A DNA stretch of 64,000 bases, taken from positions 137,147,990-137,211,989 of the forward strand of contig CP136067.1 in assembly GCA_032622095.1 (NCBI GenBank), read 5' to 3'. The DNA is from Siphonodentalium dalli. Taxonomy: Eukaryota > Mollusca > Scaphopoda > Gadilida > Siphonodentaliidae. The notes under the pieces were generated by a model that was not told the DNA's origin, ran no database searches, and was given only the letters and a program-made list of their open reading frames with translations. Positions 1-64,000 of this stretch are shown piece by piece. Position 1 is the stretch's first letter, and each line of letters starts with the position of its first letter. The translations under genes were made by a program, and so were the position numbers.

Positions 1-700
1 ACCCCCATGCATATATATGTGCAGGAGATACTCGAGCTAGGATTCGTCTTAATATACCTGAGTTGAGGAATATTCACCCAAATCCAAGATGGCGGCCAAA
101 ATGGCCACCAGAAATAGAAAAATCGCCGAAAATCGCTGATTTTAACATCAGTGAACATTATTGTCATGACAACTCCACACCTGCTTACTATTGGCGACCG
201 AAATTTGAAAACAAGCGTAAATTCCTTTAATTTCTTACGATGGGCGTTATTGTTTCGCGATGTCTACCCACCATTACATGTTGATATGGAATAGTGATAT
301 GAAGTATTCATTAGGGTTTGGAAATTGATACTCACAGTCAAGATCGCGGCTAAATTGGCGGCCAGAAATTGAAAATAAATAGATATTTTCACATAATAAT
401 TTCAACTTTTTGTCATGATATCGGTATGTATGGACGAAACTGTACATAAACCATCTATTAGTGTTCAACTTAATCGCATCAAAATGCATAACATAGCTCG
501 TATCCTTCTGGAAAGACGAAAACCCACAATTAATATCGCGATGTGCGGCATTTCGAAATCCATTCTCCACTTAGCGCCGATAATGGTCCGTAACCGTAGG
601 TGCGCCGAATAGTCATATGACTCATATCAGTACAATTACCTGATAACAGATTCTGATTTGCCACGTCATATCCATAATTATCTGGACCAGCTTCAATTTC
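1..700 (+). repeat. F1-A left inverted arm (partial)
   Basis: The arm pairs with about 5,374-6,080 on the opposite strand. Shared landmarks are the ATGGCGGCC blocks, the TATGTATGGA(C/T)GAAAC segment and the GCGCCGAATAGTCATAT segment. It is built from diverged monomers of about 175 bp, most with a CAAGATGGCGGCC-like block. Confidence 0.75.
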
Positions 701-1898
701 TTTGTCTGATAAATATAGGTCGATCACATCGACAAAGTATTCACCACTTCCTGGGAGAAGGTCCCTCTAATCATAACTTTTCAAACAATTCACTTTCCGG
801 TGTCTAGCTTACGATTTTAAATATTTGCTAAATATGGGATTTGTGCGTCATCTTGAACTAGGAAGGCATATGGTCGATGAGTATAAAGCTTACAGACTGT
901 TATCTATATGTATGTGTCTCATACCCCCATGGGGATAAAGACATGTACACCTGGCGAACCAGTTAGCTAGTCACGTCTCAATAGATGGTTCGTCAACAGT
1001 TACTCACAAACGCAGCGAACGCATTGGCATACGTGGACAACTTCGACAGTGTTTCGAAAGTTGCTAGCTGTCTCATTCCCTTGGACAAAATGTCTATCTG
1101 CTAAGGAGAAGACCATAATGTACCGACTACCCACACTTTTTGACCATGATCCGAAGCAAACTGTGTGACGTCCTGTAGTTGTCTCGTCGAATATCTCACA
1201 GCAGAGAAGAACAATACTCGCGGTGCTTATTTGTGGACTTGCGCCATGATAGTGGGAATGAAATGGGCCACGGTATACACCACCCCTACACCTGGTGCAT
1301 ATTTAAGATATAGAATGTCATGCGTGTCGGTTTTTTTTTGGTGTGGTAAGATTGTATTTCCACATCCGTTTCGAATCCGTTTTCATTCAACTTGACCAGA
1401 TGTACACTTTTGTCTGGATAATACTATTCTAGCCTCCCTCAAAACAGTCTGATGGACTAAAGGATAATGTCTTTATAGCATGAAGGTATGCGTTTTTGTT
1501 ATCCTCTCTCATGGTTAGTGTCAGTATGTGGGCGGTATTATTCAAGAAAATGTCAGGAACTCTGGTGCATTTATTTCACTATAGTCTCGATGGCAATGGC
1601 TTTGGAAGTTGGGAAAGCGACCTTTATGATCATATAGCTTTATATATATATATATATATAACTTTAGAATATAGTAGTTAATGTCTCATGCAGGAAAATG
1701 GTCGCAATGGTGATGTTACCAAGAAATCACTTGGTGTACCCAAAGTATGTTGAACTGAATGCAAGATCTCATCAACGTAACATTCCTCTGGATGTTCTTC
1801 GCGTTGAACATTTCACCATTGTGTTGATGGCATTTGTACTTTCTTGAACCATACCGACCACCACCCAGCGTGAGTATGACATATCAACCAACAATCAA
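700..1898. other. F1-A central unique segment, left of the LINE insertion
   Basis: This is collinear with 8,290-9,368 of copy B (shared CACAGCAGAGAAGAACAAT and TACACCACCCCTACACCTGG blocks). Reading frames are short, and frame is not conserved between the copies. A (TA)n run lies at about 1,639-1,660. I see no gene. Confidence 0.5.
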
Positions 1899-4497
1899 AT
1901 TGTTGTTGAGTTGTTTCCGGCCGAAGGCCGGGTAGGATGTTCGGACTGCAGTTTGCACGTCCCTTCACCCTTTCTTGGCTTTTCGATGGAAATCGATCTT
2001 GTGGCTATCGTAGTTACTGTGGTTGGAGGCAAGGCGGCGGAAGCGTGGTGGATGAGTCTGGTGCTGTCGAGGTTATGTTGGTCTGTCTGTTTCGTCTAGT
2101 TGGAGGATGGACTTCGTCTTTTTCGTGGTGAGTAGGTGGTTTCTAACTTGGAGTTCCAAGAGGAGTGGGCTGTTGTCTAGTCGGGCTAATGTCATGTTTC
2201 TGAGTTCCATCAGTCTTTGCTTGATTGTAGGTATATTCGCTGCGTCGTGGAGGCCGTTGATCGGTGTCCATGGTGGTTGACGGAGTGCGATGCGGAGAGC
2301 TTTATTCTGGACTTTCTGTAGTTTTTCGATGTAGGTCTTTGGAGCTGCTATGAGGATGGCGGCACCATACTACATGACTGGTCGGACGAAGATTTGGTAG
2401 AGGTCGATGAGTGTTTGGCTGTCGGTTCCCCAGTCTGTACCCAGGAGGCATCTTAGTAGGTTGGTTCTTTTTCGGGCTTTGTCGGCTATCTTATTGATGT
2501 GTGAGTTGAAGGTCATCTTTTGGTCTAAGGTTATTCCTAGTAGGATTGCTTGGTCGGATGGTTTGATTGTCTCGTTGTCGATCTTGATGTTGATGGACTG
2601 TGTTTTCCTTCGTCTGTGGAATAGGATGAGTTGGGTCTTCTTCGCGTTGAGTTTAATTCTCCATTTTGAGCACCATGTTGATAGGTCGTTGAGTGTCTTT
2701 TGCAGTCGTTTCTGTATGATTTGGGGGTTTGTGTGTGAAGTCCAGAGTCCTAGGTCGTCGGCAAACTGTGATATTTCAACGTTGTTGTGTCTGTCTATAG
2801 GTATGTCGTTGGCGTAGATTAGAAAGAGGAGCGGGCTTAGTACTGATCCTTGGGGTGTTCCGGCGCGTAGGTAGACTGGGTTTGATGTTTCGTTGTTAAT
2901 GCGGACGCTGAGTTGACGGTCTTGTAGAAATGAGGAGACAAGGCGTGTGTATTTTCTTGCGATGTTGAGATGGCTGATTTTGTATCGGAGGCCGTCGTGC
3001 CATACGGAGTCGAAGGCTTTTCTACGTCTAGGAATACTGCGGCTGTTGTCTAATTCTTGCCTAGGGATAGTCGTGCGTCTTCTGCTAGTCGGGTGATGTG
3101 TTCCATGCCTTCTTTCCCTTGTCGGTAACCGCGCTGCCATGGGTTGAAGAAGTTGGATGATTCTAGATGTTCACGTAGTCTGTTGCTGATGATTCTCTCG
3201 AAGAGTTTTCCGGTACACTGCAGGAGGCTGATGGGTCGGTAGTTGTTGGGGATCGAGCGGTCTTTGTCTGGCTTGGGTATCATTACTCCGACGGCCGTTT
3301 TCCATGCTGTTGGGAAGTAACCAATAGTTAGGCACGCGTTGAATAGGATGACCAGTCTAGCGAAGAGGGCGGGTGGTGCTTGTCGTAGGATCGAGTAGGT
3401 GATGTTGTCGTTGCCTGGTGCTGAGTTGTTTTTTCCTTTCTTTAGGTTTGATGCGATCTCGTCTTGTGTGATGGGCGCTGCTATGGGAAAGACTTCGTCT
3501 TCGTTGTTGATGTTGTCTAGTGGTTTGAAGAGGTCTGGGTTGTCTTTGATGTGGTTCTCAACGGTTATTTTGAAGTTGTCGTCGTATGATGGGCCTTGGT
3601 GGGTGTTGTGAATATTTTGTAGATTGTCTGCGAACGTTTCAGCTTTTTCGCGGTCTCCTGAAGTCATGATTCCGTCCGTATTATTGTTGGTTGTTCCGGT
3701 GCCTGTGAGAGTTTTGAAGGTCTTCCAGAAGTGTTTGGTCATTTTCTTGTCGCCGAGTTCTGTCGTTGCTCGCTGCCAGGATTCTTGCTTTTCTTTTTTC
3801 ACTGCTGCTTTTACCTGCTTGTTCATGTTGTTATATAGTTGTCTGTAGTGGGCGTCATTTGGGTTCTTCTGTTGTAGTCTTCGGAGCTTGCGTTTTAGAC
3901 GGATCATGTTGAGAGTTTCAGGAGAGACACGCCATGCTGTGATGTTGACTGGCTGTTTTGGGCATGCTATGTCTAGGGCTGGTCTGGTCTGCGAGAGATG
4001 CTGGCATGTAGTGTTGATGTCGGTTGTTGATGTGATGGATGTTTTGTCGATGTTGTCTGTGATGTGTTGACGAAATATATCTCAGTTGGCTTTGTTGAAG
4101 TTGCGTCGAAGGGTTTTCTGGTGGCGATCAGCAGTGGCGTTGCTGATCTTGATGTGGACGGGTAGATGGTCGCTGGAGATGTCGTCACCTACCTGGCACA
4201 GGAATCCTTTCGTTGTGATGGATGGGGTGGCGATGGCTAAGTCGAGGATGTCCCATTCGTTGGTTGCAGCATGGTAGTGTGTAGGTTCGTCTTTGTTGTT
4301 GAGTATGAGTAGATCTTGGTCTTCGATGATGTCGAACATTCGGTCGCCGTTGCTGTTGGTCCGTTTGCATCCGTAGAAGGTGTGTTTCGCGTTGTAGTCT
4401 CCGATGAGTATGCATTGTCGATGTGTAGATGTGAAGTGGTGGAAGGAGGCGTTGCTGAGTTCTGTGAGTGGTGGGTTGTAGGTAGCGACAATGGCAG
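1899..4497 (-). mobile_element. Jockey/CR1-group non-LTR retrotransposon, 5'-truncated
   Basis: The boundaries come from comparison with the uninterrupted copy B site at about 9,365-9,378, where ...ATCAACCAATTATCAAAGG runs straight into CGCCTTTAAGAC. Here 2.6 kb intervene. The element begins inside the endonuclease domain, so ORF1 and the N-terminal endonuclease are missing, the usual 5' truncation of target-primed retrotransposition. The 3' end on the minus strand terminates in CAACAACAA, a short simple-repeat tail in place of poly(A). No clear target-site duplication is visible. Confidence 0.85.
2073..4497 (-). pseudogene. LINE ORF2 pseudogene: partial endonuclease plus reverse transcriptase
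   Basis: In order the frame carries the C-terminal half of an APE-type endonuclease (GDYNAKHT, then SSDHLPVHI), a linker, and the reverse transcriptase with AFDSVWHDGL, AGTPQGSVLSPLLF and the catalytic FADD block near 2,770-2,790. A C-terminal tail follows (YIEKLQKVQNKALRIA), ending at a TAA at 2,073-2,075. It is dead. An in-frame TGA lies at about 4,082, a TAG at about 3,050, a one-base frameshift just before the AFDSVWHDG motif (about 3,017), and a TAG at 2,370 right after the 'FVRPVM' segment. Residues upstream of 'TAIVATYNPP' are F1 flank and not element. Jockey-like membership rests on motif wording and was not tested by phylogeny. Confidence 0.85.
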
Positions 4498-5373
4498 TCG
4501 CCTTTAAGACTACACCCCAGTATGGGTGGGTCTTATATAGTAGTAGCCAATGATACACACATTAACCAGTTGATTAAGAACGGCTTCCAAACGGATGGGA
4601 ACATACAATCTTAGTATACAAGGAAAGCAAAGCCACGCATGAGATCCTGTCTGAATCTAAAACATACCAAAAGAAGGGGATGTGCAGTCATGGTCCAATT
4701 TCATTTCCACTATCATGACACATTCCCACAAACTAACACCGTGTGTATTGTTATCATTTTATCGTGTATTGTTGGATCTTTTCGGTGAGATGATTGCTGG
4801 ACGCCAACAAGATTGTTCTTAGGATCATGTTCAAGAAGTGTGGGTATATTATGCATTATGGTCTTCTACGCCTTAACAGAGAGGCATCCGTCAAATGTCA
4901 GGCTTTCAACATTCGAAGCCATACAGAAGTTGTCCGGGTACGTCGACATCAGTGCATTAGATGAGTATGTGAATTGATGAACCATATATTGAGAAGTGGC
5001 TGTTTGGGAAGATCACCAGGTGTACATGTTGTTATCCCAATTAGGTCACCAAAGCTGAAAATACGCAGATAGATAGGTCCCTCTGAAAGCTAGTATACGC
5101 ATCGACCGAATACCTTTCTATTTTATCGCACAAGATGACGCCCATACCCCATATGTAGCATCTGAATTATACCATAAGCTATACCACGATGAAGCTCGCC
5201 AAGAATAAGGATAAGAATTCCATGCTTTCGAAACAATCACGTGAGCTGGACACCGGCATATGTATTGTTTGAAACATTCCAATTAGTGGGACCCTTCTAC
5301 AAAGAAGTGTAAAAAACTGTTTTTGTGAGCGAGATAGATTAATCTAACGAAGAGACGGAAACTGGTCCAGATA
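4498..5373. other. F1-A central unique segment, right of the LINE insertion
   Basis: This is collinear with 9,375-10,235 of copy B (for example CGCCTTTAAGACTACACCCC and GCTTCCAAACGGATGGGAAC). Short frames only; no gene recognised. Confidence 0.5.
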
Positions 5374-6568
5374 ATGCTGAATGTGGCAAATCAGAATAAG
5401 CTCAGGTATACTGTTGTTTTGATTCTTGGAAGTCATAATATGACTATTCGGCGCACGGTTACGGCCAGTATGGCCCTTAGTGGAGAATGGATTTTTAAAT
5501 GTCACATCTACAACTTATGTTGGAACTATTATATGGCTTATATTATGTACCGTTTCGTCCATACATATCGATATTATGACAAAAAGTTGAAATTAGTATG
5601 TGATACTATAGACATCTTTTCAATTTCTGGCCGCCAGTTTGGCCGCCATCTTGACTGTGAGAGTTTGCCAAACTCAAATGAATACTTCATATCAATGTTT
5701 CATATGAACATGTAATTGTGGGCAACTCAACTGTCAGCATTTGTGCAGTTGTCTCGAAAATAATGCCCAATGATGTGAAAATGAGGGAATTTCAGTGATT
5801 TTTCAAAATCTGTCCGCCATTGTGGGCGCCATTTTAGATTTGGGGGACTTTTATTTGGATTTGGTACAAGGAAATTTCTTCGCCTAAGTGTTCCCAACTC
5901 ACAATAGTAAGCAGGTGTGGAGTTACCGTGACAATAACGCTCATTGATGTTAAAATCAGCGATTTTCGGAAATTTTTCTATTTCTGGTGGCCATTTTGGC
6001 CGCCATCTTGGATTTTGGTGAATATTCCTCAACTCAGGTATAAGAGGAATCCTAGCTCGAGTATCTCCTGCACATATGTATGCATGGGTGTTGTTATGAT
6101 ATGAATGTATATTATGGTTCCCATGTGTTAACCAATGACTCTTCTATACGATAGATGTATAACATCACGCCAAGAAGCCCAAGATGCCAATATTTTTCCA
6201 ACAGAGACAAACGAAAGGTGGTGAAATGTCAGGAAAATAGCATATTTTCACATTTCGGCGGCCATCCGACATATTGGATTATTATTTTTTGCTAATTTGT
6301 AAGGGTTGTATATTAGCATAACGAATCGAGCGGAAAAAAAGACCGCGTGTGATATCATCTTTACTATAACGGCGATCGAAGAGACCTGGTGCATATATAA
6401 AAAATGGCCGCCACGATGACGCCATCTTGTCTGGAGTCTCTGCGGCCACTTTTTTTTCTTGTTAACAACTGAAAAATATTAGAGGAGACATTAAGAAAGA
6501 AAATTAGTGGGGTGAAGTTGAGTCCTGGGGGGTGGGGGTGCAGAAGTCGACTAATATCTCCTGGACTA
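5374..6568 (-). repeat. F1-A right inverted arm
   Basis: Reverse complement of the left-arm sequence, homologous to 19,787-21,074. It contains at least six (A/T)ATGGCGGC-type blocks and ends at the element terminus 6,568. Copy A shows the uninterrupted form of the F2 insertion site at about 5,513-5,530 (CTTATGTTGGAAC). Confidence 0.8.
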
Positions 6569-6641
6569 GTTGGTGAATGATGAATCTGGTTGAAGAGAGA
6601 TAATCCAATCCAACAAACAACCATTCAAATATTCAAGAACT

Positions 6642-6670
6642 TGATTTGAATATACTCTTAGTAAATAATG
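6642..6670 (+). repeat. 29-bp direct repeat, left member
   Basis: TGATTTGAATATACTCTTAG and onward is repeated at 22,705-22,733 with two mismatches. The pair flanks the whole R2/F1-B/F2/F3 stack (about 16 kb). Confidence 0.7.
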
Positions 6671-6758
6671 TGACCCGCCATATCAAATCCAGTCGCAAGT
6701 CGGGATTTTTTTTACCCTGTGCCAATGCTTTCTCTTATATAATGCGAGTCGACCGTAG

Positions 6759-8220
6759 TAGTCCAGGAGATATTGGTCGACCTCTGCACCCCCCCCCCCC
6801 AGGACTTAACTTCACCCCACTAATTTTCTTCCTTAAGGTCTCTTCTAATTTTTTTCACTTGTTAACAAGAAAAAAAAGTGGCCGCAAAGACTCCAGACAA
6901 GATGGCGTCCATCATGGCGGCCATTTTTTTAAAATGCACCAGGTCTCTTTAATCGCCATTATAGTAAAGGTGATAGCACATGAGGTCTTGTTTTCCGCTC
7001 GATTCGTTATGCTAATATACAACCCTTACAAATTAGCCAAAAATCCGACACCAGAATCCAATATGGCGGCCAAGATGGCCGCCGAAATGTGAAAATATGC
7101 TATTTTTCTGACATGTTACCACCTTTCGGTTGTCTCTGTGTGAAAATGTTAGAATTTTTGCGTCATGTTATGCATTTATCATATAGAGGAGTCATTGGCG
7201 AACACATGGGGACCATAACATGCATTCACTGCGGAATATTTTTGTCCGATATCACGTTTTCCCAAATGCCGGTATCATAGGTCAAAGCTTAAACTCCGTT
7301 AATAACGCGATGTTATGTTTCGAATCAATGCATGTTATGGCTATTATAACAACACCCATGCATATATATTTGCAGGAGATACTCGAGCTAGGATTCCTCT
7401 TATACCCGAGTTGAGGAATATTTACCCAAATCCAAGATGGCGGCCACGGCCAAAATGGCCACCAGAAATAAAAAATCGCCGAAAATCGCTGATTTTAACA
7501 TCAGTGAGCATTATCGTCATGACAACTCCACACTTGCTTACTATTGTAAATTGGGAACACTTAGGCGAAGAACTTTCCTTGTACCATATCCAAATAAAAG
7601 TCCCCCAAATCCAAAATGGCGCCCACAATGGCGGACAGATTTTGAATAATCACCGAAATTCCCTCATATTCACATCATTGGGCATTATTGTCGAGACAAC
7701 TCCACCCATGCTTACAATTGAGTTGGAAATACTGAGGTGAAGTAATTACATTGCATCTCATGCAAGAAATTGTTTTCCAAATCGAAGATGGCGGCCAAAA
7801 TGGCGACCGAAATTTGAAAACAAGTCTACATTCCTTTGCTTTCTTACGATGGGCGTTATTGATTCGCGATTTCTATCCACCATTACATGTTGATATGGAA
7901 TAGTGACATGAAGTATTCATTGGGGTTTGGCAATTGATACTCACAGCCAAGATCGCTGCTAAATTGGCGGCTAGAAATTGAAAAGAAATCGATATTTTCA
8001 CATATTAATTTCAACTTTTTGTCATAATATCGGTATGTATGGATGAAACTGTACATAACCCATCTACTAGTTCAACATAAAGGTATCAAAACGCATAACA
8101 TAGCTCGTATCCTTCTGGAAAGATGAAACACCACAATTAATATCGCGATGTGGTATTTCGAAATCCAGTCTCCACTTAGCGCCGATAATGGCCGTAAGCG
8201 TAGGTGCGCCGAATAGTTAT
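6759..8220 (+). repeat. F1-B left arm with ATGGCGGC monomer array
   Basis: This pairs with 19,787-21,074. Blocks related to CCAAGATGGCGGCC occur at about 6,897, 6,910, 7,060, 7,434, 7,612, 7,785 and 7,948. The last four are spaced about 178, 173 and 163 bp apart, which shows an underlying tandem monomer of about 175 bp that has diverged. A run of about 12 C lies near 6,788. Confidence 0.75.
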
Positions 8221-10230
8221 ATCAGAACAATTACCTGATAACAGATTCTGATTTGCCACGTCACGTCCATAATTATCTGGACCAGCTTCCATTTCTTTGT
8301 GTGATAAATCTAGGTCGCTCACACCGAAAAAGTATTCACCACTTCCTGGGAGTAGAGTCCCTCTAATCATAACGTTTCAAACAATTCATTTTCCGGTGTC
8401 TAGCTTACAGAAGGTCATCTCTATGTATGTGTCTCATACCCCATGGGATAACGAAATGTACACCTGGAGAACCAGTTAGCTAGTCACTTCTCAATAGATG
8501 GTTCGTCAACTCAAAAACTCAGCGAACGCATTGGCATATGTGGACAATTTCGACAGTGTTTCGAAGGTTGCTAGCTGTCTCATTCCCTTGGACAGATGTC
8601 TATCTGCTAAGGAGAAGACCCTAGTGTACAGACTACCCACACTTCTTGACCATTATCCGAAGCAAACTGTGTGACGCCCCGCAGTGTCTCGTCGAATATC
8701 TCACAGCAGAGAAGAACAATGCTCGCGGTGCTAGTTTGTGGACATGTGCCATGATAGTGGGAATGAAATGGGCCACTGTATACACCACCCCTACACCTGG
8801 TGCATGTTTACGATATCGAATGTCATGCGTGTCGGTTTTATTTGGTGTGGTAAGATTGTATTTCCACATCCGTTTCGAAGCCTTTCTGACTCAACTACGT
8901 ACACTTTTGTCTGGATAATAATATGCTAACCTCCCTCAAAACAGTCGGATGGACTAAAGGATAATGTATGTATAGCATGAATGTATGCGTGTTTTGTTAT
9001 CCTCTCTCGGGGTTAGTGTCAGTATGTGGGCGGTATTATTCAAGAAAATGTCAGGAACTGTGGTGCATTTATTTCACTATGTCTTTAAAGAACAATTTAC
9101 AGTCTCGATGGCATATGATCATATAGCTTTATATATATAACTTTAGAATATAGTAGTTAATGTCTCATGCAGGAAAATGGTCGCATTGGTGATGTTACCA
9201 ATAAATCACTTGGTGTACCAACGTTTGTTGAACTGAATGCAAGAGCTCATCAACGTAACATTCCTCTGGATGTTCTTCGCGTTGAACATTTCACCCTTTT
9301 GTTGATGGCATTTGTACTTTCTTGAACCATACCACCCAGCGTGAGTATGACATATCAACCAATTATCAAAGGTATCGCCTTTAAGACTACACCCCAATCT
9401 TGGTGGGGCTTATACAGCAGTAGCCAATGGCATACTCCTGGTCCAGTTGTTTAAGAAGGGCTTCCAAACGGATGGGAACATACAATCTTAGCATACAAGG
9501 AAAGCAAAGCCACACATGAGATCCTGTCTGAATCTAAAACATAACAAAATAAGGGGCGGTGCAGTCATGGTCCAATTTCATTTCCACTATCATGACACAT
9601 ACCCACAAACTAGCACCGTGTGTATTGTTATAATCTGCTTGGATCTGTTCGGTGAAACGATTGCTGGACGCCAACAAGCTTGTTCTTATGATCATGTTCA
9701 AGGAGTTTGGGTATATTATGCATTATGGTCTTCTACGCCTTGGCATAAATGCACCCGTCAAATGTCGGGCTTTCAACATTCGAAGCCAAATACAGAAGTT
9801 GTCCGGGTACACCCCGCAATAGATGAGTATGTGAATTGATGAACCATATATTGCGAAGTGGCTGTTTGGGAAGATCACCAGGTGTACACGTTGTTATCCC
9901 CATTAGGTCACCAAAGCTGACAATACGCAGATAGATAGGTCCCTCTGAAAGCTAGCATATGCATCGACCGAATACCTTTGTAGTGTATCGCACAAGATGA
10001 GGCATATACCCCATATGTAGCATCTGAATTATACCATAAGCTATACCACGAATGAAGCTCGTTAAGAATTCCAAGCTTTCGAAACCAACACGCGAGCTGA
10101 ACACCGGCATATGTATTGTTTGAAATATTCCGATTAGTGGCACACTCCTACAAAGAAGAGTACTGAACTGTTGTTGTGAGTGAGATAGATTAATCTGACG
10201 AAGAGACGGAAACGAGTCTAGATAATGCTG
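8220..10230. other. F1-B central unique segment
   Basis: Collinear with F1-A's centre but without the LINE. The uninterrupted LINE target is at about 9,365-9,378. Reading frames are short and not shared in frame with copy A. I recognise no gene. Confidence 0.5.
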
Positions 10231-10410
10231 AATGTGGCAATTCAGAATAAGCTCAGGTACTGTTGTTTTGATTCTTGGAAGTCATAATATGACTATTCGG
10301 AGCACCTATATATGGTTACGGCCTGTATGAGCCCTTAGTGGAGAATGGATTTTGAAATACCACATTGCGATTGTGGGTTTTCATCCTTCCAAAAGGCTAC
10401 GACTTACATT
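10230..10410 (-). repeat. F1-B right arm, inner piece, interrupted by F2
   Basis: GTGGAGAATGGATTTTGAAA continues as reverse-complement arm sequence up to CGACTTACATT. After F2 the arm resumes at 19,782 with ACATTGGAACTAATATATGG. Confidence 0.65.
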
Positions 10411-10469
10411 CACTGGGGGTAAGCTGCTCCGTGGGAAGTGGTTCGCTTGTGATAAAAGCTCCAGTGCGC
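10411..10469 (+). repeat. F2 left terminal inverted repeat
   Basis: Begins CACTGGGGGTAAGC and pairs with 19,723-19,781. Its inner end contains CTCCAGTGCGC, a motif repeated subterminally. Confidence 0.85.
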
Positions 10470-10495
10470 ATACGAGAAGCTCCAGTGCACATCCG
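10460..10495 (+). repeat. F2 left subterminal CCAGTGCG motifs
   Basis: AGCTCCAGTGCGCAT and AGCTCCAGTGCACAT occur about 20 bp apart. Related copies lie at about 17,537, 17,593, 19,270 (inverted), 19,302 (inverted) and 19,715 (inverted). Subterminal repeats of this kind usually serve as transposase binding sites; that role is inferred. Confidence 0.55.
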
Positions 10496-10831
10496 GTCAG
10501 AAGAAGTTATTTTATTTACAACATTCAAAGAACACAGATTGAAGGTAAGGAATAGAAAAGAATTTCCACTGCTGCTCCCTTCTGCGATAACATCTATAAC
10601 AAAACCAGGTACGTTTTGTCACATATTTTCTCACAATACCCGTTTAACATTGCTGAAAAAACATTCCCTATGCATTTACTATGGGAAAATAGCGAAAGTA
10701 ACCGGGTGAATAGAGCGTATTTAAAAGCTTATTTGAGCGTGAACAATATTTAACAATAAAGCTAATACGTCATCTAGTAATCCCCAATCAGTGTCGATGT
10801 ATTCTGGGGACATGACAATCTGCGGAATGGG

Positions 10832-11233
10832 ATGGAATATGGAATAGAACGACAATCTGCGGAACAGAATTTCAAATTGCGTGGAACGGCCGATATCTCG
10901 AGGAATACAGGGCGTAGGGCGCTCATGTTGGTGTCTAACGAAAGGCCCACATTCGCCCTATCCACACATATTAACCCCGCCACTGACCGGACACCAGACG
11001 TTGCATTATTTGATCGAAAACTGACCTAACATGGGGTGAAATTTGGGATAGCATGGCAATCTGCGGAACAGAATTTCAAATTGCGTGGAACGGCCGATAT
11101 CTCGAGGAATACAGGGCGTAGGGCGCTCATTTTTGTGTCTAACGAAAGGCCGATATTCGCCCTATCCACACATATTAACCCCGCCACTGAACGGACACCG
11201 GAAGTTGCATTATTCGGTCGAAAACTGACCTAA
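10832..11233 (+). repeat. 204-bp direct duplication carrying two 65-codon frames (left arm)
   Basis: Two tandem copies (10,832-11,029 and 11,036-11,233 as frames) each hold an ATG-to-stop frame of 65 codons with the core QSAEQNFKLRGTADISRN and ending GRKLT or DRKLT. The inverted arm holds two more. I do not recognise the peptide. The frames may be kept open only because the copies are young, so coding is possible but unproven. Confidence 0.5.
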
Positions 11234-12217
11234 CATAAAATGCCACAAACACGAAAAACTGCGTTCGACATTAATGTTTAGAATTTAGATTTCTCGACGA
11301 ATACGCTAGCAAACACCAAGTTTTAGGTATCAAATAACGCAGTGGAATACTGTGCACTCGTTTTTATCTACAATATGGCTGTTTTAGTGCGAAAACTGTA
11401 ATAGCGAAACGCAAACAAGCGCCGATAAAACAGCTAAAAATAGACTCGATATTTACATTTACACGATCGATTTCAGCTGGTATATTCAATATAATGGGGC
11501 GTATAGTATATCAAAATGTAGGATTAGACACAGGGAATGTATTTTTTTCCAAATGGGTCCACCACGCGGTGAAATTGTTGCAGAAATTCGCTCCAAAATA
11601 TTCGCTGTTGTGACTAAAAGCCCAGATGCCGGAGCCCGGCGACTAAAAGCCAAGTTACAAAATAGATTAACTGGTTTGAACGCATGAATATGTCAATGGT
11701 CAGACTGTTGGAAATAATACCCAATTTTTTTTATAGACTTATATAAACACTTACGTGTGAAACTCGAATTTTAATTAAATCCATGATTGTGTAGTCTCTC
11801 GTATATCACGAACACTGCGCGCACACATTTTATTGGAATACATGCCATCTTTGCCTTGTGTTTTGTTTAGTTTAGTTTTTTTGGCGACCAAAGATGAGAT
11901 GTGTTCGCACCACACTGTGCTAAGGCCAATGAAATCACTGAATTTCAGATTATCAGCTTAACCGCATTATTTCATTAGTATCTGAAGCAAATTAATGAAC
12001 ACCATAAACAATAGAAAATTAACACAGCTCTTCGTGCGGGATAATCTTTAAAGCCAGTGACACCTCAGTCATCCTGACAGACTGTACAAACATAATGATA
12101 ATGGGGCATTATGCATCATGAATATTTTTGTTAATTGGAATTGTCAAATCTAACATGCATGTTGTGGCTTCTAAGTAAACAAATTACCAGTTTTTTTAAA
12201 TGGAGGCATGATGTTAA

Positions 12218-12697
12218 AGGTACTCAACCCGTAAAGAGGGTCCCCATCTCAACAGATTCCAACAACAACAATCCGATCAGAGGGTCCTATATTACTATTT
12301 CTTTGGCTTTGGGGGTAAAAAATATTTGATTCGAGTCGAGGAACCCATCAAACAAAGCTCAGAGTTATTAGATATTGATTTTTGAAAATTCTTATGTTCT
12401 CGAGATGAGTACCAATAACTGCCGTCAATTTGGTAACATGCTCGAGATTTTACGCCAAAATTATATTCAAACAGACAAGGATGGATAACTCTATGATCAA
12501 GTGGGTAATAACAACGAATTTTTTACTGTCTTCTGGGCCAGAAACAATTCCCGATAATGAAAAATAATAGATTTCTAAAATCGATATCTAACAAATCTGA
12601 GCTTTGATGGGTGACTTCGTCGACTCGAATCAAATATTTTTGACCCCCGAAGCCATTGAAATAGTAATTGAGAGGAGTTTTATCGGGTTGAGTACCT
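12218..12697. mobile_element. TTAA-flanked palindromic MITE (AGGTACTCAA ends)
   Basis: The ends are AGGTACTCAA and TTGAGTACCT, flanked by TTAA on both sides. The opposite F3 arm (about 16,066-16,076) carries a single TTAA, so the TSD is demonstrated. A second copy lies at 26,633-27,025. The TTAA target resembles piggyBac or Kolobok, but the tip does not have the piggyBac CCCT start. Confidence 0.85.
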
Positions 12698-12787
12698 TTA
12701 AAGGACTCTTAGTTGCAATTAAGACCCTCGCAATAAATGCTTCAAAAAACGCTCTTTATTGACTACCCTATACATGTTCTATGTATA

Positions 12788-13183
12788 CTATAGGGCGACT
12801 GTATATACACAGACGGTATAGATAACTTTTAAGAGTGTTAACAATAATTTATTAGAACGAAAAAACAGAACGTCACATTTACAATGTATACATAGAAAAA
12901 TAACAAATAGTTCAAATGGCGATATGATAACAAGCAATAAGCCTATGGCTTTTATAAAAATCCTTTCCTCTAGAAATGTTACCCCGAGTGTCAATAGAGA
13001 CAGCTGCATGGTAAAGAAAGCGGGGATTTGAATATAGTTATGTTTTCTCAGGTTTTTTGTGAAGTAGGTTAAGCGAGTGCGGGGTTGAGAAGGGTTGGGT
13101 GTGATTGAGAAGATAATGGAGTAGGTAGGAAAAACAATGAAACAGGAAGGAAAAAATGTGTGGTAAATGGTGCATACAAGCAT
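12788..13183 (-). CDS. Hypothetical 131-codon frame in F3 spacer
   Basis: An ATG-started frame of 131 codons, strongly hydrophobic with two or three stretches that could span a membrane (around residues 60-75 and 85-105). There is no recognised family, neighbouring exons or codon signal. It lies inside a transposon in AT-rich DNA, where such frames arise by chance, so I rate it as probably non-coding. Confidence 0.12.
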   Translation of the reverse strand: MLVCTIYHTFFPSCFIVFPTYSIIFSITPNPSQPRTRLTYFTKNLRKHNYIQIPAFFTMQLSLLTLGVTFLEERIFIKAIGLLLVIISPFELFVIFLCIHCKCDVLFFRSNKLLLTLLKVIYTVCVYTVAL

Positions 13184-13972
13184 ACATGTATATAGTCGAA
13201 ATTTTAAATTATGGTAGTGTCCAACATAGAAACGGAATTAGAAATCAAATATGTCTCAGCACTCAGAAGATGTGATATAATGAAACTAGATAATTGTTAT
13301 ATGCTGGTAGCGTGTATCAATAAAGTAAATAAAATTAGTAAATACAATCAGTTTTAAGTGCATCAATATGCCAAGGTCATCACTGATTTCATTTAATAAA
13401 ATTTAACAAAGCATATTTGGATTTTATGCCCAGTGTTGTCAATGCATGTCGCTCTACAAGAACGATGTCGTGTATTTGATTTAAATAAAGTTTTCATACT
13501 AGTATATGGTCATATATGTATGTTTATTTTAGTTGATGAGACGGTGCAAAGTGTACAATAGAAAGCGTTGCAGACATTACGATTGTTCTTTTCATGGACC
13601 AAGGATTTTATGGAGACAGCTTTTGTATTTGCTAGAAAGTGTTGTTACGCCCCCCCCCCCCCCATGCGTAATGGTATTTATATGGCCGGGCACAGTACTT
13701 GGTACACACGCATGAATACCAGCATCCCATCTGTGACTCAGCTATGGTATATATGACTACATCTACAACCCTTCCATTCTGACGATGAACTTGGATGGAA
13801 TGGCATGTTGACACAGGAGAGTGTTCCGTTGATTATTTCTGTAAAATATGAATCCGACTTCTAAGCACTTACGTGCACTGATCTGAACCATAGCAGAGTA
13901 TCTCCTGGCATTCATGTTTCTTTTGTTATTGGTAGAGTTTAATTTCCTAGTTCGTTGCTTGTATAGCTTGCC

Positions 13973-14033
13973 CTCTGCGTCTCCATTTTCCCCAATGCTT
14001 ATGGGGTCACCTCCATGGTGATGAGGCGGAGAG
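13973..14033 (+). ncRNA. Candidate structured module, variant A (three-way junction)
   Basis: An 11-bp outer stem (CTCTGCGTCTC with GAGGCGGAGAG, one G-G mismatch, one G-T pair) encloses two 5-bp hairpins. These are CCCCA/TGGGG with a 7-nt loop ATGCTTA, and TCACC/GGTGA with loop TCCAT. Compared with variant B it differs at six positions: two complete base-pair swaps and two loop changes. The strand is not determined. It could be RNA, cruciform DNA or chance; expression is unknown. Confidence 0.45.
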
Positions 14034-14106
14034 AGGTCAGCTCTCTGTGTCCATTTTGTTTGTTTGACATAGTTTATATTTCGAAAACAGTGCTTCTATA
14101 ACTTGC

Positions 14107-14167
14107 CCCTGCGTCTCCATTTTCCCCAATGATTATGGGGTCGCCTCTATGGCGATGAGGCGGAGGG
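14107..14167 (+). ncRNA. Candidate structured module, variant B
   Basis: The fold is the same as in variant A. The second outer pair is C-G instead of T-A. The third pair of the second hairpin is G-C instead of A-T (TCGCC/GGCGA). The loops read ATGATTA and TCTAT. Confidence 0.45.
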
Positions 14168-14243
14168 GGTCATTCTGAATATTCATGTTTCTTTTGTTAT
14201 TGGTAGAGTTTAATTTCCTAGTTCGTTGCTTGTATAGCTTGCC

Positions 14244-14304
14244 CTCTGCGTCTCCATTTTCCCCAATGCTTATGGGGTCACCTCCATGGTGATGAGGCGG
14301 AGAG
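14244..14304 (+). ncRNA. Candidate structured module, variant A, second copy
   Basis: Repeats the module at 13,973-14,033 exactly one 271-bp period later, with the same fold. Confidence 0.4.
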
Positions 14305-14377
14305 AGGTCAGCTCTCTGTGTCCATTTTGTTTGTTTGACATAGTTTATATTTCGATAACAGTGCTTCTATAACTTGC

Positions 14378-14417
14378 CCCTGCGTCTCCATTTTCCCCAA
14401 TGATTATGGAGTCGCAT
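14378..14417 (+). ncRNA. Truncated module, variant B, second copy
   Basis: Starts with the variant B 5' stem and first hairpin (one change, TGGAG for TGGGG) and then diverges, so the closing strand is missing. Confidence 0.35.
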
Positions 14418-14436
14418 CTATCTCATTGTTTCATAC

Positions 14437-15085
14437 CGTACTATGCTATCATGTGTGCTAATCATTTCTGCTTTATTTCAGCTGCGTTGTAATGACGATA
14501 TTGTACATAAGATACTTTTACTATGTGATAACATCTCGAAGCTTTTCTAAATTTCACCTGCCAATTTTGCGTTCGGTATCAATGCACAATAATTAGTCTT
14601 TTAAAATTAATGACTTTACTGGATTTTAAGTGATATTTTCATATAGAAGATCAGCTATTTTCTTTATTGAACGTAATTTTTTTTTACCGCCATCCATGTG
14701 AATTGAAAATGATGGGACGAGGGGTATAGCGATGAATCTCATCTGTTCATATCATATCCCTATCTTAGTGCTTATGTCAAATTCATTTTATATGTGATTC
14801 GGACTTGATAACAGGTATTCAGTTCATAATATGCTATCACATGTGCTAATCATGTCTGCTTTTTTCCAGCTGCGTTGTAAATAAACTATTGTACAAAAAC
14901 AAATTTTTACTATGAGATGACATCTCAAACATGCTAGATATGTAATTTTCTAAATTTGACCTGTTAATTTTCCGCACAATAATGGATACTATTTTTGAAA
15001 TGTATTATTTTAAGGATTACTCCATATGGAAGTTATCTGTTATTTTCCTTTATTAAATTTTTTTTTCCGTCAAAATTTGTAATTA
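14437..15085 (+). repeat. Diverged direct duplication in F3 spacer (period about 383 bp)
   Basis: TATGCTATCATGTGTGCTAA at 14,440 recurs as TATGCTATCACATGTGCTAA at about 14,829. Both are followed by CAGCTGCGTTGTAA and a TTTATTAAA/poly-T tract. AT-rich; no gene seen. Confidence 0.6.
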
Positions 15086-15995
15086 TGTGAGAATCGCACT
15101 CAAATCGGTCATCGTGAGTTAAATTTGGCTGCATCGCGTACTAGGTCTAGCAGTTGTAAATATATTGGATTATGAACTAATAAAGATGTTATGTAAATAC
15201 ATATAAATTATCCATTACGTTCCATATACGGATCAATGTTTACTCAGACGTTGTTCCTGCATTACTGCATCAAATTGCAGGCACCAGACATGGCAAACAA
15301 TGGCCATATTTGTTGCAAACCAGCCTTGTCGTAAGATGAGCCGGTCCCAAGCCCGGAAAATGGCGAGGGCAACACAATTCATAAATCGCCAAAACAAATG
15401 AAGGGTAACCTGAATAGGACCCATAAATAAAAAGTCCCAAAGGGCAGAGTCACACACTCCCCTTCAATGTGGGTAATTGTGCCGAGCCTCAACTGATCGA
15501 GCTCGAGTGCTAAAATAAGTGCAAAATAGCACAAGCACTTTAAAGTTTAAAACATTTTAGCACGTTGTGCTATAACCAAATATGTGTGCATGTGTGTACC
15601 ATGTGTGCACTAAGTGCAACGTCTAGGCACTAGACAAAAAACTTTAAAGCTGCCAGACCATGTCTGCCGGTCCAAAGCCCGGATAAAAGCTGATGGGAGT
15701 TTTTTTTCTATACGAAATCTGCTATAGCAAAAAAAGATATTTAATTTAATAAACGTGTTCACACGAAGAAGACATTCAACCCGAGAAATAACATATGTAT
15801 TTGTTCTTGCGATTAGTTAAGTATATTTCAATTAAAATATATCTATCGATGTCTATATACTATACTGTTTCAAGTATTATAACGCGTTATTTAATGCATA
15901 TATGGTAATTTATAAGCTTGTTCTCAGTTGCCCTCGGTAAAGACGCACACCCTTGAGATGGGTAAATGCGCGAAGTCTCACAACTCTCCTTTAAT
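15086..15995. other. Remainder of F3 spacer, no gene recognised
   Basis: A minus-strand frame of 74 codons at 15,233-15,457 is rich in W and F and matches nothing I know. The phrases CCGGTCC(A)AAGCCCGG at about 15,340 and 15,669 form a small repeat around it. Confidence 0.4.
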
Positions 15996-17486
15996 TATAG
16001 GGTAGTCAATAAAGAGCGTTTGTTGAAGCATTTATTGCGATGGTCTTAATTGCAACTAAGAGTCCTTTAACATCATGCCTCCATTTAAAAAAAAAATGGT
16101 AATTTGTTTACTTAGAAGCCACAACATGCATGTTAGATTTGACAATTCCAATTTACAAAAATATTCATGATGCATAATGCCCCATTATCATTATGTGTGT
16201 ACAGTCTGTCAGGATGACTGAGGTGTCACTGGCTTTAAAGATTATCCCGCACGAAGAGCTGTGTTAATTTTCTATTGTTTATGGTGTTCATTAATTTGCT
16301 TCAGATACTAATGAAATAATGCGGTTAAGCTGATAATCTGAAATTCAGTGATTTCATTGGCCTTAGCACAGTGTGGTGCGAACACATCTCATCTTTGGTC
16401 GCCAAAAAAACTAAACTAAACAAAACACAAGGCAAAGATGGCATGTATTCCAATAAAATGTGTGCGCGCAGTGTTCGTGATATACGAGAGACTACACAAT
16501 CATGGATTTAATTAAAATTCGAGTTTCACACGTAAGTGTTTATATAAGTCTATACAAAAAAAATTGGGTATTATTTCCAACAGTCTGACCATTGACATAT
16601 TCATGCGTTCAAACCAGTTAATCTATTTTGTAACTTGGCTTTTAGTCGCCGGGCTCCGGCATCTGGGCTTTTAGTCACAACTGAAGTGCGAATATTTTGG
16701 AGCGAATTTCTGCAACAATTTCACCGCGTGGTGGACCCATTTGGAAAAAAATACATTCCCTGTGTCTAATCCTACATTTTGATATACTATACGCCCCATT
16801 ATATTGAATATACCAGCTGAAATCGATCGTGTAAATGTAAACATCGAGTCTATTTTTAGCTGTTTTATCGGCGCTTGTTTGCGTTTCGCTATTACAGTTT
16901 TCGCACTAAAACAGCCATATTGTAGATAAAAACGAGTGCACAGTATTCCACTGCGTTATTTGATACCTAAAACTTGGTGTTTGCTAGCGTATTCGTCGAG
17001 AAATCTAAATTCTAAACATTAATGTCGAACGCAGTTTTTCGTGTTTGTGGCATTTTATGTTAGGTCAGTTTTCGACCGAATAATGCAACTTCCGGTGTCC
17101 GTTCAGTGGCGGGGTTAATATGTGTGGATAGGGCGAATATCGGCCTTTCGTTAGACACCAAAATGAGCGCCCTACGCCCTGTATTCCTCGAGATATCGGC
17201 CGTTCCACGCAATTTGAAATTCTGTTCCGCAGATTGCCATGCTATCCCAAATTTCACCCCATGTTAGGTCAGTTTTCGATCAAATAATGCAACTTCTGGT
17301 GTCCGGTCAGTGGCGGGGTTAAAATGTGTGGATAGAGCGAATGTGGGCCTTTCGTTAGACACCAACATGAGCGCCCTACGCCCTGTATTCCTCGAGATAT
17401 CGGCCGTTCCACGCAATTTGAAATTCTGTTCCGCAGATTGTCGTTCTATTCCATATTCCATCCCATTCCGCAGATTGTCATGTCCC
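15996..17486 (-). repeat. F3 right arm (intact, lacks the MITE)
   Basis: Reverse complement of 10,807-12,772 without the 480-bp MITE. It holds the other two 65-codon frames at 17,060-17,257 and 17,264-17,461. Confidence 0.85.
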
Positions 17487-17494
17487 GTATTCTG

Positions 17495-19722
17495 CTCGTT
17501 TACAACAATGCCAGAAAGCTTTCAAATCATGACAAAAAGCCCCAGTGCCATTGCGATAACAGGTTACACATCGTGTGCGCTTGTGATGAAATAAAGCGCC
17601 AGTGCGTAGGTGTCATGGAATCGTAATTGACTTATTTTTGGCAGGATAATCATCATTCTGACAACCGAAAACTACAGAAGGTGGTGTGCGCTTTCATCAG
17701 AGTCATTTTCTTCAATTAGCTTGTGTTTTATGTTGTAATTAATATTATATATCATTTATATTATAAATATCCGAATACGAATGTAATTTTGACAATTAAG
17801 AATTTCGTAATACAAATGATACGAATGTAATTACGATAATTAGACATTAGTATATATAATAATTATAATTACTATAATATAATAATCATATTCATATCAT
17901 TTGCAGTGCATTCTTCACAGAGCCATACAACCATATATATAGTGGTGATATGGCTTCGTTAGTACGAATGTAATGATGATTATTAGACATTTGTTTTAGT
18001 TGGGAATACGTTGAACTCGTATCGATGTGTTGCTTCAGTAAAGCAAACACTGTACTCATCACACCTTGATGCAGGATTGGGAGTTTCAGGGACATGACTA
18101 GAGGTCTTGGTTTGGGTGGGTGTCAAACTTCGAATTTCCAACTGTATCCCCCACTTTGGAGCACATTTTTTCTCAACTTAATACTTTCCTTTTGCACATT
18201 CTTGAGCTTGAATATTCTGACTGTTACCTGAAACAGGTCTGTAACTGGTTGGAACTCCAACGATATACCCCCATATATTTGAAAGTATCTGAAATATATG
18301 TTGTAAATATGAATGTCTTTCAACTCCGGGTGGAGTGCAAATCACAGGGGTCCGGGAATATATATGATTTTAATTTATTATAGTATTTTGAGAAAATAAT
18401 ATGATAAATTAAAACAAAAAATCCTGGACCCCTGCATTGCAAATTGCGTTGCCCAATATTGCCCACCCGCAATGAAGACACTCTACCCAGAATTATACCT
18501 GATTATCTTGCGTTTATTAATTATTATTTCATTATTGTCATTTCAGGTGTATGCGGGTATGGAAGGGTCGCTTATATCAATGGAGGATTCAATTCAAATT
18601 CAAATTGTGCCGAATTGCACCGCGGCCATTTTCTTGTTTTTCTCGGCAGTGATAACACCTTGTTGTTTCTGAAAAGTTATAAAATGCATCCATAATTGCA
18701 TGTATTTGGCATTATTTTTTGCAATTAGTTGATTATAATAACTAAAGCGTCTTTTGAGAAATGTTTTTGTTGTTGTTGGAATCTGATTATAAGAGGGCCA
18801 CCTGATCAGATTGTCTGTCTTTAATAGGTCATGCATGCCGTTTTCGTGCCATTTATATATAATGGCACATCCATATGATGTTATGACTTACACAAGCCGC
18901 ATATCGACAATTATTTTGCAAGATTAATTATTCGAATACATGCATGTAATGGTCAATCTCTCACATCGTAATATGCATACATGATCAACCCACTATTCGA
19001 AATCAATTAGGCTGACAACAAACGAACAGTTTAAATATATCCGTACAAATACTTGTGAATCACACAGGACTGCATGTACATTCAAATACATATCGATTGG
19101 AGTATATACTAGGATATACTATTGGTATATATAACTGATAATTCACGGAAACACCACACGATAATGGTCATGTTCTAGACTCCAATAATGCCAATGTGAT
19201 TGAAATAATAAATACGAACTTGTTTCGATCGTTTTCACCTCTACAATTCCCTAAATCTATTTTTAAATGCGCACTGGAGCCCACCAATCCCGGCGGTCTA
19301 CGCACTGGCGCTTATGGAAATACGAACTGGAGCGTCCACGTGGTGGTGTTAAAATGCATTTTTCTCAGTATTTAATTGTTTGAGACACCAAAGCCAACAA
19401 CAATCGCACGGCGGAGATGTTTGTTATAGCAATTGATACGGGACATTATTCAGATTATTTCATTTTCATACACAAAATATCATGTTATTAAGAATTTTCT
19501 AGTTACACAATCGGGTTTTGAAGTGATAAATCAGCTGCGTTTGCGTGGTATGGAAATGTGTTATAATAAATGCGATATGTAAATCACAGTTGAAGCATGT
19601 TGGTCATTTGTGACCGACGTTCCATAGAATAATGTTGTTTATAGATATAATACGTAGCATATTGAATACTTCAGTTTCCTTTTTCACAAAATAATCACAG
19701 ACGCACCGTCGCATTGTAAACT
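17495..19722. other. F2 internal segment, no gene recognised
   Basis: AT-rich DNA with TACGAATGTAAT-type short repeats around 17,776-17,975, and inverted GCGCACTGGAGC motifs at about 19,270-19,335. Frames are below 90 codons and none resembles a transposase. Confidence 0.5.
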
Positions 19723-19781
19723 GCGCACTGGAGCTTTTATCACAAGCGAACCGCTTCCCATGGAGCAGCTTACCCCCAGTG
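19723..19781 (-). repeat. F2 right terminal inverted repeat
   Basis: Ends GCTTACCCCCAGTG and pairs with 10,411-10,469. Confidence 0.85.
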
Positions 19782-21074
19782 ACATTGGAACTAATATATG
19801 GCTTATATTATGTACCGTTTCGTTTAATAATAACTTTATACAAATCAATATTATGACATTAGTATGTGATAATATCGGCTTCTTTTCAATTTCTGCCCGC
19901 CAGTTTGGCCGCCATATTGACTGTGGGTATTACTTGCCAAACCCTAATGGATAATTCATACATATCAACATGTAATGGTGGGTAGAAATCGCGAAACAAT
20001 AACGCCCATCCTAAGAAAGTAAAGGAATGTAGGCATGTTTTCAAATTTCGGTCGCCATTTTGGCCGCCATCTTTGATTTGGAAAACCTTTTCTTGCATGA
20101 GATGTAAGGTAATTACTTCACCTCAGTATTTCCAACTCAACTGTACGCATGGATGGAGTTGTCTCGACAACAATGCCCAATGATGTGAATATGAGGGAAT
20201 TTCGATGATTTTTCAAAATATGTCCGCCATTTTGGATTTGGGGGACTTTTATTTGGATATGGTACAAGGAAAGTTCTTCGCCTAAGTGTTCCCAATTTAC
20301 AATAGTAAGCAAGTGTGGAGTTGTCATGACGATAATGCTCACTGATGTTAAAATCAGCGATTTTCGGCGATTTTTTATTTCTGGTGGCCATCTTGGATTT
20401 GGGTAATATTCCTCAACTTAGGTATCCTAAAGAGGAATCCTAGCTCGAGTATCTGCTGCAAATATATATGCATGGGTGTTGTTATAATAGCAATAACATT
20501 CATTGATTCAAAACATAACATCGCGTTATTAACGGAGATTCGGCTTTGACCTATGATACCGGCATTTGGGAAAACGTGATATCGGACAAAAATATTCCGC
20601 AATGAATGCATATTATGGTCCCCATGTGTTCGCCAATGACCCCTCTATATGATAAATGTATAACATGATGCAAAAAATCTAACATTTTCCCACAGAGACA
20701 ACCGAAAGGTGGTAACATGTCAGAAAAATAGCATATTTTCACATTTCGGCGGCCATGTTGGCCGCCATATTGGATTCTGGTGTCGGATTTTTGGCTAATT
20801 TGTAAGGGTTGTATATTAGCATAACGAATCGAGCGGAAAACAAGACCTCATGTGCTATCACCTTTACTATAATGGCGATCAAAGAGACCTGGTGCATTTT
20901 TTTTAAATGGCCGCCATGATGGACGCCATCTTGTCTGGAGTCTTTGCGGCCACTTTTTTTTCTTGTTAACAAGTGAACAAAATTAGAGGAGATCTTAAGG
21001 AAGAAAATTAGTGGGGTGAAGTTAAGTCCTGGAGGGGGGGGGGTGCAGAGGTCGACCAAATATCTCCTGGACTA
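19782..21074 (-). repeat. F1-B right arm, outer piece
   Basis: Reverse complement of about 6,759-8,100, with the ATGGCGGCC monomers, a G-run at 21,035-21,047, and the terminal AATATCTCCTGGACTA. Confidence 0.85.
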
Positions 21075-21296
21075 TAGGTCGCCTCGCATATATAAGAGAA
21101 TGCATTGGCCTAACAATTTTTTACAATTTTAATAATTTTTTCTTGTATTCTTTAACAATTTTATAATTTCACCCATACAGCGCCCCAGACAAACACGAGC
21201 AGACAACACTCTTCTATATGCTTCTATATATGTGGGGGGCTCCCTGCAGGGTAATGGATGTTTTTTATTTTATGTCCTAAAAATTGTAAGAAACAT

Positions 21297-22624
21297 TTAA
21301 AAACGAGAGGCCGATCACGATCGGCAGATGTTTAACCCATACCTTGGCGATAGTGATCAGCTATTTTCAGTTCTGACACGAAAATCCATAAGCCATAACT
21401 CTGTTTAAAATATAAAAAAATGGATCAAACCCAAATTCGAAACCTATCTGTATTTTGGGCTGAGAAATTCACATACAAAATTTACATACATCTCAATAAA
21501 ATGAGATATATCAGATGAAAGGTATTTCTGCTAAGTATAAGGAATGTTCATTTTAACCACAAAAATCCATACAAGTGAAAGGGATATAATAGGAGAATGA
21601 TTACATGAAAAATATACAAAAGCATAAAATTGATGACAAGGGTTAACAATTTTAACTCAATAAAATTAGGTACAGGTATGTCACTGGAACACTGCATTGA
21701 TATCCTAAACCAGAGAGCTGTATGGAAATACAATAAACAACAGATGGTTCTCTGTCCAATTACAGCTTCCACAGTGCCCTGACAATATGATGGCTAAAAA
21801 TAACTCTAATTTCCAATAATACAAGTTAATCTATTCTCTCTCTCTGTGCTAACTGATATCACAGGGGTTATATATCTGCTATGGTTCTACATGATAAGCA
21901 TAAAAATATCGAATCTGTTCAATCCTTAGTTAAAAAGGGCCATAACTCTGGTATAAAAAACAGGTTCTAACCCATATTCAAACTTGATCTGTATTTTGAG
22001 TTGAGAAACTCACATACCAAATTTGGTTCCTATCAGACGATAACTGGTTGAGCTATCGAAGCATGGATGAATTCTATATCAAAGGGCCATAACTCCATTA
22101 AAAATAATCTGATCAAACCCATATTCGAACTCGAATTGTATTTTAGATAGAGAAACTCACATACCAAATTTGGTTCTCATGAGATAATATTTTTTTTAGT
22201 TATCGTAGCATCCATGAATTCTAAGGCGAAAAAGGGCCATAACTCCGTAAAAAAAACTCTGATCAAACCCATATTCGAACTCGATCTGTATTTTGGGCTC
22301 TGAAACTCGCATACCAAATTTGGTTCCGATCAGATAAAAATTGTTTGAGTTATGACAGCATGCGTGAATTCGAAGTTGAAAAAGGGCCATAACTCCGTAA
22401 AAAAAACTCGGATCAAACCCATATTCGAACTCGATCTGTATTACGGTCTGAGAAACTCATATACAAAATTTAGTTCCGATCGGATAGAAAATATTTGAGT
22501 TATCGCACCATGCGTAAAGTGTCCACGGACAGACAGACAGACGGACGGACGGACGGACGGACGCACGACGAGTGGTCAATCCGGACGTCGACATTATGTT
22601 TACCATACTATGGTATGGGTAAAC
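21297..22624. mobile_element. R8: tandem-repeat element ending in GGAC microsatellite, inside R2
   Basis: Begins AACGAGAGGCCGATCACGAT with an inner hairpin (GCCGATCACGATCGGC). It contains about five monomers of about 148 bp headed by AAGGGCCATAACTC, then a (GGAC)n tract at 22,535-22,565 and the end GGTATGGGTAAACAT. That end is inverted relative to ATGTTTAACCCATACC near the start. The intact R2 copy at about 27,750-27,800 lacks it. A second copy lies at 50,275-51,500. Confidence 0.75.
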
Positions 22625-22704
22625 ATAAAAATGATAAAAAATTGTTAGGCCATATATAAGAGAATGCATTGGCACAGGGTAAACAAAATCCTGACTTACG
22701 ACAT

Positions 22705-22733
22705 GATTTGAATGTACTCTTAGTAAATATTGT
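22705..22733 (+). repeat. 29-bp direct repeat, right member
   Basis: Matches 6,642-6,670 with two mismatches. Confidence 0.7.
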
Positions 22734-23400
22734 TTGCCATTTTCATGTATAATTAACAAAATATTCCAACATTGTTACTTTTTCCTGACAACTGTACCTA
22801 AATATAAGAAGAATAGATCATATATGGATGGATCTGAGTCCCATTATCACATACCATAACCAAGTTCTAAACATAGGCATGTGCTTAGCTATGCTTCTCG
22901 GATATTCCCGCAAGCTGGTGAAACCAAAATGTCATCGGCAGTGCTTTCATGAGTTGTAACAACATAATACCCCTCACCCTTAGTTGCAACAGCTTGCAGT
23001 AATGCTTGCATGCAATGCAAATAGGTAAAATATTGTTTTACGATAGTCAAATGTAGCTGCAATAGCTACATATGGCTATTGTAGCTATAATTGGGATCGC
23101 CACACCTGTATATGCTTCCTTTTTAATTAGTGGATTCCTCATGCGTCTGGAAATGTGTTCTGTACACCTAAAGTGGAACTCAAGACTGCATCTATACAAA
23201 ACATTTTATTCAACAAATATATTCCAGAACTAATTTATGAACAATGAATATAGTCTGTACACTTAATAAACAATAAAATGAATCCCGTATGATCACAATG
23301 AACTACAGCTATATGGTCATAAACACAGGTGAATGTATTAATGGACAATGGCACACCAAAATTAGATCATGACCTGAATCTCTACTGTGCCTGTCTATGC
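22734..23400. other. No gene or repeat recognised
   Basis: AT-rich unique-looking DNA with scattered short GCTTGCA/GCTACA words. I see no coding frame or element ends. Confidence 0.4.
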
Positions 23401-23407
23401 CCATATA

Positions 23408-23560
23408 TACAGTAATACTCTAAATAATCGACTCCTTAACCACAGCAGAATTATGGGTAACTTTTCAGGATTTAGTCGGAAATATGGCTTGTTGCCATTC
23501 ATCGGAAAGCTCTGTGAGAGCTTTCTGATGAATGGCAACAGCGTACCCACCGCCAACGCC
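23408..23560. repeat. R4 palindrome, degenerate copy
   Basis: Starts CAGTAATACTCTAAATAATC and continues through the R4 arm to a GAAAGCTCTGTGAGAGCTTTC centre. The second arm breaks after GATGAATGGCAACA. Confidence 0.7.
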
Positions 23561-23714
23561 GCCAATATCTTTAACTGGTTCGCTGCTAAATATCCTACAT
23601 ACACGTAATAAAATGTGTATATATTTTTCAACAAACAGAAAATTATTGAATTTTATGCTCGGAGTTGATAATTTGCACTCTTTTCTCAAATTTGACCCCC
23701 ATATATACATTTGT

Positions 23715-24070
23715 GATTATGTTATGAGCCTGAATGTCTCACTGGGCTATGGTTATGAGCTTGGATGTCTCAATAGGCTATGGTTATGAGTCTGGATGTC
23801 TCATTAGGCTATGCCCATGGGCCTGGATGTCTCATTAGCCATTAGGCTATGGTTATAAGCCTTGATGTCTCATTAGACTATGGTTATGGGTCTGGATGTC
23901 TCATTAGGCTATGATTATGAGTCTGTATGTCCCATTAGGCTATGGTTATGGGCATGGATGTCTCATTAGGCTATGGTTATGAGCCTGGTTGTCTGTTTGT
24001 CAAAGTAGGTTATCGATATGAGCCTGCATGGATGTCGGATTAGGTTATGGTTATGAGCTTGGTTGTCGGC
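23715..24070 (+). repeat. Minisatellite, about 31-bp unit
   Basis: About eleven imperfect units of the form GGATGTCTCATTAGGCTATG plus GTTATGAGCCT. Confidence 0.85.
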
Positions 24071-24680
24071 CGCCTTTAGGGCAAAACATTTGTAATTTTT
24101 CTCAAACTTTTCGCGATATAAGTACCTTTTCTGACAATTTTATTGGTCGGCATCCATTCAAACTTAACAATGTCCCAATTTAATTATATATGTAACAGTA
24201 TTTCTGAAATATTACCTGACAAATGCTATTTAAATGGGTGTAGCCTTAGTAGAGATTCATGTCATGAACTGATAGAATATGATCTCTATGGTGTAGCCTT
24301 AGTAGAGATTCATGTCACGATCTACTCCAAAATATGGAGAAAATGTCAGCTCAGAAATGATATGTACATTCCTTATAACATATAGTATGCAACAATAATA
24401 TACAACATATATATTGAAAGAGGCTCATTGACAGATTGATGGCACCTAAATTATATTTCCCCCAAACATTATAGAGATATGAGGGGTGTTGCCCAACACT
24501 TCCCTGAATCCTGAATAACAGTTAACCAGGGGGTGAATACTAAATGCCAGTTAACAGGGGGGTGGGGGTGAATACTGAATATCAGTTAATAAAATATTTC
24601 ATGAAGGACATAGATTCCTGGATCATGCCATTAATCTCTATTCTGGCTAAAGACCTTATAAAGTCTAAAAAATAACATGG
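24071..24680. other. Intergenic, small direct duplication only
   Basis: TAGCCTTAGTAGAGATTCAT occurs at about 24,241 and 24,293 (52-bp period). GGGGGTGAATACT also recurs near 24,530 and 24,565. No gene. Confidence 0.5.
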
Positions 24681-24682
24681 GG

Positions 24683-24812
24683 AAAATATTTCTCAGTTAT
24701 CATCTGTTCCTTAATAATGTACACATAAGGTAAAGCTCCCAACTCGAATTTGCATGATTTTATGTGAAGTACATTATTAAGGAACAGATAATAACTAAAT
24801 AAGAAATATATT
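24683..24812. repeat. Palindromic MITE-like hairpin
   Basis: Arms of TATCTGTTCCTTAATAATGTAC type close on themselves around 24,745. Confidence 0.6.
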
Positions 24813-24820
24813 CCCCACGT

Positions 24821-25345
24821 TGTTTTTTGAACTTCATGAACTATTCCTAATTATTCCACACCAATTGGCGTGATTCGCTAGTATTCAACGGAATCCCAGC
24901 CATTGAATACATATTAGTGTATAGCTCTAGTGGAATACAAGCCGGAACTATTCTTGTTGACGTTGTCGCCAAGAAAGATGACGTACATTACGTCGACCAT
25001 CCACTTCCGGTTATCCCCCAATAATTACTGGTTATTTGTCAGACTTAAATCACAATAAAGGTGGCTATAGTAACAATGAAGGTGACTTTCATGGATTGAA
25101 CTTATCTGACTGAACGGTGTAGAATAAATACAGAACACAACTTGCATCATAATCTCGAATCTGTTATCGAACTCGTTGCGGACGGCGCAAAGATATATTT
25201 CGCTCGAGCTACGCTCTCGCGAAATATATCCTTGCGCCATCCGCAACTCATTCGATAAAAGAGACTCGATTAAGATGCGCGTTGTGTTCTGTCTATTTAC
25301 ATTTTCTATTTGTTTTTTGAACTTCATGAACTATTCCTAATTACA
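24821..25345. repeat. Segment flanked by 33-bp direct repeats
   Basis: GTTTTTTGAACTTCATGAAC and its following 13 bases occur at about 24,823 and again at 25,312, enclosing about 460 bp that include the 25,130-25,297 palindrome. Confidence 0.6.
25130..25297. repeat. Palindromic MITE-like element
   Basis: The outer arms are CAGAACACAACTTGCATC and GATGCGCGTTGTGTTCTG. The inner arms are GCGCAAAGATATATTTCGC and its reverse complement around 25,205. Confidence 0.65.
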
Positions 25346-25404
25346 TGGCATATCCTGTGCGTATTTTAACACAACATTTAGATGATAATGTATCCATATT
25401 CAAC

Positions 25405-25567
25405 TATAACAGTACTTGTTGAATACATGTATAACTATAACAGTACTTGTTGAATACATGTATAACTATAACAGTACTTGTTGAATACATGTATAACTAT
25501 AACAGTACTTGTTGAATACATGTATAACTATAACAGTACTTGTTGAATACATGTATAACTATAACAG
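25405..25567 (+). repeat. Minisatellite, 31-bp unit
   Basis: Just over five near-perfect copies of a unit starting TATAACTATAACAGTACTTG. The uniformity implies recent amplification. Confidence 0.9.
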
Positions 25568-26004
25568 TTGAATTAATGCATATCACTTCATGTGATCATA
25601 TATAATTTCCTCTCTCATGTAACTCTTATGATATATATGTTTGTAATATCATGAAACAAAACGTGATGGCATATAAGGTCAAATAAATAAATATACTGTG
25701 CTCTCCTTCCCCTCCCTCATTCAGATTCCCTTTCATAATTGTCTGAGAACACAGGTATTTATTTTTAATGGCCGAATATAAAATATAATATAAAAAAATG
25801 ATAAAATTTCTACTAAAAATATCAATTTATGAGTAATACAAATTATTCCATATTTGAGATTTGATGGTCAGACTAGAGTTGTAAATGGAACACAATCTTC
25901 ATTCATGCTATTAATTGGGATCAATAAAATATTGTTGCATACAGATGCAGACCAGTCTCGGTCAACATGAGATTCTTACTGATATGTCTCCGGCAACACT
26001 TTAA

Positions 26005-26251
26005 TCCTTTCATGATGGGAGCTGCGCTGGTGCAGCATTAAAGATTCTGTGTCAGTACATTCTCTTATATATGCGAGTCTCCCATAGGGAGCCTCGCATA
26101 TATATGAGAATACACTGGCTTACAAGGTCAAGATAAATATTGTTAGGCCAATGTATTCTCTTATATATACGAGGCTCCCTATGGGCAACGCGCATATATA
26201 AGAGAAGTATTGTCACAGGTAAAATTTTAGGAAGCTCCATTCATAGAAGGG
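26005..26251. mobile_element. piggyBac-like MITE, old copy
   Basis: Flanked by TTAA (26,001-26,004, 26,252-26,255). The ends are TCCTTTCATGATGGGAGCT and a decayed reverse complement. Inside are two copies of the R2-type palindromic core (CTCTTATATATGCGAG). Confidence 0.7.
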
Positions 26252-26415
26252 TTAATTTTCATTCTATATCTAGGCGACACCAATTTTATCAGTTAATTTA
26301 CGAACCAGCCGACAACTCTTTTTTTTTACCAGAAATACCAATTGCTTCCTTTTTGGCCTATGGTATTCAGTTTGTATAAGACTTCTGACCAAACCCTTCT
26401 ATCAGTCATAATAGC

Positions 26416-26574
26416 ATGGTCAAGCCTTGATATAGGGTGTCTGTCATTTGCAGAATGAGGTCCCCAGAGGGTGAATTTGGTGATGCTAGCCCACTATGCG
26501 GGGTAGCATCACTAAATTCACCCTCTGGGGACCTCATTCTGCAAATGACAGACACCCTATTTCAAGGCTTGAGC
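26416..26574. repeat. R3 foldback palindrome
   Basis: Starts CAAGCCTTGATATAGGGTGT, continues GCAGAATGAGGTCCCCAGAG, and returns as its reverse complement around a CCACTATGCGGGG centre. Confidence 0.8.
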
Positions 26575-26632
26575 ATGGTACCCCATCCCGAGCCCTCTAT
26601 CAGTCATACTAGCATGGGAAAATGAGAATTAA

Positions 26633-27025
26633 AGGTACTCAATCCGATTAAGCACCCCTATATTACTATTTATTTGGCTTCGGGGGTAAAAAATATTTGA
26701 TTGGAGTCGAGGAACACACCCAACCCCATCAAAGCTGAGAGTGATCAGATATCAATTTTTGTGGACCAGAACCAAGATGGATAACTCGAAAATCAAGTGG
26801 TTACTATTAACAATAATAATCACCTGATTTTAGAGTTATCCATCTTACACCCGCAATTTGTCTGTTTGAGCATGTGGTTCTGGTCCACATCTCGCAAAAA
26901 TTAACAAACTTCAAAAATCAATCTCTGAGCTTTGAAGTGTCGGTTCCTTGACTCCAATCAAATATTTTTTACCCCCGAAGCCAAAGAAATAGTAATTTAT
27001 GGGTGCTTAATCGGATTGAGTACCT
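26633..27025. mobile_element. TTAA-flanked MITE (AGGTACTCAA ends), second copy
   Basis: Ends AGGTACTCAA/TTGAGTACCT with TTAA at 26,629-26,632 and 27,026-27,029. Same family as 12,218-12,697. Confidence 0.85.
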
Positions 27026-27236
27026 TTAATGTATTGATGTGTTGGTTTTATTTATTATTATTTGCAATAAATGATTTAAAGTGAATATATGTGATTTTCA
27101 TTCACCACTGAAATCGCAATTGGTATGTCAACCCCTGTCTGAATTTTTCCCCTCCTCTACCAAGATATATTTCCCCCTAATATGCGTAAATCAACCAATA
27201 TAATTGCTGTGGCCTAACAGTGATTTTTTTTGTCTT

Positions 27237-27982
27237 GGTACTGTACACTAAATCCAGCCATTTATCGGACCATCTCCTTTTATAATCAACAGAATATATG
27301 CAACAAATGAATGAATTCGAACCATGGATTAGTGCAAAATACACTCATGTGCTCTATGAACGATGTAAACAACATGGTAATTATAATGAAAATGAATAAA
27401 TGGCTGGAGTCATAAATTCATTTTCATTATAATGACCAGATTGTTCATTCATTTGTTGCATATATGTGACCCGCCATTTCAAATCCAGTCGTAAGTGGGG
27501 ATTTTTTTACCCTGTGCCAATGCATTCTCTTATATATACGAGTCGACCATAGGTCGCCTCGCATATGTAAGAGAATGCATTGGCCTAACAATTTTTTACA
27601 ATTTTAATAATTTTTTCTTGTATTCTTTAACAATTTTATAATTTCACCCATACAGAGCCGCAGACAAACATGAGCAGACGACACTCTTCTATATGCTTCT
27701 ATATATGTGTGGGGCACCCTGCAGGGTAATGGATGTTTTTTATTTTATGTCCTAAAAATTTTAAGAAACATTTATTTAAAAAAAATTATAAAAAATTGTT
27801 AGGCCAATGCATTCTCTTATATATGCGAGGCGACCTATGGTCGACTCGCATATATAAGAGAATGCATTGGCACAGGGTAAAAATATCCCGACTTACGACT
27901 GGACTTGATATGGCGGGTCATATATTCTGTTGAGTATAAAAGGAGATGGTCCCATAAATGAGCAGATTTAGTGTACAGTACC
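27237..27982. mobile_element. R12 palindromic MITE hosting an R2 copy
   Basis: The termini are GGTACTGTACACTAAATC and its reverse complement. The interior is split at GCATATAT/TATATTCTG by the R2 copy. An uninterrupted right half is at about 44,350-44,540 (TTGCATATATTCTG). Confidence 0.7.
27466..27920. mobile_element. R2 intact copy (reference for the 6.7-22.7 kb stack)
   Basis: Ends TGACCCGCCAT and ATGGCGGGTCA, with two palindromic cores CTCTTATATAYGCGAG facing each other around an AT-rich middle. TATAT is present on both sides (27,461-27,465, 27,921-27,925). The core contains the uninterrupted F1 target ACCATAGGTC. Confidence 0.8.
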
Positions 27983-28145
27983 CCTTTAACATGTACTTGA
28001 AAATTTGTCGACAAGTCAAACATTGATCTTACTGAAAATAAAAAATGGCTCAAACAACTCCTGGTTGTCTTACTTCAAGCAGATCAGCTGTACATATAGA
28101 AAATAATAGGATGTGGATATCTTAAAAAGTTTCAGGGTAGATTTA

Positions 28146-28357
28146 CAGTAATGCTCTAATAATCGACTTCTTAACCACAGCAGAATTATGGGTAACTTTT
28201 CAGGATTTAGTCGGAAATATGGCTTGTTGCCATTCATCGGAAAGCTCTCGGCGAGAGCTTTCCGATGAATGGCAACAAGCCATATTTCCGACTAAATCCT
28301 GAAAAGTTACCCATAATTCTGCTGTGGTTAAGAGGTCGATTAATTAGAGCATTACTG
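28146..28357. mobile_element. R4 palindromic MITE, mariner-like (TA target)
   Basis: A 212-bp near-perfect palindrome with ends CAGTAATGCTCTAAT and its reverse complement, flanked by TA on both sides. TA target and CAGT tip suggest a Tc1/mariner relative. Confidence 0.75.
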
Positions 28358-28397
28358 TACATGTATATGAATGGTGTTCCTCATAAGGGTAATATGG

Positions 28398-28556
28398 CAT
28401 ATATAGAGGATCTACAACGAGTCCCCGGTTTATAGCTTAATTTACAAAATGAGTCCAGTAAATTAGGTCTGGACCGAGCCTTTGGCGAGGTCCAGACCTA
28501 ATTTACTGGACGAGTTTTGTAAATCCCACTATAAACTTGGGGACAAGTTGTAGATT
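28398..28556. repeat. Palindromic element around GGTCCAGACC arms
   Basis: The outer arms are AGGATCTACAACGAGTCCCC and its approximate reverse complement. The inner arms are AATTAGGTCTGGACC. Confidence 0.65.
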
Positions 28557-28559
28557 CTA

Positions 28560-29090
28560 TTTATTACATGATCCAAAACTCGATAAAAATACTTAAATCA
28601 ACAAATGAGACGCAAAACTAACATCGGCTTCTATAAGGCATGCGATGACGTTCCACGTAATTATGCGTTGTTTGTAAAGAAATAGTCTCAGATAAATAAG
28701 GACTCTTTGGCATATTTAATGGCGTAAATTTGATGACATAACTTTTCAAACTTTTCATTCATTATATACATATATATATATATAGTTTGTTGGAAAAATA
28801 TTGGAAGCCATAGTATTTTGAGACATAGCATACGAAATGTAAACAGACGACAAACCGGAAGTCAAAGGTCACATGGCACTATTTCCCGTTATTAAACGAA
28901 CGTTTAATATCACAATTTATAGAATGGGTTTATTGAATGGAATAAGGGTAGGATCATTTAATAAAAGTGTATATTAACTAAATTGTATGTGATATGCCAC
29001 ATTCCCCGATGGTGCACGGGGCGGAGAAATTATGTTCCAATGTGGAATATACAGTGTGAGACTCCAAAGACTCCAACTTTCTAGCACTAA
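28560..29090. other. No gene recognised
   Basis: Contains a (TA)n run near 28,770; otherwise unremarkable AT-rich sequence. Confidence 0.4.
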
Positions 29091-29093
29091 GTA

Positions 29094-29265
29094 CAGTAAT
29101 GCTCTAATTAATCAACTCCTTAACCAGAGCAGAATTATGGGTAACTTTTCAGGATTTAGTGAGAGCTTTCCGATGAAAGGCAACAAGCCATATTTCCGAC
29201 TAAATCCTGAAAAGTTACCCATAATTCTGCTCTGGTTAAGGAGTTGATTACTAAGGGCACTAAAG
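29094..29265. repeat. R4 palindrome, shortened copy
   Basis: The left arm starts CAGTAATGCTCTAATTAATC. The palindrome centre is deleted and the outer right end is decayed. Confidence 0.7.
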
Positions 29266-29554
29266 CAGCTTGAACACAAAGGTAATCCTGACTAACCAAA
29301 TTGGATATAAAAATAGAAGACAAACGTAACGTTGATCAATTGATCTGAGTGTAAAATGGATTACAAAAATATTAATCACATCTGTATGATTTCAGTGCTA
29401 ATTGATCAGTGATGATATGGCACATGGATAATAGCAACCATTTAATATATTTAAAGCATTCCTTGCTCGCATCAGTTGCATGTTGAGGGTTACTAAACTT
29501 AAAAGTCAACATAAAATTATTGCTAGATTTTCCTAACAACAGCCCCAATTTTAA

Positions 29555-29945
29555 CCCTTTACCCAACAGAATGGCCCTGTGCCAATGCATTCTCTTATAT
29601 ATGCGAGTCGACCATAGGTCGCCTCGCATATATAAGAGAATGCATTGGCTTAACACATTAAAATTTATAAAATTGTTTAAAAATGTAAGAAAAAATGGTA
29701 AAAAGTGTTAAAAAAAGTTTTTATTTAGGCCAATGCATTCTCTTATATATGCGAGGCGACCTATGGTCGACTCGCATATATAAGAGAATGCATTGGCACA
29801 GGGCATAACTGTTACTATCACAATGTGGTCAAGGAGCCGGTTCCAATGATATCCATATTTGTATGGTTCTATTGAGACAGACCGAAATATTTTAGGCTGT
29901 TGAAGCTTTATTTGGCCGGTTTTGGCCGGTTTGTTGGGTAAAGGG
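29555..29945. mobile_element. piggyBac-like MITE
   Basis: Flanked by TTAA (29,551-29,554, 29,946-29,949) with tips CCCTTTACCCAACA and TGTTGGGTAAAGGG, the piggyBac hallmark pair. It carries two inverted copies of the GCCAATGCATTCTCTTATAT core. Confidence 0.85.
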
Positions 29946-29949
29946 TTAA

Positions 29950-30843
29950 GGCCAGCTCAGAAACATTCTATTTACCCTAAAAAAAAAAATATTGCAAAAT
30001 TATATTTTCCAGTACACAGACCAAGAGTAATAATCCTAGGTCAAATTTCCTGCAGTTCATACAATGGTTCATATACAAAAATAACATTTGAAAAAATAGA
30101 ATGATTTCAATCTTTATATATTTTTAATTACATGACATATGCAAACAAAATTTGATTGTCAGACTTTGGTTCATCCCCAGTAAATCGGCAGCTTCAAAAT
30201 GTGGCAAGAGTGAACCCTACATAGGTCATTCATTACATTATGGTTGTGCGCACAATTAACCATTGAGTTGGAAAGATACAAGAGATACAAGTTATGTGTG
30301 CGCAAAATACAAGACACAAAGGTTACACATAGAATTCATTAATTGATTGGCATTTGATGTCACTTTCAGCTACTAAAGCCATATCACGATATACCACAGT
30401 CATCAGTTTAAATGGCTTTTTAGCTTTGAAATCCTTATTCTATATCACAGACTATTTAGTTTTCAACATTATTTTTCACAGTGATGTTCAAGAACTGTGT
30501 CTAGATTGAATTTCCTTTGTATATAAAGGCAAGACATGATATGGCTATCCTACGGTCAGATTTGACACTGTTAAACTACCATTGGTATCTAAGATATGCC
30601 ATAAAATACTTATAAATTGTGCCCAAACACACTCAATGAACAAATGTTGTTCATAACCTAATATTTATTATGGACAACTTATGCATAAACAGGTTGGTGT
30701 GTTCTTCTAACTTTTCGTATTGGATGATCGGATTCATGTTATAAGATTGGTATGTAAGCACAGTTGACAATTCTAAACTAAAAAATACTGGACACATACC
30801 ATTATCTTGCAGGAGGCGAACTCGATAACAATCATCCATTTCA
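29950..30843. other. No gene recognised
   Basis: AT-rich sequence between two piggyBac-like MITEs. A few short frames; nothing recognisable. Confidence 0.4.
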
Positions 30844-30847
30844 TTAA

Positions 30848-31227
30848 CCATTTACCCAACAGAACGGCCCTGTGCCAATGCATTCTCTTATATATGCGAG
30901 TCGACCATAGGTCGCCTCGCATATATAAGAGAATGCATTGGCGTAACACATTAAAAATTATAAAATTGTTAAAGATTGTAAGAAAAAATGGTAAAAAGTG
31001 TTTTTTTAGGCCAATGAATTCTCTTATATATGCGAGGCGACCTATGGTCGACTCGCATATATAAGAGAATGCATTGGCACAGGGCATAACTGTAACCATC
31101 ACAATGTGGTCAATGAGCCGGTTCCAATGATATCCATATTTGTATGGTTTTATTGAGACAGACCCAAGATAATTTAGGCTGTTGCAGCTTTATTTGGCCG
31201 TTTTTGGCCGGTTTGTTGGGTAAAGGG
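30848..31227. mobile_element. piggyBac-like MITE, sister of 29,555-29,945
   Basis: Flanked by TTAA (30,844-30,847, 31,228-31,231). The left tip CCATTTACCCAACAG has one change, and the right tip is TGTTGGGTAAAGGG. Same interior palindromic cores and right-hand GGTTCCAATGATATCCATAT segment. Confidence 0.85.
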
Positions 31228-31487
31228 TTAACAAACTATCAGTCAAATTGTAAACCCTGATAATTGCATACTATAATCATACTTATTGTCATAGAATAAA
31301 AATTAAAAATAACATTGGCCCGCCCACTTCGGAAAGAAATTTGAATGAAAATCTAGCAATTTGTTACTTGAGGCCTAAGCATTCTTTTCTCACAATTAGT
31401 TGAAATAACAGAGCAAACCTCTGACAACAATTCTAAAACTAATGAACATGTATTCTTTGTTTACAGACACCAAGCCTGAGTTTAGTG

Positions 31488-31800
31488 TGCCTGTCATTTG
31501 CAGAATGAGGTCCCCAGAGGGTGAATTTAGTGACGCTATCCCGCAAGGTGGGCTAGCATCACCAAATTCACCCTCTGGGGACCTCATTCTGCATGACCTC
31601 ATCTGCTATGGGAGATATATACTCAGATTGAAGTTCCCAAATGGTGAATATTGTGAGGTACATGTACACCCATTGGGAACCTCGATTATGCAGTGAGAGC
31701 TTTCCGATGATAGGCAACAAGCCATATTTCCGACTAAACCTTGAAAAATTACCCATAATTCTGCTGTGCTTAAGGAGTCGATTATTTAAGGCATTACTGT
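31488..31800. repeat. R3 foldback fused to half of an R4 palindrome
   Basis: R3 arms (GCAGAATGAGGTCCCCAGAG and reverse) at 31,498-31,592, then a diverged R3-like segment to about 31,692. It joins directly to the R4 right arm GAGAGCTTTCCGATGATAGG and ends GCATTACTGTA. Confidence 0.7.
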
Positions 31801-31987
31801 ACATAAGAGTGTTTATTATTTACTCAACCCATGAAATACATGTACTTGTATTATAGTCTGTTGGTGCTGGCGGGCATAGATTTCAATCTAAACGTGTTCA
31901 TTGTCAGACGCGATACTTGTATTGTTGAATTACAATGCACCATGTAAATTCAAGGAAATAAGGGGCTAACATTTCAGTCGCCATGTG

Positions 31988-32178
31988 GAAAAACTTCAGC
32001 CACAATTCTAGTACCAAAGAATTCTTCACTTGAACATGCCAGGTACATCAGTGTAAAACTTCAACCACCAATCTAGTACTAATGAATTCTTATACAAACC
32101 AGGTACACAGTGTAAAACTTCAGCCATCATTCTAGTACACAAGAATTCTTCACTTGCACAAACCAGGTACTGGTACAT
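31988..32178 (+). repeat. Minisatellite, about 65-bp unit, three copies
   Basis: The repeated phrases GTAAAACTTCA(G/A)CC, TCTAGTAC and GAATTCTTCACTTG, then CCAGGTAC, recur every 58-66 bp. Confidence 0.7.
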
Positions 32179-32219
32179 AGTAATAAAGCATTCTTCACTT
32201 ACATGCATCAGTTACACAA

Positions 32220-32720
32220 TGTAATACTTAAAGATATGGATGGCCTTCGTGATCGGTATTGCTGTTAAAATAGTCACATAAGTTAAAACCACCATAAACA
32301 GAAACAATTTTAAAATATAGACAGATTTTGTTCTTACACCAATCATAAATATCACATAAGGCGACACCAATTTTTAAGTCTGGTTTACGAACACCTCCTA
32401 CAACTTTTTTTCCATTTCATGAAAAAAAATAAAAACTTTTTTCTCCCAATTTTTTTTACACGCGTACTGATTTTCATGTGGTGTCGCCTAAATAGCATAA
32501 AAGAATCACCACAGTGTTGAGTGTTTTGCTCATCAGACACTCTTTATGTGCTGTATGTAAACAAACGCTCAGCTCGCACAAGTGTGTTTTGTGGATAATA
32601 TGGTATTCATGTTATCATTATACTATATACTATTAGTATATTCTTGAGGAAATTTTCATAATTTATTAACTTTTATTTCTAAATTATAACCTACAACCTG
32701 GGCCATCCATGCCTTTAAAC
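32220..32720. other. No gene; AT-rich
   Basis: Contains AGGCGACACCAATTTTTAAG, a phrase also seen near 26,272, and its inverse (TGGTGTCGCCTAAATAG) at about 32,479, so another decayed inverted repeat (about 32,357-32,495) is likely. Confidence 0.4.
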
Positions 32721-32722
32721 CA

Positions 32723-32974
32723 AGCCTTGAAATAGTGTGTCTGTCATTTGCAGAATGAGGTCCCCAGAGGGTGAATTTAGTGATGCTAGCCCGCTATGCG
32801 GGGTAGCATTACCAAATTCACCCTCTGGGAACCTCATTCTGCTAAGGTGTAAGCAGAATGAGGTCCCCAGAGGGTGAATTTGGTGATGCTAGCCCGCTAT
32901 GCGGGGTAGCATCACTAAATTCACCCTCTGGGGACCTCATTCTGCAAATGACAGACACACAATTTCAAGGCTTG
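32723..32974. repeat. R3 double foldback
   Basis: Two R3 palindromes in series, joined by GCTAAGGTGTAAGC, bounded by AAGCCTTGAAATAG and CAAGGCTTG. Confidence 0.8.
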
Positions 32975-33143
32975 CTTTAAACCACCAATCTAGCACTAAA
33001 GAATTTCGAAAACATGAGCAATGTTAAATGTTAATCAATCACAAAATGGATGAGGAAAATACTGATCAGATCTATACACCTTCAGTGTTACACGTTGAGT
33101 GTTGATATGGCACATATGTGAACATTCGTGTGTGACATCCAAG

Positions 33144-33377
33144 CCTTGAAATAGGGTGTCTGTCATTTGCAGAATGAGGTCCCCAGAGGGTGAATTTAGT
33201 GATGCTACCCCGCATAGCGGGCTAGCATCACCAAATTCACCCTCTGGGAACCTCATTCTGCTGAGGTGTGAGCAGAATGAGGTCCCCAGAGGGTGAATTT
33301 TGGTGATGCTAGCATCACTAAATTCACCTCTGGGGACCTCATTCTGCAAATGACAGACACCCTATTTCAAGGCTTGT
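33144..33377. repeat. R3 double foldback, second copy
   Basis: Same layout as 32,723-32,974 with linker GCTGAGGTGTGAGC. The second palindrome has lost its centre (GATGCTAGCATC). Confidence 0.8.
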
Positions 33378-33392
33378 GTGACATGGCATTAA

Positions 33393-33495
33393 CCCTTTCA
33401 GTGCCAAGTCCTTGATCATTTTTCAAATTTATTGATTATAATAATGTGATACATAGATGGAAAGAGCTTTAAGAGCAGATTTGGCACTGAAAGGG
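33393..33495. mobile_element. Small piggyBac-like MITE
   Basis: Ends CCCTTTCAGTGCCAA and TTGGCACTGAAAGGG, flanked by TTAA (33,389-33,392, 33,496-33,499). Only 103 bp. Confidence 0.85.
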
Positions 33496-33499
33496 TTAA

Positions 33500-33985
33500 C
33501 AAGACAAACTAACAATACACAATGATTTGGATGAAATGATTGTCAATAATAAATGGCAGGAAGTCAAATTCAAGTCATTCATGGTATAATTTTTCTTTCA
33601 GGCTTTGCATTTTGGCAACGCCATGGCACCTGAAAAAAAACCCAGTGTTTCTTATGACAGCAGCATATACGGGACTGAATTTCAATTTATATATAATATG
33701 CTGTTTTTTTTTGTAAAAATCAAAACACCTTGTTGTTGGAGAAAATTGTGAAAGTCAAAGACAATGATTTGAGAAACATTTCCTCTGGGATGTAAAACTC
33801 TAATATAAGTCCCTGAATTCTGTTCCCAACACACATTTGCTCCTGTACATGTATCAGTGTATCAGACATAAAAATATAAATTTTAAGTTCACAAAAATAA
33901 TCATCACTAATTCAGCAAATAATAAAACACCTATCGCATCCTGAGCGGTATTAAATTGAACTAAATGATGAATTAAGATTGAACC
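33500..33985. other. No gene recognised
   Basis: AT-rich sequence with no repeat I can tie to others in the window. Confidence 0.35.
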
Positions 33986-33989
33986 CATA

Positions 33990-34395
33990 CAAGCCTGAGT
34001 TTAGTCTGTCTGACATTTGCAGAATGAGGTCCACAGAGGGTGAATTTAGTGATGCTACCCAGCATGGTGTGCTCGCATCACAAAAATTCACCCATTGGGG
34101 ACCTCATTCTGCTTAGGCCTCTTCTTCTGGGAAGTATCTATAGTCTCAAATTAAGATTGTTTTTGGTTACATTTTCCCTTCTGTTCAATTTCTATATCCC
34201 CTAATTTGCAAAAGATAAATTGCATAATCGAGGTGACTAATGGGTGAACATCACCAACTTCAACTGGGGAACTTCAAGCGTTCTCCCATAGCTGTTGAGG
34301 CCTAAGCAGAATGAGGTCCCCAGAGGGTGAATTTTGTGATGCTCGCCCACTATGCAGGATAGTGTCACTAAATTCACCATCTCGGGGACCCTCTT
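33990..34395. repeat. Two decayed R3 foldbacks
   Basis: R3 arms at about 34,018-34,112 and 34,308-34,390 with several mismatches. Between them is a CACCAACTTCAACTGGGGAA segment that is inverted relative to about 46,650. Confidence 0.65.
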
Positions 34396-34830
34396 GTTTG
34401 CCCAGTGGCACTTATTTCCATAGTTAACTCTTACGCTTCATGGGGTGTAAATAAAGAAGTCCTGCAAATTCCACATGCGAGACTGATTAGCGGGCTTAGG
34501 CATAGGCCCTGCCAAAATTAAAAACATGTTCTTTGTGACTCATCTGTCGAAGCAATAACAACATCTATTCAGTAATTGAATGATAAAAGATCCATGGTCC
34601 AATTTGACATCCAATTATTCAAATTTTCCAAATTTTTAAAATAGAAAAATACTTGGAATCACCAATATTTGTATGGCAACGGCAAAAATCCACTTTGAAA
34701 ATGAGTACAAACAGTCATCATGAGAATGCTCTGTATTACCTATTGCTTTTGTGAAACAAAAGCATGGACGCTCTTTATCATAGACAAGCGTCGGAATTTT
34801 TGCTAGCCTGAGAAAAATTCAAAACGTCTT
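34396..34830. other. No gene recognised
   Basis: Short frames only. ATTAGCGGGCTTAGGCATAG near 34,490 is the only GC-richer patch. Confidence 0.35.
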
Positions 34831-34832
34831 AA

Positions 34833-35203
34833 AGTGATGTGAAACACTCCGGTAGGGTGATCAAATAGAAATGGAGGATAATCTTGCTGAAAGTGGTTAT
34901 TTTTACAAATCTTAAATCAAAACTGACAACACACACCGCCATTATTATATATTAATTAAATTCATTGACTCGATGTCAAAATCATTTTCGTTGCTTTATC
35001 GCTGACAGTTGCGCCCCGATACGAGAAGTAAATATTTGTAATTGAGCATAGTTCAAATGATGTTTTCTATGGAGTGGTATGGTCAATTTACTTGAGATTT
35101 TCGGCGATGTAGTAGAATGCTACATTCCTCCAGTTGACATACTGCCTGAATACTAACTTAACAGTTTAACGCACCCGAACAAGTCCATAATATGTCTTTA
35201 AAA
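34833..35203 (+). repeat. R11 dispersed repeat, copy 1
   Basis: Runs from AAAGTGATGTGAAACACTCC to CAAGTCCATAATATGTCTTT and matches 44,545-44,922. Both ends abut TTAA-like sequence, but the interior is not palindromic. Confidence 0.75.
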
Positions 35204-35923
35204 CTTCGCCAATATTGGACCATCAAAACATCCTAATAATGGGATCATTGGCATGATTTTAATTATTTTCTGGCCGCTTTATGGTGTCAAATCAGACAAG
35301 ACATCTTTAAAGGGACTCATAGCATTTGAAGTGCGTTCATGCGAAATATCATTAAAGTCTGTAAAACAACTTAGAGAACTATCATCAACAAATACATGAA
35401 CAAATTAAAAAGGATTGACTTTTGTTCTTATTTTCATTATTAATAACTCCCCATTAATGAGATTTCACATGTCAAAACCATTGTTATGTAAACGCTAATT
35501 AGTGTTACAGTGGAATTGCCAATAGAAGTCCAATTAGTCCAATATAAAATACCGAAGTTTAATCAAAACTTGAAAATGACAATGCATTGATAAATATTAT
35601 GAAAATCAAATTCAGACTAAAATAAAAGGTCAGCCGACCACAGTGTCCCAACAGAGCCCGTTTCTATAGTCCCCCTTTTCTTTCAGAACGTCGGGGGACA
35701 ATAATTGAACTTACTACCCATGTAGCGATGTTTGTTGACCAATCACTGTAACAGTTTTGTTTAACAATGGTTTCAACATGCAAAATTTTTTTATTGGATA
35801 TATTTTCAATAAAAGAACAAATATTATCTATATCTCCATGATCTTCTGAGTAGCGGTGATGTTTAACAGACTTTAACTTTTTTTTTGCACATATATATAC
35901 CAACTGTAAGTGCCTTGGTCCCT
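35204..35923. other. Candidate 3' flank of the TNFR-like gene
   Basis: AT-rich. A minus-strand AATAAA lies near 35,790 (CCAATAAAAAAATTTTGC), about 390 bases past the stop codon, and could serve as poly(A) signal. That is inference. Confidence 0.3.
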
Positions 35924-35927
35924 TTAA

Positions 35928-36177
35928 CCCTTTCATGATGGGAGCTTCCTGAAATTTTGCGAAAACCCTGTGCCAATGCATTCTCTGATATAAGAGTCTT
36001 ACATAGGGAGCCTCGCATATATAAGAGATAATTGGCTTAAATTTTTTACCTTGACATTGTAAGCAAGTGCATTCTCTTATATATGCAAGACTCCCTATGG
36101 GAGACTCGCATATATAAGAGAATGAACTGGCACAGGGTCTTTAATGCTGCACCAGCACAGCTCCCATCATGAAAGGG
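35928..36177. mobile_element. piggyBac-like MITE abutting the TNFR-like stop codon
   Basis: Tips CCCTTTCATGATGGGAGCT and reverse complement. TTAA at 35,924-35,927 and 36,178-36,181. Two CTCTTATATATGCRAG palindromic cores inside. The stop codon of the coding exon begins at 36,185 on the minus strand and ends at 36,183, so the insertion lies one base beyond it. Confidence 0.85.
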
Positions 36178-36182
36178 TTAAA

Positions 36183-36580
36183 TCATACAATATGATGAGT
36201 TAACATCTCATCTGTAGAAGTACATGTGCATGTGGCTTCACTCGACTCGACATTCTCATACTCGTGTTTCTCACACTCAGATGGACCTTCAGGGATGACG
36301 TGTAACCGCAGCCTGCGACTTGATTTTGACCCTGAGCTATCTTCTGAATCGAACACATCGTCAACATATTCTTTAAGAATACGTCTCTTTGGTTTGTAGG
36401 CGCGTGACGATCTGAACTGCCTTGCCTTTTTTGGAAGCCGGTGGCCAGTAGGGGGTGATGGATGGTTGATTGGAGATGCGGCTGGCAGGAAGTGATGTGT
36501 GGGTTCATATGAGGATGATTGTGATTGATGTTCCTGTGGACGGATAGTGTGGAGAACAACATAAGCACCATCAGCATCAT
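36183..36580 (-). CDS. TNFR-like protein, C-terminal cytoplasmic-tail exon
   Basis: The exon starts after TCTTACTGTTGTAG, a good acceptor on the minus strand. It opens with two bases of a split codon and then encodes 131 residues and TGA. The upstream TNFR exon ends one base into a codon at AAG|GTTTGT, so the two join in frame, making a protein of about 287 residues. The tail is polar and low in complexity: a Pro/His/Ser-rich start, a basic patch (KPKRRILKEY), an acidic-serine stretch (DSEDSSGSKSS), and YENV, which resembles a Grb2-type SH2 docking motif. No death domain is visible. Joining to the exon at 44,961 is inference; other phase-compatible exons could lie between. Confidence 0.5.
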
Positions 36581-36594
36581 CTACAACAGTAAGA

Positions 36595-37770
36595 CATAAG
36601 TTAAACATATTTTCTTGGTTTCAAACCGGCATCTACAACAACAGCAACTTCTATGAAGATCTTTTTGAAGATTATTATTCTCCAAAACACAGGCGAAACA
36701 TCTAAGGACAAAGAAATAAATAATTGTGGTTTGGGTTTCCCTACCGACCCTATTTTAAAGTCATTAGCTTCACTCCCGGTGGGTATATATTTCATGTCAG
36801 ACAGAACTGTATCCGATATACCATAAGAAAGGTCATAAAAAACTAGAAATAAAACCCCAAGGTTGCATATTATTGATGCGGTATTCGCCCCGTATTAAAT
36901 TGTTGAAAACTGCGGTCAGAGTAAGAAATCTTCTCAGATACAACCACATTTTCGGCGCGAATCATCGCGTGGAGGTCACGGAATTATATTCGGAAGAAAT
37001 CGGAACCGCCCGAAAAACGACGATCGGCTGGCACGCACGGTTGACAGAACAGCCAAAACAATAGCCGGCATGTCGATAACCGAAAGTAGATTCAACAAAA
37101 CACAAACTAGATAATGTGATTATGTCTTGATTTTTGCATCGATATCTCATGTTTTCTAATTGAAATGTCGAAAATTAATTGGCAACTAACAAAGTGTACA
37201 CACTGTGTATATGTTATATATGGATTGTTTGCAAATTTAGGCGTGAATGGGTATTCACAGCATGCAAAATACGATTGGCACACCTCCGAACCGATCAGCT
37301 GATCCAGGTCGTCATGCTTCTCATCGATTGAAAATAAACAAATCGGGGAATTCCTGCCTTTCTTATCAAATGTCAACACATTTTGTCGAATTTAAGATGA
37401 AGTTATCTGCAATGGCATTATTGACTTCTGTAAATGGAAATCATTAGCAATATTTCAAACGCAGAGAGTGTAATGAACCACCGATCGATCTATAAATTAT
37501 AATAGCTAGCCCAATCGGGCTGAACTAGATCGATTGGTCTTCCTGGCATAGTGGTTGCTGCTGTAAGAGAGGGAACTCTAAATTTCTTAAATATAAAATT
37601 TTTGTTTGTTTTCAGATTTGTACAAGTTTATAATGAATATTACTAGTAAAAAAATATACCATTGTCTTTCATTAGTTTCAAAATAAATGAGAATTTTTTA
37701 TAATTGGTAGAAACAGCTGGTCGAAAGAACAATTTAGAGTACTCCCCTTATCCCAGATTCACTTTATAGT
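36595..37770. other. Intronic; GC-richer patch, function unknown
   Basis: At 36,870-37,085 CpG content rises (TTTTCGGCGCGAATCATCGC) and a plus-strand frame of 63 codons is open. GGTAGGGAAACCC near 36,735 belongs to a repeat also seen near 41,925. I cannot assign a gene. Confidence 0.3.
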
Positions 37771-39860
37771 AGCTAATTACACTTAAGCATAAATTATTTA
37801 TGCTTAAGCATAATTAACTTACGATAAGCGTAATACATTTGAATTACGCTTAAGTGTAATTGGGTTCATCAGCTATCTCACCTCTATGGGAGGAAGCCAA
37901 ATTAACATTTAATAAATAATTGAGCTAAAGCCCCCCCCCCCCCCCCCCCCCCAATCAAGGAATCTCTAATTACACTTAAGTGCAATAAGAATATTTCTTA
38001 TCACGCTTAAGTGCAATAAAAAGATTCCTTATTGCGCTTAGAGATTCCTTATTTTGCGCTTAAGTGCAATAAGATATTCCTTATTGTGCTAAGCGCAATT
38101 AGATATTTCCTTATTGAACTTAATCGCAATTATATCTTCACTTATTATATCGCTCAAGCTCTATTATTTATTAAATGTTAATTTGGCTCCCCATATACCT
38201 CATGTATATTGGTATAACCTGATGTAGGTTACTGGCATTAGTAATGCGGTTGCATCCATTTCAGCTTGAGGGGAGTTCAATGAGAGTGTATATGAATTAC
38301 CTTTAAGCGTACTTCATTTACGCTTAAGCGCGGAACTCATTTACACTTAAGCATAATTAATATGAATAATGCTTAAGCAAATACCTAACTCCAACTGATT
38401 TCCTCTGTCTGAATAATTGAGTCCATCTCATAGTATATGGGGGAGTCTAAACCGATGTTTGATTGATGTCTTATTGCCAGAGTAAATTTGAGTTTAGAGG
38501 AAATCGCATGGGAGGCAGCCTTTTCAAATATATTATTTATTAGTGTAAATCAATTGCGCTCAAGCGCAAAAAATATGTGTCTAATAATATATTTGCGCTT
38601 TAGCATAAAATTGCCATAAATGTGATCTATTATATGGGAGACCCTTTTCACATTTATTATTTATTTACGCTTAAGCGCAAATAACCTCTATCATTTGCAA
38701 TTAAGCAAATAGATCATATTTGCGCTTAAGCGCAAATCATTTGCACTTAAGCGCAAATAAAAATCAATATGCATTGATCCCCCCTGAATTAATTTTACAT
38801 GGCACAGGCCTAAACACATCACTAAAGTTGATATAGCCCCACCATATGAGGGAAACAATCCCCCAGAAACCCCAAGATCTGTTTTATGACCATGGAAATG
38901 ATATAGATCTGTGTAGGATATGTCTCTTTTATAAAATATACTATATCTCTGGGATGGCGACACAAATTCTTGGGGACAGGGATGCTGATATTATGAAAAT
39001 AGGGGGTTTTCCCCAACTTCAAGTCAATGAGTACACCATATGAGGGAAGCAAACCCCAGTAACCCCTAATTCCCTATTTATGGCCATGGAAATGGTATAT
39101 ATCTGTGCAGGAGATAATAAAATATACATGAGCTCTGGGAGTGAGGCACCAAATCTTGGGACACCAGGGACAGAGATGCTGATATGCATATGGAAATATG
39201 TTTTTTCTTCAACTTCGAGTCTGTATGGGGCTATTACTATGGGCCCATGCTAATATAATATGAGATGGACTCAATCATTCACATCAGAGGGATGTAATGG
39301 AGTGTTAGGTATTTGCGCTTAAGCGCAAATAAATTGATAGACACATATTTGTGCTTAAGCGCAAATGATTTATGCTTAAGTACAAATATTTGCGCTTAAG
39401 CACAAATAAATAATAAATGTGAAAAGGGCCTCCCATACTATTTCCGCTAAAGCGCATATGATTTGTATTTAAGTATAAATGATTTGCTCTTAAGTGCAAA
39501 TGATTTACACTTAAGCGTAAATGATTTGCGATTAAGCAGAATCAGAATAAATGTGAAAACGGCTTCTCGTATAATCGCTTAAGCATAATTCATTTATGAT
39601 TAAGTGTAATTAATCTATCAATGAAAATAAATGACCAGTGAGCTTAAGCGTAAATCAATTACGCTTAAGCACACTTTAATCAATTACGCTTAAGCACACT
39701 AGTCATAATTCTATTACTCATAGGAGTAATGCTTTATCTACATCATATGGTTAAGCGTAAGTGAAGTACGCTTTATATGTGTGCATTAATACACCTGAGT
39801 GTAATACATTACGCTTAATTGTAATTCACTTACGCTAAAGTGCAATTAGCTAATACATGT
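37770..39860. repeat. Cluster of CTTAAG-centred short palindromes
   Basis: By hand I count about 22 CTTAAG hexamers in 2.1 kb. Most are embedded in longer palindromes such as TTTGCGCTTAAGCGCAAA and TTACGCTTAAGCGTAA, spaced by AT-rich DNA. It also holds a C-run at 37,931-37,952, repeated phrases (CTTTTCACATTTATTATTTA), and a duplicated roughly 190-bp block with CACCATATGAGGGAA at about 38,840 and 39,033. Confidence 0.85.
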
Positions 39861-41090
39861 GAAAAAGGCTTTCCATTATAGTTATCATCCATCAGAATGA
39901 ATAGTGCTTACTAAAGCTTGACAACAGAATTTGCCATTAAAAACATTTCATGGCCAATGAGCTAACAAATGTTCTGTACTGGCATATTGAATACCAATTA
40001 TTTGTACTATTGTACAGGTATAATGTAATTAAACAGTTTTGAGTTACAAAAGTAAGACAACTCTTTCTGCATGGTACTGTGCTTGCGGCCAGATTGATGT
40101 AAAAATTCGGTCAATGCGCTTACAATTTTCTATAAATAGTAACATTTTGGAATTATTACCTCTCGATCACTGTTCGATTATAATCTTTGCCACTAACTCG
40201 GCCAATGTTCTTCCGTTTGTGATTTCACGCAACAATTCCCTTTCTATTCCTTCCCTGTCGAATTGACTAACGATTGCGATGTCAATTTGTTTTTCGCTTT
40301 AATATTCTGATGTGCATGACGCTATTCCAGCGAATGGTCATCCTCCCTAGAAGCCATTTCTGCGAACGAAACCCGATTCAATCCCAATCGAGTCGGAAGT
40401 GCTCGGGCATTTCCGTGACTGCACAAGACAACGCATCGGTTTGTTTTTTCGTGTTATTATGGTGAGATTAATCGGGACGATTGATGAAATATAAATAGTT
40501 AGCCGAATGGCCGTATAATGTGTACAAACTGACATCAGGATGGGGGGTTTCATGTATCTGAGTTATTTTATTCAATCTTCCCACAGAATGACGCAGGGAA
40601 CTCAATTGTGAGGTTCAATTTACGTTTCACATCACTTTAAACCCCCTACTCTAAAGTTTTATTCATGGTTTTCAAGAAAATGTATTGAATTTTTTCTCAA
40701 AAAAATTCATAAAAAAAAAAAAAAAACACATTTCAGCATCTCAGAATAGGTTGATTTCTTAGTAAAAGTATTGTGTTATATTAAAATTTATACAAAAATA
40801 ATCAAAATTAGTTTTATGTCAATCTTGCAGGGGGGGGGGGGGGGGGGGGGTCAGGAAAAAATTTCCAGACACTAGGCGCTTTTTAATTTTTTCCGCCCTC
40901 TGGGTACCCACCACCCCCTAATTTTTATTTTTTTCCGATTCTGGAATAGGGACCCACCCCCTCCAAACTGCTTCAAATGTCTATTTTACTCAGTTTTCCT
41001 GATCTTATCCGATGAAAGTTCTGTATCATGATTATAGAAGCATTCCTACTTTTTATTTACCAAGAAGACTGTAAAGTTTCAAAACAATTC
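39861..41090. other. Intronic; exon-like CpG patch and homopolymers
   Basis: On the minus strand from about 40,475 to 40,155 the base use changes. ATGGCTTCTAGGGAGG opens a short frame that stops. A later open run of 44 codons (with FDREGIERELLREITNGRTL) ends at about 40,164, near GAG|GTAATA. It could be a decayed or alternative exon. A G-run lies at 40,831-40,850, and a 20-bp R11 start (inverted) at about 40,625. Confidence 0.3.
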
Positions 41091-41098
41091 TCCAATAA

Positions 41099-41610
41099 AT
41101 GTGGGCTGTAGGGTATGCTGATGGATTGACATTTGAACTCCCAAGATTGCTGCAGGTGGCCATGTTTGTTTTAAAAAAAATTTGGAAAAAAAATGGAGGC
41201 TCCCATCTAGAGGTCACTTCGAAGATCCATATGAAGTTTGGTGATGATTGGATGAGAAATGTAACCTGTAAGGTGTGCTAAAGGATTTGGTCATACAAAG
41301 AGTAAAATCCAAGATGGCCGCTGGCAGCCATTTTGTTTAAATTTATTTTTACAAAATTTGGGAAAAAATGGTAGGCACCATCGAGAGGTCACACTGAAGA
41401 TCGATATGCAGTTTGGTGATGATCGGATGAGGGATAAGCTCTGCAGGGTGTATTAAGGATTTAGTGATGGAAAGAGTAAAATCCAAGATGGCTGCCAGTG
41501 GCCATATTTTTCTTAAAAAATCATTCAAATTTGACAGCTCCCATCTAGAGGTGATCCTAGACCCATATACCGAATATCATTAAAATCGGTCAAAGTTTGT
41601 TTTTACACCT
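41099..41610 (+). repeat. R16 tandem repeat, about 176-bp unit
   Basis: Three units each begin CCAAGAT(T/G)GC and contain CATATGAAGTTTGGTGATGA-like and GGAAAGAGTAAAAT phrases. The unit starts are near 41,130, 41,306 and 41,482. Confidence 0.75.
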
Positions 41611-43655
41611 TTGTTTTATTTTATTATGGTTTTTTTAATAGACTATTTTTATTTGAAGAGTTCAGTGAAGAGTATACATTTATTTGAAGAATCTATTATT
41701 GTGTTATGTTTTCATTTATATCAGGTTGAATAAATGATTCTTAATAGAACTATTTAAATCTGAGCCTTTCCATGTCAATGTGCATTGATAGATCCTTGAT
41801 GAAAACATTTAGCAAGCTGACCTTTTTATTACCCCTTGGTGTCATCCCTCATTATTAACTGATGGTAAACTCAAACCCCCCTACCAAGTGTTAAGGCCTA
41901 AAAAAAAAGACGTTTGTTTCCGCTAACCCGACCGACCCTATTTTAAACCCCCGACCCTAAACTTTTTATTGCCATTGCAACAACAAAATTGGACCAAAAA
42001 AAAAAATTCCTTTTTTTTTTTCAATTTAGGTCCCAATTCATATCATAACAAGATGCAAAACATTTATATATTGACATAAGAAATTTAAGTTTACAAAAAG
42101 ATTTAAGTTTAACAGTTGGAATCATACTGTAAAGTATGTTTGACTTTATCTAGCTTTCATCTGTGAAAACTTCAAATAGTTTCAGTTCAGGTTTGTTATC
42201 ATTTATCCTTCAGACTTCAGTATTTCAATCAAATACAGTACAAGAACATTAACAATTTGATCGAATCAACCTGGTTATCAGGTGGGATCTCATAATACCA
42301 AATGAAAAAAAAATTAACATAGAGATTAGTACTATAAATAGTAATTACTAACTTAATAGACATTGTTTCTGTACTACATGTAGTATATTATGTATGTCTC
42401 ACTTGAATTTTATAAAATAGCCTATTATATGAATTAGAGTTATAATGGTACTGGTAAGTCTCATTTCAAGCAGGATAAGCATAATGGCCAATCCATTGAA
42501 CCAAAAGATATCTGACAATAACTTATAAGCATTTCCAATCCATACATATGGGAAATATTAGGATTATCAAAGACTATATTAGTATATAGACTAGTATATA
42601 TGTAAATATTAAAGCATATGTATGATTGAATTGGAGTTTCTAGTTCCTCTGTCATCTGGGTTAACCTGATTGAGGCTAAGAAGTGCATAGTTTGGGTTAT
42701 TGACAAGTATTATGTTGATAAATAACAGGTTTTGAACAATTTTATACTGTAGTTGACTGTGGTTAGCATTATTTTTGGGCAATTAATCTATTCTGATAAC
42801 TGAAGCGGCATTTAAAAAAACTGTTGTTGGAATCTGATGATATGGGGACGTTCGAATCAGATTGAGTACCTTTAAAATTATTTTGTCTGCTCGAAATGTG
42901 AAATAGTCTCATTCTATATCATTACACCAAGCCACCATTCATGCAAGTTAAAATTTTAATATTTTCTAATCTAAAGATAATAGAGATAAGCATATTGTAC
43001 CAACAATATGATATGTATTGGACAGGGGGGTGTTGATGCAGCCCTAAACAGACCCAACTACTCAAAGTACTAGTACAAGTTGTAGTAGATCATGCCATGA
43101 ATGTCTACTCTGGCTATGCAAATCATAGGACTTCAATGTTTATCACGAAATCGGCTCACAAATGTCAGCTAAATTATAAGCTGGTAACATGGAAATAACA
43201 ATAATTTAACAGAAGTGGTTAATTCTGGAGAGACCACTAGCATTCTCACAATAGTAAACATCTGATAAATATATTACATTTATACAGGCAAACCGAAAAC
43301 AATTTGTAAGTTAATATCTACATGCATCTTCCAATCCTCCAGAGCAATATAGAATAAGGTGGCGTGGGGCGACTTAATTCAATCGACAACAATGACGAAT
43401 ATCTCAAATTTAAAAGTGTCAGATGTACCTGCCTATTCTTCTGACCTTATTAAAATACAAAGACAACATGGTAATTATAATGAAAACAAGAGATGGACTG
43501 TCGTCCGGTACATACCCCCTAGTGGCATACCGCCTAGTGTGGGCATATCTATAACTTATGACTGCTATACTCAGACAGATGGACCCAAAAATCAGCATTT
43601 TCATATAAACGAAGATGAATAACTATAGCACAAAAAAACAAAACAAAACAGTTGA
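41611..43655. other. Intronic, no gene recognised
   Basis: Contains an AGGTACTCAA-MITE remnant at about 42,820-42,875 (right end ATTGAGTACCTTTAA) and the CATGGTAATTATAATGAAAA phrase of R12 at about 43,470. Open frames are short and overlap these repeats. Confidence 0.4.
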
Positions 43656-44345
43656 ATGTGCCATTACATGTCCTCATAGTGGTGAACATCCATACAAAAT
43701 TTCATTGAGATCCAAGCATTACTGTTCAAGTTATGACCTGAACAGACATTGGATGGACCAAACAGCCAACATGTCCAGATAAACAAACTTGAATAACTCT
43801 AGAATGGAAAAGCCAAACAGAACAACGGAACCCTCTATCGAATGTCCTCATAGTAGTGAATATCCATACCAAATTTCATTGAGATCCGAGCACTACTGTT
43901 CATGTTATGACATGAACAGACACCAGACGGACCAAAAATCCAACATTTCCAGATAAACAAAGATGAATAACTCTAGAATGGAAAATCCAAACAAAACGAT
44001 GGAAACCTCTATTTAATGTCCTCATAGTTGTGAACATCCATACCAAATTTCATTGAGATCCCAGAACAACTGTTGAAGTTACGACATGAACAGACACCAG
44101 ATGGACCAAAAATTCAACATTTCCAGATGAACAAAGATGAATAACTCTAGAATGGAAAATCCGAACAAAACGATGGAACCCTCTATTTAATGTCCTCATA
44201 GTAGTGAACATCCATACCTAATTTCATTGAGATCCGAGCACTATTGTTCAAGTTATGACATGAACAGACATCGGACGGACGTACGGACGTACGGACGGAC
44301 GGACGGACAGGTGCAAAACAGTATACCCCCCCTTTTTTTTTTTAA
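43656..44345 (+). repeat. R14 tandem-repeat element with GGAC tail
   Basis: Four units of 165-180 bp with ACCAAATTTCATTGAGATCC and AGATGAATAACTCTAGAATG, then a (CGGA/CGTA)n tract at 44,270-44,310, ending GGGGGTATAATGAG. Confidence 0.8.
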
Positions 44346-44540
44346 AGGGGGTATAATGAGTTTATTACTTGAGTCATAAACTCATTTTCATTATAATAAC
44401 CATGTTCTTTACATCGTTCATAGAGCAAATGAGTGTATTTTGCATGAATCCATGACTCAAATTCATTCATTTGTTGCATATATTCTGTTCAGTATAATTG
44501 GAGATGGTCCCATAAATGGCCGGATTTAGTGTACAGTACA
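44346..44540. repeat. R12 element, right half
   Basis: Matches the outer right portion of 27,237-27,982 and ends GATTTAGTGTACAGTAC. It shows the uninterrupted TTGCATATATTCTG site. Confidence 0.7.
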
Positions 44541-44544
44541 CCAA

Positions 44545-44922
44545 TAAAGTGATGTGAAGCACTCTGGTAGGGTGATCAAATAGAAATTGAAAATAATCTT
44601 GCTCAAAGTAGTTGTTTTATACGAATATTAATCCAAATTGACAACACACAGTCATTCTTATTTTTGAATTAAATGCAATGTCTCTTGATAGCGAAATCAT
44701 TTGTGTTAGTTTATCGGCGATAGTTGCGTCCCGAATCAAGATGTAAATATTTACAATTGATGGTAGTCCAGACGATGTTTTCTATGGAGTGGTATGGTTG
44801 ACTTCTTAGAAATTTTCGGTGATATTATTAGTAGAATGTTACATTTCCCCATGTTGGCTTAGTGCCTAAGTACTAACTTATCAATTTCACCCACCCGAAC
44901 AAGTCCATAATATGTCTTTAAG
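44545..44922 (+). repeat. R11 dispersed repeat, copy 2
   Basis: Homologous to 34,833-35,203. It overlaps what would be a read-through extension of the TNFR exon, which is one reason to end that exon at 44,961. Confidence 0.75.
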
Positions 44923-44960
44923 GTTGTGGGTATTTGTGGCAACATCAATATCATACAAAC

Positions 44961-45426
44961 CTTCCTCAGTTCTGGATTTCCTAAGGATTCTAGGGAAGGA
45001 GATCTTCTTGCAGGTGAAGAGGATAATGAGTGAAGCCGTTAACACAAGAACGCACAGAAGTCCAATAAGTGAGAATGCGAGATTTCGCCAATAATGACTG
45101 TCGCTCTGTATCTCAACCTTCGTGTCCAGTGTACTTCTTTCACTGCTGTCTGAAGTTGTATTATATGAGACAGAAAAATTATGTTCTGGCACGTCGGAGT
45201 CACCAGTGGCAATATGTGATGGCAGAAAGTTTTTCATGGCAAAGCATGTTGTGTCTTTTACGCCATCGCAGATGTTTAAGACTAGTTTTCCTTCAGGGCA
45301 TGTTGAGCATGGGACGCATTTTTGGCTGGTTTGGTTGAAGTAAGTTTTACTGTAGGCGCATCTAAATTTGCCGCCGACTACTATATGTATTAGTAAGCCT
45401 TGCACCAAGGCTACTATGAAATGCAT
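44961..45426 (-). CDS. TNF-receptor-superfamily-like protein, N-terminal coding exon
   Basis: Residues 1-19 look like a signal peptide (hydrophobic VALVQGLLIHIVVGG). Cysteines 23, 37, 40, 43, 53 and 61 have the six-Cys spacing of one TNFR cysteine-rich domain (CVPCSTCPEG, then DTTC). Asn 31, 83 and 89 are N-glycosylation sequons in a Ser/Thr-rich stalk. Residues 116-138 form one membrane span followed by KK, giving a type I topology. Such receptors bind TNF-family ligands at the cell surface; the ligand and pathway here are unknown. The exon ends at AAG|GTTTGT one base into codon 156. The frame could be read on to residue 179, but that extension runs into repeat R11. One CRD is short for the family, though small single-CRD members exist. 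Confidence 0.7.
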
Positions 45427-45469
45427 GATACTCGTTCAGCTTGTGTCACATGGTCAGGTTGCACCAAAC
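45427..45469 (-). promoter_or_regulatory. 5' UTR segment with splice acceptor and start-stop uORF
   Basis: On the minus strand TTTTTGTCTTTTTCAG precedes base 45,469, a strong acceptor, so an upstream non-coding exon exists to the right. The UTR contains ATGTGA at 45,451-45,446 with A at -3, a start codon followed at once by stop, 20 bases before the main ATG (A at -3, C at +4). Start-stop elements usually stall ribosomes and lower translation of the main frame. That effect is inferred. Confidence 0.55.
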
Positions 45470-45521
45470 CTGAAAAAGACAAAAACATGAGTTAAGTTAT
45501 CTAATTCTGCTGCTGACTACT

Positions 45522-45912
45522 TACTCTTGAGTGCCTAATAAACATACATGTACGATTATTAAAATCAAGGTAAAATTCCCACCTGTACGATCGTTATTTG
45601 GTCCTGTACGTTTATTAAATTAACCAAAAGAAATAATTCACCAATCTTAAATTGTGTTATTCATAGATATATAAACTCTGATTGTTGACAGTGATCAGCA
45701 CACTGTAGTTTCACAGACCTGGCTATCCATCGAAACTATTTCTGTCCCATGGGATCAGTAAACCAGTCAGATGGTGCGTTTTGTTGGGATGTATGGAACT
45801 AATATTTCCAGTCTGTACGTTTATTCCGCCTTGTACTATTATTCAGTTACGCGACATTTTTCAACCTGTACTATTATTCCACCCTGTACTTTTATTAGGT
45901 ACTCAAGAGTAA
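45522..45912. mobile_element. Inverted-repeat MITE with TACTCTTGAGTRCC ends
   Basis: TTACTCTTGAGTGCCTAATAA on the left (21 bases, one repeat arm) is mirrored by TTATTAGGTACTCAAGAG on the right. A central set of CCTGTAC(G)(T)TTATT phrases repeats. A TA target is possible. Related TATTATTAGGCACC pieces lie near 46,770 and 54,360-54,450. Confidence 0.6.
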
Positions 45913-46242
45913 TGGTATACATGTAGGTATTAGCTATTAGTGGGCCTTGCACCAACTCTACTCTCAGGTGCCTATTACTGGCCACAGTGAAAGCACATAC
46001 ATGTATATAAAGAGCGTTCATCTGGTCTGCATATATTGAACCTAAATATTCACATTTATTTGATTCTGAAATAGGCCCATGCAGTGAGCTTAGAATACAT
46101 TGTTAACTTTGACAATATTATTATTTTTGGAGAAAATTTCCGATGATCCTGCATGATCACTATTGTTTTGCAAAGAGACATAATGAAATTGCCATCAATA
46201 TGATTAATTTTAGGCTTTTTTAACCAAAAACTCACCCATCAC

Positions 46243-46706
46243 CAAGCCTTGAAATAGGGTGTTTGTCATTTGCAGAATGAGGGCCCCAGACAGTGAATTT
46301 TGTGATGCTACCCCGCATAGCAGGCTAGCATCACCAAATTCACCCTCTGGGAACCTCATTCTGCTGAGGTGTAAGCAGAATGAGGTCCCCAGAGGGTGAA
46401 TTTGGTGATGCTACCCCGCATAGCGGGGTAGCATCGCTAAATTCACACTCTGGGGACCTCATTCTGCAAATGACAGGCACACTATTTCAAGGATTGCCCA
46501 TCACTATTATTAGGCACAATCCTTGAAATAGTGATGGTATACATGTACCACACAATAGGCTAGCATCACCAAATTCACCCTCTGGGAACCTCATTCTGCT
46601 TAGGCTTCAACTGCTATAGCCTATTGGAGTCCAGGATCAGCTAAAAGTTCCCGAGTTGAAGTTGGTGATGTTCACCCATCAAGTCAGCTATTTCAAGGCT
46701 TGATTA
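46243..46706. repeat. R3 double foldback followed by a further R3 fragment
   Basis: Two R3 palindromes joined by GCTGAGGTGTAAGC (46,243-46,495), then the outer half of another with CATTCTGCTTAGGC (46,505-46,706). Mismatches are more frequent than in the 26-33 kb copies. Confidence 0.75.
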
Positions 46707-46808
46707 GGCACCTTAGTACTCTTTAGGTGCCTAATGATGGCCTAATAATAGCGATTGCTGGCACTATTATTAGGCACCTGAGAGTATGCTCTCATTAATC
46801 AACACTCC

Positions 46809-46901
46809 TTTTTTTTTGTTTAAACATATTTTATTGTAATTTATAATATTACAAGAGGGATCGGGGCACAAGTTTTGACAACTTACATCTGCCCCTCTCC
46901 C
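46809..46901 (-). mobile_element. Severely 5'-truncated LINE tail with poly(A) and 11-bp TSD
   Basis: On the minus strand, AATAAAATATGTTTAAAC is followed by a run of A. Imperfect 11-bp repeats (ATCAACACTCC at 46,798-46,808 and ATCGACACTCC at 46,902-46,912) flank only 93 bp. This is the signature of target-primed retrotransposition that stopped almost at once. Confidence 0.7.
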
Positions 46902-46912
46902 ATCGACACTCC

Positions 46913-47429
46913 TTAACGAGGTTGACCACGGTATTAGCACAGTACTCGACCGCATTCATGCGATCAACCGCAGTCAATTATACCACCGCCGGCCGTTTTT
47001 TAGGTTGCAAAAAAACAATGTGGCGATAATTTTTTTTACATATTTGATATTATTATGGTATGAAATGACAAGAAAACTATTTTTTTTATTATTATTTTCA
47101 GGCCTGAGTATCTCCCCCCACACCCAGCAGCTGCATATGACAACAAATCAGCTTATGATTTTATCGCTTATTTAACATAATATAGTCACTAGCTGAAATG
47201 GGCTCCCTTTAGAGCATTTATTCAGAATTGAAGGGGGTGCACGGAGGGGCCTGCTGCCCATTTGTGAGTTAGGGAACTGCGGCCCGTGTGCACTTTGCGC
47301 ACATTTGGACCTAAATATTCAAATACATGTAGGTTCATATTTGACTTATTTGATTCTGAAACAAGCAGTCGCAGACGGCGGTATCCCCCGCCGAAATGTG
47401 CAGTTGGGGAGGTGTATTCTCAATAATGT
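46913..47429. other. No gene recognised
   Basis: Includes GC-richer ACGGTATTAGCACAGTACTC near 46,930 and poly-T runs. No frame of note. Confidence 0.35.
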
Positions 47430-47910
47430 TTGTGTTCTCAGTATGTGCTAAACAAGAGGTGGAATTTTGTCAAAAAGCCTGGCTTGCGAACCTATTTTAG
47501 GTACAAGCCATGTGACGTCCATTTGCACCAAAAATGCACCAAAAATAATAAACAAAGTCCAATAACTCTGCTGAAAATATCCGACAGGACCTGGTTTGCA
47601 AACTCGTTCTAGATACTGGTCATGTGAACTCATATACCAAAAATCTTTGAAATTCTATGACATTTGTGGAAATGAGCCCTGTGACAAGTCCAATAACTCC
47701 GGTAAAAATATACGGCCGGACCTGGCTTGCGAACTCATTCTAGGTAATGGTCAGGTGAACTCATATACCACAAATCTTTGAAATCCGTTAACATTTGTTC
47801 AAGTTATGACTCTTACAAATTCGGGACAGAAGGACGGACGGCTCGACGGACGGACGTAACCCATTACTATATCCCGCGCAAATTTTTAATTTGGCGGGGT
47901 ATAATAAGCA
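47430..47910 (+). repeat. R15 tandem-repeat element with GGAC tail
   Basis: Units with CCTGGCTTGCGAACTCATTC and CAATAACTC(C/T)G recur about every 115-125 bp, then GGACGGACGTAACCC and GGCGGGGTATAATAAG. Confidence 0.75.
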
Positions 47911-49590
47911 AAAGCCTATTCTGTTGGATGGCATGGGCCACAGTGAAAGCACATAATTATATAAAGAGCATTCATTTGGTCTGCAAATAGGTTCATATTG
48001 AACCTAAATTTTCACATTTATTTGATTCTGAAATAGGCCCGTGCAGTGAGCTTATAACCAGATATCTGTTATTTTAAACCTATACATTTGTAACTTTAGT
48101 CATTGTTTACACCATAATATATACCAAAATAATTAAATATGACCACAATTTGGTCTATTAACTGTTGGTGAACTCAGTCTCAAGTAATGTTTACACAGAC
48201 AAAGCATGAATTAAATGAATGTAAATAACAAAACGTTGAATGGCAATACTTGACGACACAGTGAACTCAGTGTTTATAAATAGACATGTCATGCTTGACC
48301 TGTTAGTATTGTAGTCATTACTGCTACACAACTTGTTGTCGTTCGAATTTGGGAAGAATATTGCGTGACCAGTCTAAATAAAATTAGACAGTGTTTCATT
48401 TCAATCAACTAACGGTCTAAAGACTCTCATGGTTAAAATTATTTCAAATGGGAGAAATCACGGCGAGTGATGCGTTACTTGACCAATGAATAGCTTCCTG
48501 TAAATTCAATTATTATTCACTTATTCATACAAGCCACACCCGCGGTATTTGACTGCAAACTCATGAAGTTATCGAATAAACTACACGTACATAGCGTCAC
48601 GTATCTTATATGACCAAACGCTGTATGTTCAAAATCAAAACTAATGAAAGTTTACTCATAATTGGGGAATTATCAGACAGAACAAGTATACATAATAGCA
48701 TTGCATTTGCAAAGATATTCAAAAACATAGTATTTTCTCCTAACCTATGGGTATTACGTCACGTGCCAAATAAGGATCACTACAACTTTGAGTAATTGTA
48801 TAGTAAATGTCAAGTGCATATTCTAAATAAAGAGATGATGCAACATGTCCCCGGTACAGCTCAATAATATTTATTATAAAGTGCTTATCACTATATTTCA
48901 TTACATTGTTCATTATTATATAGCATCTGAATGGCGAAACTTTTTTGTATTCAGCATGTATAGTGAAGCAAACCTGAAACGTACATTTTATTGCATGGAA
49001 ATTGGTTAGAAGAAGAGTGACTACTCTTGCATGTTTACATGACCTCATATATATGTGTGTATCGCTATGATAAACATTGGCTTATGAATATTAATGAGTT
49101 TTCACAGAAAAGGGAATTCCCCCTTCATCTCTGAAATCAGATAGAATGCGAGTGTCGTCAGACGTAGATGAAAGTAATGAGATGGAGTCTGGATCTTTAT
49201 CAGACTGTTGACTGACCTGTATACATTTTCATACATGCAAATCGCGGCAACTTTTTATGGATTATAGTGATTTTAGGACTGGTACTTTTGCAAATATTAG
49301 GCCATGTGACTCAGGTATTCTAACTGCCATGTGTTCTTGGGTGTTTTGAGACGAATGCTAATAGATGTGCGCCATCTATAAGGATGACTGATGACAGTTA
49401 AACACAATTATTTAATATGCAGTTTCATGAACTTTATGTAGTTAACAAATGAAATTAAAAAATCGGCTGAAAACAGTGTTTTCTGTTCAAACACAAATTC
49501 AAAATAAAATCATGATAATTAATGATTAGGCTGCAAATGAGCCTGACTGCATGGAAACACCACTTCGATGTGAGTTCATTGTCCAGAACT
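47911..49590. other. No gene or clear repeat recognised
   Basis: AT-rich sequence. TATAAAGAGC(A/G)TTCAT at about 47,960 repeats a phrase at 46,010. Upstream non-coding exons of the TNFR-like gene could lie here or further right, but I cannot pick one. Confidence 0.35.
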
Positions 49591-49818
49591 TCATCCACTG
49601 AGATTACTCAAACCTGGTAATGTTAGAAGTATAGACCCTGCGTATGTAAATCGGGTTCTACATAGTTTGCATTGTGCAAAGTTAGTTTTATTTTCTACGA
49701 GCAGAACAAAATGCTCCCAGAATTCCGATTTACGCATTTCTTGAGTACCGGTATCAATGATACCGGACATGAGTCGGACAGTAGATGTCAAATGAGTAAT
49801 GCAGTATGCCCTTGTCAA
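49591..49818 (-). CDS. BED-type zinc-finger fragment
   Basis: The frame contains SEFWEHFVLLVENKTNFAQC, then KLC and an AGS. This is the order expected of a BED finger (aromatic W-x-HF, C-x2-C, GS turn). The expected L-x-x-H and final His are not in this frame. After AGS a one-base shift restores a T-S-N-I-T-R-F pattern, so the copy is either frameshifted or spliced at CCAG|GTTTGA. BED fingers occur in hAT transposases and host ZBED genes; context favours a transposon remnant. Confidence 0.45.
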   Translation of the reverse strand: MTRAYCITHLTSTVRLMSGIIDTGTQEMRKSEFWEHFVLLVENKTNFAQCKLCRTRFTYAGSILLTLPGLSNLSG

Positions 49819-50108
49819 TTCAAATGACCAGGGTGTACTGCATTGAAAACGAATACATTGATCTTTGATGATGACTCAGTGCACATGTGTTTCCCAGGAC
49901 ATCGGAACATCAATGACGATGTCATGCATCTTTGATGTTCAGCCACCAAATCCAGACTATATAACTTGCAATTCATGGAAGACTTTCAATCTCGCTTTGA
50001 ATACTCTTAACTTTTTACTGTATACCTCTTTGAGTGATAAAGTTTGTAGCAAAACCACAGATTAAGGACCTGAATAGGTCAGTTTTTATCATTGGCATCG
50101 CATGTGTG
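49819..50108. other. No gene recognised
   Basis: A frame at 49,865-50,065 shows no known motif. Confidence 0.3.
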
Positions 50109-51712
50109 TACCCTGCTGGACAAAACAAGTGTCCACTTAACTGCGGTGTGGTTAACATTGCCACCGCGGCCTAAATGCAACTACACCGTGGCTCCAACAG
50201 CTAACTACAGTTGGGCCGCGGTGTAATTGCCATTCGGCATTGTGTAGTTGCCACGGTGTACTTTCATCAAACTGAAACGAGAGGCCGATCACGATCGGCA
50301 GATGTTAACCCATCCCTTGGCGATAAAAATTTAATATGATCGGATAAATGAGAGTTTTGGTGTTGAATTATAGAGTATACTGTTATGTACTATTATAGAC
50401 AAATGTACATAACACAAATTATTGGAATTTATTGGTCACTGGCATTTATATAAGAGAATGCACTGGTACAGGATCTGTAATGCTAAACCACCACAGCCAG
50501 CAAGTCCGTGGGTTAAATGTGTAGGTGTGACCTGGACATGGAATACTTGGGTTAAGAGAGTCCAATTTAAGTTTACAATAATAATGTGTCCTAGTATACA
50601 GATAAGCAACCTCACCACTGACCCATTAATATCAATTATATAGCACAGCTGTCAAAAAATCACAGGAATTGTTTATGTTGAACACTGACCTCTATTAAAC
50701 CAATAACAATTATAATGATATCAGACCATCTGAAGATAAAACTCTGCAGCACAGATGTCCAAGTCTACTGTTAATATCATGTGATGTTTATTGTTGAATC
50801 TTATTTTAAATTAGATACCATAGCCTTCTTTATCAGATTATTTGCACATTGGCATAAGAGACATCAGAAAATAATATAGCTTTATCAATAGCTATTAAAG
50901 TAGTCCAAATGCAATTGGTGAATTAATTAAAAAATTAAAGGGACACATTGGAAATCTTTTTATCAACTTGTATCATAATCATCAATATCTAAATGAAAAC
51001 AAATGACAATGTCAATGACATTTTTTTTATTATTATTATAAAAGATAAAAATAAAAAAAAAATAAAATCAATTTTTTTTTTCAATTTTTTTTTTGGTGAA
51101 AAATGGTCATAACTAAAATAAATCGGATCAAACCCATATTCGAACTAGATCTGTATTTTGGGCTGTGAAACTAAACATACCAAATTTGGTTCCAATCAGA
51201 TAAAAAATGTTTGAGTTATGGCAGAATGTGTGAATTCTAAGTCGAAAAAGGGCCATAACTCTGTAACAAAAACTCGGATCAAACCCAAATTCGAACTCGA
51301 TCTGTATTTTGGGCTGATATACCCATATACAAAATTTGCTTCTGATTGGATAGAAAATGTTTGAGTTATCGCATTACACGTGAAGTGTCTACGGACGGAC
51401 AGACGGACGGATAGACAGACGGACGGACGGACGGACGAACGACGAGTGGTCAATCCGGACAACGACACTATGTTTACCATACATGGTATGGGTAAACATA
51501 AAAAGACAATACAAACCAGAAATCTAACCACGGTGTACATGCCATTCAATCGCGAGGGTAGTTGCCTTTCTGCCGCAGTGAACTTGCCGTTTGGCCGCAG
51601 TGTACTTGCCGTTCGGTCGCGGTGCTCAACTGCAGTTACAAACTCTGACACCGCAGCCGAACGGCAAATACACCGCGGTGCCAATGGACACTTGTTTTGT
51701 CCAGCGGAGTTA
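50109..51712. mobile_element. R13 element, copy 1, with an R8 core
   Basis: The ends are CTGCTGGACAAAACAAGTGT and its reverse complement (51,684-51,709). The subterminal regions hold diverged GGTGTACTTGCCGTTCGG units. The middle (50,275-51,500) is an R8 tandem-repeat element (AACGAGAGGCCGATCACGAT to GGTATGGGTAAACAT) with GGGCCATAACTC monomers and a GGAC tract. Confidence 0.7.
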
Positions 51713-52020
51713 TTACATAGTGGTTAACCGGTTGATTGTGCTTCAACCAAATGCCGATGGAAGCCAGTTGTCAACCGGATATCAGTTTCAGCACTATTGC
51801 ATCTTGAATCTTGTTTATAACAAGATGACTAAGTTGACTAAGCAGTGCTAAAAGTAACAGTTTGTGGTGTTTATCTAGGTTTCTCCTGACCTTCATTATG
51901 TTGAAGTTTGAAAGGAGGTGCATGATTTTGTGTAACTATACAATTTTTATGTGCAATTGTTTGGTGAATTTTGGATTTTATTTAAAAACATGATAAAAAC
52001 TCAGATTAGGTACAGGTTAG
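51713..52020. other. 3' flank of LINE fragment, no gene
   Basis: On the minus strand this follows the RT tail. AAATAAAATCC near 51,975 may be its poly(A) signal. Confidence 0.35.
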
Positions 52021-52021
52021 G

Positions 52022-52228
52022 TTATGGGAGTTTGAAGTGGTCGCTATAAAGAGCAGATTTGAACTTGTCCAGGTCTGTGAGGGTAGCAATAGCAGGGTCA
52101 AGAGAATTCCATGCAAGAATAATACCTGGGTAGAATGAGGTGCAAATGTATTTGGGTCCAGTCACTCCAGTGAAAAACAGTACAAATTTATGACCTCTGG
52201 TCTGGATCATGACATGAGTGGATGCCAA
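52022..52228 (-). pseudogene. Non-LTR retrotransposon RT C-terminal fragment
   Basis: The conserved tail pattern is visible: RGHKFVLFF, then SFYPGIILAWNSLDPAIA and LDKFKSAL, as in the end of many CR1/Jockey-type reverse transcriptases (SFFPRTI-WNSLP-FK-L). Only this tail remains; the rest is lost by 5' truncation or decay. Confidence 0.75.
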
Positions 52229-52321
52229 AGCCAGTCGGTGTTACCCAATTCTGACGTAAACAAGCAATAGTATCATGGTTTTGCACTAGTCACATATATC
52301 AGGTCAGGCACATCATGAATT

Positions 52322-52355
52322 CCACTATTATAGTGGTATACCACTATAATAGTGG
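52322..52355. repeat. Perfect 34-bp palindrome
   Basis: CCACTATTATAGTGGTA followed immediately by its exact reverse complement. Each half is itself a small hairpin. Confidence 0.95.
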
Positions 52356-52359
52356 TATA

Positions 52360-54340
52360 TGACCTTTACCGTTTTGTGAATTTGATAAAAGAGGGATAAT
52401 CCAAAATTATTCAAACTCAGTGTCGCACTAATTCGGTATCATACATGTACATATATTTTGTCCAGGATAATGATTAATCATGATGGCACACGATAAGCAA
52501 CTCAATTAGCATTCAACTAGTTTAAATGTTGTTACGATGGACCGATTAATTCATCCTGTTATTATCATTTAGAGAGGCACATATTAGTAATATTATTGAA
52601 TAACAAAGCTGGCGCAAAAGATTGCACAACGAGTTTTGTCAGAAGACTGTTCATTCGCTGCGATATTGTTGAGATAGAAATTTGGCTGTGCACTGGTATG
52701 CGCCGTATCCCATTCCTGATGCAAATAGAGGAAACATGAATTTGTTATGGTCATATTTGCTAATACGATACTCTCTCCTGCCAAATAAACGTGACGTCAC
52801 GTTTATTTATTTAAAGAAAAATACGACAGCATCACGATTATTAGGCGCCATCACGATTATTTAAAGTTCTTGCAAAGTCGCGGAATTTTCAGTCAAAAAG
52901 TTAGAAAAAACGTGCAGCTCACTAAAAAAAATAGAAGTGCACTTGACAAGTTGACAGGAATGTGGGAGAATCTCATTCCTAACAGGATTTAGGCCTCTAG
53001 ATCATGATGTCCGTGTATAAACAGACGGATTATCGCAGTTAATTACAACTCATCAAAGCTTATAATCACACAGTGACAACTAATTATCGTTGGGACGGAA
53101 CCGACTTCTACTATCAAAACGGGACTTAATGCTAAAATCACATCACCAGGCTTATATTATAAAATAATCAGTGAAACTAATCTGAGTGACAACTGATGAA
53201 CTAATTTAACTTGACGTGGCCGACTTCTCCAAACAATACTGTTATCGTGACCCAATTATGCGCTATCATGAAGACACAGAAGCTGTGAGTCGTGTGCACA
53301 CATGCGTGACTGGTTTTGGCTATAAATGGAAAGTTACGACACCGCAGTAGCTTCTGTGTGTACACAGGAACATGTATTTAAATCTATGCAATAAAGCAAT
53401 ACAATAACATGTCCGTGTATTCAAAGCACAGTTTAATTATGAATGCGATGACTTGGCAACAGTTCCACATTATTAACCACAACTTACGTTTTATGTCGGA
53501 TTTAAGTTTTATGTCGGATTTTAAATAGCCGATGTGCGACATAAGAAAGATAACTCTAATTTACATCTCGAGCGAAATATTGATGGATGATGCAACCGAT
53601 ATGCCAACTAATTTCCCGCAAGTTCCACCTTTTACTCATTGTCACTGATCAAAATGCCGAACTTTATTTTTTTATACAACAGTTGGTTAGTTACATTGTG
53701 TCACATAGAAAAAACAAACATGAATGATGCATCAAGTCATTGTGTTTGTCTTTTATATGAGATTCTATATACCTAACTAACTGAATTAATTACTCACTCA
53801 TAATATGGATTGATCATTGTTCAACTATTTTTATAGTAAAGTTGAGCTTCTAATAATAACACTGGGTCAGTTAGTCTAGTTAGTAGTCTATTAGTATCAA
53901 AGTTCACCTATTGTCAAACAGTGTAAAAATATCAATTTATGAATTATATTTAATATATTAAGCATAACTTATAATATCAGAACCTGCAAAATAAGCACTA
54001 AGGTATTGAAGTAAAGCAAATTAGTCAAAATAGCCAATTTAAGGCTATCTTTAGAGTTTATAAAAAATCAGCCCCAAAAAAGGTGAGGCAGCCTCGCAAA
54101 TTATTTAGCGAGGCCTCCTTGGCAGCCTCGCTGTGATTTTGAGAAAGCCGTGCCTGCTTCCACCCAACCTGGCTACAATCACCACAGTACTTTACCTTAC
54201 TCAGACTGGTACTGTTACCAAATTACTTACTGTCATTATTAAAGGAGCCAATGAGAACAACTTGCATGCATGGGAACTTGCCCAACAATGCCAAATTAAT
54301 TAAGGCCTACATTCTGCTTCATTTATAGTAGAAATATGGT
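52360..54340. other. No gene or clear repeat recognised
   Basis: AT-rich; frames under 65 codons. TGACGTCA with a flanking ACGTGACGTCACGT palindrome at about 52,789-52,802 resembles a CRE site and is the only regulatory-looking sequence. Confidence 0.35.
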
Positions 54341-54349
54341 AAAATGCCA

Positions 54350-54450
54350 TCATTGTGCGCCATCACTATTATTTGGCACCATCACTATTATTAATAACAC
54401 CCGAAAATGTGCACCATCACTATTATTTGGCCATCACTATTATTAGGCAG
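54350..54450 (+). repeat. CACTATTATTAGGCACC motif cluster
   Basis: Four copies of CCATCACTATTATT in 100 bp, related to 46,770 and to the ends of the 45,522-45,912 element. Confidence 0.6.
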
Positions 54451-54639
54451 GGGAGAGTAGGGGAACACCGTGTGCGTAAAGTAACTACATTTGTATCACA
54501 AGTATAACGTACTCTGATAATAACTTATCGCCAATTTCATGCTTAAGACATTTTAAACATATCATCTTCGGCTTGTTTTATTTTTTTATGAAAAGGAATA
54601 ATAAATCGGGTGATAAATCTAATATTATTTTGGGACTTC

Positions 54640-54908
54640 TGTTTGTCTGTCTGTTAGCTATGGCCGGGAAACGGCTGGACCGATTGAGCTCAAACTTCCA
54701 ATCTCCAAGCTCCCAGCACCCCTTCTCCACTCTCAGTCACCAAAATGACCGTCATTGGCACTGTGGGGTTAATCGCGTTGATAGTTAAAGAGCGCTCGTA
54801 TCCGCAGTGTCGTTGATAAAGAGCGTATGCGTGTATGTGATTCTTACGTCTGGGTCCACACGTGAGCGTGACTGTATCCAGACATGAGCGTGTTGTGCGA
54901 TTCTTACG
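54640..54908 (+). repeat. Helitron-like 5' region and 95-bp direct repeat, left member
   Basis: TGTCTGTCTGTTAGC and AAACGGCTGGACCGATT match the opening of the 55,863 Helitron-like element in style. GAGCGTATGCGTGTATGTGA and onward (54,818-54,908) is repeated in direct orientation at 59,792-59,885, across the R13 insertion. Confidence 0.5.
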
Positions 54909-55862
54909 TACCCCGCTGGACAAAACAAGTGTCCACTTAACCGCGGTGCGGTTTGCGTTGCCACTGCGGCCGAACTGCAACTACACCGGCTGACTGCAGT
55001 TCGGCCACGGTGTACTTGCCATGGTGTACTTGCCGTTCGGCCGCGGTGTACTTGCCGTTCTTGGAATGATGTTGAAAAACACAAAGAGGGCACCATAAAT
55101 GAGGCTTGATTGAGGCCATTGTCTAAATACCGTCCGCCAGATGATCTATTATATGTTTGAGGGCTAATCTGTCTGGTGACGAGGTGTGATAATCTATTAA
55201 GTAGTCTACGTCCCACCAGTAAACTGTCATAAAATCAAGGTTCATAATCCACCCTGATTAGAAAAGGCTTCCGCTGTTAATTATTAGGCGACAAAGAAGT
55301 GTTATGTTGCCGACAACAGACTCCATCTAGATTTGGCAGCACGTGTCTTTTTGTGAAATAAGCATTGGAATGCCGTGCACACGTGGTAGCCTCATCATTA
55401 GAGAATTGAATCACCATCCTGTCATTTAAGACTGATTATAAAATAAGGATTATGGTTTATTGTCGCATCCTACTTTGAACTGTTTGTTTGCCCATGTTTA
55501 AATATTTGTTATTGTGATGTTGTTTTCTCTTGTTCTGTGTTCAAATATATTTTTTTTACATTAATTTGAACTATTATTTGGTTTGAATTATATACTGACT
55601 ACATCCACCCTAGGGTCCTGCGAATATTCAATATTCAATTCGATTCGAAAGTCAAATTCGATTCGAATTCAAGTCGAAATTTCCAACTCGAAATTTCGAA
55701 TATATATGGATGAAATTATTAGCTGCTTACGAACACGTACACACGTCGATCTTAGTCGTTTCTGTGCAATTTAATTCCCTAAAATTATGAATATGTGCGC
55801 TTTATAATTCTTATTGTACATCACGAATGTACGCATGCTATTCTATTATATATTTTGGAAGA

Positions 55863-56779
55863 TCTGTCTGTGTGTGTTGTATCTGTCTGTGTGTGTGTGT
55901 GTTCGCGATGAACTCGAAAACGGCCAACCCGATTTCGATGAAACTTCGTATGTGAGTGTACTATCGGTCGGGAAGTGGCATAGGCATATTAATTTTCAGA
56001 TCCGAGGTCAACTTTTCACGTGCCGAGGTCAAATCTGTTTTTACGCTGTGTTACGGGACTTTCATTTGAGTTCGGTGCTTACAAATCGATTCGAAAAAGC
56101 GCGAATAATAAAATGCCAGTCATAATAATGACACTGTGAGAACTTTCGTGTTTCCTCTTTCCAACGATATATAAAGCGTATGTATCCGTTTTAGTTATCT
56201 GCCTCAATTATCAAGAAGAAGTGGTACTATCTTCCATCAGGATAAAAACAATGCGTAACTTCTATGACGTCGTTAGAGGTCATAACGTTAGATCACGTTA
56301 AAGCTTAACCGGCCGATGCATTTGACTGTTTCAGACGTCTCGACGATATCTCTGGCACCGATGGTAATTTATCTTTACGTTGAAACTTGATAATTAATGA
56401 GCGTGTTTATATACTTGAGTGGAAATCAAATCTGGTTAAACTGGCGGATTTTTACGGACGAAATTTGATGCATAGGGTATCTCGGTATCCGCTGGGCCGA
56501 TTTCATTTATCTTTACGTTGAAACTTGATAATTAATGAGCGTGTGTATATGAGGCGCGTTTATATACTTGAGTGGAAATCAAATCGGGTTGAACTGGCGG
56601 ATTTTTACGGACGAAATTTGATGCATAGTGTATCTCGGTATCCGCTGGGCCGATTTCCCGGTTTCCGCTGGGCCGATTTCCACCATTTTTGGGGTGTTGG
56701 TGTTTGACACCACCTGACCTTGACCTTCAAAATGGTCAATTCAAGGTCAAAGCCCGGACGAAGTCGGGTCACCTTCTAG
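55863..56779 (+). mobile_element. Helitron-like non-autonomous element
   Basis: Begins TCTGTCTGTGTG after an A. Ends CACCTTCTAG before a T, with a short stem (GCCCGGAC/GTCGGG) about 10 bp upstream: the TC...CTAG, hairpin and A/T target pattern of Helitrons. A block with GGGCCGATTTC is tandemly duplicated at about 56,384-56,505 and 56,514-56,660. The 5' end is less certain than the 3' end. Confidence 0.6.
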
Positions 56780-57129
56780 TTAAATATATTTATGGCCAGT
56801 AATTAGCCACCAGATTAGGACCACTAAGTACGTCTGAATTCTAGCTTTGAACATGGTTGCCAAAAGCTCTGAAATCGCCGTTGGATTGACGACGCACGTA
56901 AATTATAATAACTATGAGACCGAGCAACTGCTAGCGTTATCCGCCGACTGTCTATCTCAGGTTCCGCATTATTTGTATGTGACATCGTTGATGATGTAAA
57001 CTTCACGTGTTTCAGTAGTCGAAAAGTGCATGTTGGTGGAGTTTTCTTTTGAAGTTGACTGTCAGTTTCGGAGCGTTCCTTTGGCACTTGACAATAAGTT
57101 GTCCATTATTCATGTTTATTTTAGACATG

Positions 57130-57280
57130 ATAAGCTTCTCAGGCAGTGCAAGAACTTACACGTGTGACGAATACAACATGGTGTATAAATCGCAAGCATC
57201 TGGGACAATGACCCATCTATGGAATCATCAGTTCCAGAAGCACCCAGTACTACATAAACAGGCTACCCTGCGACTGTTGT
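57130..57280 (+). pseudogene. BED-finger remnant inside the hAT-type element
   Basis: The frame reads RTYTCDEYNMVYKSQASGTM, then THLWNHQF and KHPVL. This is the C-x2-(C)...GT-x-x-L-x-x-H...H order of a BED finger with the second cysteine replaced by E. It is preceded by a TTTATTTTAG acceptor-like site near 57,125. It supports the hAT assignment. The downstream transposase core is absent. Confidence 0.5.
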
Positions 57281-57689
57281 TGCATCTTCAAGTTTACAAC
57301 AACGGGTGTTTCCGAATGCCCATTTGCAATTTTGCATGTACATGCAAACTGTACAAACTTTGCGTGATTTTAGTTCCGATAGGTCGGTTATATATTAATC
57401 GTCGTGACGTCTGCATGGACGTTTTGATCTGTTTTTTTTTCTTCTCGACAATAATCAATTGAAGTTAATAGTATCGCGATCGACGGTTGATCACCGCATA
57501 AGTTATGATGGAACTTCATGGAAGTTCATAGAACGTTTCAAACATCATCTAATCATTGGCAAAACATGCATAATTGAGAATGCAACACACATGTATAATT
57601 CGATTCGATATTCGATTCGAATTCTTCAATTCGATTCGATATTCGATTCGATCATAATCTCCAATTCGCAGGACCCTAATCCACCCATG

Positions 57690-59555
57690 TGGACCTCCTT
57701 TTGGAATTTACTGCCGTCCATTGAATGTATAAAAATCTATGCCAGAATTTTCTTCAGTATGAACAATAAAGAGCGTTTGTGTGTGATAAGGTATTTTTCG
57801 CCCGCGACGATTTTATGAACCTAAATATTCAAATCCTTTCAACACCGTAGTTACTTTAAAGACAAAACCGCGGCAGCATGCCAGTTGACCTTTGATAAAA
57901 CTTGAAAGGGAATATCGAGGAGAAAGTGACATGTCACAATCATGTTAACTCAAACAGTTACAATGTAGCAAACAATGACGATGGCTACAGTCCTCGCGCC
58001 AAATTTCTGAATAATGCTGACGTAATTGTAATTCGCGTGCACCTGGCATTTGAGATATACAGATGTGCGCAAAATTAACGGCGATTATCAACCTCCCAAT
58101 CAAGGGTTTCACTAACTTTTTTGTGGCAATATACGTAAACAATACTTTATAATGGATATATAACAAAATAAAAATTTAATGATGCATGAATGGTTTATAC
58201 ATCCATTGAATAAAAGAGACCACGTGGTTCGTTTATGTGGATTTGCAATAGATCGGATATGGGAGATCATGGGATGATTAGAATTGTGCTAAATTAATCG
58301 GCTTTCCGGAAAACACGGCACCAGAGCGCATCACTTCAACGAAACGGGAATATCTGAGAATGTACTTCCGTTGCGAAAACAAAAGTATCGTGGTTCTCCG
58401 TTTTTTTTATTGCTGTATATGGTGCCGCTGTGTATTCCAATGTTTATTTATTTATGAAACTCTATTTCTCTTTCACCCTTGAATGAAGTAATTACAGTAA
58501 GCATGTTTGTTGAGATACTATACTTGTCAATATATGTCATAGCTGTCTGGTTTTTTAAATCCAGATTCCTACATAAATTATACAAGTAATAGACGCATGC
58601 ATGCATGACGTATTGACCGCGTGGTTGTTTGTGCACGCGAGGTTTTCCCCGAATTATCTGCATTTTCTGATCAGGACTAGTGGTTTTCATAACTTGTCAA
58701 CATGAAAATTTGTATTTGAATATGATGACTAAAATCTTATCTGTAGAAATGTTGGTAGAGTATACAATAAATGGTGTATTTTCAATAGCTTGTTAATGCA
58801 TAATAAAACGGAAAAATTAAATGAATTGAAAAGCATACCGCCCACCCCTAATTTCGGGGTGTCTGTTCGGGGAAATGTGTGCATTATTCCTTTTGACCTT
58901 ATACACGTGTCTCATCACAATTCTAAAAAAAAATTCAACACACATTGTTTGTGTAATCTTTATTCAGTCCATCCTCTGGTGGCAAATACCATGGAATTAT
59001 AGAGCAAAGCGTAAAATGTTGCGTATTTCCAGTTTCTGGCGGTGGCAGTTAATTTTCACTTGGCAATGGATTTGCCACATATATGGATTGAGAATATTAC
59101 ACTTTTATTCAATATGCTCATTTGACCATATTTTTTGTTTAAATAATAGCAACTCTAATAAAAACATGGGACTAATATTATTTTCTTATTCTCTGTTATG
59201 GTGTCAAAGCATACCACATTAGAACAAAATATCGGTAAGCTCCTCCCACAGCCAATCAATTAAAGCAGAGAATAAAATCTCACAAACTAATCCTGGATGA
59301 TTGACAGGTGTATGTCGACGTGATAGCATGCACGGGATCGACGCATGACTTTAAGTTTTTTTTATATTTGACAACAAAGTTCCATTAAAATCTTCGTTAG
59401 ATCATTGAAACAGTGGGGTTAAATATAAATGTGATTCGTCATAATGACCTTAAAGCCGATATTATGTACGGATTTAAATTTCCTTTAATTAAAAATACTA
59501 ACCTTCGTATATTTCTACTAATAAAAAACATGTTTTAAACTCGAGAAAAAAGACG
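57690..59555. other. Interior of R13 copy 2, no gene recognised
   Basis: AT-rich. AATAAAGAGCGTTTG at about 57,767 recurs elsewhere (16,009, 62,790). No frame with known motifs. Confidence 0.35.
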
Positions 59556-59757
59556 ATACAAACCAAAAATCTAACCCCGGTGTACTTGCCATTCGGCCGC
59601 GGTGTACTTGCCGTTCGGCCGCGGTGTACTTGCCGTTCGGCTGCGGTGTACTTGCCGTTCGACCGGGGTGCTCAACTGCGGTTACACAAAGTGACACCGC
59701 TGCCAAACGGTAAGTACACCGCGGTGGCAGTGGACACTTGTTTTGTCCAGCGGGGTA

Positions 59758-60224
59758 CTTAGGGCTTCCTAGGAACGGGGGAGATTCTCAAGAGCATATG
59801 CGTGTAGTGTGATTCGTATGTCTGGGGCCAGACGTGAGTGTGTCTGTATCCAGACATCAGCGTGTTGTGTGATTCTTATGTCTGTCTTTGTACTTAGGGG
59901 TTCCAAGGAACGGGGTAGATTTTCATCGATCGGGTAAGTTTTTCCGCCCGAGGTGATCTTCGCATTGAAACGGGTACCCACAAACGTACCTCTTTTAGGG
60001 ACGGGTACCATCACGGGACGGGTACTATCATTTCTCTTCATTAAAAAGGCAGAATTAACTCAAATTAAATTAAAAAATTAACGGATTTCGATGAAATTTG
60101 ATACCTAGGGATACTTTTGTCGGGGGAGTGTTTTGGACGGGTCAAATCGTTACCCGACCTGACCTTGACCTTCAAAATGGTAAATTCAAGGTCAAAGCCT
60201 GGACGAAGTCGGGTCACCTGCTAG
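59758..60224 (+). mobile_element. Helitron-like 3' end, possibly host of the R13 element
   Basis: After the 95-bp direct repeat (59,792-59,885), the sequence continues through ACGGATTTCGATGAAATTTG and CCTTGACCTTCAAAATGG to GCCTGGACGAAGTCGGG (hairpin) and CACCTGCTAG|T. Same 3' signature as 56,779. Confidence 0.55.
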
Positions 60225-61640
60225 TATATATATAACGACAAATAGAATCAAATTGGCCATTTTCCCGTGAAACTTGGGACAGGCAAGCAAGGTACAAAAA
60301 TTGGTGAAATCTGAGTACGAACGTCGGAGTGTTCCCCTATCGTATTGCGATAATCATCATCCGTAGAGTGCATGTTAATGCTGCGATTTTAAGCAATTTT
60401 CTCACTTCAAAGTATACAAAAGTTGTTTTTGGACATTCCACTGCATTTGACAGTGTAAGGAGGTTTTCATTCACTTTTGGAAGAAGAAAAACAAGCGACA
60501 ATGCCGTTTACGCGGCCATAATCGGTTCAGACTCAGTGAGTCAGAATTGCAACGAATTTAGGGAATCGGAAACCGAAAGTTGTCTAGCCTTGTCTTATAA
60601 CTTATATAAGTTATAAGTTATATATATATTATGTAAACACTGTTTTCTACAAAGTGCCTGTGCACTGCCCTGCAGTGCAGATGAAAAATTTCATTATTGA
60701 GATGTGTCGTTTCAGAGTTTGTGTACAGTCTACAGATTCTCATTTTAGTTAGTCCGCAAATCTGACTTTTATTATCACTAGTTGGGACAATCATTCGATG
60801 GTGTGTGTGACATTCTGCATAGCTCTGTTTGAATAGTTGGGTCCACCAACTACATTTTAGTAAGACAATTTTATCTCAATATCATAAAACTAAGCTTCAT
60901 ATCAATTCATGTTAGAATCTTTTGACATAAAACCTATATGCGGTGTTTATATCGTACCACCATATCAGAAATATTCGATATATATCAATGAAAAAGCACT
61001 TGAAAACTTTTTTTAAACAACGACCGGAAATTGTAGTCGCCCGTATGAAAATGGCCGAAGCTGAAAGCATCGTATTGAGGCACCTTCACTTTTTTACGGA
61101 TGTGTGTCAATGCGTTATGCATAAAATTCTCGGGGTGGTCGGAGCGGGGGTGCGGCATGGGGTGTTGCTGGGCCCGAAATTAATTTTATTTCTCATATTG
61201 CTAATTTTTTTATTATATAATAATACTGAGAAATAAAATTAATTTGTCTGTGACTGTGCTTAAGGACTTTGCTAACCCAATTTTCCCCAAATTTAATGGA
61301 GTCCAAAATAAAGGTTTATGTTCACTTTTATTACCAATCACAGTAACCATACCCATGGATGCTACATTTTAAGAGTATAATTCATGGTAGATTATGTTAG
61401 AAATTCAAAATGTGAAATTTATAGAAGTTTTTAAAATTTATTTTTTCGAACCCAAAATCAACAAACACAAAGGTCATATCTAAGAAAAAAATATGGGTAT
61501 GTGTACTGAACACTGTGAAGAATGATGAACAATAAAGATATACTCACATTTCTTTAGTTTTATTAAGATTTTTGGCTTGGAAGCAGTTGTCTACAAATGG
61601 TAGCTTTCATTGCTCAGCAAAGCTATTTGGGAGGGAAATC
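60225..61640. other. No gene recognised
   Basis: A frame of 97 codons at 60,943-61,236 (basic start, hydrophobic end) has no known motif. AAATTAATTTTATTTCTCA near 61,178 is inverted at about 61,230, forming a hairpin. Confidence 0.35.
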
Positions 61641-63799
61641 ATAAAAGCCGAACACAACCGAACACAACCGAACATAACCGAACACAAGTCCAAATAATGG
61701 GAAATTTCACGAATAAAGTTCATAGGCATATGTATTCATGTTCACACTATTACTATACGAACTTTGGTGGAGTTCGGGCCAATAATAAGTGTTTTATTCG
61801 ATATTTTGTAAAACGCGTTTAGTGTTCGACATAGAAAAGCCGAACACAAGTTTATGTTCGACACTCAGTCACCGGTAATTAATTAACACATAGATATGCA
61901 TAGATGTGGCGTTAGCTGGCGTTTGAGATATATAACTCTATATACAGTCTACTAAATATAAGACCACCTTGTAAAGTTCATAGGCATATGTATTCACGTT
62001 CATACTATTACTATACGAAGTTTGGTGGAGTTTGGTTCAATAATGAGTGTTTTGTTGGGTGTTTTGTATAACGCGTTTGTGTTTGGCATAGAAAAGCCGA
62101 ACACAAACTTCTGTCTCATGGATTAGATTATCCGCTGATAGGTGATAATTAATATCTGCCAGAAGGGATTTAGCAGGTTTAATTCGCGAGAAAAAACGTG
62201 TTTTGTTGTCCATTTTCGTCTGCATTCTCACTAAAATGTTACCCCCCCCCCCCGTTATTATTACAAGTCATTTCGTACAATGTGGTAGTTTAGATGGATC
62301 ATACTGGACACATGCGAACATATCAGCACGCCCCGGACTTCTAAGAAGTAGTAAATCGGTTGTTGAGTTAAGATACTCATGCGGAAATGGTTCGGAGAAT
62401 ATAATACTAACCACAAAACAAATAGTTTATTGCAATCATAAGTAAACATTGTAAAATTATATATAATAGTGTTCTTGTTGGCGACATAACATCTCTTGGT
62501 GATGGTGCAGGGAATTCTGGTGGAATTGATGTCAATCATAGTATATGTTCAAAGTACTATACAATATACTATACAATATACTTATATGCAAATTCTGTCC
62601 TCGGCGGAACGGATTTGGGCAGAGTTTGTTCTCCTTGAAGTCAGTGGATGGAAATGGCTCTGATGCGTGCCTAACTTTTGTGTATATATCATGCTGTATG
62701 GTGGAAGCCGATATAAAGCCAGTGTTCAACTTATCGTAGAAACACATGCATCGAATACCGATTGAATTGAAATGAATTGTCTGAATACGAATAAAGAGCG
62801 TTTCGTATTGTATCTTTTTAAAAGTCTGATATGCAGGAATTTAAGATAGTTTTCAAAAATGTGCCTGATATGACAGGAATGTGATATGAAAGGAATAATT
62901 ATTTTGCGCCAAGATACCTTTTGACGCTTGCTAGGGTTGATTGATCTAGTTTTGCATGCCTTTACTCTTTTAGTCTGACATGGCTTCTTGGCAATAGCCG
63001 CGGTTTTCGGTATCGTCAAACGTTCGTCAGTCGAAATTTGCCCAAGATTCTTGCATAAATTAAATTGGTCACCAAGCGATGACTTAGTAAAAAGTCATTG
63101 ATTTTCAATTGCTGGCACTCTACATGAAACCATCGGTCACACATATCGCAGCCGATGCTGCGTATCTCGTGACATTCCTGGGAACAAACACCACATGGGT
63201 AAATCAATTTGGAATTAGGCATTGTAGAATTTTCAGACCTGTGATAAGAATGCCAAATACTGCTGAGATTGTGATTTGCCAAATAATATCATACCACATT
63301 CTTATATAGAACTTCTCGAATATTGCACCATGAACTCACTTTCTTGTCACTCAAATATTGTTTTTACAATCGTACGTTGTCTTTCATGGCGGGGCCCACC
63401 AAAAGCATGTTGTTTCTATAATAGTAGGCGCCATCAAATACTGATTGCAACTAACTGTCAAAACACTGAACTACAATAGGTGAGAGACCGCCACCATCAA
63501 CAATTAAAGCCTTTCGGCTTAGTGACCATATATCTGATATTAATTATCACCTAGCTAGACAGCCGTTATAGACTAATACACGAGAGAAGCTTGTGTTCGG
63601 CTTTTCTATGCCGAACACTGAACGCGTTTTACAAAATATCGAATAAAACACTTATTATTGGCCCGAACTCCACCAAACTTCGTATATTAATAGTGTGAAC
63701 ATGAATACACACGCCTATGAACTTTATTCGTTATATTTCCCATTATTTGGACTTGTGTTCGGTTATGTTCGGTTGTGTTCGGTTGTGTTCGGCTTTTAT
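61641..63799. mobile_element. F4: 2.16-kb element with about 213-bp TIRs
   Basis: ATAAAAGCCGAACACAACCG at the left is mirrored at 63,780-63,799. The arms (61,641-61,855, 63,588-63,799) contain four tandem decamers CCGAACACAA, then CAAATAATGGGAAAT and a segment ending AAAACGCGTTTAGTGTTCG. A third partial arm copy lies at 61,975-62,108. No convincing TSD is seen, so the family is open. Confidence 0.75.
63060..63282 (-). pseudogene. PHD-type zinc-finger fragment within F4
   Basis: YPCGVCSQECHEIRSIGCDM, then CDRWFHVECQQL, shows the C-x2-C, C-x2-C and W-F-H-x2-C part of a PHD finger. The final C-x2-C is not found in this frame. A one-base shift after 'NDF' opens a second frame (to about 62,726) rich in K/R (KKPCQTKRVKAC), which may be the original continuation. 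PHD fingers of this kind occur in LINE ORF1 proteins and in chromatin proteins. Here it is probably transposon-borne and broken. Confidence 0.5.
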
Positions 63800-64000
63800 A
63801 CGCACCGATTTGGGAACTGAATTTGATGGGTCAAGATAATGTTCACTCAAGTCTGTTGGGATTCATGGGGATTATGACTAGCCAGTGCTGTACTTTATCC
63901 TGACTCAGGATGATTGGTGACCTAGTTTCTGGGCTATGGGGGTACACCAGATTGGGGATTAGACAATTCTTTTGTCAAGAGATTCACAACACACCGCTGT
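63800..64000. other. Window end, no feature recognised
   Basis: Unique-looking sequence with no frame or repeat I can assign. Confidence 0.3.

Follow-up and report, generated by a model that had tools for sequence, protein, structure and literature searches.

At the centre of the locus lies a foldback (long terminal inverted repeat) DNA transposon that carries a short tandem array in the spacer between its arms (Table 1); by the window we mean throughout the whole 64-kb stretch of DNA that was analysed. The outer parts of the arms (10807-12225 against 17486-16060) are 98.7% identical over 1428 columns, each arm holds a doublet of 204-bp tandem repeats, and the 8-bp target-site duplication GTATTCTG borders the element on both sides without a mismatch (10799-10806 and 17487-17494). 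Long and near-identical terminal inverted repeats, a target-site duplication and tandem repeats in the arms identify it as a foldback DNA transposon, in whose spacer the first-pass annotation had rightly placed the array. Since 12698-12772, as the inner end of the left arm, can be paired with 15996-16070 (97%), this arm probably extends to 12772, interrupted by an insertion at about 12226-12697. This segment, present in the left arm and absent from the right, contains inverted repeats (12269-12398 and 12561-12690) related to 26629-27029 and is probably a MITE that was inserted once the arms had formed. Two open frames of the spacer were tested, both on the minus strand (12791-13237 and 13766-14095), and neither matched a Pfam family. 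Just past the array, the spacer also includes a degenerate direct repeat (14439-14571 and 14827-14974, 75% identical over 148 columns).

Table 1. Positions in the window of the foldback transposon, its tandem array and the predicted stems of module A.
Feature	Position	Strand	Basis or remark
Foldback (long terminal inverted repeat) DNA transposon, "F3"	10807..17486	.	arms and target-site duplication
Left terminal inverted repeat of F3	10807..12772	+	10807-12225 pairs with 17486-16060; 204-bp doublet 10827-11234 inside
Spacer of F3	12773..15995	.	between the inverted repeats
Right terminal inverted repeat of F3	15996..17486	-	204-bp doublet 17057-17464 inside
First 271-bp dimer unit (monomers A and B)	13910..14180	+	direct repeat spacing 271; TRF periods
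Second dimer unit, last 30 bp missing	14181..14421	+	241 of 271 bp present; 98.8% identical to 13910-14150
Module A	13973..14033	+	predicted fold, pair list
Module B	14107..14167	+	fold predicted as in A; six differences from A
Module A2	14244..14304	+	identical to A
Module B2, truncated, 3' half missing	14378..14421	+	three-armed fold not predicted
Module A, stem P1	13973-13976 and 13978-13983 with 14030-14033 and 14023-14028	+	predicted fold
Module A, stem P2	13990-13994 with 14002-14006	+	predicted fold
Module A, stem P3	14007-14011 with 14017-14021	+	predicted fold

The array spans 13910-14421 and is thus larger than first noted. Its 61-nt modules follow one another at spacings of 134 and 137 bp, and the periods of 134 and 271 reported by TRF, together with a direct repeat at a spacing of 271, characterize it as a satellite-like tandem repeat of head-to-tail monomers. 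No base differs between the A units (135 of 135 identical). Between B and B2, 3 of 106 positions differ, and two of these belong to stems: in B2, G to A at 14410 breaks a pair of P2, and C to A at 14416 affects a base whose partner has been lost. As B2 cannot form the whole fold, it is no test of it. The four modules originally put forward as evidence therefore reduce, given that A2 duplicates A, that the 271-bp duplication is recent and that B2 is truncated, to a single independent comparison, A against B.

In its anatomy the element resembles two published systems. Tetris of Drosophila virilis is a foldback DNA transposon with internal tandem repeats (PMC4079207); it shares with our element the long inverted repeats with tandem repeats in them (about 220 bp in Tetris, doublets of 204 bp here) and the role of a satellite-like carrier, whereas the array described here sits in the spacer and not in the inverted repeats, and the likeness is one of anatomy. 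Helentrons of the Pacific oyster (HINE) carry tandem repeats as well (PMC7492417) and are similar in having a short satellite-like array as the central cargo of a mobile element, but they are characterized there by inverted repeats in subterminal position and a 3'-end palindrome, unlike the inverted repeats of about 1.4 kb and the 8-bp target-site duplication of our carrier.

Further mobile elements and repeats lie elsewhere in the window. Retrotransposon frames on the minus strand (2373-4081 and 4085-4561) encode a reverse transcriptase and an endonuclease (Pfam RVT_1 and Exo_endo_phos_2), and an open frame at 44890-45435, also on the minus strand, has one TNFR-like cysteine-rich match (E 4e-5, below Pfam's cut-off). 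Because of these reverse transcriptase/endonuclease frames and the TNF-receptor-like frame the window looks eukaryotic. Large direct and inverted duplicated segments, many of them 80-92% identical, occupy 1-10402 and 19785-21109 and may be further nested repeats. Related tandem arrays are found at 21932-22513 and 51093-51504; the unit of the former contains GGGCCATAACTCCG, a style of repeat known from bivalves, and the style of the window's repeats tentatively suggests a mollusc.

Predicted fold and divergence of the modules

On the plus strand, modules A and B are both predicted to fold as a three-way junction with a basal stem (P1) and two 5-bp hairpins (P2 and P3) that have loops of 7 and 5 nt. 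The basal stem consists of 10 pairs, one of them G-U, with a central G-G mismatch, so that of the "11-bp stem enclosing two 5-bp hairpins" of the first-pass annotation the hairpins hold and the stem needs correction. Minimum free energies (MFE) are -26.6 (A) and -30.2 kcal/mol (B). The shuffle z-scores are -3.15 and -3.42 with RNA parameters and -3.54 and -4.48 with DNA parameters, the latter giving a fold that is no less pronounced, and the minus strand folds less well (RNA z -2.15 and -3.24, DNA z -1.69 and -2.81 for A and B). A scan of the window on both strands (21314 segments of 61 nt, taken at a step of 6 that missed the exact beginning of module A; z scored for the 4487 segments with an MFE of -12 or lower) recovered 43 loci with an MFE no higher than -25 kcal/mol and 134 with a z no higher than -3.3, with two of the loci in the array in either case, and many of the stable loci are situated in repeat-rich stretches at 26-36 kb and 46 kb. 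Stability of this degree is ordinary for the window, and alone it therefore says little.

A and B differ at six of 61 positions (A/B: 13974 T/C, 13998 C/A, 14009 A/G, 14014 C/T, 14019 T/C and 14032 A/G). Four of these changes make up two compensatory pair swaps, one in the outer stem and one in P3, the other two are in loops and no pair is broken, all of which reproduces the earlier account. An alignment extended into the flanks adds two matching 1-nt indels, one to either side of the stem, and with these beside it the T-A to C-G swap of the outer stem depends on the alignment. The P3 swap reads CGC/GCG in B and CAC/GTG in A, that is, CpG versus CpA/TpG at two sites, which is why the weight given to CpG mutation matters: double CpG decay in P3 yields a complete swap in two of its four outcomes, and three of the four keep all pairs if G-U is counted. 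With six substitutions placed randomly on A or B (60000 trials each, the smallest values resting on few hits), the probability of two swaps without a broken pair was 0.0002 to 0.0004 if CpG sites were given no extra weight; it rose to 0.002-0.005 under a moderate CpG weight and to 0.011-0.016 under a strong one. The pattern had been called hard to get by chance, a judgement that is overstated for one comparison with a P of up to 0.016. The observed/expected ratio of CpG falls from 0.82 in the window (TpG 1.22, CpA 1.20) to 0.57 in the array; the complete foldback element, however, has a ratio of 0.98, which weakens the argument from CpG decay. In an alignment-shuffle control 129 of 500 shuffles reached the observed score, a test that discriminates little because the alignment has two distinct rows only.

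A different line of evidence comes from the flanks. In the alignment of A with B, the module with its extended stem is identical in 60 of 67 columns, as against 44 of 66 in the monomer's own 5' flank (Fisher p 0.0016), and the stretch of 12 nt directly upstream of the module is conserved as well (10/12). The 5' flanks of A and B are homologous (shuffle p about 0.001), the similarity of the immediate 3' flanks is not significant over 34 nt (p 0.25), and a longer 3' comparison that reaches into the 5' flank of the next monomer is significant (p 0.003). The module block is therefore either slower-evolving or homogenised. Of all the results, this excess of conservation over the 5' flank argues most strongly for a function of some sort.

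Compensated changes in other repeats of the window

Repeats elsewhere in the window served as controls. For gap-free 61-nt comparisons from repeat alignments (80-97% identity, four to eight differences, at least 18 pairs in both sequences), 330 of 918 break no pair, and 36 of those have at least two swaps, as A and B do; the comparisons overlap and are not independent, and the listed examples have eight differences where the module has six. Two sources account for these cases, a palindromic MITE family and a tandem array at about 43.7 kb. Divided by type of fold, at least two swaps without a break occur in 32 of 393 simple hairpins versus 4 of 525 branched folds, and a looser count restricted to other repeats gave 69 of 2450 comparisons, in 7 of 87 bins of 100 nt. 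Paired swaps thus arise here in palindromic repeats without known RNA function, though they are rare in branched folds. The opposite was seen in a 93-bp palindromic MITE, in which none of eight variable pairs is compensated (7 copies out of 11 matches, leaving out two with gaps, one extending only to position 86 and one covering 52-93). Arm-to-arm correction is therefore not universal in the window, a result that speaks for the first-pass annotation. Its conclusion that the substitutions point to selection on a fold is nonetheless overstated, considering that there is one independent comparison, that the inner swap amounts to two CpG-type transitions and that the same pattern is met in 36 of 918 comparisons elsewhere in the window.

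Two of the repeats deserve description in their own right. Between copies of a palindromic MITE-like family in 26047-36138 (near 26047, 27510, 27797, 29575, 30868 and 35966), complete swaps of two bases are seen close to the loop, TCTCCCATAGGGAG versus TCGACCATAGGTCG, and the family is a case of compensated change in a DNA palindrome. A 174-bp tandem array at 43576-44280 has, on the minus strand, two paired swaps and no broken pair between its monomers.

Searches for relatives and known RNA families

A covariance-model search of the window, taken to E 10, returned 16 matches; apart from the four copies in the array, none is better than E 1.2. Exact and partly degenerate patterns of the module had no match in viral contigs, the module was not matched in a phage collection, and a paper search with two 15-nt pieces of it gave no match. 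In a prokaryote collection the stricter module pattern had no match and the looser one a single partial match, in a Paenibacillaceae MAG (model positions 15-59, 20.1 bits), which has the P2 hairpin and part of P3 but not the outer stem; its E-value of 0.0011 within the 7848 bases of that sequence is biased, because the match was picked by a pattern cut from the module itself. About 0.5 such matches are expected, by our estimate, from the 20 fixed bases of the pattern, and we take the match to be a product of chance and not a homologue.

The Rfam search that the first-pass annotation had recommended was carried out, and Rfam 15 gave no match at the gathering score in the whole window; a stretch of 1101 bases stayed without a match even up to E 10. 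Searches with 111-base stretches gave five matches with E 1.1 to 10, all far below the gathering scores, among them sR35 (E 1.1 and 2.9; 10.9 and 9.4 bits, where the gathering score is 60). A C/D box snoRNA was considered and rejected: on the plus strand RTGATGA occurs twice (in A and A2) and CTGA only once, just after B, the boxes being taken from their consensus. Parts of module B may seem to resemble U1 snRNA, and no U1 match up to E 10 was obtained in Rfam.

The first hairpin had been likened to an anticodon arm. A tRNA that lacks the D arm has a 5-bp stem with a 7-nt loop beside a second 5-bp arm, and the module does share this arrangement; unlike such a tRNA, it has a basal stem of 10 pairs with a mismatch, and neither ARAGORN (bacterial code setting) nor Rfam found a tRNA. 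With A and B boxes of Pol III promoters (by their consensus) also missing from 13.6-14.8 kb, we rejected a tRNA or a tRNA-derived SINE. Each module further contains a TTTT run, which on the plus strand tends to end Pol III transcription and therefore argues against a Pol III small-RNA gene. Elements of the kind described as small-RNA-derived LTR elements (PMC10886601) do not fit, because the locus has no tRNA or 5S match.

The hammerhead ribozyme is itself a three-way junction, with the conserved core CUGANGA. Neither strand of 13900-14440 contains CTGANGA and Rfam gave no hammerhead match, and a hammerhead ribozyme or retrozyme was accordingly dismissed. Animal hammerhead retrozymes, in which short repeats of 150-450 bp follow one another in tandem and carry a folded RNA motif, and which are present in a mussel (PMC7229834), are nonetheless the nearest RNA analogue in anatomy, and differ from the array by the core that it lacks.

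Alternative readings of the paired module

We favour, at what we judge to be an even chance, the reading of the array as a palindrome-bearing, satellite-like repeat within a foldback transposon, which would be kept paired at the DNA level and for which an RNA product is not needed. The array is a dimer of roughly 134-bp, satellite-like monomers in the spacer of a foldback transposon with no coding match found, each complete monomer holding a GC-rich nested inverted repeat. It would have grown by tandem duplication, an old event giving rise to A and B and a recent one adding 271 bp, and it would travel as cargo of the transposon. The arms would stay complementary because CpG decay alters both of them in matching ways and because one arm is overwritten with the sequence of the other by short template switches or by conversion, and mild DNA-level constraint on the module may contribute. 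According to PMC8794818, template switching is a source of compensatory changes in hairpins, its role in maintaining short stems being less clear. Several of the results described above run counter to this favoured reading: CpG is not depleted over the whole foldback element (0.98), the 93-bp palindromic MITE is uncompensated at all of its variable pairs, only 4 of 525 branched folds elsewhere have the pattern, the plus strand folds better than the minus strand, as an RNA would, and the module is more conserved than its 5' flank. It is because of this last result that readings as a DNA site and as an RNA are both kept.

A palindrome recognised as DNA by a protein, whether as a cruciform or as paired sites, for instance by a transposase or a host chromatin protein, would explain the conservation above the 5' flank as well as the tandem placement inside a transposon, and would agree with the plus-strand z-scores under DNA parameters (-3.54 and -4.48). 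We consider it rather unlikely, since the module occupies the middle of the spacer and not the vicinity of the transposon ends, the covariance model finds nothing better than E 1.2 beyond the array, and a two-strand cruciform would have to tolerate the G-G mismatch, the G-T pair and the weak fold of the minus strand (-1.69 and -2.81). The conservation is also in line with a structured RNA of the transposon or of the host, a small, ribozyme-like or internal regulatory RNA that would form the three-way junction from the plus strand of the array; two complete swaps and two loop changes with no pair broken, z-scores of -3.15 and -3.42 on the better-folding strand and the rarity of the pattern in branched folds of other repeats (4/525) all argue for it. 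That these swaps come from a single independent comparison, with P from 0.0002 to 0.016 and 129 of 500 shuffles of a two-row alignment reaching the score, and that neither an Rfam match at the gathering score nor a Pol III box was found, makes such an RNA an unlikely explanation to us. Its more specific form, a candidate three-way-junction RNA of an undescribed kind, in tandem in a foldback transposon and with a fold under selection, e.g. for self-processing or protein binding, we regard as improbable; such an RNA would possibly be pseudoknotted, as a junction CAUU could pair with an AAUG around the first loop, judged by eye. An ordinary repeat that happens to fold, with neither pressure nor mechanism to keep its arms paired, is very improbable in our estimate. 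The strongly CpG-weighted null (up to 0.016), the choice of this spot from 64 kb and the many stable folds of the window are what such a coincidence has in its favour, against which stand the nulls without CpG weighting (0.0002 to 0.0004) and the fact that the conservation above the 5' flank would need luck as well.

What the locus means depends on whether the fold is selected. If it is, a structured RNA would be carried in tandem by a foldback DNA transposon, of which we know no example; its presence in tandem copies would facilitate a test. If it is not, the array would illustrate that CpG decay and palindromic repeats can mimic RNA covariation when two copies are compared.
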